This document shows, piece after piece, positions 1-64,000 of a stretch of 64,000 nucleotides of DNA. Origin of the DNA: Periconia sp. R9002 (lineage: Eukaryota > Ascomycota > Dothideomycetes > Pleosporales > Periconiaceae); contig JAMAHW010000040.1 in the NCBI GenBank assembly GCA_023627715.1, positions 62,001 through 126,000 on the forward strand. The letters run 5' to 3'. The position numbers were made by a program, and so were the translations under genes. The notes under the pieces were generated by a model that was given only the letters and a program-made list of their open reading frames with translations, was not told where the DNA came from and searched no databases. Position 1 is the first letter of the stretch, and each line of letters begins with the position of its first letter.

Positions 1-3000
1 AAGCCCCAGAATTCGATGTCAGTCTCCGGTGGACTCTGTGGTAATACTGTGGTTGTGTCCCTGAGATGGCCCATGCTGTAATCTCCAAGCAACTGCGACC
101 ACTGATGGAACGGAAAAGGTGGGCTATCGACATTGGAAATGCCTAACACATGATCTTCAATTTCTTTAACAATGACTCGCCAGGAAACGTGGTCAACCAC
201 AAGATGATGGGCTGCAAGAAAGAGAATATCTTTCTCATTATCGAATCTGAACAGGCGAGCAACAGCCAGTGGACCATTTGATATGTCAATAGAACCAATG
301 GCTGACTCAAGAGAAGAGCCAATGTCGCCTTTGGCGATGTTCTCTAAGACAACGAGATCAATCGACCCAGCCACTTGGTCACTTACCGACTGCATCCATT
401 CGCCCTCGTCATCATTGAAGCGTGCACGAAGCATCGTGTGCCTATTGACTGCCGCATGTAAGGCAGCGATGAGTTTCTCCGAGCTGACTGTTCGATTTAA
501 TTCGAGGTATTGGCTCTGATAATAGCGCTCCTCTCCATCGGGATCTGCATCAAAGTACAACGCTTGGATGGGTGAAAGGCCAAAGGGAATGAGAGCTGAA
601 TACTCGTGCTTGACCGTCTCTGCAGTGACCTCTGTCCGGCGAGCGACGATTGGTGCGATGCGGGCAATGGTTCGAAATTGAAGAATGTCCTGGGCAGTCA
701 AGTTGATTTTATCCCGACGTCCGCGAGAGGATGCTTGAATGGCAGAGATTGAATCGCCACCTATATTGTAAAAAGGTGTATCTCGTCCAAACCTATCCAT
801 GGGCAAGTTCAGAACCTCGCTCCATATGTGCGCTATGGCTTCTTCTGTCTGATTTGAAAACTTCGTTACTGGCGGCTCGAATACTTGCGGTAGGGAGTCA
901 ACAGTTGCTTCACCTATACGGCCAACATACTGAATAGAGCCGTCTGAGTTGTACCTGACCAGTTTTCCCGTCTTGAAGAAACGCCGTGAAACGCCGGAGA
1001 TATTGCGATGGGGCGGTTTGCTCCACGTGGGGGTCTCAATAAACGCAGTGATTGTATCGTGTAACACTCGATCATATCCAAGGCCCAATGTATAGCCTTC
1101 AATTATGAGTTCACCAATCGCACCAATCGGAGCAAGTAAATCAGTTGTTTTGGCGTCTGCGACCCAAAGCATCACATTCTTCACAGTTCGGCCAATACTT
1201 TGAGAGTCAGAGCTCTGCGGATAGTCTTCACTATATGTCGTGTCTCCAGTCTCAGCAGTAGAAAATGACTGGAGGATATTTATCTCCCTCCACGTGTCCG
1301 GAACTTGGCTTGATGAAAGTTCCCCGGTAACAACCAGCGTTTTAAGAGAAGGAACGGCCCGGGGATCGAGTGAATCCGCCAGCGTTGGTGTGAGGATGAC
1401 ATAGTTCGCGTTTAGCTCGTTTGCGCTTTCAACGTCAGCCGATAAGTCAGCCGAAGGTGGCAGGACGCATAGTCGCGCCCCTGTGGCTAAAGTGGCCCAG
1501 ACTTCCATCATGCCCTCGTGACTGTAGTAAGGGGCGTGCTGTAACACGCGAGATGACCTGTCTAACTTCAGTCCTGTACTGTAGGCAATGACACGGCTGG
1601 CAACACTGCGGTGGTCCAGAAGAACTCTGTTGGGGCTAGCGCTAGGTCCAGACGTATGAATAGCAGAGCATAGGTCGTCAAGAGTAGCTATATCCCATCG
1701 ATCGCTTGGATGGCCTCTGTCATATATGGATAACGCATTTAGGGGAATGACGTCGGGCACTAGCGATTCAGCTAAACCGAGAAACCGTACAGTGGCGATA
1801 GCAACTTGAGATTTCGAGACAGCAATGGAATCCCTCAACACGGAAATATCATTTGAATCATCGAGGACCTGTATAACCCCTCCTGCCTTGAGGATAGCTA
1901 GAAGACCGATGATAGCCCAGATAGATCTTTCAGCTAGAACCAGTACTCGTACACCTGGCCCCACGCCTTTCTCGCGTAGCCTGTAGGATAAGGCAAGAGC
2001 AGCAGAAACAAGGTCAGCATAAGATAGAGTCATATCCCTGGCTTCTATCGCAATGGCTTGGGGTTGCTCGACAGCACGCTGTTTGACTAATATGTGTACA
2101 CATTGGCTGGCTTCTAGTCTCCCGTCACGGTTCCAGGTGGCAATGTCCCGATTATCGGAGGCGCTTAGCAAGTCTAAGTGATTCAATGGTGTGTCGAAAT
2201 TTTGGACAATGGATGACAGAATGTCTTTGAAAGTGTCCGCGACGCGAACGGCATAGTGCGTGCTCAGAGACGAGGTCCAGTACTTGAATATCACATCAAC
2301 ATCGGCCTCGGAGACATTGATATTGAGCGTTAGATCATAATCAGTCTTACTTTGCCCACCGATGCGTTCTAATTGGAATGTACGCCCAGGTTCTGCCTTG
2401 CGTTGGTCAGAGCGTTGATATGATAATACTGTATTGAACAGCGACCTCCCCGTCAAGCCAAGGGCGTGGTGGATTTCGGCCAGAGGTGTAAACTGATGCG
2501 ACAAACTTTGCAAAAACGCCTTCTGAATTCCAATTGCAAGCTTCTTCGAGCTTGTTGACGGTAAAACGAGAGCATGACAGATAAGCATATTCAGGACTGG
2601 GCCGATAACGCTCTCGATCCCTGGAACTGGGGCATCCCTCCCAGAAGCTAGAAAACCAAATGAGACAGACTCTTGACCGGTATAGACGCGGAGAACTAGT
2701 GTCCAGACTGTCAAAAATAGAGTTGAAAGTGTGATTCCCGCACGAGAGCATGCCGACTGAAGCGATTCAAGAGAATGCTCCAGCTTAATCTTGAGTATCT
2801 CATGATTGGTCTCACTAGTGAGATCATCATCCGGACTATCGCCAATGAGAGATGGGAAGTGGCACGGGGTGGCTTGTGACAGGTAGTCTTTCCAGAATGT
2901 CAGGGATAGAGATGCGTCTCTTTGCGCAAGATAGCTTATCAAGACACTATAGGCAACAGGCGGTTCTTTCAACTCTCCATCGTAAGCAGCACTGAGTTCC

Positions 3001-6000
3001 TGAGCCAAAACCGGGGCTGATTCTCCATCAAAAACGGTATGACTAATTGCAAACTTGAGGTACTCTTTTCCGTTCCGCGTTCTGACGAGTTTGAGTTGAT
3101 ACTGAGGTTGAAAGGGATCAACGCTCTTCAGCGAAGACACAACCGACAAGAGGTTCTCATCATGAATATCAGAGATTGACTCCTCTTCAATACGAGCTGG
3201 CTTCTCGCGAAACACGATTTGATCCATATGTCCGTTTGGTGCGACAATGAATGCAGCTCTCAACGACGGGTGGCGATTTACAACCAATTGCCAGGCCTGG
3301 GAGAGGCGCTCAAAGTCCAATTTGACGCCTTTTTCGGAATGTTTGATTTCCCAAACGTAGCTAAGGATGTATTTTCCTCTACGCTCTGTGGATTGCGACA
3401 GTAAAAGACCTTCTTGCATTGGGGAACAGCGATAGACATCATCAATACCTGAATAATCACTCAGCCCATGTTCGATCAGCGAGTCTTGTAGCTTGTCTGA
3501 TTTCTCTGCAGCGTGATGCGATAAGGGATAGTTGTAGGCGGATAATGGTACATCAATGGGCAGCGTTTGACCATTGGTAGAAATTACATCGCTAGCAGTA
3601 GCAATGAGCATTGCTTCAAATCGGCGTACCCAACTCCTTACGCGGTCACCGTGTTGAATATCAGAAGGATAGAGAATCGAAAACTCCAGCTGAGAGGAGA
3701 TGACAGCCGCCGTGATCTCAAACACAGCTAGTAGGTTAACAAAGTTGCTGCGGAACTTGGTTTTGCTAGCTGCCAGCCTAAGTGCTCGAGTATGCGCCGA
3801 GTGACGATCTGGCCGGAGTGGACCATGTCTGAGCCATGAGTCTTCTCTTTCGAGAATCTGATATATTCCCTCGTAGTTGAATACAATCTCTAGCAACTCA
3901 TGTGTAGGCGGCTGCGGGGAGGTGGCGGATAACATCTTGGCTGTGTAATCTGCCCAGCCCTTGTCTGGTAAGTCTTTTCTGAGACTGTGAATTGCCTGAG
4001 CCACCATCCGTGTATCCTGATGAAGCGAAATCTTTCCAACGGGGACTGGCGCCATGACGGTGAACCATCCAACGGTGCGGGATAAATCTATATCTTCGCT
4101 CCACGGCTGACGGCCGTGACCTTCCTGAAACACTGTCGGAAGAGCATGATCAGGAAATGACTCCCCTAGCGACTTCGTCAGAGCCGCGATGAAAATATCG
4201 ACCGGCTCGACACTAAGCGCCTCGGCGACTGACCCGATGAGAAGTTGGGTAGTACGCTGGTTCAACCGGAAGGTTACCTCAACGGCGTCGCCGTACGTAT
4301 GAACTGGTGCAGACAGGCCCCAGAACGAGATATCCGGGGGGTCTAGAGCCCAAGGGAGGGTCTTTGAAAGGTTCAGAGTCTGTACTTTCTCCTGCTGTAG
4401 TCGACACCACTGTGAGAAAGCATAAGGTGGGGGATGGTCAGTACGACCGAGTCGTAGCAGTTCTTCCAGCTCTTGGAAGAGTATTCTCCATGATACTAGG
4501 TCCACTACTAGCTGATGTGCTAGAAGATAAACAAATTGGCCCTGCCCTTTCACGTCGAAAAAGTCCACGCTAAACACAGGGCCACTTTGCACATCTAGCG
4601 CGGTTTGAGCCTTTTGAACAGCTGTATCGACTCGCTCTAAATTTCGTGTATGATGAAATCGTAACTCGAAATCATCTTCATCTTCGCTAACAATATGTTG
4701 CATCCATCTTCCGCTCGAATCATGACTAAAACGAGCCCGCAGCATCTCATGCCGGTGGATCAAAGTTTCGATGGCGTGTGTCAACGTCTCAACACTTACT
4801 TTTTGAGGTACAGTGAGAAAAAAGCCCTGAGTGAATGCTGAATCGCTGCTTGGTGCTAATCGAAAGTGTTGCTCTTGCATGGGCGTGAGGGCAAACGGAA
4901 TGTATGCATCCTTTCCCAATGATGTTACCGGTTCTGGGACGCTACCTGAACGCGAGTTGGTGGATAAGTCTATAATTGAATCTGCCGAAAGAATATCTTG
5001 AACGGATATGATAATTCCGTGTACTCGAGCCTCCCCCATTACCTGCATGGCTGAGATTGAGTCGCCACCGGCGCTGATGAATGATTGATGTGGACTAACA
5101 CGATCGACGGGCACATTGAGGACATGACTCCAGATCTGCCGTATCATAGTCTCTCGCTCGCTCAGATGCCCATTTCTGATCACGTTGCTTGATTCGGCAG
5201 CTGGCTTCAATTCAGCAGAAACGTGTCTGATATCATGATTCATGCCCTCAATCCATCTGGTGATCTCTTTACGATCGACCTTGGCGGACGGTGTCAGCGG
5301 CAGACCTTCCACCACTAACCACGCCGCTGGTATCATGTACGAAGGCATGCTCTCTTTGAGAATATTGTGCAGTTCTTCCACGGAGTTTGCAACGGTTTCT
5401 TGGTGCTCCTGGCCAACCAGCTGAATGTGACTGTTTTTCGTTGCTGACGGGGCGAGCTGAGCCAAAGACACTACAGCGACTAGTCGCTCAGCCCAGTGGC
5501 CTGTTTTGGGCAGAAAGACTGCCCCTTGCTTCACAGCCGGTGCAGTAGTCAAATGGTGCTCAATATCGCCGAGCTCGGTACGTTGGCCGCGGATCTTCAC
5601 CTGGTGGTCTTTACGGCCGACAAATCGCATGGTACCGTCGCTAGCGTACCGGACAAGATCTCCAGTCTTGTAAAAGCGCCTCGAAGATGAGGTGGTCGCA
5701 GTCGCCCATGCAGGATTCTCAATGAACGCAGCATCAGTACGTGCAGGGTCACGGAGATACCCTTGCGCCAATATCGGCCCTTCGACCAGCAGTTCGCCGA
5801 CTGCTCCGATGGGGCTGAGAGAATCGTGATTTTGCGGATGGACAATCCAAAGCACGGCACTTGGAAGAGCGTATCCTATGTTGGCAGGGTCTATCCTGTC
5901 CAGTTGCTGAGAAACAATGACAGAGGTGCCCGGAAACGGACTGAGCTCGCTAACTGCGCAACAGATAGAGCACTCTGCAGGCCCATAAGAATTGAGCAAC

Positions 6001-7601
6001 CGGACTGAAGAAGCCCATGTAGCGACATTGCTCTGAGTGATGGCTTCACCGCCGAGAACAAGGGTCTGGAGAGTCGGAACCTGGTCCGGTGTCAATAGCC
6101 TTGCGACCGTTGGAGTGAGAAATGTCCAATTAACTGCCATGCGGTTGATTGCGCCAACAATATCATTAAGGCGTTCCTCTTCTGATGGAACGCAGACGCA
6201 GCCACCGTGCATTAACGTCGTCCAGATATCCTGGTTACTCACGTCGAACGTGTAAGCGGCGAACTGCAATACGCGTGACTTTGGACTCAGACCCATAAAC
6301 TTCCCGTGAGCGAATGCACTTGTGCACATACTCTGATGGGAAAGTACAATCCCCTTGGACTTTCCAGTGCTTCCGGAAGTGAAAACCACGAATGCGGCAG
6401 CGGATGGTTTGGCTCTCGGTCGGCTTTTCTGTTCAGGTCCGCCATTGTGGTGTCTTGCTGCGTCCTGGAACCAATCATCGATTGAAACGATACGCTCCGA
6501 AATTGTTGTCTCCAATGACTTCTGAACTACACGGCTGCTCACCACTAGTCTCGCGTCTGTTTGAGATAGTATTTGCTGAAGCCTCTCAGGTGGGTAAGAC
6601 GGATCCAAGGCCGCTGCTGTCCCTCCCGCCTTCAATATGGCCAAGACAGCGACAATAGTCCATGCAGACTTGGTAAAACAAAATGGAACAATGGTTTCCG
6701 AATGAACACCAAGTGATGTCAGGTGGCGCGCGAAGTGATCAGCTGCGTTGTTGAGTTCTGCAAAGGTGTAATTGCCATCATGGGCGTGGATAGCAGGGGC
6801 GTCAGGCTGCTCCAATACTCGCTGATAGACGATCTGATCAACTGACACGGGCCATAACTCTGGCTGGTGGGAGTTCCACCGCTGCAGCTGCTCCATTCCC
6901 TGATCACCCAGGAGAGTCACATCTCCGATCGTCGCGGTATCATGATTGCGGAGGATACTGATAATTGCTTGCTCCAATGCTTGAGTTACGTTAACTGCAT
7001 CAATCTCTCCCAAAAAAGCAGTGTCGTATCGCATTTCAAAGTCGGGCACGTGAAGTTGAATTGCATACTACCAAAAATCAGTTCTAACCATGACCGTCAT
7101 CGCTTGAGCACTTACCACGGTGCTGTCTTCAGATTGCTCCTGCTCTTGTGCACCATTCTCAACGGCGATTCTCAAGTTCTCATGGCCGCTCTCCAGATAC
7201 CACACACCAGTATTGATGCAAGACTGGAGAGACTTGGACAATGGTTGCACATCCACTTCTTGAGGGTTGGAATCAACCTTTCTGCCTGTGATATCCTGAA
7301 GTAGGCGCGCAACAGGCGTAGCTGTTTGTGTCTTCACTTGGGCAAAGAATGACCGTGTTACTGCTACATTCTGAAGCGCGAAGGCTACGCTCTCAGCCGC
7401 GCTATACTCGCGGAGTACCAGAGCCCACGCAATTGCCACCACATGATGAAGTGACACTGATTCCCGATGGCAAAACGTTTTCAAATCTGGAATGAGTTGA
7501 TTGGCAAAATGAGTCTTTCGATAGCCAGCAACTCCATCCTGTGTCAAAGTTGGGAAAATGCACGGATCAACCGTATAACTGGCAGGTGTCTCGTTAGGCA
7601 T
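1..7601 (-). CDS. Nonribosomal peptide synthetase, 3' end beyond window
   Basis: Multimodular peptide synthetase; about 2,517 residues lie in the window and the gene continues past position 1. Exon 1 is 7601-7116 and exon 2 starts at 7067 (48 bp intron, phase 0). Order read: C-terminal remnant of a condensation domain (exon 1); A1 (about 6900-5200) with intact VFTSGSTGKSKG near 6375, NSYGPAE, KTGDLVRY and SAKVDRK; T1 with GGDSIS near 5060; epimerase-like E1 (about 4900-3500) with HQLVVD near 4510 instead of HHxxxD; C1 (about 3450-2150) with SHTVFDG near 3040; A2 (about 2150-900), badly degenerate; T2 with GGDSIS near 750; E2 with HHLVVD near 205. My hand-aligned A1 pocket code is DVQFVGSICK; I do not assign a substrate. 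The neighbouring transporter, amidase and oxygenase suggest a biosynthetic cluster. Product unknown. Confidence 0.93.
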
Positions 7602-7881
7602 TGTCGTAGATATTTTGTTACGTAGACTTCGTTCTGTATTCCTGAGCCTTGTATAAATAGATGATGTACCGTTTCAATAGAAGCGACAGCGACTCACCGC
7701 TTATCAGATGTTGAAATTTCCTGTAACACGTCTTGTCTGTTTTAGGAATTAGGTAGAATAGTAGGAGTCCTGTAGCGAAGCTTAATCTTATTTACACTCT
7801 TAATTAGAGAAAGTTACTATACTTTTTTTATAGTAAATATTTAAGTTATTTTAAATATTAGTCTTTTATTTTATTTATATT

Positions 7882-7976
7882 ACCTATACTAAATTACTAG
7901 TTACTAAAGTATTATTAATCTATATAGTTAGTAGAAAGTAAAAGTTATAGAAGTTAGATAGTAGAAGCTAAATAGT
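7882..7976 (+). repeat. Left arm of an inverted repeat
   Basis: About 95 bp whose reverse complement matches 8148-8253 nearly base for base (shared core TTAGATAGTAGAAGCTAAAT). The spacer is about 170 bp, so the pair could form a large hairpin. Confidence 0.75.
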
Positions 7977-7988
7977 AATTAAAGTGTC

Positions 7989-8055
7989 TTCTTCTTTATA
8001 ATTAATTAGTAAAATTAGTTATAGTATTAACACTAGTTTATAATTCTTATAGTAA
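7989..8055 (+). repeat. Direct repeat copy 1 in the TA-rich island
   Basis: About 65 bp repeated in the same orientation at 9243-9306, with at most small differences. Shared stretch begins TCTTCTTTATAATTAATTAG. Confidence 0.8.
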
Positions 8056-8147
8056 CGTCTTAGGCTAAGAACGTATATATAGTAACTATTAGTTATATAA
8101 TTAAGGCTTAAGAGTTAGTGTTCTAGGTTTTCTTAATAAATCTATCT

Positions 8148-8253
8148 ACTATTTAGCTTCTACTATCTAACTTCTACTATCTAACTTCTATAACTTCTAC
8201 CTACTACTAACTATATAAATTAATAATACTTTAGTAACTAGTAACTTAGTATA
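8148..8253 (-). repeat. Right arm of an inverted repeat
   Basis: Reverse-complement partner of 7882-7976. It is slightly longer because the motif CTACTATCTAACTT is duplicated inside this arm. Confidence 0.75.
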
Positions 8254-8442
8254 AGTAGTTATTAACGCTATAATAACTACGCTAGGTTACTATATTACTT
8301 ATTAAATTAAGTAGTTAAATATATAAGTATAGGCTACTTTCTACCTTATTCTCTTATAGGTCCTATTGCTATTAAGATCTCTACTTACTATTAATAGCCT
8401 ACTACTAGCAAAAAAAATAAACTATTAATTAATTAAATAAGC

Positions 8443-8466
8443 CTAAATAAATAAATAAATAAATAA
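8443..8466 (+). repeat. AAAT microsatellite
   Basis: About five to six tandem AAAT units within the TA-rich island. Confidence 0.8.
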
Positions 8467-9242
8467 TAGATCTAAGAATATAGGCCTTTACTAATATATT
8501 TACTATTATCTAAAGTATTCTAATATAAAGAAAGAATATAGTTTAAGTTAAAGGTACTAAATACCTATAAGAAAGAGTAAAGTATATAGTAATTAGACTA
8601 TTTTTTAATTACTTAGAAAAAGATATATATAGGTAAAATAGAATACTACTAATTTATATACTCTTAAAGAAGTATAAAGAACTTTATAAAAGGTTACTTA
8701 TAGAGGTTAAGTAAGGGTAAATAGGCGTTAATCTATAAAAGGACCTAGTATACTTATATCTCTTTAGTATAAAACTATAGTATAAAGTAATAATTTAGTA
8801 TAATAAGAGAGTAAACTTAGTATTTATATAAAAGTAGTGTATCTTTTTAAAAACTTTTTTAGATAGAATATATTTAGGAAGAGAATATAGTAAAAAGAAA
8901 AAAAAGTTTTTAGAAAAAGCTAAGATAGAAAAGTATAGAGTATAGCTAAATTAGATATAGTATATATAATTATATATTTAGAATTATTATTAAATATATT
9001 ATAGGATTAATAATAGCGTAGTAAAAGCTATAAGATTAGATAATATAGATATAATTTAGTTTATTATAGTAGCTTTACTGTAAGTGCTATAAATAGAATA
9101 GAAAGAATATTAACTATCTAGAGTAATAGCTCTAAGCCTTAGTAATTACTAGAAGAGTAAAGGGGTCGCTAAATAGTAAATAGATTTATTATAAAAAACT
9201 TAGAATACTAACTTCTAAGTATTAACTATTATTAATATGTAT

Positions 9243-9306
9243 TCTTCTTTATAATTAATTAGTAAAATTAGTTATAGTATTAACACTAGTTTATAATCTT
9301 ATAGTA
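9243..9306 (+). repeat. Direct repeat copy 2 in the TA-rich island
   Basis: Same-orientation partner of 7989-8055, about 1.25 kb away. Beside it, 9160-9212 is a reverse-complement partner of 8110-8158, so two repeat families are nested. Confidence 0.8.
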
Positions 9307-9986
9307 ATATCCTTAAAATATTAACTATATAATTAAAAGCTACCTATATATATATTTTAGCTATAAATATTACTTTAAGATTTTTAGTGGTATTAATATT
9401 ATAACTTATTTTACTTATTAGTTATAAAAAAGAGATTACTTTAATTTTAAATAAGTATTAAAAGAAATTCTTATATTCTAGAATTTTTTATTAATATTTA
9501 GCTAAAAAATAAATCTAGGTATAAAATAGTTGCTAGTTAGGAAATCTACCCTCCTTCTAGCGTAAAATAACCTCCTAGCCTTGAACTATCTGGCGCTCTC
9601 TTCTGTGAGAAAGGTGGAGTAGGTAAGTACACTAAATTTGCGCAGAAACAGACTAACAGACCCTAAGTATCAAGAGGTTAGCTATGTCTTCGGGCCGTCC
9701 CTAGAATGGGGTAGCCGCTTACAGGCATGTAGTCTAATGCTTGATTCCATATCCACTTTATAGTAAGCACTCATAACATATCCCTATGTTTTGCACGAGT
9801 TTCCCTTTTGCGTGATAGCAGGGATAATATAGCGAATAAACTGCTGATGGTACAGTATTGTAACAATTTGCATTACGGATTCTAGCGTTTGAATTTTTGC
9901 ATAAGAACGTCAGCGCTGACCGAGCGCTGTCACAACACCGCGAAAAAGTATTCATTTCAACAATCTTCTCATCACCCCCCGGCACC

Positions 9987-10987
9987 ATGCGTGTTGGCAT
10001 TGTCCAATTCTCACCCACTGCGGGAAAAACCGTGAGGAATATGAAGCAGGTGGACAAGATTCTCCGCGAGTCCGTTGATAGCCAGTTAGACATGCTAATA
10101 TTGCCTGAAATGGCCTTCTCCGGTTTGTTATTTGCCACAGGGATACTTTGCTACTGCCATCGTCGATTTGACTAACCATGGCGCAATCAAGGGTACTACT
10201 TCGCCTCGGCACAAGACATCGAACCCTACCTTGAGCCTACATCCAGTGGTCCCTCGACTCTCTGGGCCCAGCGTGTTGCAAAACAGCGGCGATGTTTCGT
10301 GACTGTCGGGTACCCCGAAAAGACTACGACAAGTCCTGTGCGTCGGTACAGCTCATGCGTGGTGGTATCCGAGACTGGCGAGGTGGTTGCCAACTATCGT
10401 AAGAGCAGCCTCTACTTCCAGGACGAGACATGGGCAGAACAAGGAAACGGTTTCTTCGCAGGGGATATTCAGAGGCTTGGTCAAGTGGCCATTGGCATAT
10501 GTAAGTGAGACCCAACATGGAGATCAATTAGCTAATCTTGCTGACGCCAACAAAAGGCATGGATCTTAATCCATACCAGTTCCGTGCCGCCTGGGACGAA
10601 TTCGAGTTTGCACGCCATGTGGTGCGCCACAAAGCGAAACTAGTGTTGATGCCACTTGCATGGGTGACTGTCGAAAGTGCAGCCGAGTTTGACAGGCGGG
10701 CTACCAACCCGGACAAGGCCACTCTAGACTACTGGGTCCGGCGGTTTGAGCCCGTCAACCCCACTTGTCAGTCTGACAATGGTTTTTATAACGGTGAGGA
10801 GACGATTGTCGTGTTGGCGAACCGGTGTGGCAGAGAGGCTGACAATCTCTACGCCGGCACAAGTTGCGTGCTGGGATTTGGCCGGGGGGAACCGCACGTT
10901 TACGCAGTAGCCAGTCGGAGCGAAGTGGGTCTCATTGTTGCAGATACTTCGGTTCGTCAGATCGATGTAAATATAACGGAAGACTAG
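9987..10987 (+). CDS. NTA1-like: Nta1-type amidase, nitrilase superfamily
   Basis: A 291-residue carbon-nitrogen hydrolase. Exons 9987-10122, 10192-10500 and 10557-10987 join in phase. All three residues of the nitrilase catalytic triad are present: Glu41 in LPEMAFSG, Lys116 in NYRKSSLY and Cys149 in GICMDLNPYQF. GICMDLNPY, NYRK, LANRCG and FAG/YAGTS-type segments match yeast Nta1, the amidase that deamidates N-terminal Asn and Gln in the N-degron pathway. The protein is shorter than yeast Nta1 because the long yeast insertions are missing, as in many fungal homologues. It lies between the NRPS repeat island and the ABC transporter, so it could serve the NRPS pathway as a tailoring amidase or be an ordinary cytosolic Nta1. 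The fold is certain; the substrate is inferred. Confidence 0.88.
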
Positions 10988-11726
10988 GTGCCACTAAAAA
11001 GAACCTTGTGCAATTGAACTTTTTTACCCATGCAGTTGGCTTGGCCGACCAGTTGTGGGGGCGGGACGCGGGGGGCCTGGGTTGAGCCGCTCCGACCAGT
11101 ATTTCCCGTGCCAAGGATGACGCTAAATCAACCGTATAGGATTACCTAGGGGTACCTAACGCCTTTGGCAGAAGGGTTGGTAGTATTGGCACAGAGTTAT
11201 GTAGCTAGACCATATGTACGTGCATGCCAATGACCATCCGAGTCTCAGAACGTGGCACTCGCAAATCCATAATGTCGTGATATGTCGCCATCATCTCGGA
11301 TAATTCCGGCTCAAATGACTGCTCATGAATGCCCCGTGGCATCTACTGCATTCAACAGTCATGCGGTACCTTGAGAATTACGAGGATGATGAAGCATATG
11401 TGGTATAGTTCTTCCAGGTACTGTATTGTATTGTTTGTGCTTTGTATCCACTTTCTGGATCCCTGCATCCGTGGAAGTTACCGGGGCCCTGAAAGTCATG
11501 TTGGTGCCGATTGTACCGCACATGCCACCGCACTTGCTTCGAGCCATGAATTCTGCCGCAACGACTGACTAGTGCCTGTTAGGGCCTGCAAGAGTACTAG
11601 CACTTCTCAGCAAAGATCTTGCAAAAGGACTGCCAGTTCGATTACTCTGGCTAAAGGACTGGTAAGAATCCAGCAGGACGTACTGAGAAGCACAACACTC
11701 ATTCAGCGTTTAGATTAGACACCAAC
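10988..11726. other. Intergenic, amidase to ABC transporter
   Basis: About 740 bp of normal composition. It should hold the amidase 3' end and the ABC transporter promoter. Short open frames here show no recognisable domain. No repeat noticed. Confidence 0.5.
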
Positions 11727-14700
11727 ATGTTCGCCAGATGTTGGTCACAAAACGACCATACTTTGGGTCCTCAGGTCATAGGATGCCGTGGAAATTTCGA
11801 TTTCACAATCTTCTTTGAGGAGATTGTGTTAATCATTGTTCCTGCGTCATTAGCCATTCTGTGCTTGCTGCAACGATTCCGACAATTGCGATCGCAGTCG
11901 GTAGTTGTGCACGCCGGGTCCATACTAGCAATAAAACCTGTATGTTACATTCAGTAACAAGCGACGAATCGACAACTCTTTCTGATTATTCATAGTGTGC
12001 TTGGGTGTGTCTCAGCGGCTTGCAGGTTGCTCAGCTGATACTCCGAGCACTTCCAGCAACCACTCGAACTTCGGCAAGTATACCAGCTGCAGTTTTAGAT
12101 CTCCTTGCAGCATTAGGCGGTACCATATTGTCTCCTATAGAACATCGCTATTCTATCAGACCATCCGCTGTTTTGTCAGCCTATTTGTTCATTACCACAA
12201 TTCTGGACATAGCAGTGACACGCACTCTCTGGCTTGCTTTGCCGAGCAATATCTTGCCTGGCATCTTTACAAGTCGCTTGATATTGAAGATCATGATACT
12301 TGTCTTAGAGTCGAGCAGTAAAACTGGGCTTTTGTATGCGAAGAATGAAAACACTGCCACCGAGGATACGGGAAGTATCTTTAGTCGGATTCTATTTTTA
12401 TGGCTCAACCCACTTCTTTGGAAAGGCAACCGACACGTCCTATCCCTAGAAGATTTGCCTAGAATCAGCAGCGGCCTTTCAGGAGCCGGGAAATTCCCCG
12501 AAACATGGAAACATGGTACATCACCCATTTGTTTTGTTTGTGGTTTTGGGGAAGCACCGAAAGCAGTACTGACATGTTTGTAGATGAGCGCAAAATGGAT
12601 CGTCACAGGCTTCTTCGAATCCTCGTCAAAGATCTTAGATGGCCTATTCTGGCGGGATTGATACCACGGCTGGGAGTGATAGGATTCAAGTATGTCCAGC
12701 CCTTCATGATCAGGCGAATGGTTCGCTGGCTAGATGAGCCTTTATCTCCATTTTCACAGAACGAGGGATATGGCCTCATCGCGGCTTTTGGTCTTGTTTT
12801 TATCGGATTGGCTGTAAGCAATCCCAAAAATCAATTTCGACGACTGGAAGATTGCTGACATGCATCTAAAGCTCTGCAATTCTCGGTATCAGCATCTATC
12901 TTATCGTTTGGTTGTGATGATCCGCACTCGAATGATCTCTGTCATCTACCAGAAAACATTTACTATGGATATACTTCAGGATGAAAATCGAGCTCCGATA
13001 ACACTGATGAGCACGGATGTGGAGCGCATATCCCATGGACTCGGCTTTGTCCACGATGTCTGGGGTTCAATCGTCGAAGTCGCAATCGCAATTTGGCTTC
13101 TTTGGCGAGAGCTTCACGTATACGCAGCGGCTACATTGATCATAGCATCTACATGCGTTGTTACCGCATTCGTAGTAGGCAAATTAACCGGTCGGCGTCA
13201 ACAGGCATGGATCGAAGCTGTGCAGAGACGTATTGCTGTCACTTCAAGTGCCCTCCCTCATCTCAAAAACATCAAATCATCGGGGATGGTGGAGACTGTT
13301 ACTTCTTTGTTGGAGAACCTCCGTCTCGACGAAGTAAAAGCATCCAAAAGGTGGCGACGGCTGACGGTCCTAATGGTAGCTGTGGGATTTTATAACAGCG
13401 CCTTGGCCCCTGTCATTTCCTTTACGTCTTATGTCTTGACTTCCCCAGATGCAAGAAGAGTTTTGAATCTAGACAAGGCGATGACTGTGCTTACCGTATT
13501 TGCGCTCTTCGGAGCTCCTCTCAACATGCTCTCAGAATCCGCAAGCGGCCTCTTCACCGGAATCGCTTGCATCGAGCGTATACGCCAGTTCCTTGTGTCG
13601 CCAGATCGCCCACAGAGAAAAGAAAGGCTTCAGCCTTATGAAACCGAGACAGAGGAGAATGGTGCCTTGACCTCGGAGAAGGACAGAGCTGTAATAGCAC
13701 TGACAGACGCTACCTTCGCCTGGAGCACAGAAAGTAACCCTAACATAAATGAACTGACTATGACAATTGAGAAAGCTACGGTAACAGTCTTTGTTGGACC
13801 CGTCGGCTGTGGCAAGTCCACAATTCTGTACGGTTTGCTGTCCGAGAATCATCTCCTGCAGGGACATATGTTCATCGGCCCATCTAGAATAGCATTCTGC
13901 AGCCAGACCCCTTGGGTTACAAACGCCACACTTCGGGAAAACATCATTGGCTGCACTCCTTTTGATGAAGCTCGCTACCAAGAGGTCATTAGATGCTGTG
14001 GCCTCATCCAAGACATTGCGAGCTTAAAGCATGGAGATCAAACCAAGCTCGGCAGCGGTGGAGCAGCCATCAGTGGCGGCCAGAAACAACGGGTGGTAAG
14101 GTTCCAAATGCAATTTCCTTTAGACTTTGCAGCTGCTGATTAATTCGCGTTCATCTTCAGGCACTTGCCCGAGCAGCGTTTTCCTCGGCGGAGATACTTG
14201 TGTTGGATGATGTACTTAGCGGTCTGGATTCGATTACAGCACAGCATGTATTGAATCATCTGCTTGGCCCAGACGGACTGTTGCGCCGTCAAAAGAGAAC
14301 AGTAGTTATTGCTACCTCCTCCAGTATGTCTCCTTTCAGCCGATTCACGATCAAAGAGAATTAATTTCCTAGGAAACTGCTTTGGTGTCGCAGACAGAAT
14401 CGTATGGCTCGATCGGACTGGCCACATCTCCAACAGAGAGACGGTGGTCGACTTGCCCGATTCGTCCACGTCTTCGGTGGTACTAAGTCCGTTTAAAAAT
14501 GAAGATCAGCAGCCCGCAGTAGCAGCCGGAGATTCTAGTTCAGACGAGCACCAGCCGACTGAGGTGGAAGCAGATCTGAAGCAGCGCAAGGGAGACTGGC
14601 GTGTGCTTCAGTATTATGTGCTGCACATGGGCTCGAAGGGTATGCTGATCTTTGTTCTTTTGATGATAGTTTTCACCTTCTTTTACGGATTCGCTCGTAA

Positions 14701-16624
14701 GTGCTGTCATCCCACCCCACACTCACAGAACCCAGCTGACGCCAAGTAGCTGTCTGGGTTGAAATGTGGGCCCAGTCCTCAGGGACGAGACTCAGTATGC
14801 ATGTCGGCATCTACTACATGATTGCAGCGTCCCAAATTCTATTCATTGGCATTGCAGCTGCGTAGGTTCAACCCTCAGATTGAGCTCCCAAGTCTCGCTA
14901 ATCTATTTAGATATCTTCTTCTTGTTCTTTTGCCCCGTGCCTCTGTAAACTTTCATCACGTTCTCCTTCAAACCACTACAAAGTATGTTGATTCATACTG
15001 GGTCGTGTCTGTCAAGAGTCTAATCATTTCCAGTGCACCGCTCAGCTTCCTCACGAGTGTTGACTTTGGAACCATCACAAATCGGTATGCTTATTGATCT
15101 GGCACTAGTTTTTTTGGTCATGGCTGAAATTTCTATTATAGATTCAGTCAGGATCTTCAACTAATCGACACCGAGCTCCCGGTCTCCCTATTCAACACAA
15201 TTATGGCACTCGCATACTGCATTCTACTACTTGTCATTATATGCGTTTCCGGTAGATATATCGCTGCAACTCTCCCGTTCCTTCTAGCGATTATGTTTTT
15301 CGTACAGCGCTCCTACTTACACTCCTCGCGCCAGATTCGCCTCCTCGATCTTTCAGCCAAGGCGCCGCTTTTCTCCCATTTTTCGGAGACTCTGGATGGG
15401 CTCATCACGCTCAGGGCACTTGGATGGCAAACACCCTACGAGGAGCGTCTTCAGGATCTACTTACCACATCGCAAAGGCCATTCTACGCGCTTTACTGCG
15501 TCCAGAGATGGCTGAATCTTGTTGTTGACCTGATCATTGCGGCAATAGCTATCATATTTTCGGGCATTGCAGTGGCGCTGCACGGAACACTCAGCACGGG
15601 CCTTGTGGGACTCTCGCTGATCAACATTATTACTTTCAACGGCAACATAAGGGTTTTGATATTTCAATACACCAATTTGGAGACGTCAACTGCCGCTGTA
15701 GCTAGGGTGAGAGCGTACGAGAAAATTACACCTTCCGAGGTTCGTCCAGAAGAGGAACAAGAAGTATCTCATGATTGGCCGCGGCAGGGAAGGATGGAGA
15801 TTATCCAGGCGTCGGCATCGTATTCGTAAGATCCTCGCTAACTCATTGCGGCGAAGCTCAATGCTTACCAAAGAACATAGCGATAATTCTCTCATCCTCA
15901 AAAATGTATCTCTTTCCATTCCAGCGGGAAGTAAAGTTGGCATATGTGGGCGGAGTGGCAGGTAGGTAGTACTTCAACCCGGTGCATATACCTGCTGACC
16001 CGAAACAGTGGTAAATCGTCGCTCTTTGCGGTTCTCCTTCGAATGCTCGACTTGGAATGTGGATCGGTGCTTATAGATGGTATATGTATAGCCGATGTGC
16101 CTCGATCCACTGTGCGGGCTCGTCTCAACGCCCTTCCCCAGGAACCCTATTTCCTACCGGATACCTCCATCAGGGCCTGTATTGACCCTTTCTCCCACCT
16201 TGAGGATGGCCAGATCAAAAGTATTCTAGAAGATATCCGGCTTTGGGAGCATCTTGGTGGTACTGACGCTGTGCTGGATTTGGTTGTTAGTGGAAGCCTC
16301 CTCTCTCATGGCCAACGACAGCTTCTCTCCCTCGGACGGGCCCTGGGGCGCCGCGCGTCTACTGGTAACATCCTACTGCTTGACGAGGCAACAAGCCAGT
16401 TAGATACCGATACAGAAGAGATTGTTTGTCAAGTGATTCGCCGATGTTTCTCGGATCACACCGTTATTTCCATTGCTCATCGTTTAGACACGATCACCGA
16501 CTACGATGTCATAGCGGTGCTTGATGAAGGAAAAGTGTTGGAGGTTGGTGCACCAAGCGACCTGTTGGCACAAACGTCGTCCGCCTTCAGACAGCTCTAC
16601 AATAGTCAAAGACGTGGTGATTAA
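11727..16624 (+). CDS. ABCC (MRP-type) multidrug transporter
   Basis: Full-length ATP-driven exporter, 1,430 residues in 12 exons: 11727-11939, 11996-12515, 12584-12813, 12872-14095, 14161-14323, 14373-14696, 14747-14861, 14911-14982, 15034-15084, 15142-15825, 15881-15961, 16009-16624. All joins keep frame. The order is an N-terminal TMD0, TMD1, NBD1 (Walker A GPVGCGKST, signature ISGGQKQR, Walker B ILVLDDVLSGLD), TMD2, then NBD2 (Walker A GRSGSGKSS, signature LLSHGQRQL, Walker B ILLLDEATSQLD). NBD1 has Asp instead of the catalytic Glu after Walker B, the usual ABCC asymmetry. Its expected location is plasma or vacuolar membrane. Next to an NRPS it is the obvious candidate for product export or self-protection; substrate unknown. 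Confidence 0.95.
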
Positions 16625-16754
16625 AGAATGTGATGAACGTATTGCTCATCGAAGACGAGGCCCCCATACTGAAACTTGTTGAAACTTGATGATTTGAATG
16701 AGCATAGGCAGCCTCTACACTAGGCACCCTTCACTATTGACTGCTATCACGACC

Positions 16755-17567
16755 CTATTGCAGGTTATAGCTAACGCGACTCACACCTTTCGACCGACTG
16801 ATCTTCTTCACCGTCGTCGCGCCACAGGACTTCGTGCTATCAACATGCGTTCCGCCACACGGATAGGTCTCCGCGCCGATGATTTTCACCACCCGGAATT
16901 TTTCGCCATCAGCTAAACCCATTGCCTGACGATCTGGTATAAGCCTCTCTAGGCCGTTGTCCTTGAAATCTTGCTCATCCCACCAGTCAATCTCCACAGG
17001 CAAATCCTTGTCGATGTATTCATTGAGTTTTTCCTGGATGCTACCCTTCCACTTGCCTTCAATCGAGCCGAGAAACTCACAGGAAGCAGAGTCAGGGAAG
17101 TGCGATGCCTTGGTCTCATCGAATCCATCGATCTTCGTTTCTAAAAGGTGGCGAACAGCTGCGCCTAGAACGTGTCCAGCGGTGTGGTAGCGAGAGTACA
17201 GAGTACGTTTTTCCACATCAAGAGTCTGGGTGACGTTTTGACCTGGCTGAAAAATTGCCGATGCATTGGTGAATCGGCCAAAATGCAGAACCTCGTCCTG
17301 TCTTGTGACGGCCGTGCGAACCATTTGGACGTCAAACTTTGCCCCAGATTCAGCCCCCATAGTACCCTGATCCGATGGTTGACCGCCGCCTTGAGGATGG
17401 AACACGGTAGCATCAGTGACTACAATATGGCCATCATCGTCACTGACTTGCTTGAAAAGGTTTCTGTCGGCTTCGTCGAGAGACGCAACAGCCTTGACAG
17501 CCGTGACGGCGACCTGGAGTGTGGAAAGGTGCATGTCCCGTTGGAATGCCAGGACCGTGCGTTGCAT
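16755..17567 (-). CDS. alaX-like: AlaX-type alanyl-tRNA editing hydrolase
   Basis: Single-exon protein of 270 residues related to the second additional domain of alanyl/threonyl-tRNA synthetases. Visible signatures are HPQGGGQPSD (residues 57-66), zinc-ligand pair H128/H132 in SRYHTAGHVLG, and C237/H241 in YPCGGTHV. Free-standing AlaX proteins hydrolyse mischarged Ser- or Gly-tRNA(Ala). There is no synthetase catalytic core. It is convergent with the ABC transporter (stop codons 130 bp apart) and divergent from nothing nearby. It may be an unrelated housekeeping gene inside the NRPS neighbourhood. Upstream ORF extension or a 5' intron cannot be excluded, but the ATG at 17567 gives a complete domain. 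Confidence 0.9.
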   Translation of the reverse strand: MQRTVLAFQRDMHLSTLQVAVTAVKAVASLDEADRNLFKQVSDDDGHIVVTDATVFHPQGGGQPSDQGTMGAESGAKFDVQMVRTAVTRQDEVLHFGRFTNASAIFQPGQNVTQTLDVEKRTLYSRYHTAGHVLGAAVRHLLETKIDGFDETKASHFPDSASCEFLGSIEGKWKGSIQEKLNEYIDKDLPVEIDWWDEQDFKDNGLERLIPDRQAMGLADGEKFRVVKIIGAETYPCGGTHVDSTKSCGATTVKKISRSKGVSRVSYNLQ

Positions 17568-18153
17568 GATGACAGACTTGATTGCGTATACGTAATCCTC
17601 GAGGTTCTGTTCTTGGAGGTTGGCTGATCAACCTATCGAAATGCAGAGTACGGAGCGAGACTTGATAAGTACCGCGTAGCGACGACTAAGAGTTGTAAAC
17701 ACAAGATTGTACTAATATTGGCAAGGGTGCAAGCGAGCAGTAGGAGTGCACTCTTACTTATACAAGGGCGGTAATGTAACGTACACGTGGGACATGGAAA
17801 GGTATTAGATTTTTACCGTTGTAGTCTTGGCGTACACTGATTGGCTGGTTATGCTTCTATAGCGGCCCACACGGCAGTCCCACATGTACCCGCCTTGCCG
17901 CCCCGACGTTTCCACTTCCTCCCTTCGGAATTAGCTTCGACATCAGCAACGGTGCTCCACAATCCTGCAGAAATGTCTAGGTACTGTACCTATGTACTTG
18001 TAATCCCACCCCTCCATCGGCTCATCGGATCCATCACCTGACAAAGCTCTCAAACTCGCTTGTTTAATTGATGCATTGTGTCTTAACATGTACGGAAGCG
18101 TAATTTGCATACACAGACGGTCCCCTTAGCCTTGGTCGAGCCTAGGTACTTAC
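17568..18153. other. Intergenic, AlaX gene to oxygenase 3' end
   Basis: About 585 bp, normal composition. It contains the AlaX promoter. A 66-codon frame at 17841-18041 has no recognisable feature. Confidence 0.5.
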
Positions 18154-19329
18154 TCATGACCATAGAACAAGAGTATCAGGTCGCGATGAGTTCTGTGGTA
18201 AGTATCCTACGAAGGAACTAACGGTGAAGCGAATGTCAGGCTTTGGATGGTCACGGGAGACGTCGCAAGCCTTGACTTCGTGGAAATTTCTATGTTACCG
18301 GTCAGGCAAAAAGCCAAGAGAGGGCGGGTCAGGTGTTTTTACCTTGGATTAAAAAAGGTCAAGTCGCCCGGCACTGCTTCCATGGCTTTGAATGGGTGCC
18401 CCTGGAGCATTTGAGGGTGATAGGAGTCTCTGGGGAACTCTTTCCGCCATGCGATATCGTCATCTGGGGCCAGCCATTGACGATCATATACAATAGTGTC
18501 TCCGCCTGGCACCTTATTAAGGAGAATATTCCAAGTCAATTGTGCGGCACATTCGCTAATATTCCAGCCTGCCGCTTCCTGGTACCAGAAAAATGAACTC
18601 AGCCCTAAATAACATCTGATAGACATGGGAGAGGTCAATCTTACATAAATCGCACAATCCGCGTGGACGCCAATTCCGCGATCAACGGCACGAAGAATGC
18701 CAGCAAAGTACTCTCTATCTCCCTCACTAGCAAGACGCACTGTCATTCCACTGACGGACTGGAGCCGAGCGATGACACGTTCGATGACGTCCACTCCAAC
18801 CTCCATCTTCCAGCGATCCTGCAGCGAACGAGCCTCACGAACGCTTTCGAAGTAGAGATTTTTGTCTGATGCCTCTTCAGTTAGCTACCGTGTGCTTGAG
18901 TAAAACTCTTTTATTCGGTTATTTACTCACTGCTAATGTGATCATACTGGGTGATGCCGGATATGCCGACTCTTGGCCATGTATTTTCAGTATCGTAGGC
19001 GCCCTGTTAAGTGATCCTTGGTTAAGCTGAAGGTCATGGATGATGATAATGTTGTCGGGCAAGCTCACCAATTTATGCGTGCGGACTACCTGCAGCATGC
19101 GTTCGCACTCATCTTGCGTTAGGAACTCCTTCACTCGAATGACAGGAGTTCTATTGGCGAAGACGTCAATAAGTGAACGAGCTGAAATGGGCTGATCTTC
19201 AAACGTCTTCCAGTTGGTCGGAACATTTTTCGCTGGGGAGGGACCAAACAGAGCGTTCGTGTCAAATTGCGTCTCGGCTTGGACCGAGGCCAGGTTGAAG
19301 AATGTCTGAGGTGCCGTAGAAGAAGCCAT
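18154..19329 (-). CDS. 2-oxoglutarate/Fe(II)-dependent oxygenase
   Basis: Predicted 336 residues in four exons: 19329-18931, 18884-18645, 18578-18343, 18289-18154. The iron-binding facial triad is complete: H and D in GVHADCAIY near the end of exon 2, and the distal His in NFHEVK at the start of exon 4. That last exon is not covered by any long single-frame ORF. The 66 bp intron 18644-18579 has no stop and is a multiple of three, so simple ORF callers would read through it; joining ADCAIY to EAAGWNIS restores the family pattern. The first acceptor could also be 8 bp further in. Members of this superfamily hydroxylate, desaturate or cyclise substrates, which would suit peptide tailoring beside an NRPS. 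Actual substrate unknown. Confidence 0.82.
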
Positions 19330-21733
19330 AATGTATCAGGCCGTCGAAGGAATGAAGCAGATGCTACAAGTATGTACCGTTGTGAAGGCTTGCAAGAGGA
19401 GTCTATCTTGGAGTGAAAGATCCTCGTTAGTGCAGTCACGCCGACTGACATGGTGAAACTTCTTCTTGCCCGAGTGCCGTCCCATGCCAACCTTGTAAGA
19501 TCATAGCGTTGGAACAATACAATTCCGGAATCTACTGTGCAGCTTGGTACTTTAACCGAGATGCATCATTTACATTACAAAGATCTGCCAGATTCGTATA
19601 ATTAGTACCGCAGTACTAAGGGCTATCCCTACACATACAAAATATCGAAAGATCTGCATGGGCTTGTGGTTCAGTAATGCGCCTGAATCAGCTTTGCTGC
19701 GTTTTTTAGGGAGCTGGCACTACCCCCAGTCGATCACGTCAAATAGAAGTTCATAATAATCCCGGGCTGCACCTGGCTGATGTCAAAATTCCTGGCATCC
19801 TAATGTCAACATTTGGCCCCTACCTATCGTCATCGCCCACGTTCCCCGAGCTGTAATAGTCTTTGTGCATGCGGCATGCCTCAAAGCGCACATGCAACAA
19901 AAGTCATCTCGTACTAGTATCGGCTTTCATACTTGACCATGGATCGAGTGGACCACTGTTTGGTCATTACTATATGTGGAATAACCCCCGCTACTCGGTG
20001 CTGCTTACAAGGGGGTGATGCGTATAGTTATCCCATTACGGTTTAGCGCGTAGGACTTCCCGATATCTGGGGAATTTGCAAGGAACTATGCACATGCTTT
20101 TCGATCCGGACATAATGCTTTACCTTGCATGTTTTTCCTCGATGCTCAATGAAGATCGACCTGTCTCTTCCCAGAAACGCAGACATCGGTTAAGCAAGTC
20201 TGAGTCTGTTACCATCGCGCTCTTCCACCAAGGAAGACTAGCTAAGTAAGGTTTCCCGACCCGTGCCCAAGCACTCCAAGCAACAATAGTTATATTTATT
20301 AGGTTTACTGCCTCACGTGCAGAGATCCCTAATGCAGGTCACCGCAAGAGTTCGGGTAATTTGGCCTTTTCAGTCAGAAAGGGACGTCAGCTCAAGACTT
20401 TTTGATATACTAATCTGACAAGTGAGATTATCGATCATTCAATTTTGACCTCTCTTACAGGCTATAGGCCCAGTCTAGTGCTGTAGGCAACCCACCTTCC
20501 TATCATGGTATCTTTCTTCTTGTGTAAGAGCTGCTAGCGAGCCAACAAGCCAAGCCCGTAAGCCGTTAATCCAAGAGCCGCAGTCTCTCCCCACCTCAGT
20601 CTACAGCCTAGGCTAGTTCTAATTCAAGGGTGTGTTTAATATACGAATCAAACCAGTGAGATCATTGACCGGTAAGCTTTTGTATCTCTAACAAATACCC
20701 TCTCTACCTCGACGGCCGCGCAATCCCTCAGGTGCCCTGAGGTCTGAGCGGTTGGCGTCATTCAAGCTCGCAAGCACGCCCTTAAGTCGGTGTGAATATG
20801 AATGAGCTTACTGTGTGCTCCTCTTGTTTATGTCTTCTCATCCAGTTAATGACGTGTTCAGAGTCACCAGACTCAGGACGACAAACTCCCGCATTCCGAT
20901 TTTGGTGTGTCATCAATTAACTTACGGCATGGCGTCAGCCGAATACACCTTGTGGAATCCCCAGACTTAGTCGCGGCTGCCCTGGTTGGAAGTGTCCTAC
21001 TTCCTCTAAATCTATACGCATGATACTTGTAACCTATAGCCTAGAATATCTCTTCATATAAAATTAAGAATTTCTAATTAGCTATTCATGTTACAGGAAA
21101 GTTAAATTTAATTATTTATGGTAGCTTTTTCCCATTATATACAAGTACACGATTCATAAAAAATTTTATTCATGATATTCTAAAATTCTAACTATTACAT
21201 ATTTATAAGTATTATGCACTTTTTATAGTAATAACTACCTAGGTTGCCTAGGCCTAATGCAAGAATGTGGTTAAAAAGTTGTTTTTATTAAATATTTATA
21301 ACTTACTAATACTGATATTCCAAAGACTTTAATCAGGTTACTACTTCAAGGATAAGTTACTTAACCTAACGCCTACGTAGGGCCTATGTAACCTCCACCC
21401 CTACCCGAGCTGGGGTCCGGGCGACCCCTACCTAACCCATACCTAAACCCTACCTACACCATACCTCAAGCTAATCACGCTATCGCATCGGATTACTACC
21501 AAGCAACTTCAATGCAGCCAACATCATAGGAGCAAAGCAACTCAATGTGAGGGGAATATGCTAATTGCAACGGGGTCACATTCGTTCCTTCCATATCATG
21601 TAGCTTGTCGCAGTCAATTGGCCAGATGTTGTCCTCTCCCATTTTTTTCGAAGCTTGTAAATTGATATATCATCTGAGGCTCGCTTTTCTGATATCAAAT
21701 ACACGTCAAACCAACCACTAACAAATCTACGAT
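19330..21733. other. Gene-free stretch with repeat relics
   Basis: About 2.4 kb without a supportable gene. It contains a 30 bp element at 19603-19632 that recurs at 32470-32499, a moderately degenerate zone around 20200-20800, a short A/T-rich block at 21040-21360 and a CCTA-rich block at 21370-21475. These look like remnants of transposable elements. Confidence 0.55.
19603..19632 (+). repeat. Dispersed 30 bp repeat, copy 1
   Basis: Starts TAGTACCGCAGTACTAAGGG and is identical over 30 bp to 32470-32499 on the same strand. Flanks on both sides then diverge. Confidence 0.85.
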
Positions 21734-22386
21734 ATGTCAATTCCTAGGTTTCCTGTCGCTGCTCGAAGTGTTTCCTCCCTCGCAGGGTCATGCTTAGCCA
21801 CTGCGAAACGACTCCCAGCCACTTCTTCATTCCACGTTCGCCCTCCCCCTCCCGTGCCTTCGTCTAAGAAAGCCTTTTTCCTCGTCATCCTTCCCGACAA
21901 ACCGGGTACTCTTAGCCGTCGCATGGAGCTTCGACAGTAAGAATATAGTCCGCCTCAATCAATCAATTATATGTATTTCTTCCAATGTTAATATACTCAA
22001 GGGACCATCTTAAGAATATCTATCCCAATGTGGAGGAGGGCAATTTGAAAATTGGTGGTATGTCGGTCAAAGTCCATGCTTTCAGCATTTTGTATAGTTG
22101 ACACAATGATTTCATCAGGTCCTCTATTGAACGAACTACCTGGGAACGATCATGCTACTCCAGATATCTATGGTAGTTGCGTTATCTGGTCAGCAGATAC
22201 AAAAGAAGAGGTTTTGGAAGTTTTGAGGAAGGATATATATGTGGAAAAAGGTGTCTGGGACATCGAGAAGGTGAGCTGCCAAATGATATCAACACGGATG
22301 CTTGACACGACATCTAACGGTAGGCCAAGGTCCAAATCTTCCCCTTCCGCCCAACATTCAGTCACCAATTTGATAATGGTGTTTGA
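21734..22386 (+). CDS. YciI-like (YCII-related domain) protein, probably mitochondrial
   Basis: Predicted 155 residues from exons 21734-21936, 22002-22057, 22119-22270 and 22330-22386; phases agree at each join. The N-terminal 40 residues are rich in Arg, Ser and Ala with no acidic residue, like a mitochondrial presequence. From AFFLVILPDKPGTLSRRMELRQ (quoted in part) onward the protein has the YCII ferredoxin-like fold pattern: an N-terminal strand, a helix beginning with Arg/His, then IGGPLLNE, and a final strand before VEKGVWDIEKVQIFPF. YciI family proteins are small and mostly of unknown function; some are dehydrochlorinase-like enzymes. The last 19-codon exon is inferred from phase and the conserved ending. 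Confidence 0.78.
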
Positions 22387-25022
22387 ATCTGTCTTGTTGA
22401 TAGGGAATAGCTATTGGCTTTGTGCAGCCATACAGACAATGAAACACGTGCGTGCCAAACCGCCTTGCAAGAGACCTGATGGGGAAGTACCAAAACGTGA
22501 TTATCAACAGTGAATGCTATATAGTGACTGGAAACACCTTGTTCAAGACGTCGGTTTGTCAAACAAAGCAGGCTATACCTTCAGCTCCCGTAGGTCGAAT
22601 TGACAAGCTTTAATTTCATAATCAAGGTAAGAATCCTAAGTCTTATTTGATTCGAGCTTCCTGCTTGTTGATGATCTTAATCGTTTATAAATCATTCACT
22701 TGAAGTTCCCGTTTTTCTGGTACAGAATGTCATTAAAGGAATAGAGAGCACGGAGAAATCTAGAAAGAAGACTGAAAAGAAAGAGGCTAGGAAACAAGCT
22801 TCTCACTGTTTTGTCAGCTATTTTCTTAGAAGTGCTTCCTTAGGGAGACCGGTGTTGTTCGTGCCGGCGCAACGACTCTAGCGCAACTCATTGCTATAGC
22901 CGGCGTTGCTGCCAATGAAGGGCTCGCCTTAAAAATCGTGATTAGAAATCCGAACATGGCACCATTTACAATCATGGATCTATCAAGCCTTAGTTAGATG
23001 AAGACACCCTGATACTTTCCTGATGCGGTCGAGTTCCAAACTCCCATTGAAAGTATTTGCGCAGGGCACCAAGTTGTCTAGTCCGAATGCATTGGTTCAG
23101 AAGATTTTACAAATTGGCAAGAAAGCGTAGGTGATGGAATGAGGAGAAAATTAGAGAACGAAGGTCAGATGTGCAGGTTGTAGACGCTTTGGCGTTTACA
23201 TCATGATCTAGTCCCAAAACCATAGGAAAGCACCCGTCCATACATTTGTTTTGTGTTATACATGTAGCGACCTGTCAGCATTTTATTCGTTGTAAAAGTA
23301 AGACTTATCTCCACCATGTGTTAAGTTAATCAGATATTCATCATGCCCCTTGCCTAGGCGGGTCACCACATTGTAATCCTCGAATTTGTGATATTATTGT
23401 TTACCATACTGCATCCCAGAGCCACAAATTAGTCTAAAGACAAAATCAATGATGCTTATGAAATGATTTGTCGCATCCCACCTTCCGGCACGCAAGACGG
23501 CGCCCATGTATTGGTTGCGAATAAGCTAACTCAGCTCTGAAGTCAGGTTCATTACTCAAGTACTCAACAGCTACACGGTGCCCTCATTCAGTTGTGGCGT
23601 AGACAGCGCCCACGCTTAATTTAAATTCGTCAAGTCTGCATTATTCAGCGGAATATCTTGAAATTCCATCTGGAGCGCAAGTCTGCATGATGAACAGATG
23701 TACGCAAGTGCTGAAAGGGCAGTATTATGGGTTAACCAGTCCCGAAGCTGCGAAGATCCCTCTTTACTCACGGACAAAACCGATATACGAAACAAAATGA
23801 AACCACCGGAGAGCAGGATATCAAGAGCAGTTGCGAAGCTGAAGGGTTTATATACGCAATTAACGTGTATTTGAGCTGCACGATTCGACATCGCTAAACA
23901 GGAGCATAATCATAAAGTTTTCAAGCAATATGCTCCCTACAGCGTGGTTCCTAAGGATATAAAAGTCAAGCTAAACAATTGGAAACATACTTTAGGTAGG
24001 TGGTTGAGGGCAGTAAACTGTGCTACTACAGGTGAAATCAGGTGGGCGAGGGCATGAATATGTGCCCTGCCTGGTGGAGCAAACACAGAGAGGTCATGTG
24101 ACTGGGTAATCACCAACACATACAGCTGTGAATGACGTCACGAGTGACTGGTCACGCAGCGTTTTGGTCGTGCAGGAGTTCGTCGTCTCAGCTGAGGTCA
24201 TGTATCCATCACGATACATTGTCAATGGGCTTTTCAAACTTAGTTCCACTATTCGAAGTACTAAAAATGACGTCTCACTCCCTACCTTAGTCCGATGTTT
24301 TCCTTACACTATCGGAGTTTCTGGCAAGAGCGAGGGACAAGTGGGTAGCCTCCAGACTGGAAAATATAATTTGGTGACGACTTTATCACAAGTTTACATC
24401 AGATGCAGTGTTCAACTCGAGCGAGCGACCCTTCGGATAGGTAATATTTTTTAGGCTTAAACTGGAAGAATCCGGGCCACACATCGTGTCAAATTACCAA
24501 CGGCCAACCCGAGACGTGTACAGGGAACAGGGTTCGTCAATGATGCCGAAAACTACAGTATTAGACGTTTTGGCCTTGTAGCAATCCTATCATGCATCGA
24601 AATCAGATGCAAATAGCAACCATATCGAGCAATTTCCGGCTGATTACTTCGAGCCCCTCGACGGGATGAAGGTCTTCAATTTTAGGGACACTCCTGGATG
24701 ACGGCAGATGTGGATCTACATAGCCCATTTCACACGAAGCATCTCTCATCTACGATGTTGTTGTATCCTTCTGGTCAGACCGTGACCCTTTCAAAAATCC
24801 TGATGTTACTAGCTCCAATGTAAGAGATGTAGAAATTAGCTGCTTAATAGTTGCACTTATTTCATTACGTAAAGTCAAACTCTACACTGTAGTATCTCAA
24901 TAAAAAGCGGGCTCAAGTACAAGCGGGCTCTTGCTGCAGAGGCAAAAAGGATGATCTGTAGTAAGACTATCCGCATAGCTTTGTGAAACGTGTGTTATCT
25001 ATGTGCTTCTCAAAAATCATAA
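22387..25022. other. Gene-poor interval
   Basis: About 2.6 kb. Frames at 22851-22996, 23616-23891 and 24128-24454 lack recognisable domains or splice context. No tRNA or repeat array noticed. Confidence 0.5.
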
Positions 25023-27604
25023 CTACTCCTGTCGAAAGACAATATCTGACCTTCTCTCCTCAGGCTCCACTACTAGCTTCTCCCACTCCCCATTCCTTAC
25101 GCTCCCCACCACCGTCGTGTTCCACGGCGCATGCAGCTTGAACCGAACATTCCAGTCATCGGGCCATGAGCCTAACAGTCTTATCTGCTTATTTTTATCA
25201 ACGAACGTCTGCAGTAGCATCTCCTGCAGCGCGATCGACGCGGCGCCGAAATGATTAATGTCGGGACTCCAATCGTAGTTCGGGCCCTTGAAGACCGGAA
25301 AGCGGTAGGTCGTGCTGTCGGACCAGCGATGCAGGGTGTAATTGGAAGCGGCGGCAGTAAGGCCCATGCGGGCAAGCCATATCACGTCTTGATTCCAGCC
25401 TGGTGGTGTTAGTATTAGAAAAGTGGAGGAAAAGGGTACTTCAAAGAGTTGCGAAATTGAAAGATGGTGCACTTACCGACATTCCCATGGAAGTCCTGGG
25501 TCTCCGTATCATATGCATACGTATTCGTCGCGATGCTCAAGTTCGGCATTCCCAGTCCAAACTCTCCCCACGGGAAAACAGGATACAACTGTGGAATCTC
25601 CGTATTCTGGATCCTGGAATAACCTTGTGCGGGACTGATGCAAGGCTTTCCCTGCTGAAACCGGAGGGGCGTTTCCGGAATTCTAATCAGCAGACCCTCA
25701 AAATAACTACGATTTCCTTTGGTGTACTCCGTCGCAACTTGCAACAGGTCTGTCACAATCTTTCGTAGACCACTAATAGTTGATGATGGATTATAAGCTA
25801 CTTTGTATGTCTCAGCACCGCTAGCTGGGTAGAGCACTAGTGACCCATTTCCGGTATCGGATGCGTAGTTCCACCCTGTAAGGGCGAAAGGATCAGCTCG
25901 AAGATGCTGCTGCCGATAGAAGAGATCAAACCACATGATCTGGTTCTCGATGAAGTCCATGTACGGACTAAGGTCAAGTTTGGTGAACATATTCGCTTGC
26001 AATATCATGTCAACGAACTCGTTTGCCGTGTCTTGTAGATATTCAAGCCACGTATTATATTCTATACCCACAGGAAAAGAATCGGGACGCGGGGGTACGC
26101 CATCAAGGTCCTCGGCACCGTTGTATTCTTTCGGACTTGGCAATCCGTAATTATCCATTTGCTCTGTAAAGACAGTCGCGTTGATACCCCAGTAGACACG
26201 GCCTCTGAGCTGAGCATTACTAGTAATGCGCGCGTAATAGTCGAATTGCGGCTTCATAAGATCAAAATCGCCGCTCTTGAGCAATGGCCAATAAACTAAG
26301 CGCTGATTCTGGGCAGTGAAGGTCCCTCCCGTCCAGCGCCGATAGTCCGGCGTGAAAGCAGCATCTGCGTTTACGAAGACGGGGTCAAAGGTCCATAGTC
26401 CTCCGTTGAACCGCAGCGGCCATGAGGAGAAGGCATTGCAACCCTGCATGTAACGGAAGATCTGGTAATTCTTGCCTACTTGAAATGCGCCATCTTCTGG
26501 CCCGGCGTCCTCGTTGATAATAATGTAGGATCGATCCCAGAATGAGTGCCACCAATCAATCGTGTCCACTTGCGTATTATTGCCAGCAGAGTTTGAAACT
26601 GCGTCAAGGGTGGAGTGAAAGCTCTCGATAGACCCTTGAGCTTGTCCCACGACGATCTGGAGCTTGTACGAAGATTTCGCAGCCTTCGAATGTAAATTCC
26701 ACGCTTTGAAAGTGGTATTTACATAACGACCCTCCGTAATGTTGGATGGAACCAAATCGGAACTATACATCCACAAGCCGAACTAAGAAAAGAATTAGAA
26801 GATTATCCAACAACGCACACGTAACTTACAGTGTTCGATGCCAAAGGGTTGTACATAGTCTCCTTGTACTGGCTGAGATGTTGCTGAGCGACGGTGAAAT
26901 CGAACACGGTGGTATCTAGATTGTGGTGTGTCATTCGAACCCCGCCATTGTGGAAGGTCGTGACATCTGCATACGTTGTCGCGTTGTCGAAGCTCCACGA
27001 GCTTTGTTCTTCAAAATGTCAAATGAATTTCTTGGAAGAGTAACACGTCGTACCTTGCTCTGCTCGATTTTTACCCCTCAGATTCATAACCCGATCAGTG
27101 GTTCTCCAGCTCTCGTAGGCTGCGGTCAACACGACGTCTTGCGCAGCGTTTAACTCTACGTGTATGACTGGGTTAAAAACATCGACCCAGATCTTCATTG
27201 ACGCATTTCTAGCACCCTCAAAGAGCATATAGCCATCGTTTAATTTGAGAGTCTGGCGAAAAGTCCCGCTTGCAAATGGGTTGGGATCCAAGCTTAGACG
27301 AACACGCCCAAGCTTAAGCATAGAATTATTCTCATCAAACGTGCCACTTTTGGCAATGTAGAACAGAATCGTATCTGAGAAGTTGTTACTCAGCATTGGG
27401 CTAGTAATAAGAGGAGAAACAACAAACCATTTTCCGACCACACATTCAACCCGATGTCACCGCCGCCCAAGGGCATAGACCCAGCAGAGTTGTTGCTTGC
27501 GTCGTCCATGAGACATCGTAGGCATCGGGGAGCCGGATTCCAGCTACTTGCGCCACGAGCAGCGTACAGAAAAGCGACACAAATCCCAGTGCAGAGGGCA
27601 GCAT
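25023..27604 (-). CDS. DUF5703 glycosidase-like secreted protein, reading frame broken near its 5' end
   Basis: Exons read as 27604-27428, 27374-27054, 27008-26830, 26782-25477 and 25399-25023, with consistent phases downstream. The N-terminal domain has the DUF5703 pattern (NSAGSMPLGGGDIGLNVW, then LFYIAKSGTFDENN and LKLGRVRLSL). The rest is a large helical domain rich in aromatic residues, as in six-hairpin glycosidases related to GH95. The 5' exon encodes a good signal peptide (MLPSALGFVSLFCTLLVAQVAG) followed by the conserved YDVSW, but YDVSW and NSAGSMPLGG are in different frames, one base apart, around 27495-27510. Starting at the internal ATG 27509 gives an intact 754-residue protein without a signal peptide. 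Either this is a recent pseudogene, a sequence error, or a cytosolic variant. Confidence 0.75.
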
Positions 27605-28388
27605 GATGACGATGATGTCCTAAATTGTATGTAACCTGAGACGTGAGCAGTTCGCAGCCCTGGGGGCCATTTTAAGTCCAAGTTCATCGATTGAAGACCG
27701 ATTGAGGTATTAATGGTGTCGGTCATCTTTCAGTTTCAGGAGTAGAGTAATGCAGGCCTAATCTTGAATCGGATTCCAGTAAGGTCAAAGTGGAAGGTGA
27801 TACATCATAGACCGGCAATACCTCGGCTTGACCCACCCCTCGGCCCTATGTATAATAGGAAGGATAAGCTATCTCAAGTACTATTGTATTTGTTTTGAGG
27901 AGGTTGATACAAAGAGAACCCTTTCCATACCCCCAAATAAATTTGATAAAGTTATCAAGAGAGATGAAGCAGAAGAATTGAAAAATCCAGACAACTATTT
28001 TTACGACGCTTAGGAACTTATTATCGTTTTCCGCTGTAAGGGGGCTAAATTACTAATACTCAAAAAACTATCTACATTCCCTTATCTAGTAATAAGTATC
28101 ATCTCTCAACCGGGGCTATGTACTAGTAGGCTAGTATATTTACTAGTAAATTAATATTCTAGATGATATCATGACTTACGTGAATATCCTCATTAGAAAT
28201 AGGTGGATTAGGCCCTATCTATCTCTAATCACGTTATTGAAAAAAGGCCATCTTCACTTCTTTTTAGACGTCTGGGGTAGCCCTACAATATATGAAAACC
28301 ACCAATATTACATCAATATGCTGTATGCCGCACCTTACTTTTCATGATTTTGAAAGATCTACAGACTTCTTCTGACAAGCAGAGTTAT
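27605..28388. other. Intergenic, partly A/T-rich
   Basis: About 780 bp. The half from 28020 to 28380 is A/T-rich. A 61-codon frame at 27828-28013 shows no domain. Nothing else supported. Confidence 0.45.
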
Positions 28389-29837
28389 CTACAAGAAGAT
28401 TGTATTACAAACACGTCCCCATACAAGGTCTGGCGCACCTGAGATGTTTAGCAATGATTTCGGTTCCCACCTTCTCAACCTCGCACCGCAGCAAGTCGCG
28501 CAGATTATAGCAAGTCGACAGGAAAGAAGATATGTTATGGTGTTCTTGGGTCTTCCGTCATCTCCCGTTTCTTCTCCATCCGGGATGGAATGAAATGGAT
28601 GTTCCGATTCGCTGACCGTCCCGCCCAGTAGAGAGTCACCCAGAGTTCGTTTCCGGTTGGCTTTGGAAGGACCCGATCCAATTGTGACAATACGTTGATT
28701 GTAATTTGTAGATATATCCACATTCTCACTTGTTGCTCCGAAAATCCAAGACCATATAGGTCGCAAAGTTGGTAGACACGCTGGAATAAAAATGAGTGAA
28801 GTTGCCGAAATATAATATCAGGAAGGACTCACCGGAGATTATTGCCAAGTTAGACTCAATGACGGCCCATATCCCTTGACCCGTCCAGTTCCAGCTAGCA
28901 TCTGGCCCTTGATCTTGCCTAACAACACTTACGAGTCTCAAAGCGGAGGCAATGCAGACGCTGTGGTGCCAGATTAGTAGCGAGTATTGTTAGGTCAGAG
29001 ATTATGGAGGGTCAAAAACTCACAAGCCCCCCAAGAGGAAAGTTCCAATGAGAAGTCGTTTCTGTGACCATGAAGTTCTCAATGTAAAAATGTATGGTAT
29101 CGGAAGAAGAAGAAGTGCAACATCAGTTGCAATGTTGGGTATAGAAATACCCCACAGAAATTTCTTGTTGTCGACACCGCAATGCGCATCCTTGATAGTC
29201 TTGTCCCAAAACGCTTTGGGTGGAACACATGTAAAGATGGAAAGAAATATCTTTTAACTAAGTTAGTGATTGCTATTGCATAACGATGACTCACATACAA
29301 CCGCTATCCCCCAACTGCTGACTATGGCTGTCAGGATCAAGACAGGCCATCTAATGGCCACTTTCCCGAAGACACGCCAAAAGAGAGCGAGAACTGAGAA
29401 CTTGACGAGTACAATAATAAGGGTGTAGACTATCTCCGCAATGAAGAAGCCGAGGAAGAGGTTGTAGTCGATGTCTGGTCCAGCTGCTTCTCGATTTCTG
29501 CCATAGCCCTTGGCCACCCCTGTAGCGAAGAACTATTTAGCATACAAGAAAAATAATGAGGACTGATAAAACGTACACCAGCCAAATTTTGCCAGCATTG
29601 CTGTTGCGCAAACCTAGTCTTCAATCAGATCAAAATACTCTCAAACTGAACTGCCTCTCGTACCAGGGCTGCTACGATCAACCAATCATCAACCAATATG
29701 CTGGCTGCTTTCATTTTTCGCGATTGAAAGCGGAGAAGGACTGATATCAAGGCAGCGACATATGTGACTATGTCAGCCACATAGAGGTCCGCCTGTTTGC
29801 TTTCCGCCAAGTATTCGGCGGACATATACTCTGGCAT
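28389..29837 (-). CDS. Fungal rhodopsin-like (SAT4/PTH11-related) membrane protein
   Basis: Multi-intron gene for a seven-helix protein of the fungal rhodopsin-domain family found in PTH11-like receptors. Start chosen at ATG 29837 (MPEYMSAEYLAES). Conserved pieces in order: LVDDWLIVAAL, IDYNLFLGFFIAEIVYTLII, VKFSVLALFWRVFG, FTCVPPKAFWDKT, GVDNKKFLWGISIPNIATDV, LLLPIPYI, IWAVIESNLAIIS and ACLPTLRPIWSWIFG. Most introns join cleanly (for example 28812-28769 region and around 29290-29240). The join between VCATAMLAKFG (near 29600) and FFATGVAKGYG (near 29530) does not keep frame with any visible GT..AG pair, so the gene may carry a small indel. Family function is poorly known; some members sense surface cues. 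Confidence 0.7.
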
Positions 29838-30919
29838 TGTCGAGCGCAATGCAATAATGATAATGAAAATCTCTGCAGTGATGATCCGGGCACCAGTCTA
29901 TGATATTCAAATTATTAAAGTGTACAAAGTCCAACAAACCGAACGTGTGCTTCGAAAAGATGGATATCCAGAGTGGGGATAGTATGATATATCGTACGGG
30001 AATAAGTGCGGAAGAAATGAACTGCTGGACGGACCCGCAACGGTTGACGAATAATACAATCCTCCATACTACAAATTACTGGACCGAAACAATTTGTTCA
30101 TACGGCACAACGACCGTGCTTTGCGTTTTGGTCTCCGAAAGCCCATTGGTCCATTGGCAAGTCCAAGCCCGATAAGATGGACCAGCGACCCACCTTGCTC
30201 CATGAGGCACAGTCAACAGGTCCCCAGCCGTAGTGATGATGCCCGGCTGCGGCACGGGTTCGGACCGATGCACCTGAGTATTGCATGCAGTGTGACTACT
30301 TCAGACGACCGCCGCTATTTGTGCCAGAGATAAAGTGATCGACATCTGTGAGCGAATGGTTAATTCACGTCCATTGCAGGTCGCAGTCGCGACCGGTAGT
30401 ACAGCCCTCAGGATGGTTGATGGCTCTGTTTTGATGGAAGTGGGAGTGCGGGGGTGTTACATCCATTGTCTCCGTATACCCTACTAGCAACAAATAGATT
30501 GATTGTATCAGAAAGCTGAATTGGAAAAAAAAAAGCGAAAACGGAGAGATTAGGGAAACTAGGGCAACTATGCTAAGAAACGATGTATTGAGAGAATTTT
30601 GAAAACAGAAGATGTCGGGTAGGATTAAAGATGGGGCGAAAAAGATGTAAGCACAAACCAGGATTTGCCGAGGCCCGACAAGGCTCACGCGAAATACGCC
30701 TGCAGGAGAAGGGTACACGTAAATTTATGTGATTATTGGCTGATATTCGTATCTACTGGGTGTCTTTCGGTTGGCCGTGCATATATTCAGGCCTTGTCCC
30801 AAGCTTTTGCCGTAGTGGATAGGTTCTTACGTCGCTTCGCTTCCTCTCCTGTTTGTCTCCCCACCAATATACCCCATCTTGTCACTAAGATTCATACATA
30901 CACATCAGACTCAGTGAAA
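29838..30919. other. Intergenic promoter region between divergent genes
   Basis: About 1.1 kb separating the rhodopsin-like gene (minus) and the hydrolase (plus). Several short overlapping frames at 30076-30333 are not supported by any motif. No repeat noticed. Confidence 0.45.
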
Positions 30920-31749
30920 ATGTCTCACGAATTACCCACCGTTCTTTTCTTTGCGGGCGCATTCGCCGATCCTTCTTGTTTTGACACATTCTCCAAACAC
31001 CTTCAAGCGGCTGGATTCCCCACCACCTACGCGTACATACCAAGCTTGAACCCATCCGATCCAACAACGGTGTCCTCTTCTCAAGACGCTGAATTTGCGC
31101 GCAGGACTTATATTCTACCCTTGGTTGATCAAGGAAAAGATGTTGTCCTTTTCGTGCACTCTTACGGGGGTGTTGTGGGTGGGGCTGCTGCAGCTGACCT
31201 GAGTAAAGTCTCAAGGACAGCTGAAGGGAAGTCTGGAGGGGTCATTGGATTGCTTTATTGTGTTGGGAATATTGTGGTGGAAGGTGAGACCTTGTTAGAA
31301 GCAGTGGGAGGGGCTTATCCCCCATTCATAAAAGAAAATCAGGTATTATTCACTTCAAACTCAATTTCGCGTGTCAATACTAATGCCAGAACCAGCCATC
31401 GAAAGGCCTTGCTGTTATCAATCCTGTAATTGAAACGCTGTACGGTGAAGGTGCCGTTGCGCCTGAGTCAATCCCACGGCTAGAGGGCGCCATGATACCT
31501 CATGCTTTGAAAGCATTCGAAACTCCACAGACTGCTCCCGCCTGGGCCGAGTCTACCTTTGATGGACGTAGGGCTTATATCCGGACTCTTAAGGACCAAT
31601 GCAACCCCGTATTTCTTCAAGACAACTGGATCGAGAAGAGTGGGGTCAAGTGGGAAATCGTAAACATTGAATCGGGGCATTGTCCATTTGTCACACAGCC
31701 AGAGGAACTTGCAAGGATTGTTGTGTCACTCATAAAGAGTTGGTCATAG
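30920..31749 (+). CDS. Alpha/beta hydrolase
   Basis: Predicted 260 residues from exons 30920-31342 and 31390-31749 (phase 0). The start ATG at 30920 follows GAAA and precedes MSHELPTVLFFAGAF, the oxyanion-side strand of the fold. The nucleophile elbow is HSYGG (Ser81), and the catalytic His is likely His238 in ESGHCPF near the C-terminus. It resembles the many small fungal alpha/beta hydrolases related to plant methyl-esterase/hydroxynitrile-lyase proteins. No signal peptide is seen, so it is probably cytosolic. Substrate not predictable. Confidence 0.88.
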
Positions 31750-32669
31750 ACACATGAAGGTGGTTCAAATGCTCAAGATGGGGGTGACAATTTTGATGCT
31801 TCCCATAACAGCCTGTTCAATTTCATCACCCACCTCAACTTTAACTGTCCTCTCTTTCCATCAGAATTACGAGTATCTTCGTGGCTAGGTTTTCGAGAAA
31901 CCTCTTGATTTGATGAAGTTTTTTTACACTTGATAATATAAGCCCAACCTCTTAAAATGCCAAAAATCAATATCCTAAATTGTGTTCTTCTATATAAGCA
32001 TTAGGGCCTCGCAAGCATCTGAAAGATGGTTAAGCAAGACTGTTGATTCATTGAAAAATGAACGCAAAACGAATATGGAAGATGGATGTTTGAATATCAT
32101 CACGACCATGTCGAAGTATGACGCTGAATTCTACCATACATGTTTCTTTCTTGACTTTAGCTTGATCATCTCAAAGAAAGAGTGGCGCCATGGCTATTTA
32201 GAATTTCGCTAGGGAAAATGCTCGGTATCCCAATCAGTAGCTAAGACTCTATCGACTTCTCCAGAAAAGAAAGATGTGAAATTTGAATGCCGACGAGTGC
32301 TAACAATACCATCGTAAGAGGATTATGTAAGGATAAACTTTATCACTGGCATCATACGCAGTTCTGATAATACAGTGAAAGATGGGAAGAAGGACAAAGC
32401 TGTCCGCAATCTAGACGTGGATCTCTTCGGTGCTGCTTAAAATACCGAGGATCAGGTTTAGAAATTTCATAGTACCGCAGTACTAAGGGCTATCCCTACC
32501 AATACAAAAACCGAATTATAGAAAAAAAAACACTGCCAAATGGGAAACAAAGAAGATACCGAGATTAATAGAGTAGATACGTATGGACGATGAATTTCAA
32601 TACAGTCTTCTCCCAATTTGAAGACACTAGCAGTTCATCAGAAGACTCTAATGTGAGATCTTTCTAACG
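31750..32669. other. Intergenic, holds a dispersed repeat
   Basis: About 920 bp without a supportable gene. Contains the 30 bp repeat copy at 32470-32499. A 76-codon frame at 31982-32212 has no recognisable content. Confidence 0.45.
32470..32499 (+). repeat. Dispersed 30 bp repeat, copy 2
   Basis: Identical to 19603-19632 on the same strand, 12.9 kb away. Followed in both copies by a similar ATACAAAA run. Confidence 0.85.
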
Positions 32670-33391
32670 TTACCCTGGTGTCAATCCCTGTTGATACAAA
32701 ATTATATTCTGTAGCCATTCAAATATTGTGAGCAAGCAACCCCCAATGGCAAGTCCGGTGTCCATACTATGAGTCACCAATGAAGCAATATAACTGACAA
32801 GAATAGCTATAGCCAGTGCGATGCCAAACCAGCACGACGCTGCAGTTCGACTTAGTGATTTTCCGAAACAGAGCGCTTTGCGAGGGCCCAATTCGGCATC
32901 ATCCTGCTCTTCGATGACAATATCGCTGAGATGATCGACAACCAAACGTTTAGCGGGAAATATCAATGCGGGATTTTTTAGAGCTGAGGTCAGGTACGGG
33001 ACAAATTCTGCTTTCTGGATCATGACCACGGTAACGTCCTGTGCACCACCGTCGAGGTTGAAGTCCTGCCAAGATAGTTTAGCATCTGAATATGGGCTGA
33101 ATGAAACGAGAAGTATCTTACTCGAGAATATGACACAAGCCATATTGAGTCCTTACGCATGCTCAATCCATCGGTTATCGTCCTAATAATTCGATGGCGC
33201 GGTGATAGGGAACCGTGTATTTCTATTAGCTGGCTTATTAGGCTTTGTCCTTGGTTGTTAATGTCCACAGAAACGCTGTCGCATCTGTGAAGATTTGTCT
33301 CATCCTTGTAAATAATGCGGATGGCGATGAGGCATTCTTCTCGTCTTTGGGCGGACAAATACGGGTCTGGAAAACAAGGTGCAGGCTTCAT
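32670..33391 (-). CDS. Hypothetical two-helix membrane protein
   Basis: Predicted 216 residues from exons 33391-33157 and 33085-32670, joined in phase 1. The first 140 residues are soluble and unremarkable. The C-terminal third holds two hydrophobic segments (around SCWFGIALAIAILVSYIASL and the segment starting GLAIGGCLLTIFEW), arranged like a tail hairpin. I do not recognise the family. Similar small proteins with a paired C-terminal membrane hairpin are common, unannotated, in filamentous fungi. The intron is needed because the soluble part and the membrane part are in different frames. Confidence 0.6.
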
Positions 33392-33796
33392 TGATTGCTA
33401 TAGATGGTGCCTGTGCAAAACTCTGTGAGGAAAAAAGGTTGAAGAAAAATCAAACCATCCGCTATGATGTGGTTTACTAGACCTCTCAACTTCCTTTAAA
33501 CCTTTTCAGCCTGGGCTGCTGCCCCAGGTCAAGTAATGAGCGAAACCCATCTTCACAAATATTTTTTAATGCACAGAGCTTTATAACGGGCGTTAGAGAG
33601 CTCTCGGCACACAATGATTTTGACAATAAACGTGCATTCAAGTTGAGCACAATTGTGTTCAAGCTGCATCGAGGGCCTACGCCTTGCCCCAAAACAGTTA
33701 GCTGATTTGACCCTCCCCCCATCCCAACTTCCAGCACTTGAGCCGCCTCACATTAACTCAAATCTTCACGACTCACCACGCCTAAGCGCACACATC
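33392..33796. other. Intergenic between divergent genes
   Basis: About 400 bp. An in-frame TTG-led extension of the downstream frame reaches 33653 but has no ATG, so it is treated as 5' leader. Confidence 0.45.
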
Positions 33797-35668
33797 ATGC
33801 CCCATAGTAACACAGTCAACACGCCCAAGACCAGCCCAAACGGGAATGCTGCCAACAATTTAGTGTCACCAGCTATCAATAGATGGCTCGCCGAATCACC
33901 ACGGCAAGAATACTATCACGGCCAGACTTCATCCGGTTCGGGCTCAGCCCACCAAATTCACCGGAAAGAAATTTCTACAATTAGTACCCAGAAGGGCGAG
34001 CAGAATGCACAAACAAATCGAGGTGTACCCAAGGAAGAAACACCACGCCTACAACACGAAGAAACTGGGCACCAAGTGTCGCTGGACCCCAACAAGGACA
34101 ATATTATTTCAAACAATGTTTCGGGAAGCGGTGCAAATAACAAAATCAATCTTTCAACACGTGAAAATAACCCAGAGTCATCCACATTCTTTGAGAACAC
34201 ATCTGAAACTGCAAGCGCCTCGACCAATCTCCTATGGGGACCAGACGCCGGTGAAAACAATGAGCTCCCTGCCATAATTGACATTCTCCCCGAAGATATC
34301 AAGCAATATTTCTTGTCAAATCTACTGCAGTCTTTTCAATCTACCCAGCAACAAATAAGGGGTGAATGGGCGCTAGAGCTGGAAGAGGGGTCCAGGTCGG
34401 ATGAGCCAGGCCATAGAAAACGGAATGCTGCCACCTCATCAACCCAGAATGGCTTTCAGGGAAGACCTTCCAAAAGAAAGCAAGCATTTAGACGCAACGA
34501 CGAGGATGAGGATCGCGAGGAGGATGAGCAGCGGCCAAACAGACAGGGGAATCGGCCACTAGACCCCGATAAAGAACATGCGGTAAAGGAGCGATTATTC
34601 GCTTGTCCATTTGTGAAGCGGTATCCAAAACGCTATCTGAAATGTTTTAGTCACAAACTTACGACAATTTCACGAGTGAAATTTCACTTGTCACGGCATG
34701 GTGCGCATCGCCTTCCCTTATATTGTCCTCGATGCTCGGACACCTTTCGGACAGAAACCGCCCGAGACACACACATTAGGGATGCGAACTGTCCGAAGAG
34801 GCAACAGAGAATTTGGGAAGGAATAAACGAGTTTCAACGTGGGGAGCTCAAGAAGAGATCTGCTTCGGCGAAAACCCCAGAAGCAAACTGGTTTGAAATA
34901 TTCGAGATTCTGTTCCCTGGTGATCCTCTACCTACCGATCCCTATATTGACGAAACATTCTCAATAGAGCTGTTGGCTTTCCGAGAACACCTGCTAAGCG
35001 AAGAAGCAAACCGACTCTGGCACAAAACTCTCGAGGAAAAGTTACCTGGTCACTTGAAACAACACGTCGAAGAGTTGCAATCGATCTATGGCTCGCTCTA
35101 TACCGAGTCAATTGCTTATCTTTTTGAGAGTTGGAAGAGGCGAGATTCCGGTGAAGACTTGGCAGGGGAACCAAATCAACAAGAGGCAGACCGACAAATA
35201 GACCAGGAGGCTACAGTTTGTTCAGTTGAAGGAGATTTTCGGGAGCAGTTTGAAGTGATGGCCGAGACCCACCCGTACGACGTTTCGGATATATCAGGCC
35301 ACGAAAATGCGGCGTTTGAACAACTACCAAATCAAATTCATTTTACAAGGGATAGTGACCGGCATGGTGCTTCTGAGTCTACTGTTCCAGACGCCCTCGG
35401 AGACAAAAATTCCGGCGCCGATGACACCGTACCAATGACGATAATTCCTGACCTTTACTTAGTTGATCCATTCATTCGATCCCTAGATACTTTGAACCCC
35501 CAACTTCAAAATCTCACAGGGCAAACTGCCATGTCTAGTGACGATAGAATAGAGAAAAGGCCTCAAACAACCTTCCCAGAGCATGAGGTTCCACGAGACG
35601 TACTTGGAGGGGGAGATTTAGATTTTGAGATTGAGTCTCTGATAGACTATAATCCTGATGGTATATAA
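33797..35668 (+). CDS. Fungal C2H2-type zinc-finger protein
   Basis: Single-exon protein of 623 residues starting at the first in-frame ATG, 33797 (MPHSNTVNTPKTS). The N-terminal 250 residues are low in hydrophobics and rich in Ser, Asn and Gln, so likely disordered. A basic/acidic stretch follows (GRPSKRKQAFRRNDEDEDRE). The recognisable core is FACPFVKRYPKRYLKC, HLSRHG, then YCPRCSDTFRTETARDTHI, the paired atypical zinc-finger pattern of a large Pezizomycotina family, followed by WEGINEFQRGELKKRS and WFEIFEILFPGDPLPTDPYI. These proteins are generally annotated as putative transcription factors without proven targets. No intron is needed. Confidence 0.85.
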   Translation: MPHSNTVNTPKTSPNGNAANNLVSPAINRWLAESPRQEYYHGQTSSGSGSAHQIHRKEISTISTQKGEQNAQTNRGVPKEETPRLQHEETGHQVSLDPNKDNIISNNVSGSGANNKINLSTRENNPESSTFFENTSETASASTNLLWGPDAGENNELPAIIDILPEDIKQYFLSNLLQSFQSTQQQIRGEWALELEEGSRSDEPGHRKRNAATSSTQNGFQGRPSKRKQAFRRNDEDEDREEDEQRPNRQGNRPLDPDKEHAVKERLFACPFVKRYPKRYLKCFSHKLTTISRVKFHLSRHGAHRLPLYCPRCSDTFRTETARDTHIRDANCPKRQQRIWEGINEFQRGELKKRSASAKTPEANWFEIFEILFPGDPLPTDPYIDETFSIELLAFREHLLSEEANRLWHKTLEEKLPGHLKQHVEELQSIYGSLYTESIAYLFESWKRRDSGEDLAGEPNQQEADRQIDQEATVCSVEGDFREQFEVMAETHPYDVSDISGHENAAFEQLPNQIHFTRDSDRHGASESTVPDALGDKNSGADDTVPMTIIPDLYLVDPFIRSLDTLNPQLQNLTGQTAMSSDDRIEKRPQTTFPEHEVPRDVLGGGDLDFEIESLIDYNPDGI

Positions 35669-36236
35669 CGCGGTTTTAAATTATCACAAGTTTGAGCCAC
35701 TCAAATAATTAAGCTACTGGAGTCTATCTTAAACTATCAGTGTAGCGCAAAATGCTAGAATTTGGTCGTTTATGTTCGAGCTAATATAGTTATGGTTCGA
35801 CACACTGTAGGCTTACCTATCAAGCATGTTTAAGAAAACCGATGCAACGCGCTCCGTGGTTAAATAGAGTCTAGAAAGAATGAGAGATCCGAAATCTAAT
35901 ACGGAGAAAATTGCGTAGGGTATCAAGTTCATTGATATCTTGAAGTTCATACGACGATGATAGCATTATCACTTGAGATCAAAACGTTTTCTTGTCGTAT
36001 GCTGTTAGCAACGAGGTGCGCAACCAGTGCAGTGAATCACATAAAGTAACAAATTACTGAGACGAGAATGGCTAACAAATAATCGAATAGCTGATTGGTG
36101 GAATCAGCACGTTCTATTATAGCATAGTGCCCTTCATAGGTTTCGTATAGCATGATCAATAAGAAGGAACTAGCAACATGGAATTTACTATAACTAGGAG
36201 GTGACACGCTAAGACGAGTATTCAAAGAGGCAACAT
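35669..36236. other. Intergenic, convergent 3' ends
   Basis: About 570 bp between the zinc-finger gene and the convergent DUF1996 gene. Nothing supportable seen. Confidence 0.45.
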
Positions 36237-37471
36237 TTACATTGCACCAGGAAGTGACTCAAGCCCTGTGTACGAAAAGAAATTAGTGATTTATCTGGGT
36301 TTATTGAATTGCAAGGGAAGAACTTACATCCTTCAGTATCTTCAGTCACTGTTGGCTTAATCTTGCAACTGTTGATCGCGGCCGCATTCTGGCTCAAAAG
36401 AGGCTTTCCATTTCCACAAGCTTGGAACATACAAGACGAGTCCATAGCCCTCTGGAGCGCGTCACCTTTCCAGCCGAAGACGTAATCGCCGTGGGTCGCA
36501 TAGCCCGTCTTGTCACCCATGCTCCACTACATTCAAGTCAGAATCATAACGTTATCACTAAAGTGATAGGGAAAGCGGAAGGCACATACAACAAAAGGTT
36601 GTGAGCCATCTGTGGGCCACTGCGATTGATCGTTGAACTTGGTGGTGTCCCATATTGTCTCGTAAGCCAGCTGTGGCATGCGAACGGGATGGGAGGCTGG
36701 ACAGGGGCCAGCTTCCACAAAGGTACCTGTTTTCGTGGTGCTATACATGTGGGATTGATGATCAGGACTATCGACGTTCTTCCCGTCCCAGCATCTAGTT
36801 TTTGTCAGTCAGGACTGTCAAAGCATGCGTGGGTTGTCCACTAACGCTGGGAAATGATGGATTGCCATGATCCCGGCTGGGCAAGGCTTCTTTGGAAATT
36901 CCTGTGTCTCAGATCCGCGTGTATTGATATTTTGAAGGCATGTGTATGCGAGACCCTTCACAACGCCGTCTTTGGTCGTCGTCGTGGGGCTGCCAACGGT
37001 CATTCGGAATCCCTTTTAAGGTCAGCTAAGTTTCTTCAGACAAGCAAGTTGAGTACAAACGGGCGGGAATGCTGTGATTTTTTGATTTCCATTTGAATTG
37101 AAATCCTTCTGCGTGTAGTAAATAGTCATGCCATCTGTCGACCCCTCTAATTGAGAGTTTGCTTTGAGGGGTACTCGTTTATAAGTGCCGTTACGCGCTT
37201 TGAAGTACAACACAGCGGTCCAGTAATTAGAAAAGTCTTCCGAGAAGAAGCAGGACGTGCAAGTCGCTGTTTGTGAGATGTTGTTGTTTGGACCAGAGCT
37301 CATTGTCGGAGCGAAAGTATTCCCGCCCACGATTTGGTGAACGTGAGCCGATGGAACCTTGCCTGGCTCAACGAGAGGATCAAGCCGCTGGATGCTAATG
37401 GATGAACATCCGAATCGAAGTGCGGCTTCGGAGGGAGCCACGATGGCGAGCGCAAGGGAAAACCACTTCAT
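36237..37471 (-). CDS. Secreted DUF1996 protein
   Basis: Predicted 336 residues from exons 37471-37061, 37012-36846, 36794-36590, 36526-36328 and 36265-36237, in phase throughout. It starts with a signal peptide (MKWFSLALAIVAPSEA) followed by LRFGCSSISIQRLDPLVEPG and HVHQIVGGN, the N-terminal hallmark of DUF1996. Later conserved pieces are AIHHFPACWDGKNVDSPDH, HMYSTT, CPASHPVRMPQL and HGDYVFGWKGDALQRAMDS. The family is secreted or cell-wall associated in fungi; its biochemical role is unknown. The tiny last exon (29 nt) is placed by phase and gives the typical ending LESLPGAM. Confidence 0.88.
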
Positions 37472-38153
37472 GTTGGCAGAGAAAATAGAAAGTTTGGTCT
37501 GGGAGCTGATGGACCTTTCCTACAGCAATCGCTCATGTTCCGGGTGAGCTACTACTATGTACCTCTTGATGGGGCAGTAGAAGGACTATGCCGGTGGCCA
37601 TTTTTTCGGTTCTAATACGCCGCTTATCGCTTTCCTAAATACGCAGTCAAGATATTAGCTATTTCCAACCTTCCCCACATGATTACTACCATGGAAAGTG
37701 TTTGGCTACAACGTAATATATTCCAGTCGCGGTCACGCTAATTCTTAGAACGTTGCGTTTAACCCTGCAAGCGACGCCCTCGGGGAATATGGATCACCCA
37801 ATCTAAAGGCAAGAAGTTTGTTGGGGTCAGGACATTTGCCGGCATGCAATCTAAATCGAGGACGATGGCGATGGCGCACAAACACTGAGAGCTGTTAAGT
37901 GCCGAACCATCACAACGTTCCTTCATATTAAGTGGAATTTGCCAAAATACGTGGCCTGGATAATCCATGATTTTGGTGTCGATGAAATACGAGGGTTCAT
38001 CAATTTTCTGACACACATTCTTCGGTGTTTATCACAAGTAAAATCCGAAGCGATTATTTGCGGTTTCATCCATTACTCCTGAGCTAAATTACCTATTTCA
38101 CCCTATGCTATGTATCAAGATTGAGCGGGGTTTGGAGCTCGGAGTTTCGTTAT
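37472..38153. other. Intergenic
   Basis: About 680 bp. One 85-codon minus-strand frame at 38016-37759 has no recognisable domain and is not called. Confidence 0.45.
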
Positions 38154-39566
38154 CTAATCACTAGCTGCATCTGCCTTCCATGGTGTCATATCCTTGAATC
38201 CAAAATCCTCGACTGGGATATAATCAGCCGCCTGTGGGCCAAGATTGAGGAGCTTCCCAAACAGAATAAATATAAAACTGGCATGCGACAATGACCATGC
38301 GAACAGTCTCAAAAACCAAATACCCCAGACCGTTTTGGGTGCTATGATACTAACCTGCCCAGGTATCAGCTTCTGTGCATCCTTCACGATTGGCTTCATT
38401 TGGTCGTTGTATTTTTCAAACGCAGTTGTGGGATCTGCATTTCCATCACTCTTGATCCACTCTTGCAACAGACCCGCTAACTTATAAGATGCGGTAAAGG
38501 CCAAAGTTGTGCCCATGCCAGAAATGGGAGATGCGCAGTACCTGTGCTACATGTTAGGGATGTATCCAGTGTCTGTGAATGTGGGTACATATACTCACCC
38601 CGCGTCACCCAGAAGAACAACTCTTCCTTTTGTCCAACTGTCCATCTTCACCTGAGAGACGGCGTCGTAATAGAAGTCATCGGTTTCTTTCATCCCCCGA
38701 ATAATCCTCTCGCATTTCCATCCAGCATCCTTGTAATACTCTTCTAGAAGTGCTTTCTGTGCCTTAATACCGCCGTGCTCTTTTATCGCGACTTGTCTAA
38801 AACGGCTATCTTTCTCGTTGACCACATACATGAAGACGGTGGATCTAAGGCCTTGGTCGTCCGGCCGCAACATGATGCCACGTCCACCGGGGGCGTGAAA
38901 CCAGCGCCTCCACTTATCATCGGATTCTCCACGCGGGATGCTGAAGAAGCCTGCATACATGTGTAATGACTTCAATCTATGCTTGTCCTCCTCTTCTCCC
39001 CAAACCATCTTGCGGGTGAGGCTTTGCATACCATCGGCACCCACCAATATGTCGAATTCCCTCTCCTCGCCGCTCTTTGCAAAGCGCACATGTACTCGCC
39101 GGCCATCTTGGTCGATCAGGTCAAGGTAATCGCCAAAAATGTACTCAATCGGTGCCGCCCCTTCTTCCTCGGCTTCATCGCTGATTCGCTGGCTATTCTC
39201 CCAACACAACTCCGCAAGCCTACCTCGCAGAATCTCAATATCGCTTGTCGGCGACTGAAACCGTCCTTCTGTTTCCACCACGTTTTGCGCCCACACACGA
39301 TTGCGCTCGTCGACCACCTGGACGCCTTGCTCGCCTGTGGTGGATGCTCGGATGCGATCCTCTAGCCCCAGTTTACGTATGATGGTCACGCCCACTCCTC
39401 GAATGTCGATATTCTGGCCGCGCAGATGAGCCTTTCCTTTGGATGCGCGCTCCAGGATCGTGATTTTAGGTTTCTGGGGGCCAGAAATGTCGGATAGTTG
39501 GAGGAAAGATGCAAGTGTTGAGCCTGCGATCCCGCATCCGACAATCAAAATAGTCTTGGGTGCCAT
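38154..39566 (-). CDS. FAD-dependent monooxygenase (PHBH fold)
   Basis: Predicted 451 residues from exons 39566-38599 and 38541-38154. The dinucleotide motif GCGIAG sits at residues 10-15 after a beta strand. The acidic ribose-binding residue follows in TILERASKG, the DG motif is in DILVGADGMQSL, and the second FAD motif is VVLLGDAGYCASPISGMGTT, spanning the intron. This is the class A flavin monooxygenase family, which hydroxylates aromatic or polyketide substrates with NAD(P)H and O2. The C-terminus has a hydrophobic stretch (WGIWFLRLFAWSLSHASFIF) suggesting membrane contact. It lies beside a PDR transporter and near a tyrosinase and methyltransferase, so aromatic-compound modification or detoxification is plausible. 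Confidence 0.92.
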
Positions 39567-40191
39567 GCTGCGATTTCGATCTGCAGTATCTGAGTACCTT
39601 GACAGAAAGAAATGTAGATTGTGTAGCGTATGCCAGATCAGATTTTCCTTGGCCTTTTCCTTTATATCTACAATGTACACATGTACCCGAGTGATTATGT
39701 TTATCGGATGCAATCGGGTGATGGTAGCTAATGGTAAGCCTATTGATCGGGATGTCGGTGGTTTGGCTCGTATTGAATTGGCGTATCGCAGCACGCGGAG
39801 CATGAGGCGTGCCATACCAAGACGTCACCACTTCTAACTGACGAACCATTCGATATGTGGCGTCAAGGCAGGTCTTGAATCCCGTGCAAACCTGCTAACA
39901 ATTCCAATACCGCGCACAATAATATTATGTAGTATTTCTTGATGATGATTACTTCTTCTGTTTCCTTTGGTCGCTTACACCCGACAAATAACGAAGCGTA
40001 CTAAGCATGCATCTATCCCGCGTCTTCAAAAATAAGCGTCTACTATATATTTACCTATGTATCTCTATGAAAGACATGTGACCGCGGACAAAGTAGGTAA
40101 AACTTCAAAGCAAGCGGGTGGTGTTACACCGACGTCCAAAGTTCATTTTGCCTTCTCCGAGCGCGGGACAGGTCACCCACGGGCGCGGTAC
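39567..40191. other. Intergenic, monooxygenase promoter
   Basis: About 625 bp between the monooxygenase start and the transporter 3' end. Frames antisense to the transporter end are not called. Confidence 0.45.
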
Positions 40192-43100
40192 TCAACCCGA
40201 TGCCGATTTCGTAGCCTTGGTTCGGAGTTTCATCATAACAACAACCATGGCGTACGAACTGATACAAAACAGTGCCGTAATCCCGACATCTCGCCATGCG
40301 TAGTACCTCTCGTTGAGATTCAGTGTCTTCGCATAATCGGCTCCTGTCTGGTAAGGGCAGTACTCGCAGGAAGTCGTACTATTTGGGTCGAGTACATAGC
40401 CTGCATTTCCTGACAGAAACGAAGCCATGTACTGTCCGCAAGTACTTCCGCTCGGTATGGGGATATTGGTAAGTTCATTTTGCGCGCACTCAATCTCCAC
40501 GTCCCAGAGAAGCTGCGTGAGCAGACCGCCGACCAGGTAGGTAAACGGATCTAACCAGTATATCCAGTACCGCCAGAAAGCAGTGATCTGACTATAAGGA
40601 ACGACGATTCCACAGAATGAGATGAGCCCTGCGCCAATGACGATAGGGTTGGCTAAGGAGGCAGCAAATTCGTTGGGAGCGTAAGTCGCAATGGCCTGAC
40701 CAAGGGAGGTGTACAGAAACTCGTATACTAAACGGGGTATTAGCTATATCTCATACAAAAACAAGGAGCGAGCGACATACAAATCATCTGCAAGTAGAAT
40801 TGACCAGATATCGACCCAGTTATGGGGAAACCAGATGAGAAATAGGAAGCAATAAAATAGATTGTGCCGCAAATGATAAGCCACGGGATTTCCGAAACGC
40901 ATTGCGCAAAAACAAAAGCAAACCAGTGGTATGTGTTCGCCTAGATCAAAGTTAATAGAACATCGGACGGACGAGCAGATGTTGCGCTTACCTTCTTCTC
41001 GCGCGTTTCAAATATGTCGCGATTATGTATGAACAGAGGCTGCAATTGGTTGATCACTCCAGGAGCAACGAAGATGAAGTTGAACACGGCGAACAAGCGA
41101 AGCTGCAGGTCAAACACGCTGTTGCCAACTTTCCAGAAGGTAAACCCCGAGAAGAGCGCCGAAATGACGTGGAGAAATATCTTGTTCCAGATATAATCTG
41201 GATTTCGCCATAATGCAATGGACTGCCGAATCGTGACAATTTTGAGCTGCTGCCTGAGTGGAGTGGCAAAGCTCCTTGGGTTTTCATCTATGCGAGACTC
41301 CGGTGCATGTGACGGTTGATCAAGTTGGTCCAGTTCTTGTAGCGACAGCTGTCGTTCGGGAGAGTCTAGCCAGACCTGCGCCCAGTCTTTGGCAGAGTCT
41401 GTTCTTCCTTGAACCACATCAATGATGTGTTCGGCCGGATTCACCTCGGGCTCACAAGGCGCACCATTTCGCGTGAAGTAGTCCAGGAGCGTTGCAGAAC
41501 CCTTTCCAGTCTCACCAAAATACGTTGTGCGACCACCTTTAGCGAGGAGAAGTAAAGAATCAAATGCCTCAAACAACGTTGCTGATGGCTGATGGATGGT
41601 ACATACAACAGCTTGACCACCATCAGCGAGTTTTCGCATGAAGCGCACAATGTTGTAAGCGCTTTGGCCGTCCAGGCCACTAGTTGGCTCATCCAAGAAC
41701 AGCAGTTTTGGTTTCGCCGCCAACTCGACACCCAACGTGAGTCGTTTTCTTTGCTCGATAGTGAGACCTGCACCAGGCACACCTACAATCGCATTTTGGA
41801 TCTCATTCAGCTCGAGAAGCTGGATAATGTGGTCCACGTAGTCAATCTTCTCCTGATCTGGCACTGAATAGTCTTGTCGAAGACGAGCGGAGAACAAAAG
41901 AGCTTCACGAACTGTCGCGGTGGATTCGTGAACGTCATTTTGCTCACAGTACCCTGTTGTTCGCTGAAAGTTGATGTCCTGCGGCACACCATCCACGTGT
42001 ATAGCTCCTTCAATACGTCCCTCGTATTTTCTTCGCGCTAGCACATCCATGAGAGTCGTTTTGCCAGCTCCTGATGTGCCCATAAGTGCGAGTAGATTTC
42101 CTGGTTTGGCATATCCACATACCTCGCGCAGAAGCTGCTTATCTGCGCCTTCGTGTCGAACATAGTAGTCCAGATTTTTCCAAGTCAGTGTGGACTGGTG
42201 AGCCGAAGGTGCGACCAGATCTTCCTCCGGGGGACCCTTGGGTCCTTTTTCTGTCGCTTGCTCGGTATCCACGTTTTCCGCGTCGGGGAGCTTCGATCTT
42301 GCTTCACTGCTGCTACCACGCTTGAAAATGAGACTGGAGCCTCCTGAATCGTAGTCCCTTACAAACCCCAATATTGTGAGAAATATAAACAACATCCAGA
42401 AACCAACAATCACGCCAAATCCCCGCCATATGTGGGATGCAGAGTGATTGTACTGCGCCAATATGTATGCGTCGCCGGAGATGGCCGAGCCTTGAGACGC
42501 TATAACAGTACACGCACGATTCGATTCGTTGGTATAGTCGGGGCCGTATGGTACAAGTTGCGGAACGGTGCATTCGAGTTCCAGACCGCTCCATTCATTA
42601 GCCATCAACGACTCGAAAGCGTATGCCGCCGGGTTGATATAGAAAATCCAGCGGAACCATACGTGTATTGATGTGAATGGAATAAGATAGCCTTCGCAAT
42701 GGTTAGAGATACACAAATTTGGAAATGCTGTGTGCAAAACTGACCTGCGCAAACCATCATGATCATGATGATGAACCCTGAGATCTTCGACGCATTCCCG
42801 AAGTGCTTGAACAATGCGCCTATCGCCCGGAATTCGGATGCAAAACATAACGAAGTAACGTTCAGGATGATCCAATATGTGAAAAATCTCGCGGCATCGA
42901 ATTGGAAGTGACAAAGGAAATATAGAACGATAGTGAAAAGCGTGACCTGAAACATGTAAACCGGTATGTCGACAAGGACTAGCGAAATGCAGTAAGCGGT
43001 AGGTCGATAAAGTGCGAAGCGTTTCTGTCGCGATAGGATGGGCCGACCCGCGAATGCTGCAGTAGTTTCAGCGAGAGATTGTAACCCGAAGTAGAGAATG

Positions 43101-44692
43101 CCGAAGAATAATGCGCCCGGGCGAAGGAATATGGAGTTGCTCGTGTTGGAAAGATTGTAAAAGAGAGAACCGCAGACAAGGGCCTGAAGTACTGCTGAGA
43201 CTGCTCTGAGAATGAGCGAAATGCGATCTCCCCATACGATCTGTGATGACCTGTTGTGCTGTGAGCCATTGGGTGTGTAATTGATTTGTTGCAGAGACTT
43301 ACCTGGCTGTGCATGCCCAAATCTGTTCTATCAAGCTCGTACTGTAGACGCTGTGCTTGCTTCCGAAGAGCGACAAACTTCTGTTTTCTCCAGGTTCCTT
43401 ATGAAGAATATTCTCTACTTCTTGTTCTAGTGTGGTGTAGTCGACCATGGCCTCCTTAGCATGTTGCCAAACAGAGCTCTGATAGTATCTCGATTCGAAT
43501 TCTTCTGCGGTATTCGGAACCTTTCCCTCGAACCCGAGTCGGATAATACGTTCTGTATGCACAGGAACTGCCGTTAGGAAGTCTGCGACCGCACCCCCGG
43601 GGGGACATATGAATCCCATATCTTCAAAGTAACTCTTGGCGGAACGTCTCGGGCCATAGTAGATTGTTCTTCCTTCACAGAGAACGAGAACCTTGTCGAA
43701 CTGACTGTACAGTGCATTACCAGTTTGGTAGAAAGATGCTGCGATTGATTTCCTTTGTTCACGTGCTGCGCGCCGGAGTACGCGTCCCAGATCCAACGCC
43801 GTACTAGCATCCAATCCTCTTGTGGCATTGTCCCAACATTGAACAGAGCTCTGGGAGTAATTAGTCATATGATTTCTCAGTAGTAACGCTAAGCCTTACC
43901 TGCGCTGCTTGCATTTCTGCAATGGACACCCGCTTTCTCTCACCCCCAGACACTCCACGCACATATTCATTTCCCACTTGGGTTTTCTCGGTGTGAGAAA
44001 TACCAAGGTTCTCCAGAATCTCGTTCTTCAAATCATCCGTGTGAAATTGAGCGGAAGAGCCTTGTGCCTTCTTGTTCCCCGATGTCTTGTTGCGAAGCGC
44101 AAAGTGGAGTGTCTGCCCAACCGTAAGATTTGGGAAATGGATGTCATCTTCGCTGTTGAAAAGCATTTGTTGTCGGAATGATCTAGCTTCTTTATGGTCT
44201 GCGCTACCGAAATGTACTTGGCCCGTGATTTTCGGGAAAGAGTTCCGTTCATTGGCAAGAATACGCAGGAGTGAGGTGCAGCCTGCGCCAGGTCGGCCGA
44301 GAACGAGCAACTTTCTCCATAGTGAGCGAAGTTCTGGAAACGCAATTCACTAGTGGAAATCTCACCATTTCTCCGGGTCTAAGCTGCCCCGTTACATCAT
44401 GTAGGATAAACTGCTCTAATGTCAATATTCACGATAGAAAAAGATGAAATGAAACCTATCAGGCACGCACCTTCTTTGAACTATTGGTACCTGTCCACGG
44501 CAAGTAATTAAGGGGATTGACAGCAGACAAAACCGTGGGCCCATAATCCGTCCCACTTGTCTTTGTTGTCACAGTGAGATCTTGGAATGTAACTGTGACG
44601 GGGAGGCTTTCTCCCTTTTCGAAGTTGTCGGATCGTTGATCAGAGTCTCCATCCGACAAAAATTCTGGATGTGTGTTGAAGACGTTCGCCAT
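40192..44692 (-). CDS. PDR-type ABC transporter (ABCG)
   Basis: Full-size pleiotropic drug resistance transporter with NBD-TMD-NBD-TMD order. I chose ATG 44692 (MANVFNTHPEFLS); the frame upstream has only a TTG. NBD1 shows the PDR-specific Walker A GRPGAGCTSLL, signature VRGVSGGERKRVS and Walker B CWDNATRGLDAST (across an intron near 43870). NBD2 has GTSGAGKTTLMD, the degenerate signature GLTIEQRKRLTLG and LLFLDEPTSGLDGQSAY. The asymmetry of the two sites is normal for PDR proteins. Introns are visible near 44470, 44370, 43880, 43290, 42940, 42730, 40970 and 40760. It probably exports hydrophobic compounds at the plasma membrane. It is divergent from a Zn2Cys6 regulator, a common arrangement for drug pumps. 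Confidence 0.93.
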
Positions 44693-45621
44693 TATTGAAA
44701 ACAAACGATACCATTGAAGTCAATCAAAAAAACAATTCTTGGATGCTGGTTTTGTCTCCAATCAAGGCCGCCTAATCATCTCATTTAACATTAACGGCCG
44801 GCAAAGAAAGGCGTACCATACGGGCACATATGTCTAATCCGGCCCGATGTACATAAATCGTACCCCACGCCTTAGGGCTAAAACGCATTACGCTGAGATA
44901 AGACATTTCCACTAGTACAGATTGCTAAATACGGTATAAGGAATGGACAGACATGTGTATATAGAATTCTGTACTTACACTGTGTACTTCAAAATTAAGT
45001 ACACATGTATTCTTACATAAATTACCTAGGTATATGTATGTACGTCACAGCTGCACGTAACAAAACTTTATACATTCTAAAATAATGTTTTTAGGATTAA
45101 AAAATCTAATGTCGATGTAGATATAGTGTATTTACGACCATTTACGGATAATAAATGGGTGGAAAGAGATAACAAAGGAGAAGAAAAGGAGCAAGAAGTA
45201 GTGAGACCATTGAAACAAAGGAGATGACATTTTTATCATTTACTACTTTAGGATTAGTACTAAGATCTTCCATAATCATGACCTGTATATACAGAAAATT
45301 ACTGGTTTGTATATTCGTATTGTACAGGTCGTACATGTACAAAGGCAATCCCTAATTTCTAATCACATTGATCTGGGCACATTTTGCTGCTATGGATGGT
45401 TATGTTTCGTTGATGGCAATATATGGGGCCACGGATTTAACGTTATTCCGGCGCAAATCCAGGAAATATCTGACCATCCTGATTGGTCAAAGTTTCAGAA
45501 AGAGACCCGCTGATATCTAAATCCGCTCCGATGGAGACATTTCTTCCGCCACCTCCGGCATGCCATTGCGCCAGCAATCAAACCTCACGCTCGTGGTACA
45601 CCCCTCTCTAAACCCGGAATT
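44693..45621. promoter_or_regulatory. Shared upstream region, transporter and regulator
   Basis: About 930 bp between the divergent PDR transporter and Zn2Cys6 regulator. It should contain both promoters. I see no clear everted CGG pair that I would assign to the regulator. A/T-rich in its middle (45000-45350). Confidence 0.5.
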
Positions 45622-47798
45622 ATGGAACAAGTCGGTAAGTTTCTTCGCTGTGTTAGGCTAGGATCTTTTGCGCGGATGAATTTGCTAAGTACTGTGCAGC
45701 GCCAGGGAAAATTACCAAAATCCCAAAAGCTTGCGAAGGTGAAAAGGGCTCAAACTCAAAATCGGCTCGAACCGGCCAGACACTGACCTGCTACTCTCCC
45801 TAGCGTGCCGCGTAAGAAAGCAAAAATGTGACGGACAGAGACCCTGTGGAACCTGCACAAAACGCGAAACTCCATGTTCTTACCGAGCCGTCACCAGGCA
45901 TCGGGGTCGGAAGCCTCTCCTCTCCACCACAGTGAGTCCTCAGGACGGCCAATTCGGGCCAACAACGGGGCAGGCGGAAGGGTCACGTGCTCAGTCCGCG
46001 GAAGACAATCCGTGCCTTCCACCGCGTGTGCACATTTTCAACAACATCCGCGCTTCGCATGAAGCATCTGGTTCGGAAACATATTACGGTGCTTCTTCTT
46101 CAGTTTCACTCCTGCTCCATATCGACAACCACCTCCATGTTCAAGCCCAACCAGCCCATGGTTCAGGTCGTAATCTCATTGAAGACCAAGATGGTACCGA
46201 AGGCATCAAGCGATACAACTACCAGAGCATTGCGTTCAACAAGCTGCCCCCACCTACGAGAAATGCAGGCTACTGCCTCTTCCTTAGCCGTGAGGCTGCC
46301 GAAGGTTTCCTACGAAACTTCCTTTTGAGTTGGATCTATCGCATCCCTTTCCTAGAACCGGAACGACTTTACACTTTATTAGACCAATTATACGGGAAGG
46401 ATGCTGGAACACCGATAACCCCGGCAGAGAAGTCCATAATCATTATTTCGCTCGCCCTCGGGGCAACAACCTCTCCAAACAGCCCTGGGCGGGAACAACT
46501 TCTTGCTCAGGCCCACGCTGAAGCAGAAACCACCATGTACGATGTCAGTCTCTGCGCCGTGCAAATCGCGCTTCTCATGGCCCAATGCGAGTTTGAAAAT
46601 GGGAACCCAAATATGTGTTACCTCCAGCTAGGAAGCGCGATCCGTAAAGCGTTTGCTTCCGGGATCCATCGCATCGATCGACCAGAAGCAAGGAAAAGCA
46701 TGTGGACGCTCTTCTGCAACGAGACGTTGATTTGTGTAAAACTCGGTCGCCAGTGTGGTTTGACAGAGGCAGATGTACCTTCCTTCGGCACCGAAGGCTT
46801 GGATTATTTCAAAGCTTTTGCGCGGTTGTGCATCATCATCAGGTCGGCGTACAATATCCACTGTCATAAGGACACAACTGTTCGCGTTGATCTTGAGCAA
46901 GCGAACTCCTTGCACGAACAAATTCAAGAGTTTTACATTCGCATCGGACAGGAATTGGATCTCAAAATTGGTGCCCCGCTTTACGCGCTAGAAGGGGAAA
47001 AACTCTTTTGGCATACAGCGATATCGTACTGTATGTTCTACTTCGGTCGCTGACTTGAAATGGCGCGCGTGATGCTGACTTGGAGCCATAGTATACTACT
47101 TCGCCATTATGCTCACATATCGGCCATTTCTCGTTCTGCATCTAGAATGCGAGCGGCGCTTTGCACTCACTGGAAACAGAGTCAATACAGTCGACTTGAG
47201 GGACGCTACCATGCGCTGTACCCAGTCGGCGCGGTCTATTATTCAGCTGTCACAATCTTTGATCTCTTTAGGCATCCGTACAGACGTATGTCATTCTTTA
47301 ATAAATCACTGCTTTCGATACCAAACGCTACGTTTCAGAACATCATCATCTCCCGTTACTGACGATTTCTAGGTTATTTGCCACAACACTTACTATCTGG
47401 AAAATGCCTGCTTTGTCTTGGTTCTGGCTGCTAGTCAGCGAGACAACTCGTCAGCAGAATACATCGATCTAGTAAAGGCAGGCCTGGAATCGTTGAAAAG
47501 GCTCCCCCAACGAGACCCCATTCCATGCATCGTATCAGCTATCGAACAAATGCTTGACAGACTTATTGTGCTATCAAGTTCTGAGTTCATGGGTTTTCCA
47601 GTATCCAGTAGTTCTACTGACGCAAGTCACAACCTCTCGAACACGGTGCCGGTTGTTTCAAATGGAGAGCCAATTGAGTCTGTCACTCATGATTTCGCTG
47701 GACTTTACCACGGAAATGATTTTGAGGAACTGTGGTCTACCATTGATTGGAATATGGCTTTTCCATCTCTGGGTCCGGATACGCTCATGACTTTGTAG
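45622..47798 (+). CDS. Zn(II)2Cys6 transcription factor
   Basis: Predicted 637 residues from exons 45622-45634, 45700-45738, 45804-47045, 47092-47285 and 47373-47798. The first three exons must be joined to see the DNA-binding domain: ACEACRVRKQKCDGQRPC, then GTCTKRETPC, which supplies all six zinc-ligand cysteines. The middle homology region follows (FLLSWIYRIPFLEPERLY, MYDVSLCAVQIALLMAQCE, LGSAIRKAFASGIHR, LFWHTAISYCMF), then YRPFLVLHLECERR. The donor at 47046 (GTCGCT) is weak but keeps frame. This architecture is a fungus-specific pathway regulator. Its divergent position suggests control of the adjacent PDR transporter; this is inference. Confidence 0.9.
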
Positions 47799-48516
47799 GA
47801 TGCGGAATCATTTGTGCGCAATATGAGCATTCTCTCCCAATTTTGTCATATACGAGTCTACGCTATCTCATCTCCTCCAAATATCCTTCAGATTCGTTTT
47901 TACGGCGATGAACAAACAGTCACTAGTCACGGGTCTGTGCCTTTTAGTGCTCACATACGTGTAATTTCGAGCGTAACCACCAACATCAGGTCTTGTGCTG
48001 CGATCGGATTCACATCACTGTCCGCGACGGCCACTTTGTTTTTCCATCGGTAGCCCTAGAAAAGTTATGTACGTGAGATGTCCAGGTGCGGCTTGAGGTG
48101 TAATAGGGTCAACATTCCTCAAAATGTATGTGAGGGGTCACGAGTGGGTTCAGGTAATCTCAGGCACATCCGGATAGTGGAGCCAGAGGGGAACGAGTCA
48201 CCATGAAACAAAAATCAAATTCCATTCACAACCTCTTGAGCGTGACGAAGCTCAACAAACAAGTGCTTAGAATGTTTGCCCTGTGAACAAGGACTAGAAC
48301 ATGAAGCTTGAGAACTAAGACTAGCGAATTGACGTTTGTATCTGAGTAGAATCTCTATTGCACTTATATATGATGAAACATCACTGTGCGTAGATATCAG
48401 GCGCGTCAAAAGTGTTGAACGAAGTCCAGAAACAGGGCAAATATGCGAATTCTTGGACTTCGCAACAGATCCATACAATGTAAGAAAGAACTGCGACTCG
48501 CTTGGCCTTTAACAGT
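47799..48516. other. Intergenic, convergent 3' ends
   Basis: About 720 bp between the regulator and the convergent tyrosinase. Nothing supported. Confidence 0.45.
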
Positions 48517-49826
48517 TTAGAGATACTCATAGCATAAAGTATCTCCCTGTATATCCATGACATCCCTGATCGTAACATTCGGCAAAATCCCTTCCACGTT
48601 AATCACGTGACCCAGTGTTGTTATGTTGGCCGGGTCGCCATCTATCTTCATCCACGGTCCATTTTGTGGAGGTGGAAATCCAGGGAAGTTGGGGAAGCCT
48701 GAAGGGTCGCCGGGAGCGCCTGGCCCTCCAGGGAAGTCAGGTAATGAGCTGCAATCTGACGCATTCCCAGGAGGGAATGGCCATGAGGGAGGGAACGTTC
48801 CATTTGGACCCCCAGGGATCGTCCCGTTGGGGCTTCCGATTGGAAAGCTTCCGTTGGCCCCACCTGGGAAGAAGAAAGTGCCTTGGTTCGGGCCCGTGAC
48901 TTCAGTGAGACGTGACGTAAGGTTTTTGGACTGCCATTGCCACCATATCTTATCTATATAAGCATGGTGCATATAAAAAAGGGGATCCCCCGGGCTGGAG
49001 AAGACGTTCATCATCTTCAGCAGTCAGCACAAAGCACTAGGTGTGTGACGGGAGACATACTTGTCCGTTGATTCCACCATGGCCAGCACTGTGCGGCAAC
49101 CCCTCGATGCAATTCCACGCTTCCTGGAACGTCTTCGCCTTCATGCAGATATCCACATTCTTCTGCGCGGCCATTCCGCTCATACATTCGTTGATTTGTC
49201 TATCAATGCAATGGTCTGTGATGCTTTCGCCAGGGCCTATCGCGTTCATGTAATTTTTGAAAGGGCCGTCGGCAATGCAGTTGTTAGGTCCAACGCCATC
49301 CCCACCAAACCCCGTTTCGGGGTCTAGCAGAATCGACTTCGAAAAGTTCCCAGCGTCCCGCGCTTCATCCCAGTAAGGCTGGGCACCGGTGTAGTTGCAT
49401 TCTGTTCGAAGGGCGGTTTCGTGGGCTTGGATGTAGTAGCGATGATAAGGAAGGAAAGCACCCTAGATGTCATGAGTCTTGGGTGGCGGTGATGTCTATA
49501 TAGAGGAGGATATACCACTCCGTGGATCAATGGCGTGTGTAGTACGTGTATTTTTTGAAAGTCGTCGAAACGTGTACGGGGACCCTTGAGGCCCAATTTT
49601 GCTGGCAGGGACATAAGGCATTTTTCAGCATCAATGTATGATTTCTTCTCATCCCTCGTTAGAGTGTTCCTAAACATAATCAATTTTCATTTGTTTTGGG
49701 TGCAGTTCTACAATATACTCACCATGCTTTCCTTTGAATTGGCGACGTGCATGCTTTCTTCTCAGCATCACGAACAGGCGCAGCATCAGCCGTGATGATG
49801 GCGAGAAGAATCCAGTTCCAATGCAT
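48517..49826 (-). CDS. Secreted tyrosinase (type-3 copper oxidase)
   Basis: Predicted 385 residues from exons 49826-49723, 49669-49516, 49462-49061 and 49014-48517. A signal peptide (MHWNWILLAIITADAAP) opens the protein. CuA ligands are His79, His84 and His93 in VLHTPLIHG..FLPYHRYYI. CuB ligands are in PHSAGHGGINGQ and FYMHHAYIDK. After the CuB site comes a roughly 70-residue Gly/Pro/Asn-rich insert with four N-glycosylation sequons (NGS, NGT, NGT, NAS), then a short conserved tail. Tyrosinases oxidise phenols to quinones in melanin or metabolite pathways; short secreted forms occur in fungal secretomes. Neighbouring monooxygenase and O-methyltransferase fit aromatic chemistry. Confidence 0.9.
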
Positions 49827-50413
49827 GTTTATACACTCAGTATGACTTTGCGATGAGCAGTGGGGATGGTTTAACTATGTAAATCATAGCGCATTGCGTT
49901 TCTGCCGAACCATGGAGAGCAAAACGCTGGTATTCGATATGAAAGTGCAAATTTCCAATACATAAGCGTTCGAGATTGCGCAGTAGACTCAAAACTACAC
50001 AGACGACATGAGGCTCAACGTTATTAGGCAGGGTTATGATCATTTTGCCACGCGCTTCAATTGGTCCCTTTGCGACTGATAATATCAGAACAATTACCCA
50101 ACTGCCGCACCCGCCTGCCACCATTCAAGAATCGCATGTTCCGATGGCGGATACATTGCCATGCGGACTACAGTTCATTTTTCGTTCATCATACAGGCAG
50201 GAACTTAGTGCATTGGCCAATATATTTAGGTATATGGCAAAACTGCTATACGTAGGGTTGATACAGTAAATAATTTCATCATTCGTTTGCAAATAAAACA
50301 ATATGGAAAAGGACTAACTAATGATACAGAGTAAAACCGAAAGTTACGTAACTTGGTGGTAGAGAAACCCTAATTTCATCAAGATTTTAAACCATCGGCA
50401 CGGCACCTCTTAC
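49827..50413. other. Intergenic
   Basis: About 590 bp holding the tyrosinase promoter. No gene supported. Confidence 0.45.
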
Positions 50414-51661
50414 TCACAATTCGAATATATTTTCGCCGTCTTCGATTTTGCACAGGGTCATCCGGAAAGTGATGCATTCGGTTCCATGTGCAAATATCTC
50501 GCCTTGAACCTCGGCCCACTCATCCTTTATAATGCTTGTACCATTAGGAATCGTGATCAAGGTTCTGATCTGGGCCCTAAGCTTCTCCAAGTTAAACTTA
50601 AGGCGTATAAGGTCGCGCACCTCCTCTGCCGTGTCATCGGGGTAGATTCTGATAGTTTGCGTCGTCTGTAGACCGTTGATTAACCCGCGCTCTTCCAATG
50701 ACGCTAATAGCTCTATTGCCCATTGACCCGTTGCTTGCGGGTTCCATTTCACAGTAACTTCACGGAACGATTTTCGGGGTGTGCATTGCTGCGCTGCCGT
50801 TCTTCGCGCCATTCCTGCACTTCGCGTCTTTTCCTTCCTCGAGCTCGTCGTCAGGGTGTTACTCGTTCCTTCAGGTCTCATCCAGTGCGGTATCATTTCA
50901 TCCGAAATCCTTTTGATGTGCCTCCGCTTGTCCCTTCCAAGCCTCGTGTCCCACATTTCTTGAGCTATTGTAGCGTGGATGTACATGATCAAGGTAAAAC
51001 ATCGGTTGTATCCTTCTAGTTCACCTTCCCCTTGTTCAGGGAACGGACCAAGACGGGGGAATTGGAATTCCGATATGTCCGTTATATGAGGAGGGGTTTT
51101 ATGTGTGAGGGCGATGAATGCCTTTTCCGCTTGGCTCTGTCTCCGCCGGGGAAGTTCCGGCTTATGGTATTGGAGATGTCGATACATCTGCACAACAGCG
51201 AGAGCCGTGCGTTGCGTGGCATGACTACCGTTTGATTGGAAAGGGTAGACAGTGATTGGGCTCTCCTTCGACCTCATTTCTTCTTCGTGGTCTCGGATGT
51301 AAGCTAGAACATCCCATTGTGGAGCATGAGAACGATGGCGGTCAGTGAAGGCATTGACGTAGCTCTGCAGCACCCACCAACTCATGGCGAAATGCTCCAA
51401 TGTGTCCCGTTCATCAAACGAGCAGTACCTGGCGACTTTCCCTTCATTGCGCCATAATCTCACGAATGTTGTTGTATCGCCAGTAATACCGGGACGGAGT
51501 TCTTCCTCATCGCGTTTGTTGACTGAGGGTGGTGTACTCTGTTTGCCCCGCGATCGAAACCCGTGACGCAGCTTCACGCGTTTATTGACTGAGATTGGTG
51601 TATTTTGCTCTGCGAGAGGGTCTGGAGAGGATGATGGGGACCGGTTCGAAAAATCCTCCAT
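50414..51661 (-). CDS. Hypothetical protein, single exon, family not recognised
   Basis: A 415-residue open frame without introns. The N-terminus is Ser/Pro-rich and contains two near-identical short repeats (TPISVNKRVKLR and TPPSVNKRDEEELR). A middle part rich in Trp, His and Arg (FAMSWWVLQSYVNAFTDRHR) looks globular. The last 90 residues (starting IRIYPDDTAEEVRDLIRLKF) alternate hydrophobic strands and a helix in a pattern reminiscent of a ubiquitin-like fold. I recognise no catalytic motif. A long clean frame with biased composition supports a real gene, but it could be lineage-specific. Confidence 0.6.
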   Translation of the reverse strand: MEDFSNRSPSSSPDPLAEQNTPISVNKRVKLRHGFRSRGKQSTPPSVNKRDEEELRPGITGDTTTFVRLWRNEGKVARYCSFDERDTLEHFAMSWWVLQSYVNAFTDRHRSHAPQWDVLAYIRDHEEEMRSKESPITVYPFQSNGSHATQRTALAVVQMYRHLQYHKPELPRRRQSQAEKAFIALTHKTPPHITDISEFQFPRLGPFPEQGEGELEGYNRCFTLIMYIHATIAQEMWDTRLGRDKRRHIKRISDEMIPHWMRPEGTSNTLTTSSRKEKTRSAGMARRTAAQQCTPRKSFREVTVKWNPQATGQWAIELLASLEERGLINGLQTTQTIRIYPDDTAEEVRDLIRLKFNLEKLRAQIRTLITIPNGTSIIKDEWAEVQGEIFAHGTECITFRMTLCKIEDGENIFEL

Positions 51662-53087
51662 AGCTATTCGTTTGCGATAGAAGGGATCACGCTACCGTTC
51701 CCCGGCAAATCTTGGACGCTCAGTACATTGCAGTTTTTTTTTTTTTTTTTTAAATTATAGCCATAGCAATAGCAAACGCGACGCGTTATGCATACGTGGG
51801 GTAACGTGCGCTAGTCCGTTCTAAGCTTAGTGAACGGCTTCAACTGCGCTAGCGCTAGAAAACATCAATTGCATATTATTGAGTTGGGCGTACAGTCGTA
51901 TCAATGAACGATTCATTCAGTTCGTTGTAGAGTAAAAGGGTTATTTATGGGTGGGATGAGAATTAAGATAATTGTCGGAACTTTTAAGCACTAGGACGAG
52001 TAGAGTCGTTCACGTGAAACTAGCGTGCTGGGCTGTCTATCGTCACACGAGGATGACTCTTTGCATAAGATTCTCTTAGACAAGGGGTATATGGAATAGT
52101 GTTCCAGAAGACAAAAAATGCATCTTAAGATCTGCTACAAGATTGCAGAAGAGTCCTACAACATGTAATCTGCTGATCAAAAATCAATTCCAACCAAGGC
52201 GGGTTTAGAAAATAGGTTCCTCTGAGAATAAATCAATGATAAGTATAGCTAGGCTTGGTAATCCTATAACACGACTAACCCGGCTTCTGCATAGTAGAAT
52301 AATATTCAGAATCTTTAGCGCCCGTTGTTGATAGCTCCAATCTCGATAGGTATGTAAGATGCATCATAATCACCGTAGAAGTTATAGCAGTGCGGCCCCG
52401 ATAGTGTTTTCTTCGTGGCAATTGATTGGTGTAATCAGTCAGGTATAAACACTGGTTTCTCTGATTTGATATATCTACGTTAATTATGATTGACGAGATG
52501 GACCAGTAACACAGAGCTGTTTGCAAAATCTATTAGCAGTCTATTCCTGAAAAGAGCGAAAAGTATAACGATCTCGTGCGATATGTAGTGTTTCCTTATT
52601 TATTTATTATTTGAATCGGTGCAGTGTTGGTCTCAGAAGTCCTGTGGTATTGTCTATTTATTTACTACGAACAATACGGTGAGCAGAAAGGAGGATTCAA
52701 TAAGGGCAATGGCAGCAAGGGAGAGGATCTATGCCGTAATGGGAAGAATATGCACGTTCTGAGACGGTTCAAACAAACCTAAGCTGACACGCTACGCCGC
52801 TACACTCGTTTCTCTCGTCGCGATAGCTGAAGATTTGAGGATAATCTCACGTCATAAGACGGCGTAGCAAAATCTAGACTCCTTCAGCTAGACATCAATT
52901 GATAAGACATGAGTCAAAAGTAAGATCGTTGAGTACGGACGAATAGCGGTGAGGTGTAGATACACTGTTCCAGTCTCGTGGCATACGGCGTAGCGGGCTC
53001 ATCGTCTTCTACACTCATTTATCAAGTCCTTCATGTACACCGGTATCTTCATCGAACAAACGATCGTCAATTCGACTTAACCACACA
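51662..53087. other. Intergenic with poly-T tract and repeated promoter motif
   Basis: About 1.4 kb between divergent genes. It has an 18-nt T run at 51734-51751, A/T-rich DNA to about 52650, and three copies of CGGCGTAGC in the 300 bp before the methyltransferase. A 83-codon frame at 52526-52275 is not called. Confidence 0.5.
52791..52994. promoter_or_regulatory. Three copies of CGGCGTAGC upstream of the O-methyltransferase
   Basis: ACGGCGTAGC occurs at 52859-52868 and 52985-52994, and the reverse complement GCTACGCCG at 52791-52799. They lie about 290, 220 and 95 bp before the ATG at 53088, in both orientations, as expected of a transcription-factor site. Binding protein unknown. Confidence 0.45.
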
Positions 53088-54376
53088 ATGAGCTACGACA
53101 GCAGCATGGAAGACCAAACCGCAGAGATAGATGTCCAAAACAAGCGTATCGCGGAAGCCCTCCGCCAGGTCCAATCTGATGGCAGCGACCTGTTGAACGG
53201 AAGCCTTGGAGCCCGCGAAAAGTTGGTATCCAGTGCGCGTAATTTGCTCAGCGCTGCAGAAACTCCAGTCGAATTCCTCCTATGGCACATATGGGCACTA
53301 CCTACACGCACGGTCGCAGCACGCATTGCCACAGATTTGAAACTGTTCGAAACTATCGCTAGAGATGGAGTGAAAACCAACGAAGAATTGGCTGCCGTCA
53401 CGGGCGCCTCACCCAAGCTGGTTCAACGAATTACCAGAATATGCGCGTCCACGAACATGTTGGACGAGAAAGAGCCAGGCGTTTACGCGGCCAACGCTCT
53501 CACGATGCTTTCAGCCCAACCCCAGTATTCCGCAGGTATCATCTTTTGTTTTGATGTTGCCCAGAAGTCGTATGCAGACATGCCAACTTATCTTCGAGAG
53601 AATCAATTCCAGAACCCAGAAAATTCAATAGATGGTCCTTTCCAGTATGCCAACAATCATGTCGGACACGCTTTTCAATGGGTTGCAGCTCGCCCAGACG
53701 TCTTCCGAGCATTTCATATGTATATGCACGCGCTACGCAGCCACCTTCCCTGCTGGACCGACATGTACCCCGTGCAGGAGCGCCTCATTGATGGATTGGC
53801 GGCGGATGGAGACGCATCAGCCTTGATAGATATTGGCGGAGGAACAGGTCAGACTTTGCAAGACTTCAAGAAGAGTGTACCATATTATACCGGCAAACTG
53901 GTACTTCAGGACCTGGACGAAGTTATCAGCGCAGCGAAAGCATTGAAGGTAGATGAGGAGAATATCGAGCTTCAAGTACATGACTTCTTCACCGAACAGC
54001 CTATCAAGGGTGCGCGAGCTTACTTCTTGCGAATGGTTTTACATGATTGGCCTGATGAGCAGTGCCGCAAAATCTTGGGGCACCTGAAAGATGCGATGAC
54101 GCCAGGCTATTCCAAACTTCTTATCAGTGAATACGTAAGTTGATGTATCCCAAATAATTGTACTTTAGAGACTGACTCTTGCGATAGGTACTTTCGGATC
54201 ACAATGCGGCATGGCAGCACCTCTCGTTGGATATATACATGTTAGCGCTCGCTTCAGCACAGGAACGTACGAAGAGCGAGTGGTACAAGCTTATTGAAAG
54301 CTGTGGCTTGGAAATTGCAGGTATCTATAGCAAAGGTGAAGGAAATGAAAGCTTGATAGAGGTTGTTTGTGGATAG
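53088..54376 (+). CDS. SAM-dependent O-methyltransferase (COMT-like)
   Basis: Predicted 411 residues from exons 53088-54134 and 54188-54376 (phase 0). An N-terminal winged-helix dimerisation part (TRTVAARIATDLKLFETI, TGASPKLVQRITRI) precedes the Rossmann methyltransferase domain. The SAM loop is LIDIGGGTGQTL, the acidic strand end LVLQDLDEV, and the general-base histidine is in MVLHDWPDEQCRKIL. The intron falls exactly at the conserved LLISEY/VLSDHNAAW junction. Such fungal enzymes methylate phenolic hydroxyls of aromatic metabolites. It could act with the monooxygenase and tyrosinase upstream, but no polyketide synthase is in the window. Confidence 0.92.
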
Positions 54377-56098
54377 AATATCTCAGAGTACAGTTAGCAC
54401 AAATCGTATCACGTCGTGAAGACTTATCCCTTGGCTTACACTTTTAGGTCAGGTTCGAGGCGCTGGCCCTTGAATTTTCATGAAGCAAAGCGTCCGGCGA
54501 GATTCCAAATAAGATGTACAATTCACCGGTCAGGATGATGCAGAGCGACGGAAATGCGGCAGGGTTATTGATTTATCGACTGACATGGTGCACTTGCGTT
54601 GTTTTTTATAAGTTTTTGCCATAGAATAAAGTTGAGAAACTTTTACACTGCTGAGAACAGTAGTCGAAACTTTCAAATATCGGCTTTTCTTTTAGAAAAA
54701 AAATGAGTCTTTTGGTACATCAACGCGCCGATAGCATCCCGCTAAAATTGGGGGCTATTACTGCCACATACAATTTTGTGTTCTTCACTCATGCCTTCTT
54801 CACTTTGGTAATACTCGAGAAATTGCCTCCCGCGGTGATTGTAGGAACACGATTATTCATAAACAAGCACCTTATGTTTCAAGCAGAATTTCGATACTTG
54901 CTGACTAATTCTTTAAGTGAATTTACTATCAACGTCACGTCCCAGGAAGACGAGCTCGCTGCCTAGCATATGCGCGTTACACAAGAAGCAACGATATGAG
55001 CACTTCTACAAATCAAATCGATCTCCGAAAAGATATTGGAATTGGTCAGTCAGCATGAATAATGTAACACCGCCCGTTGGTCAGTCAGCATGAATAATGT
55101 AACACCGCCCGGACTTAATTCATCATTTTGGTCGTGCAGGTGACCTTGCTATTTTTGTAACTTTACAAACACTTCGGGGTTCACTATCTCTACTTAAAGG
55201 AAGGGGATAATGCATCCAATCTGGTCTCCTACAGCAAGTATTTGGTTGAGGTCAGGCAAACTGTCCGTGAAATGATGTGGAGTGATATCTATATTCAAGC
55301 TTCCAGTTGTCTCTGCCTGCTGGTCTTGCCCTTATCATCCAGAGAAATGGAAGTTGTTGAATAGGGTCAATCTTCTCGAGTACAAGCTAGTGCGGGGTCC
55401 ATACTAGATCCATGTTCTTGGACAAAGTTACGTGACCAATCAATCACATTGGTTTGTGTCATTGGGCACAACTGTCACAGTCTCCAAGTTTCACAGCATT
55501 TCCAGGCTCCAGCACACTAAGTTCCTCTCGCTATAAATTTTTATTCTGCGTCATAGCCTGTATCGAAGCCTTCTGCCTCGGCATGCAGCCTTCTATTTCG
55601 TTGTGGAAAGTTTGACTTTACATTCACCCGAAAGAAATTTACCCGCGCTCAATACAGGTTGATAGATGAAACTACGATGAGATCTACGTCCACTCTTCAA
55701 AAACGCATGTCGGAATATCCAACTTTTTCCAAGAATCGAATTTTAAGTTCTGACAGCGTCGTCATGCTTGAGGACGATGAGTCCCAAGTTACACTAAACA
55801 GCAATTTGTACTCTGCTTCCGCCACAATTCAATAGCTCACACTTTGTCTTACGCTTGTCCTACATTGTTTCTCCCCCGCTCTTTTATTGTTTGCGTTGTT
55901 CCATATGTCGGCCTTTATCTCTCTCAACAACATTCTACAACCGACAATGAACAACGCCTGCCTTTGTTAAGGATTCACCACCTATAAATTAATGCTCGAA
56001 ACTTCTTCCAAACGAATCGACCAGAAAATCCTATACAATATACACCACTCCAAAACAACCGCCAAAAAAGTCAAAACAGCATATAATACTAGCACAAA
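54377..56098. other. Intergenic, contains a tandem duplication
   Basis: About 1.7 kb. An 87-codon frame at 54703-54966 has a hydrophobic start but no recognisable family. The perfect 35 bp tandem repeat is listed separately. Confidence 0.45.
55042..55111 (+). repeat. Perfect 35 bp tandem duplication
   Basis: Two adjacent identical units (55042-55076 and 55077-55111), each beginning TTGGTCAGTCAGCATGAATA. No mismatch between copies, so the duplication is recent or is an assembly artefact. Confidence 0.9.
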
Positions 56099-56614
56099 AT
56101 GAGTTCTTCTGCCAATAGAAGGGTCATTGATCCTAGTTACTACGTATCTGGCGGTTGTGAGTTCCTGATCCAGTGGACCCCGAAAGTTAGGACAGCTCGT
56201 GCCCCAGCTGCGCTAGTCAGTAGTCTTTTCTTTGCAGGACTTATCGATTACATCCCTAGTAAAGACATGTTTGGTGTAGCGGAAGACGCTGGACCGGATG
56301 CGACGGCTGACGTCCTCGAATGGATATGCCGACGTGAGGAAACTCACTTGGCCTTCAATGACCCTGAGAGTGACGATATCGCGATTTACGTAGAGTACTT
56401 GCCGGGCTGGGAGGACCCTACCAAAGACCCGGACGACTGCTTCTGCGGAGAAAAGTATGACGAAGATAAACATGTCGCCGTCTTTCTTCCTTGCGGGCAT
56501 GCGTTTGGTGAGTCGTGTTTGAAGGATTGGTTCTCTTGTGAGCAGGAAGCTAGGAACCGATGCCCTCTCTGCCGTCGGAAGCTGTTCGAAGTGGACCCAC
56601 CTGAATATGAATAA
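56099..56614 (+). CDS. RING-finger protein, probable E3 ligase
   Basis: Single-exon protein of 171 residues. The C-terminal RING uses C114 and C116 (CFC), C132, H134, C140 and the CPLC pair C155/C158, within LPCGHAFGESCLKDWF and NRCPLCRRK. The first ligand pair is CxC rather than CxxC, and the position usually holding a second His or Cys is Gly, as in a group of fungal small RING proteins. The N-terminal 110 residues carry no known domain. Likely role: ubiquitin transfer; target unknown. Confidence 0.8.
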   Translation: MSSSANRRVIDPSYYVSGGCEFLIQWTPKVRTARAPAALVSSLFFAGLIDYIPSKDMFGVAEDAGPDATADVLEWICRREETHLAFNDPESDDIAIYVEYLPGWEDPTKDPDDCFCGEKYDEDKHVAVFLPCGHAFGESCLKDWFSCEQEARNRCPLCRRKLFEVDPPEYE

Positions 56615-57648
56615 AATCAACACTCAAAAGCAGTGAATGATTTGTCGTTTCAGTATGTCTCGTCTGTCGCGTACTACGATGGACTTACGAGATTCGTTTT
56701 TGCCCCTCCGGGTGATTTGTTCCTCGGAGTCAACCAAAGAAATTTTGCATGCAGGACATGCTTAAGCAATTGACAGTTTAAATACATATTCATTTTAACC
56801 TAGTCCAATTTTCTCAATAAATCCAATTCATGCTTGGCTTTGATGATGTTACTACACCATGTTCACAGCTCAATGTGCTTATCAAATCTTGTATGGAAAA
56901 GGTTAAGAGACACAGCTATGGCGTATAGGTGAACAGTTAGATGCAATTATAATCACGCGTTGTTAGCGTCGTATCATTCATTTTATTATATTACGCGGGC
57001 AAGCAGGCCATACTATTGAAACTCTAAACTGCTATGACTTCACATTAACTTTGTTTGATTACGTGATTCATGCTCGGGTGTGGCGGCATGGTTGATTCCC
57101 GCGATTGGGCCTCGATTCGCCAGCCGAGGTTCGTTCTGCACTCCTACCCAAAGTCCTGATTCTCGCGCTCGGTGTTCAAAAGACCCGAGAGATATGTAGC
57201 TGAGTTTTCAATGCAACATAAAATAGTAATAGACTGCAAGGTAATGGTTTGTAAGATTTGACGACATCACAATAGATTTAATTTAACCTTAATGCGCATC
57301 TTTTGCTTCTTTGAGATATAAAAGTCCTGGAAGTACGCATGGAGGATCCTCTGCTGTTGTGTTTTCGGCTTTACGTAAAACAGCGAAAATGGCGGGTTCG
57401 CAACATTCAAACTGATGAATACGCAAACACGTAATCCTGTACCCTCTAGCGAATTGTGCACGAAAATATATTTGTTCAAAATCAAACTTGTTGGTCTGTG
57501 CTAATCGCCGTTTGATAAGAGCATGTCGCGTACAGGATCTCAAATTTGGTGTAGGCCCATTGCAAATCGTTTCAGATTGTTCAAAACTCTTGCGTGAGTG
57601 TAAGCCCGTTGAAATCAGTCTTTTCACATAAGTTTCGCATCCTAAACT
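56615..57648. other. Intergenic
   Basis: About 1 kb. Overlapping frames at 57267-57627 upstream of the kinase stop have no motif. No tRNA found. Confidence 0.45.
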
Positions 57649-58350
57649 TCACTCCAACCCACCACCTATCCTTAAACTCTTCCCTAACTTCATAGCAGCC
57701 TTTTTTGCCATACCCTCCACATCCTCCGTACGACTTCCCTCATTCTCATCCCTTCCAATCTCAAATGCCTCAATATCCGCTTCCCTAAACGCCATTACAA
57801 TCTCCTCCTTCTGCTTCTCATACTCCTTCACCCTCTTCTGAAACACCTCCTCCGAATCCATAGCATCCCTGCCCCGACCTAAGACGCGTGCTTGCGCAAC
57901 TAATGGATTGCATTCAATTACCAGGAGCAAAGCCTTGATACTGCCCTCTGTATCGGGATCTTCAGACTCTGACTTCAGATTCCAACGCCCTTTCCTCACC
58001 TCAAAGAACTGCCGGAACTGCGCTGCAGTGCGAGGAAATCCATCGACCAGGACCCTCATGTCACCTCCTCTTTCCCCATTACCAAATATCCTACTATCTA
58101 GAAACTTGTTCATGATGTGCTCAGGCACGAGTTCAGAATTTCCGAGGTGTTGCTTTATTGTTAAGACTTCAGCTTCAGTAAGGTTCGAGCTGGAGGCAGA
58201 ACTGTTCTTCGCTAAGGCGCGAAGTTCGTTCCCGACAGCGATATGGGTGAAGTTGTAAGTTTGGTTTAGACAGGTGCATAGTGTCGTTTTTCCTGCTCCC
58301 GGAGGACCGAGGACGAAGACTAAGATTTTTGTTGGTGGCGAGGAATCCAT
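57649..58350 (-). CDS. Nucleoside monophosphate kinase (adenylate/UMP-CMP kinase family)
   Basis: Single-exon protein of 233 residues. The P-loop is GPPGAGKTT (residues 15-23). The NMP-binding region has VGNELRALAKN where the family usually has GDLLR, and LVDGFPRTAAQF (from residue 102) is the diagnostic DGFPR motif. A short lid (ARVLGRGRDAMDSEEVFQKR) contains the Arg pair that binds phosphate. Such kinases make NDPs from NMP and ATP; adenylate and UMP/CMP specificities cannot be separated by eye. It is transcribed divergently from the viperin gene with 518 bp between starts, suggesting shared control. It is a different fold family from vertebrate CMPK2. Confidence 0.9.
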   Translation of the reverse strand: MDSSPPTKILVFVLGPPGAGKTTLCTCLNQTYNFTHIAVGNELRALAKNSSASSSNLTEAEVLTIKQHLGNSELVPEHIMNKFLDSRIFGNGERGGDMRVLVDGFPRTAAQFRQFFEVRKGRWNLKSESEDPDTEGSIKALLLVIECNPLVAQARVLGRGRDAMDSEEVFQKRVKEYEKQKEEIVMAFREADIEAFEIGRDENEGSRTEDVEGMAKKAAMKLGKSLRIGGGLE

Positions 58351-58868
58351 TTGGGGTATTCAAACAGTGCTTTCCAATTATAAATTCGAGGTAGTTGTGG
58401 AGCATACCGATACCTACAAGGGGGATTTTATAGAGGACCTAGTGATTGCTTGGAAGTTTGTAGCTGTTTGCTAAAGTGAGCGGACGACCCAGTCACCAGA
58501 TGTAGTCATTTCATACCTATGTAGGTACAGGCCCTCATAGACTAATCAATCCCCCTAGAGCATCAATACACAGCCATCCTTATTTCGCACGTGAACGAAG
58601 GCTTCAGCTTATGACAAACGACTGCCTTAACTACAGATGCTCTGAGAAGCATTACAATTTGTACATGATTTTCAAGGCTTGTCATTCTTTTCAGGCAGCC
58701 TCAACCCACTGGTTGCATTTCACTTTGCCTATTGATTGCTACGTCGATCATAGAAACTAATCATTTGATTGCGTCAAACCCAAGCTCGCATATATAAATA
58801 CAGAATCTACAGGGTTTACATTTTTCTTCACCTCACCGATCGACTTCTGTCTTGAGTATTGAAATAAA
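58351..58868. promoter_or_regulatory. Putative bidirectional promoter, NMP kinase and viperin
   Basis: 518 bp between two divergent starts. It holds a clear TATA element for the viperin side (58791-58800) and the palindrome-like ACCTATGTAGGT near 58516. No clear TATA is seen for the kinase side. Confidence 0.55.
58791..58800 (+). promoter_or_regulatory. TATA box of the viperin gene
   Basis: TATATAAATA, 69 bp before the ATG at 58869. Strong TATA elements are typical of inducible fungal genes. Confidence 0.6.
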
Positions 58869-59990
58869 ATGACGAGTTTCACTAGCCTTACGGTTCCAAC
58901 GGCCTTCACGTATCCTAATGCTACAATCCTGTCAATTATCGCTATCTTAGGCTCTGGAGCGTACCTCTACATCCAGCATTTCAGAAAGTCTTTCAGCAAG
59001 AAGACCGTCCCCGTATCTGTCAACTATCATTTTTCGCGCAAATGCAATGCCGACTGCGTATTCTGTTTTCATACAGCGAAGACTAGCCACGTAGCTCAAG
59101 ACGAAGACGTCAGGAGAGCACTCCAGCTCTTAAAACACGAAGGCATGAGAAAACTAAATTTCGCGGGTGGAGAGCCGTTCCTGTACCCTGCCAAGCTCGG
59201 CCCGTGGTGTCAATTTGCGAAGGAAGAGTTGAAGCTCGAAAGCGTGAGCATCGTCTCAAACGGTACGAGGGTCAGGGAGAGTTGGCTTCGTAAGTGGGGC
59301 CAGTACATTGATATTCTTGCTATCAGCTGTGATTCATTTGATCCGGATACAAATAAAAAGATTGGTCGTGCGGAACGCGGTTCAGGCAAGCCTTTCGATA
59401 ACGTCAAACAACTCTTCCAGATCCGTGACTGGTGTCTGGAGCTAAACATCAAATTCAAGTTGAACACGGTCATCAACCAGCTAAACTGGCAGGACGATAT
59501 GAGGGATACAGTGAAGGATTTGGCTCCATTTAGATGGAAAGTCTTCCAGGTGCTCGTCGTTGACGGAGAGAACAATGATGAGGACAAGTTGAGGGATGCC
59601 CGGAAAGTTACTATCACAGATGATCAGTTTAAGTTCTTTTGCGACCGGCATCAGCACATTCAGGGTTTTACTCCGGAAGACAACAATGCTATGAGGGCAA
59701 CCTATCTGGTAAGTGTCCTAGCTCAGCGGCGTTCCTACTATTAACATCGCATTAAGATCTTGGACGAATACCTGCGTTTTCTGTCACCAGGGAATGGTGC
59801 TAGAACCGTATCAAAACCAGTGTTGGAAGTTGGAGTGCAGCGAGCGCTAGCTCAGATATACTGGGACAGGGAGGGTTTCCAGATGCGAGGAGGAGAATAT
59901 GATTGGAGTAAAAACGCCCCGGGTGGTAGAGATGGTGTTGGTTGCGAGGGTGGAATATCAGGCGTCAATTCAAAAGATTTAGAGTTCTAG
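58869..59990 (+). CDS. RSAD2-like: Viperin-like radical SAM enzyme
   Basis: Predicted 357 residues (vertebrate viperin is about 360) from exons 58869-59708 and 59757-59990, phase 0. A hydrophobic N-terminal segment (residues 17-36) would anchor it to a membrane. The iron-sulfur cluster ligands are C59, C63 and C66 in SRKCNADCVFCFHTAKTS, the exact viperin form including FCFHTAKTS. Further viperin-specific blocks are NFAGGEPFL, VSIVSNGT, LAISCDSFD, FKLNTVIN, RWKVFQ and, across the intron, YLILDEYLRFL. Viperins convert CTP (or other NTPs in some homologues) to 3'-deoxy-3',4'-didehydro nucleotides that terminate viral RNA synthesis. The C-terminus carries a 20-residue Gly-rich insert before the final KDLEF. 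Nucleotide preference here is unknown. Confidence 0.95.
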
Positions 59991-60384
59991 GAAATTGGGG
60001 AAGTCTTCACTGGAGAACGAGACGAGTGTTGTAGTGAAAGATGATGTCTGAAGAATCTTGCTCCTCGTTTGCCTTACTCTGATAGGTGGTATTCACCGAG
60101 CTAATGATTAACCTTTCCTAGTTTAGACTAGCTTTTGTTTGCTGTAAGCTGCACCTAGGTAAAGTGCTTTCGCTACTTCATTGTAATTTCAGTTCAACCC
60201 TACATTTTTTCCCACTGCGTACAACCCACGGTCCTGCAAAAAGACATACCGTCTTCACCATTGCGAAATAAAACAACATTCGTAATAAATCTGTCGTTTG
60301 CATCTGGGTAGCTAAGTTCCACCGCATGACACAATCTCTTCCGAGAGACATTCGGGAGCCTTCACTCAACCTACTATACGCAAA
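59991..60384. other. Intergenic, CYTH gene promoter
   Basis: About 390 bp between two genes in tandem. Nothing supported beyond the expected promoter. Confidence 0.45.
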
Positions 60385-61056
60385 ATGCTTCCAAGGCTCC
60401 CTCTCACAGCGAAGGCGCTCAAAACTACATTAGAAGTCGAGCGCAAATTCCGACCAACGCTGCAATCCCTCACGCATCTCCGCGCAAACGACGGCGAACG
60501 ACCCTTCACCATTCACCGACCACTTGGAATCAGCATGCAGAATGACGTTTACTATGACCGAGGCGGCGAGCTCATGAAGCGCGGCATCTACGTTCGTCTT
60601 CGAAACGGCAAATGGGAGGCGAAAGTACGATCGGGCGGTGATTACCTCAACTCCCAATTCACCGAATACAGCGAGCGCGAGCAAATCGACGAGTTGCTGC
60701 GTAGCGTCTCAGCAGATAGAGGGGATATCTTCAGCTTTCACCCCTCCAACCTCTCAGTCGTCGCCCAATTTATTACAAAACGCGAATCGTGGGATCTGGA
60801 CGGCTTCAGGGTTGTGGTAGATGAAGCGGATTTTGGTCATACAGTTGGTGAAGTTGAGCTTTGCCAGACGTTCGACACAGACACCATCGGAGCTCATTCA
60901 CATGGCGAAGAAGGCATTGCAACCGCTGGGAAGCGAATGGATGACAAGATTGATGCATTTATGGATAAGTACCGTTGGGCCTTTCCTGTAAGCAGTGATC
61001 AGGTTGTCGGCAAACTCTCGGCATACTTCAGTTGGAAGAAAGGTATGGAGAAATAG
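60385..61056 (+). CDS. CYTH-domain triphosphatase (thiamine-triphosphatase-like)
   Basis: Single-exon protein of 223 residues. The CYTH signature ExExK is E17-V-E19-R-K21 in TTLEVERKF. It is followed by NDVYYDRGGELMKRGIYVRL and KWEAKVRSGGDY, the basic strands that line the triphosphate tunnel, and by the late acidic strand GEVELCQTF. CYTH enzymes bind inorganic or organic triphosphates with a divalent metal; the eukaryotic subgroup closest by eye is thiamine triphosphatase. It is directly downstream of the viperin gene on the same strand (395 bp gap). Whether it acts on thiamine triphosphate or another triphosphate is not visible. Confidence 0.88.
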   Translation: MLPRLPLTAKALKTTLEVERKFRPTLQSLTHLRANDGERPFTIHRPLGISMQNDVYYDRGGELMKRGIYVRLRNGKWEAKVRSGGDYLNSQFTEYSEREQIDELLRSVSADRGDIFSFHPSNLSVVAQFITKRESWDLDGFRVVVDEADFGHTVGEVELCQTFDTDTIGAHSHGEEGIATAGKRMDDKIDAFMDKYRWAFPVSSDQVVGKLSAYFSWKKGMEK

Positions 61057-62033
61057 AAGCAGCCGAACGGGGGAACAAGATGATCATTTGATGAAAAGGC
61101 TGGAGGGAGAGTTATGGAACCAGGGTAAGGAGACATCGACGAATACATACCTCCGATTGAACAGGTATTTTGGCTAGGGTGACGATTAGTGTCCTGGGAC
61201 AGAAATATCACAGACTAAGTTATCCAGCCGCCTTCAGCACCCCAATTCACTAGGGGGACTAACTTTCTGCCTTGCAAGGTGAATGTTAGAACGAAAATGA
61301 ATACGGATGGCACGTAGGTACAAGAGACAAGTTCCAATATTGCACAGTGATGGAAGAGTGCATTGCAAAGGAAAATTTAGATACATTACGAATGATCTCC
61401 TTTCTTCTGTTTTTCTGGAACACACGACCCCAGCGTATCTCTCTGTCAAACACCTTGATCGTAGAGTCGAGTAAAGAATCCAGCTTGTCTGCAATGGCAT
61501 CATTTTATTTGACCTCACTAATCTCACACGATTTGTGCGCGCGATGTATTCAGAGCATTAAATTAGACTTACATCCCATGATCGGGTACGTTCAATCTGT
61601 CTGGATCGCTTTTCTATTGTCTAGAACTTGGGACGTCGAATGCTTCACGGTGCTGTGTGTGTGACAAGGGTATGCTAAGTCTTAATAATACTGGAGGATG
61701 TAGTAGATGTAACAGGGGTATGTCGCCTCGGCTCGCTGTCTTTCGCAGCTCATAAAACCTAACGCCGAGCATGCCACCTGTAAACATATTAGCACCAGGT
61801 CTTAATAATCTGCTGGAGAACTCCACGGGTCGAATCTGCAGCAAACCACGGATATGTCATCAAACACGGTCCTCGGATCTTCGGAACCCCTAACTAGTGA
61901 GCATCCAGAAGCGGGTACTATAAAATAAACGTCTCTACACTCGCATGACCATCTCATCGGCCTCAAGACACATTCTCATAAAGAAAATAATTATTTGGCC
62001 TCAGTGTGAAAAACTCTACAAATATTCTTCCCC
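61057..62033. other. Intergenic
   Basis: About 980 bp. No supported gene; a 105-codon frame at 61347-61664 has no domain. The downstream end holds the promoter of the VOC gene. Confidence 0.45.
61919..61925 (+). promoter_or_regulatory. TATA box of the VOC gene
   Basis: TATAAAA, 109 bp before the ATG at 62034. Confidence 0.5.
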
Positions 62034-62606
62034 ATGACTATTGACTACGATCACGCCGGAACGAAAGTGAAGCCGCCATCCTACCTAGCCCACGTGGTCC
62101 TCCGTACGAACAACTTCAAAAACATGGTCGACTTCTACAAGAAATTCCTCGGCGCGCACGCCTCTTTCGAGAACGAATCCTTCTCCTTCCTCACTTACGA
62201 TCACGAACACCACAGAATCGCCATCATGAATGTGCCGGGCACAGCCGCAAAGCAGCCCGAATCATGCGGTCTCGAACACATCGCTTTCACTTACACCAAT
62301 CTTGAGGACCTTGCTCTTTCGTACCGGCAAAGAAAAGCGAATGGCTTTGAACCATCTTGGTGCATCAATCATGGCCCTACGACGTCCATATATTATCGAG
62401 ACCCCGATGGAAACCAAGTTGAAACACAGATTGATAACTTCGACACGAATGAGAAGATCGAAGAGTTTTTGGCGTCGAAAGAGTTTGAAATCAATCCTAT
62501 TGGTACAGATTTTGACCCCGAGGATTTGGTCAAGAGGCTTCAATCCGGCGAAGACCATGCTTCGATTAAGAAGCGGATTGAGATCGGGCCTAGATTTGCT
62601 CCATAG
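62034..62606 (+). CDS. VOC-superfamily (glyoxalase / extradiol dioxygenase-like) protein
   Basis: Single-exon protein of 190 residues. The three metal ligands of the vicinal-oxygen-chelate fold are visible as His20 in YLAHVVL, His82 in GLEHIAF and Glu130 in YRDPDGNQVETQ. The motif YYRDPDGN is characteristic of the extradiol dioxygenase and glyoxalase branch. The C-terminal 50 residues (NPIGTDFDPEDLVKRL and after) recur in fungal homologues annotated as biphenyl-diol dioxygenase-like. Substrate not known; soluble. Confidence 0.9.
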   Translation: MTIDYDHAGTKVKPPSYLAHVVLRTNNFKNMVDFYKKFLGAHASFENESFSFLTYDHEHHRIAIMNVPGTAAKQPESCGLEHIAFTYTNLEDLALSYRQRKANGFEPSWCINHGPTTSIYYRDPDGNQVETQIDNFDTNEKIEEFLASKEFEINPIGTDFDPEDLVKRLQSGEDHASIKKRIEIGPRFAP

Positions 62607-62910
62607 ATCGGAATGCGAGAGAGAGTCGCTGAGTTCATAAATTCCGCATATTTTCCCTCATTGTCTTTCCACAGACGTCCATTAGACGAGCTTTATAGTT
62701 ATCTTGATAATTGATCTATAGCCGGCTTCTGAACACGGTTAGCGTCTGATATCGTCCCCGAAGCTCACCCGAGCTTGTCTGACATCACGTGTCGTGTTAC
62801 GCTGGCACCAGTTGACCTCAACAATCCACCCTCAACACATTGACTTGTGAATACATTTGTCTACGCAAGCATTTTTATTGATACTCCTTATCGGTTATTA
62901 ACACGTCATC
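62607..62910. other. Intergenic, deaminase promoter
   Basis: About 300 bp between two genes in tandem. Nothing else seen. Confidence 0.4.
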
Positions 62911-64000
62911 ATGACAACAGTTCAGGTTTTCAAGGGCGGCGTCGTTCACTCTCTGGATCTCGACACTCTGGAGGTCCTCGACGACGCCATGGTAATTGTC
63001 ACGGACGGCGTGATCACTGGGTTTTACAAGTCAAGCAGCGAAGTTCCCGTAAACGCGGTGCCTTCAGATGTCGTTCCTCAGGTTCTGCCTCGAGGAGAGT
63101 TTCTCATCCCAGGTTTCATCGATACGCACAACCACGCTCCGCAATGGCCAATGCGAGGTCTCGGTCAGGGCCTCCATATACTCAACTGGCTCAACAAGAT
63201 AACATTTCCATTCGAAGCTCGTTTTGCAGATGCTGAATACGCTGCGAAAACATATGAGCACACCGTTGAAGATTTTCTGCGACAGGGCATCACCACGGCA
63301 TGCTACTATGGCTCACGTCACGCCGAGGCCACGCGCATTCTCGCTGATATATGCCACCGCAAGGGTCAGCGTGCTTTCATTGGTAAATGTAACATGGACA
63401 CCAATGCCCCCGATTATCTCCGCGATTCCAGCGCCCGCGACTCGCTCCACGAGACGCAAGACTGTATCGAGCACATTCGGAGCCTGCCCGGCTGCGCCGC
63501 CAACAACGTAACTGCTCTAGTGAAGCCCATTGTCACTCCCCGTTTTGCTATCTGCTGCACCGTGGAGCTACTCTCCGGTCTGGGGGACATGCTGAAGCGC
63601 GATGGCGCCTTGGCCATGCAGACACACTTCAACGAAGCACAGCAGGAAATTGATGCCACCCATGAGTTACATCCCACATTTGACGGGAGCGAGGCAGATT
63701 TGTACGAATCGTTTGGTCTGCTGAATTCTCGTAGTGTCCTTGCGCATTGCACCATCATGTCTGAGTACGAGAAGATAAGGATCGCCGATTTGCAATGCGG
63801 TGTCGCGCACTGCCCCATTGCCAACATGACGGTTGGTGGGGGATTTATGGTTGCACCCGTTCGGGATTTTTTACGTCGCAAAATCAAAGTTGGGCTGGGA
63901 ACTGACAGCGGAGGCGGATGGGCGTCGCAAATGCTGGCCGTTATTCGACAAGCAATGATTGCGTCTAATGCTCAAGAGGTGCTCAGTAAGGGCTTGGACA
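62911..64000 (+). CDS. Guanine deaminase-like amidohydrolase, 3' end beyond window
   Basis: Open from ATG 62911 (MTTVQVFKGGVVHSLDL) to the window edge, 363 codons with no intron needed. Metal and catalytic motifs of the guanine deaminase branch are in order: PGFIDTHNHAPQ (HxH), ALAMQTHFNEA, VLAHCTIMSEYE, VAHCPIANMTVGGG and KVGLGTDSGGG (catalytic Asp). In canonical guanine deaminases the fourth block reads HCPxSN; here Ala replaces Ser. The enzyme hydrolyses guanine to xanthine in purine salvage; close paralogues act on other amino-heterocycles. The missing part is the C-terminal strand region. It continues a run of nucleotide-related genes that starts at the NMP kinase. Confidence 0.92.
   Translation, partial: MTTVQVFKGGVVHSLDLDTLEVLDDAMVIVTDGVITGFYKSSSEVPVNAVPSDVVPQVLPRGEFLIPGFIDTHNHAPQWPMRGLGQGLHILNWLNKITFPFEARFADAEYAAKTYEHTVEDFLRQGITTACYYGSRHAEATRILADICHRKGQRAFIGKCNMDTNAPDYLRDSSARDSLHETQDCIEHIRSLPGCAANNVTALVKPIVTPRFAICCTVELLSGLGDMLKRDGALAMQTHFNEAQQEIDATHELHPTFDGSEADLYESFGLLNSRSVLAHCTIMSEYEKIRIADLQCGVAHCPIANMTVGGGFMVAPVRDFLRRKIKVGLGTDSGGGWASQMLAVIRQAMIASNAQEVLSKGLD

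What the first reader, a model, noticed from the sequence alone, without database searches (positions are those of the whole stretch)
57649..61056. Fungal viperin gene paired with an NMP kinase and a CYTH triphosphatase
Seen: a viperin homologue with CNADCVFCFHTAKTS and the other family blocks, divergent from a nucleoside monophosphate kinase (518 bp apart), followed in tandem by a CYTH-fold protein. Known: viperin makes ddhCTP, a chain terminator of viral RNA polymerases, and in vertebrates it sits beside the nucleotide kinase CMPK2. Inference: this may be a fungal mycovirus-defence module in which the kinase feeds the NTP substrate (or salvages the product) and the CYTH enzyme binds or limits the modified triphosphate. 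The kinase is of a different family from CMPK2, so the pairing would be convergent.
Basis: partly seen in the sequence, partly recalled or inferred. Interest (0 to 1): 0.92.

Follow-up and report, generated by a model that had tools for sequence, protein, structure and literature searches.

The report
Fungal viperin, kinase and CYTH module
A fungal genome carries the antiviral enzyme viperin at three places, each time back to back with an unusual nucleotide kinase and at two of them beside a predicted triphosphate-cutting enzyme, which looks like a repeatedly kept toolkit for making and controlling chain-terminating nucleotides.

Summary
At 57649-61056 lie three intact genes: an adenylate-kinase-family NMP kinase (minus strand); a viperin (plus strand, one intron) starting 518 bp away, head to head; and a CYTH gene 394 bp downstream. 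The linkage is unlikely to be chance. The same genome has three viperins (49-59% identical pairwise). All three are head to head with a kinase (256-533 bp between starts). Only two CYTH genes were found genome-wide, both beside a viperin. Flanks differ. Hits on contigs of identical length put viperin and CYTH together in five other Pleosporales genera, with the kinase too in Lophiotrema. The kinases group apart (100/99) from housekeeping UMP-CMP and adenylate kinases, with a long-branch caution. The CYTH proteins fold like thiamine triphosphatase but carry Tyr where it has Trp-53, credited with thiamine-triphosphate specificity. Best reading: a nucleotide-analogue module in which the kinase feeds pyrimidine nucleotides, viperin makes ddhNTP, and the CYTH enzyme limits or processes the triphosphate. 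Viperin-kinase pairing is a known kind (CMPK2; bacterial pVip with kinase). The kinase family and CYTH partner are the new part, as far as I could see. Antiviral function is unproven; a nucleoside natural-product cluster is the main rival.

The parts
57649..58350 (-). NMP kinase of the adenylate-kinase family (PF00406), short-lid form, 233 aa
58351..58868 (.). 518-bp intergenic region between the two start codons (possible bidirectional promoter; no 6- to 9-mer shared by all three loci above shuffles)
58869..59990 (+). viperin (radical SAM nucleotide dehydratase family), 357 aa, exons 58869-59708 and 59757-59990; N-terminal hydrophobic stretch, C-terminal tripeptide LEF
59709..59756 (+). predicted 48-bp viperin intron
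60385..61056 (+). CYTH / triphosphate tunnel protein, 223 aa, ExExK motif kept, Trp-53 of thiamine triphosphatase replaced by Tyr-69; short basic N-terminal extension without acidic residues

Best explanation
This is a viperin-centred nucleotide-analogue module. Shown: an intact viperin-family gene, an NMP kinase of a distinct group head to head with it, and a CYTH gene beside it; the kinase arrangement recurs at all three viperins of this genome, the CYTH at two, and viperin and CYTH share contigs in other Pleosporales. Inferred: the kinase turns CMP/UMP into the diphosphate and so raises the CTP/UTP pool (by analogy with CMPK2). Viperin, on a cytosolic membrane, dehydrates CTP or UTP to ddhCTP/ddhUTP, which ends viral RNA chains. 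The CYTH enzyme hydrolyses triphosphates that reach it, most likely ddhNTP, and so limits damage to the cell's own polymerases. Likelihoods: functional linkage about 0.95; viperin makes a pyrimidine ddhNTP about 0.9; kinase feeds the substrate about 0.6; CYTH acts on ddhNTP or another product of the module about 0.4; purpose is defence against RNA mycoviruses about 0.55.
For: Own genome: three viperins; ADK-family genes at 6 loci (9 matches), 3 of them head to head with the three viperins, the other three being a Ura6-type kinase (C20) and two long-lid adenylate kinases (C167, C54); CYTH at 2 loci, both beside a viperin. Start-to-start distances 518, 533 and 256 bp. Flanking genes looked at differ. 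Other species: five viperin/CYTH pairs, each from one named species, on contigs of identical length among 120 x 120 listed hits, and no unequal pair over 20 kb within 20 bases; the Lophiotrema kinase P0124 has that contig length too. All five are Pleosporales. The kinases group together, 100/99, in a 15-row tree. All 3 own viperins end in the [LIM][DES][WF] tripeptide (LEF, LEW, LDW), as do 88 of 120 hits (motif from PMC10623007, passages), and all 3 have an N-terminal hydrophobic stretch. [quoted passage not shown] eukaryotic viperins are said to use CTP or UTP (PMC11249213, passages). CMPK2 lies inverted beside RSAD2 and raises ddhCTP (PMC10058120, passages).
Against: No expression or activity data. 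The C2 locus has no CYTH match at 42001-62000 of that contig, so CYTH is optional. Of 10 named Pleosporales in the viperin list only 5 have a CYTH among the 120 listed of 497, and Apiospora arundinis has viperin and CYTH on contigs of different length (possibly different assemblies). Most listed CYTH hits come from sources with no viperin in the listed 120 of 1931, which is not a test of absence. Same contig is not yet adjacency. One viperin-contig CYTH (Clohesyomyces, a partial record) differs at two acidic positions and one (Lojkania) at another. The kinase scores far below the UMP-CMP kinase model cut-off (80.2 against 207.6), its nucleobase cannot be read from sequence, and the tree call warned that long branches may mislead. 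No promoter motif is shared by the three loci. The window also holds secondary-metabolism-type genes, which favours the natural-product rival.
Confidence: 0.6

Rival explanations
1. A nucleoside-analogue natural-product mini-cluster: the kinase prepares the nucleotide, viperin makes ddhNTP, and the CYTH triphosphatase begins to strip phosphates so that a ddh-nucleoside can leave the cell, as in cordycepin-type pathways (recalled; such papers were seen only in a search listing). The target would be competitors, not viruses.
For: The window holds a non-ribosomal peptide synthetase, ABC transporters, a Zn2Cys6 regulator, an FAD enzyme and an O-methyltransferase. The C2 locus has a short-chain dehydrogenase next to the kinase, which would suit a pathway. 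PMC9642334 reports the earlier idea that a fungal viperin makes antiviral natural products.
Against: Among the flanking frames I looked at I saw no gene other than the kinase shared by all three loci; this was not a systematic comparison. The three viperins keep the C-terminal tripeptide known as a cytosolic Fe-S delivery signal and a hydrophobic N-terminus, in the manner of the animal enzyme.
Confidence: 0.2
2. Kinase and CYTH are both recyclers. CYTH or polymerases release ddhNDP/ddhNMP and the kinase rephosphorylates the analogue, so the pair sets the ddhNTP level rather than the precursor supply.
For: At the NMP site the residue before the conserved Gly is Ala in the UMP-CMP kinases aligned and Val or Ile in these kinases, and the lid is shortened, as might fit an altered sugar. 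A Ura6-type kinase is already present at C20, so precursor supply alone needs no extra enzyme.
Against: No biochemical data; the CMPK2 precedent favours supply.
Confidence: 0.15
3. Chance adjacency, or simple co-duplication of one ancestral block without function.
For: The three loci are paralogous, so they are not independent observations; the predicted kinase genes of C204 and C2 share an intron position inside the P-loop.
Against: Kinases are only 31-35% identical between loci while head-to-head order persists and flanks differ. CYTH is tandem to viperin at C40 but tail to tail at C204. The CYTHs on viperin contigs do not form one clade (AU p 4e-5, group named after a first tree had been seen). 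Viperin and CYTH share contigs in five other genera.
Confidence: 0.05

Closest known systems
Vertebrate RSAD2/CMPK2 pair
   Same: Viperin inverted beside a nucleotide kinase; [quoted passage not shown]
   Different: CMPK2 is of the thymidylate-kinase family (recalled; a separate bacterial origin per PMC11249213, passages); here the kinase is PF00406, adenylate/UMP-kinase type. The passages I saw mention no CYTH partner.
Prokaryotic viperins with adjacent or fused kinases (pVip; PADLOC models)
   Same: Viperin family plus a CMPK2-like kinase neighbour in 15% of bacterial viperin genes (PMC11249213); PADLOC has models for viperins associated with kinases and for viperin-kinase fusions
   Different: In 18 prokaryotic loci examined I identified 2 kinase neighbours, both thymidylate-kinase type, and 0 of 18 gave an ADK-type or CYTH match in the flanks held, some of which are short
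Characterised fungal viperins (Thielavia terrestris TtRSAD2; PDB viperin-like enzymes, one of which I recall as Trichoderma virens)
   Same: Same enzyme family, close sequence to the PDB entries; TtRSAD2 makes ddh-CTP and ddh-UTP (PMC9642334)
   Different: In the text I saw they are treated as lone enzymes, without genomic partners
Mammalian thiamine triphosphatase (THTPA)
   Same: Best structural match of the CYTH model (3bhd, E 2.3e-12, TM 0.68/0.73); ExExK and the positions of Tyr-39 and Lys-65 kept
   Different: Trp-53, credited with ThTP stacking (PMC8615392, passages), is Tyr in 7 of 7 CYTHs beside or on a contig with viperin. The same review says no specific ThTPase has been identified in fungi.
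Plant TTM1/TTM2 (uridine kinase + CYTH)
   Same: A nucleotide-type kinase domain paired with a CYTH domain; involved in pathogen resistance (TTM1) and leaf senescence (TTM2) (PMC8615392, passages)
   Different: Fused proteins, another kinase family, no viperin

Membership tests
Viperin / SAND (RSAD2) | Family profile and CxxxCxxC cluster motif | tested here: met
   NF038283 210.8 bits (cut-off 180); CNADCVFC; the model TIGR04278 gives 304 against 450, from exon 1 only
Viperin / SAND (RSAD2) | Full-length conserved C-terminal region and CIA targeting tripeptide | tested here: met
   Match runs to residue 334 of 357; C-termini LEF/LEW/LDW in the three paralogues; motif from PMC10623007 (passages)
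Viperin / SAND (RSAD2) | Production of a 3'-deoxy-3',4'-didehydro NTP | not testable with these tools
   needs an assay
Adenylate-kinase family NMP kinase (PF00406) | Profile above cut-off; P-loop, DGFPR and lid arginines; fold | tested here: met
   71.9 against 26.8; invariant residues; Foldseek best hit human UMP-CMP kinase 7e9v, E 1.6e-11, AK1 close behind
UMP-CMP kinase (Ura6/CMPK1) proper | TIGR01359 score over cut-off; position inside the UMP-CMP group | tested here: not met
   80.2 against 207.6; separate group at 100/99 in a 15-row tree with a long-branch warning
CMPK2 (thymidylate-kinase family) | PF02223 match | tested here: not met
   Not among the 13 Pfam families hit at E 0.01
CYTH / triphosphate tunnel metalloenzyme | PF01928 profile, ExExK motif, tunnel fold | tested here: met
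   41.0 against 23.2; E17/E19/K21; model pLDDT 88.6 matching THTPA
Thiamine triphosphatase (THTPA) | Trp-53 for ThTP specificity | tested here: not met
   Tyr-69 in the window protein; Tyr in 85, Trp in 35, gap in 2 of 122 sequences aligned
Kinase-associated prokaryotic viperin system | CMPK2-like (thymidylate-type) kinase beside viperin | tested here: not met
   Kinase is PF00406; PADLOC gives no match for it at E 0.001

The most novel reading that the evidence does not exclude
The Tyr-type CYTH proteins are a dedicated ddhNTP triphosphatase, the self-protection arm of fungal viperin immunity. They carry a basic N-terminal extension, mostly without acidic residues, that resembles a mitochondrial presequence (median 35 residues with 6 K/R in 74 Tyr-type proteins, 13 with 2 in 34 Trp-type; the Tyr set is dominated by relatives of the C204 copy, and the window copy's extension is only 16 residues). 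So they may clear ddhNTP from mitochondria. There the single-subunit, T7-like RNA polymerase (recalled) would be the host enzyme most at risk, since viperin chemistry is reported to inhibit T7 RNA polymerase in E. coli (PMC9642334).
Probability: 0.18. Interest if true: 0.9.

Novelty: new variant of a known kind. Interest (0 to 1): 0.7.

Why it matters
Viperin is one of the best examples of immunity shared by bacteria, archaea and animals, and partner genes tell how cells feed and tame it. A fungal viperin that recruited a different kinase family would suggest that the enzyme-kinase partnership was reached more than once. A triphosphatase partner would be the first hint I know of for how a cell protects itself from its own chain terminator (recalled knowledge; Shomar et al. 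2024, which treats eukaryotic viperin partners, was not readable here). Both are directly testable with three small proteins.

Tried and rejected
Shared promoter motifs: the three viperin-kinase intergenic regions share no 6- to 9-mer above shuffles; pairwise, C40 and C2 share one 10-mer where 0.23 is expected, which I do not count. Viral relatives: one scan of viral contigs with the viperin alignment found none. Fusion proteins: none of the 120 listed viperin hits shows a kinase or CYTH domain, within the length limit of that search. PHROGs gave only general matches for kinase and viperin. A simple thiamine-triphosphatase reading of the CYTH gene was set aside because Trp-53 is lost, though ThTP hydrolysis is not excluded. 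A P-loop/HAD/UPRTase fusion gene near the C2 kinase was considered as a fourth part, but six UPRTase loci exist in the genome, so it may be chance.

Contamination of the small C204 contig was considered, because its CYTH is 75% identical to a protein of Cudoniella, a Leotiomycete. The stretch L019:3200-6800 has 43 other matches in the assembly, one of them 89% over 1.9 kb at the start of the 406-kb contig C30. GC of the first 10 kb of C204 is 0.45-0.56 per 2.5 kb, against 0.44-0.50 at C2 and 0.38-0.49 in the window. So it probably belongs to this genome; transfer of that CYTH between fungi remains possible. Independent recruitment of CYTH at C40 and C204 cannot be claimed: the linked ones are not one clade (AU p 4e-5 for 7 rows, 0.002 for 10 rows, groups named after the first tree), but untested members of the Tyr-type group may also lie beside viperins.

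Rows used: kinase tree 15 rows that I chose; viperin tree 47 of 123; CYTH trees 37 and then 28 of 122, nine rows being dropped for the second. Papers not held: Shomar 2024, Bernheim 2021, Lachowicz 2021. Paper searches, judged by listed titles and starts of abstracts, showed no report of a fungal viperin-kinase or viperin-CYTH pairing in the open library. This is not proof that none is in print, and I recall that Shomar et al. report linkage of eukaryotic viperins with nucleotide kinases.
Full report
The three genes are real and intact. The kinase (57649-58350, minus) is an uninterrupted 233-codon frame with the adenylate-kinase domain. The viperin (58869-59708 and 59757-59990, plus) needs one predicted 48-bp intron to join its body to the C-terminal block YLILDEYLRFL...GGEYDWSK. 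The CYTH gene (60385-61056, plus) is a single frame. Kinase and viperin start 518 bp apart, head to head; CYTH starts 394 bp after the viperin stop.

Is the neighbourhood meaningful? The window's own 42.9-Mb genome gave the answer. It holds three viperins: C40 (the window), C204 and C2, 49-59% identical to one another. It holds six ADK-family loci (nine matches, some of them exons of one gene). Three look like housekeeping genes: a Ura6-like kinase on C20 and two long-lid adenylate kinases on C167 and C54. The other three are the genes head to head with the three viperins. It holds two detectable CYTH genes, both beside a viperin; a profile scan of 20 kb around the C2 viperin found none there. 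Start-codon distances are 518, 533 and 256 bp. The flanking genes I looked at differ. At C40 they are a RING finger, a glyoxalase and an amidohydrolase. At C204 there is a gene region with TPR repeats and a sub-threshold PNP_UDP match (21.2 bits against 25.1). At C2 there is a short-chain dehydrogenase and a P-loop/HAD/UPRTase fusion. So what recurs is the module, not a large duplicated block. Random placement would give 3 of 3 kinases with probability about 2e-10 and 2 of 3 CYTH with about 1e-7, with the caution that the loci are paralogous and not independent.

Is it seen outside this genome? I had no other fungal genome to search, so I used contig length as a fingerprint. Among 120 listed viperin hits (of 1931) and 120 listed CYTH hits (of 497), exactly five pairs share a contig length, and each pair carries one species name: Lophiotrema nucula (1,262,772), Lojkania enalia (257,596), Lindgomyces ingoldianus (625,144), Lentithecium fluviatile (2,221,947) and Clohesyomyces aquaticus (537,484). 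No two unequal lengths over 20 kb come within 20 bases of each other; eight near-misses exist among short contigs. All five species are Pleosporales. Against this: five other Pleosporales in the viperin list (Corynespora, Bimuria, Massarina, Byssothecium, Trematosphaeria) have no CYTH among those listed, and none of the ten but Lophiotrema has a kinase among the nine hits. Apiospora arundinis has viperin and CYTH on contigs of different length, perhaps from different assemblies. Same contig does not prove adjacency.

What the kinase is. Six sequences (three from this genome, P0123, Lophiotrema P0124 and Diatrype P0125) group together at 100/99, apart from UMP-CMP kinases and AK1, in a tree of 15 rows that I chose; the program warned that long branches may join falsely. 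The C2 kinase pairs with that of Diatrype, a Sordariomycete (99/99), so the group may span two classes. P-loop, DGFPR and lid arginines are kept. The residue before the NMP-site glycine is Val or Ile where the UMP-CMP kinases aligned have Ala and AK1 has Thr; the lid is shortened; and the residue four after the arginine of DGFPR is Gln, as in yeast Ura6. The predicted fold (pLDDT 83.4) is nearest human UMP-CMP kinase, with AK1 almost as near. The base it prefers therefore cannot be read off. Pyrimidine is the better guess because eukaryotic viperins are said to use CTP or UTP (PMC11249213, passages). It is not of the thymidylate-kinase family of the two kinase neighbours identified beside prokaryotic viperins.

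What the CYTH protein is. Its model (pLDDT 88.6) matches human and mouse thiamine triphosphatase best. [quoted passage not shown] Of 122 sequences aligned, 85 have Tyr, 35 Trp and 2 a gap. In a 28-row tree the Trp- and Tyr-bearing proteins separate at 99/97, apart from one Tyr-bearing sequence (Endocarpon) in the Trp group. All 7 CYTHs beside viperin or on a contig of the same length are Tyr-type; Clohesyomyces differs at two acidic positions and Lojkania at one. The C204 copy groups with Leotiomycete-type proteins (75% to Cudoniella) and the window copy with Pleosporales, and the linked copies are not one clade (AU p 4e-5). Either the association is old in the Tyr-type group or it arose or moved more than once. 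Tyr-type proteins carry longer basic N-terminal extensions than Trp-type ones (median 35 against 13 residues and 6 against 2 K/R, median 0 acidic in both; 74 and 34 proteins); the window copy's is 16 residues.

Comparison with prokaryotes. A scan of GTDB genomes with the fungal viperin alignment returned 28 loci. Eighteen (L036-L053) score as viperins at 4e-20 or better, five of them with shortened flanks. None of the 28 gave an ADK-type or CYTH match at E 1. Two have a thymidylate-kinase-type neighbour (L038, L044), near the 15% quoted in PMC11249213. The other P-loop-like frames of the 18 gave no NMP-kinase match. The scan is not exhaustive, and a kinase missed by my P-loop pattern is possible.

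How it most likely works. Viperin family membership is firm, and a fungal relative makes ddh-pyrimidine triphosphates (PMC9642334). A hydrophobic N-terminus and the C-terminal Fe-S delivery tripeptide are present in all three paralogues. By analogy with CMPK2, which lies inverted beside RSAD2 and raises ddhCTP (PMC10058120, passages), the kinase supplies pyrimidine nucleotides. The CYTH enzyme, lacking the thiamine-stacking residue, is inferred to act on the module's own triphosphate. These last steps are inference. The natural-product reading stays open because the window also holds an NRPS, ABC transporters, a Zn2Cys6 regulator and tailoring-type enzymes.

Verdict. The viperin-kinase pairing is a known kind of system; the kinase family and the CYTH partner make this a new variant. 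Whether eukaryotic-viperin papers I could not open already list these fungal neighbours is unknown.

Noticed in passing
L018 9210-9503 and L019 576-1457 (contig C204): About 3.6 kb from the C204 kinase lies a gene region with TPR repeats and a sub-threshold PNP_UDP match; NLR-like by eye, no NB-ARC hit obtained.
   Followed up: partly
L020 9053-10000 and L022 1-1176 (contig C2, minus strand): A P-loop/HAD/UPRTase fusion frame of 707 aa (pyrimidine salvage type), next but one to the C2 kinase; six UPRTase loci in the genome.
   Followed up: partly
L019 4860-6800: Near the end of contig C204 a repeat 89% like the start of contig C30 (406 kb); the region searched has 43 other matches, mostly on small contigs. 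No TTAGGG repeats in C204.
   Followed up: partly
L049 2396-3670 and L053 4827-6122: In two related Treponema loci a gene with HD and HD_assoc domains (dNTP triphosphohydrolase type, recalled) lies tail to tail with viperin, about 20 bp away; not found at L046 or L047. A possible parallel to a triphosphatase partner, or just a lineage neighbour.
   Followed up: partly
window 3-7067 (-): Large non-ribosomal peptide synthetase frame (3 condensation, 2 AMP-binding stretches) at the window start.
   Followed up: no
window 38598-54140: FAD-binding, PDR-type ABC transporter, Zn2Cys6 regulator and O-methyltransferase frames: secondary-metabolism flavour upstream of the module.
   Followed up: no
L020 6577-6644 and L018 4955-5012: Predicted kinase introns of C2 and C204 fall at one place inside the P-loop (after LG); the window kinase lacks it, and the C2 donor site GTCCGG is unusual.
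   Followed up: partly
window 55042-55111: Perfect 35-bp direct duplication upstream of a RING-finger frame at 56099-56611.
   Followed up: no
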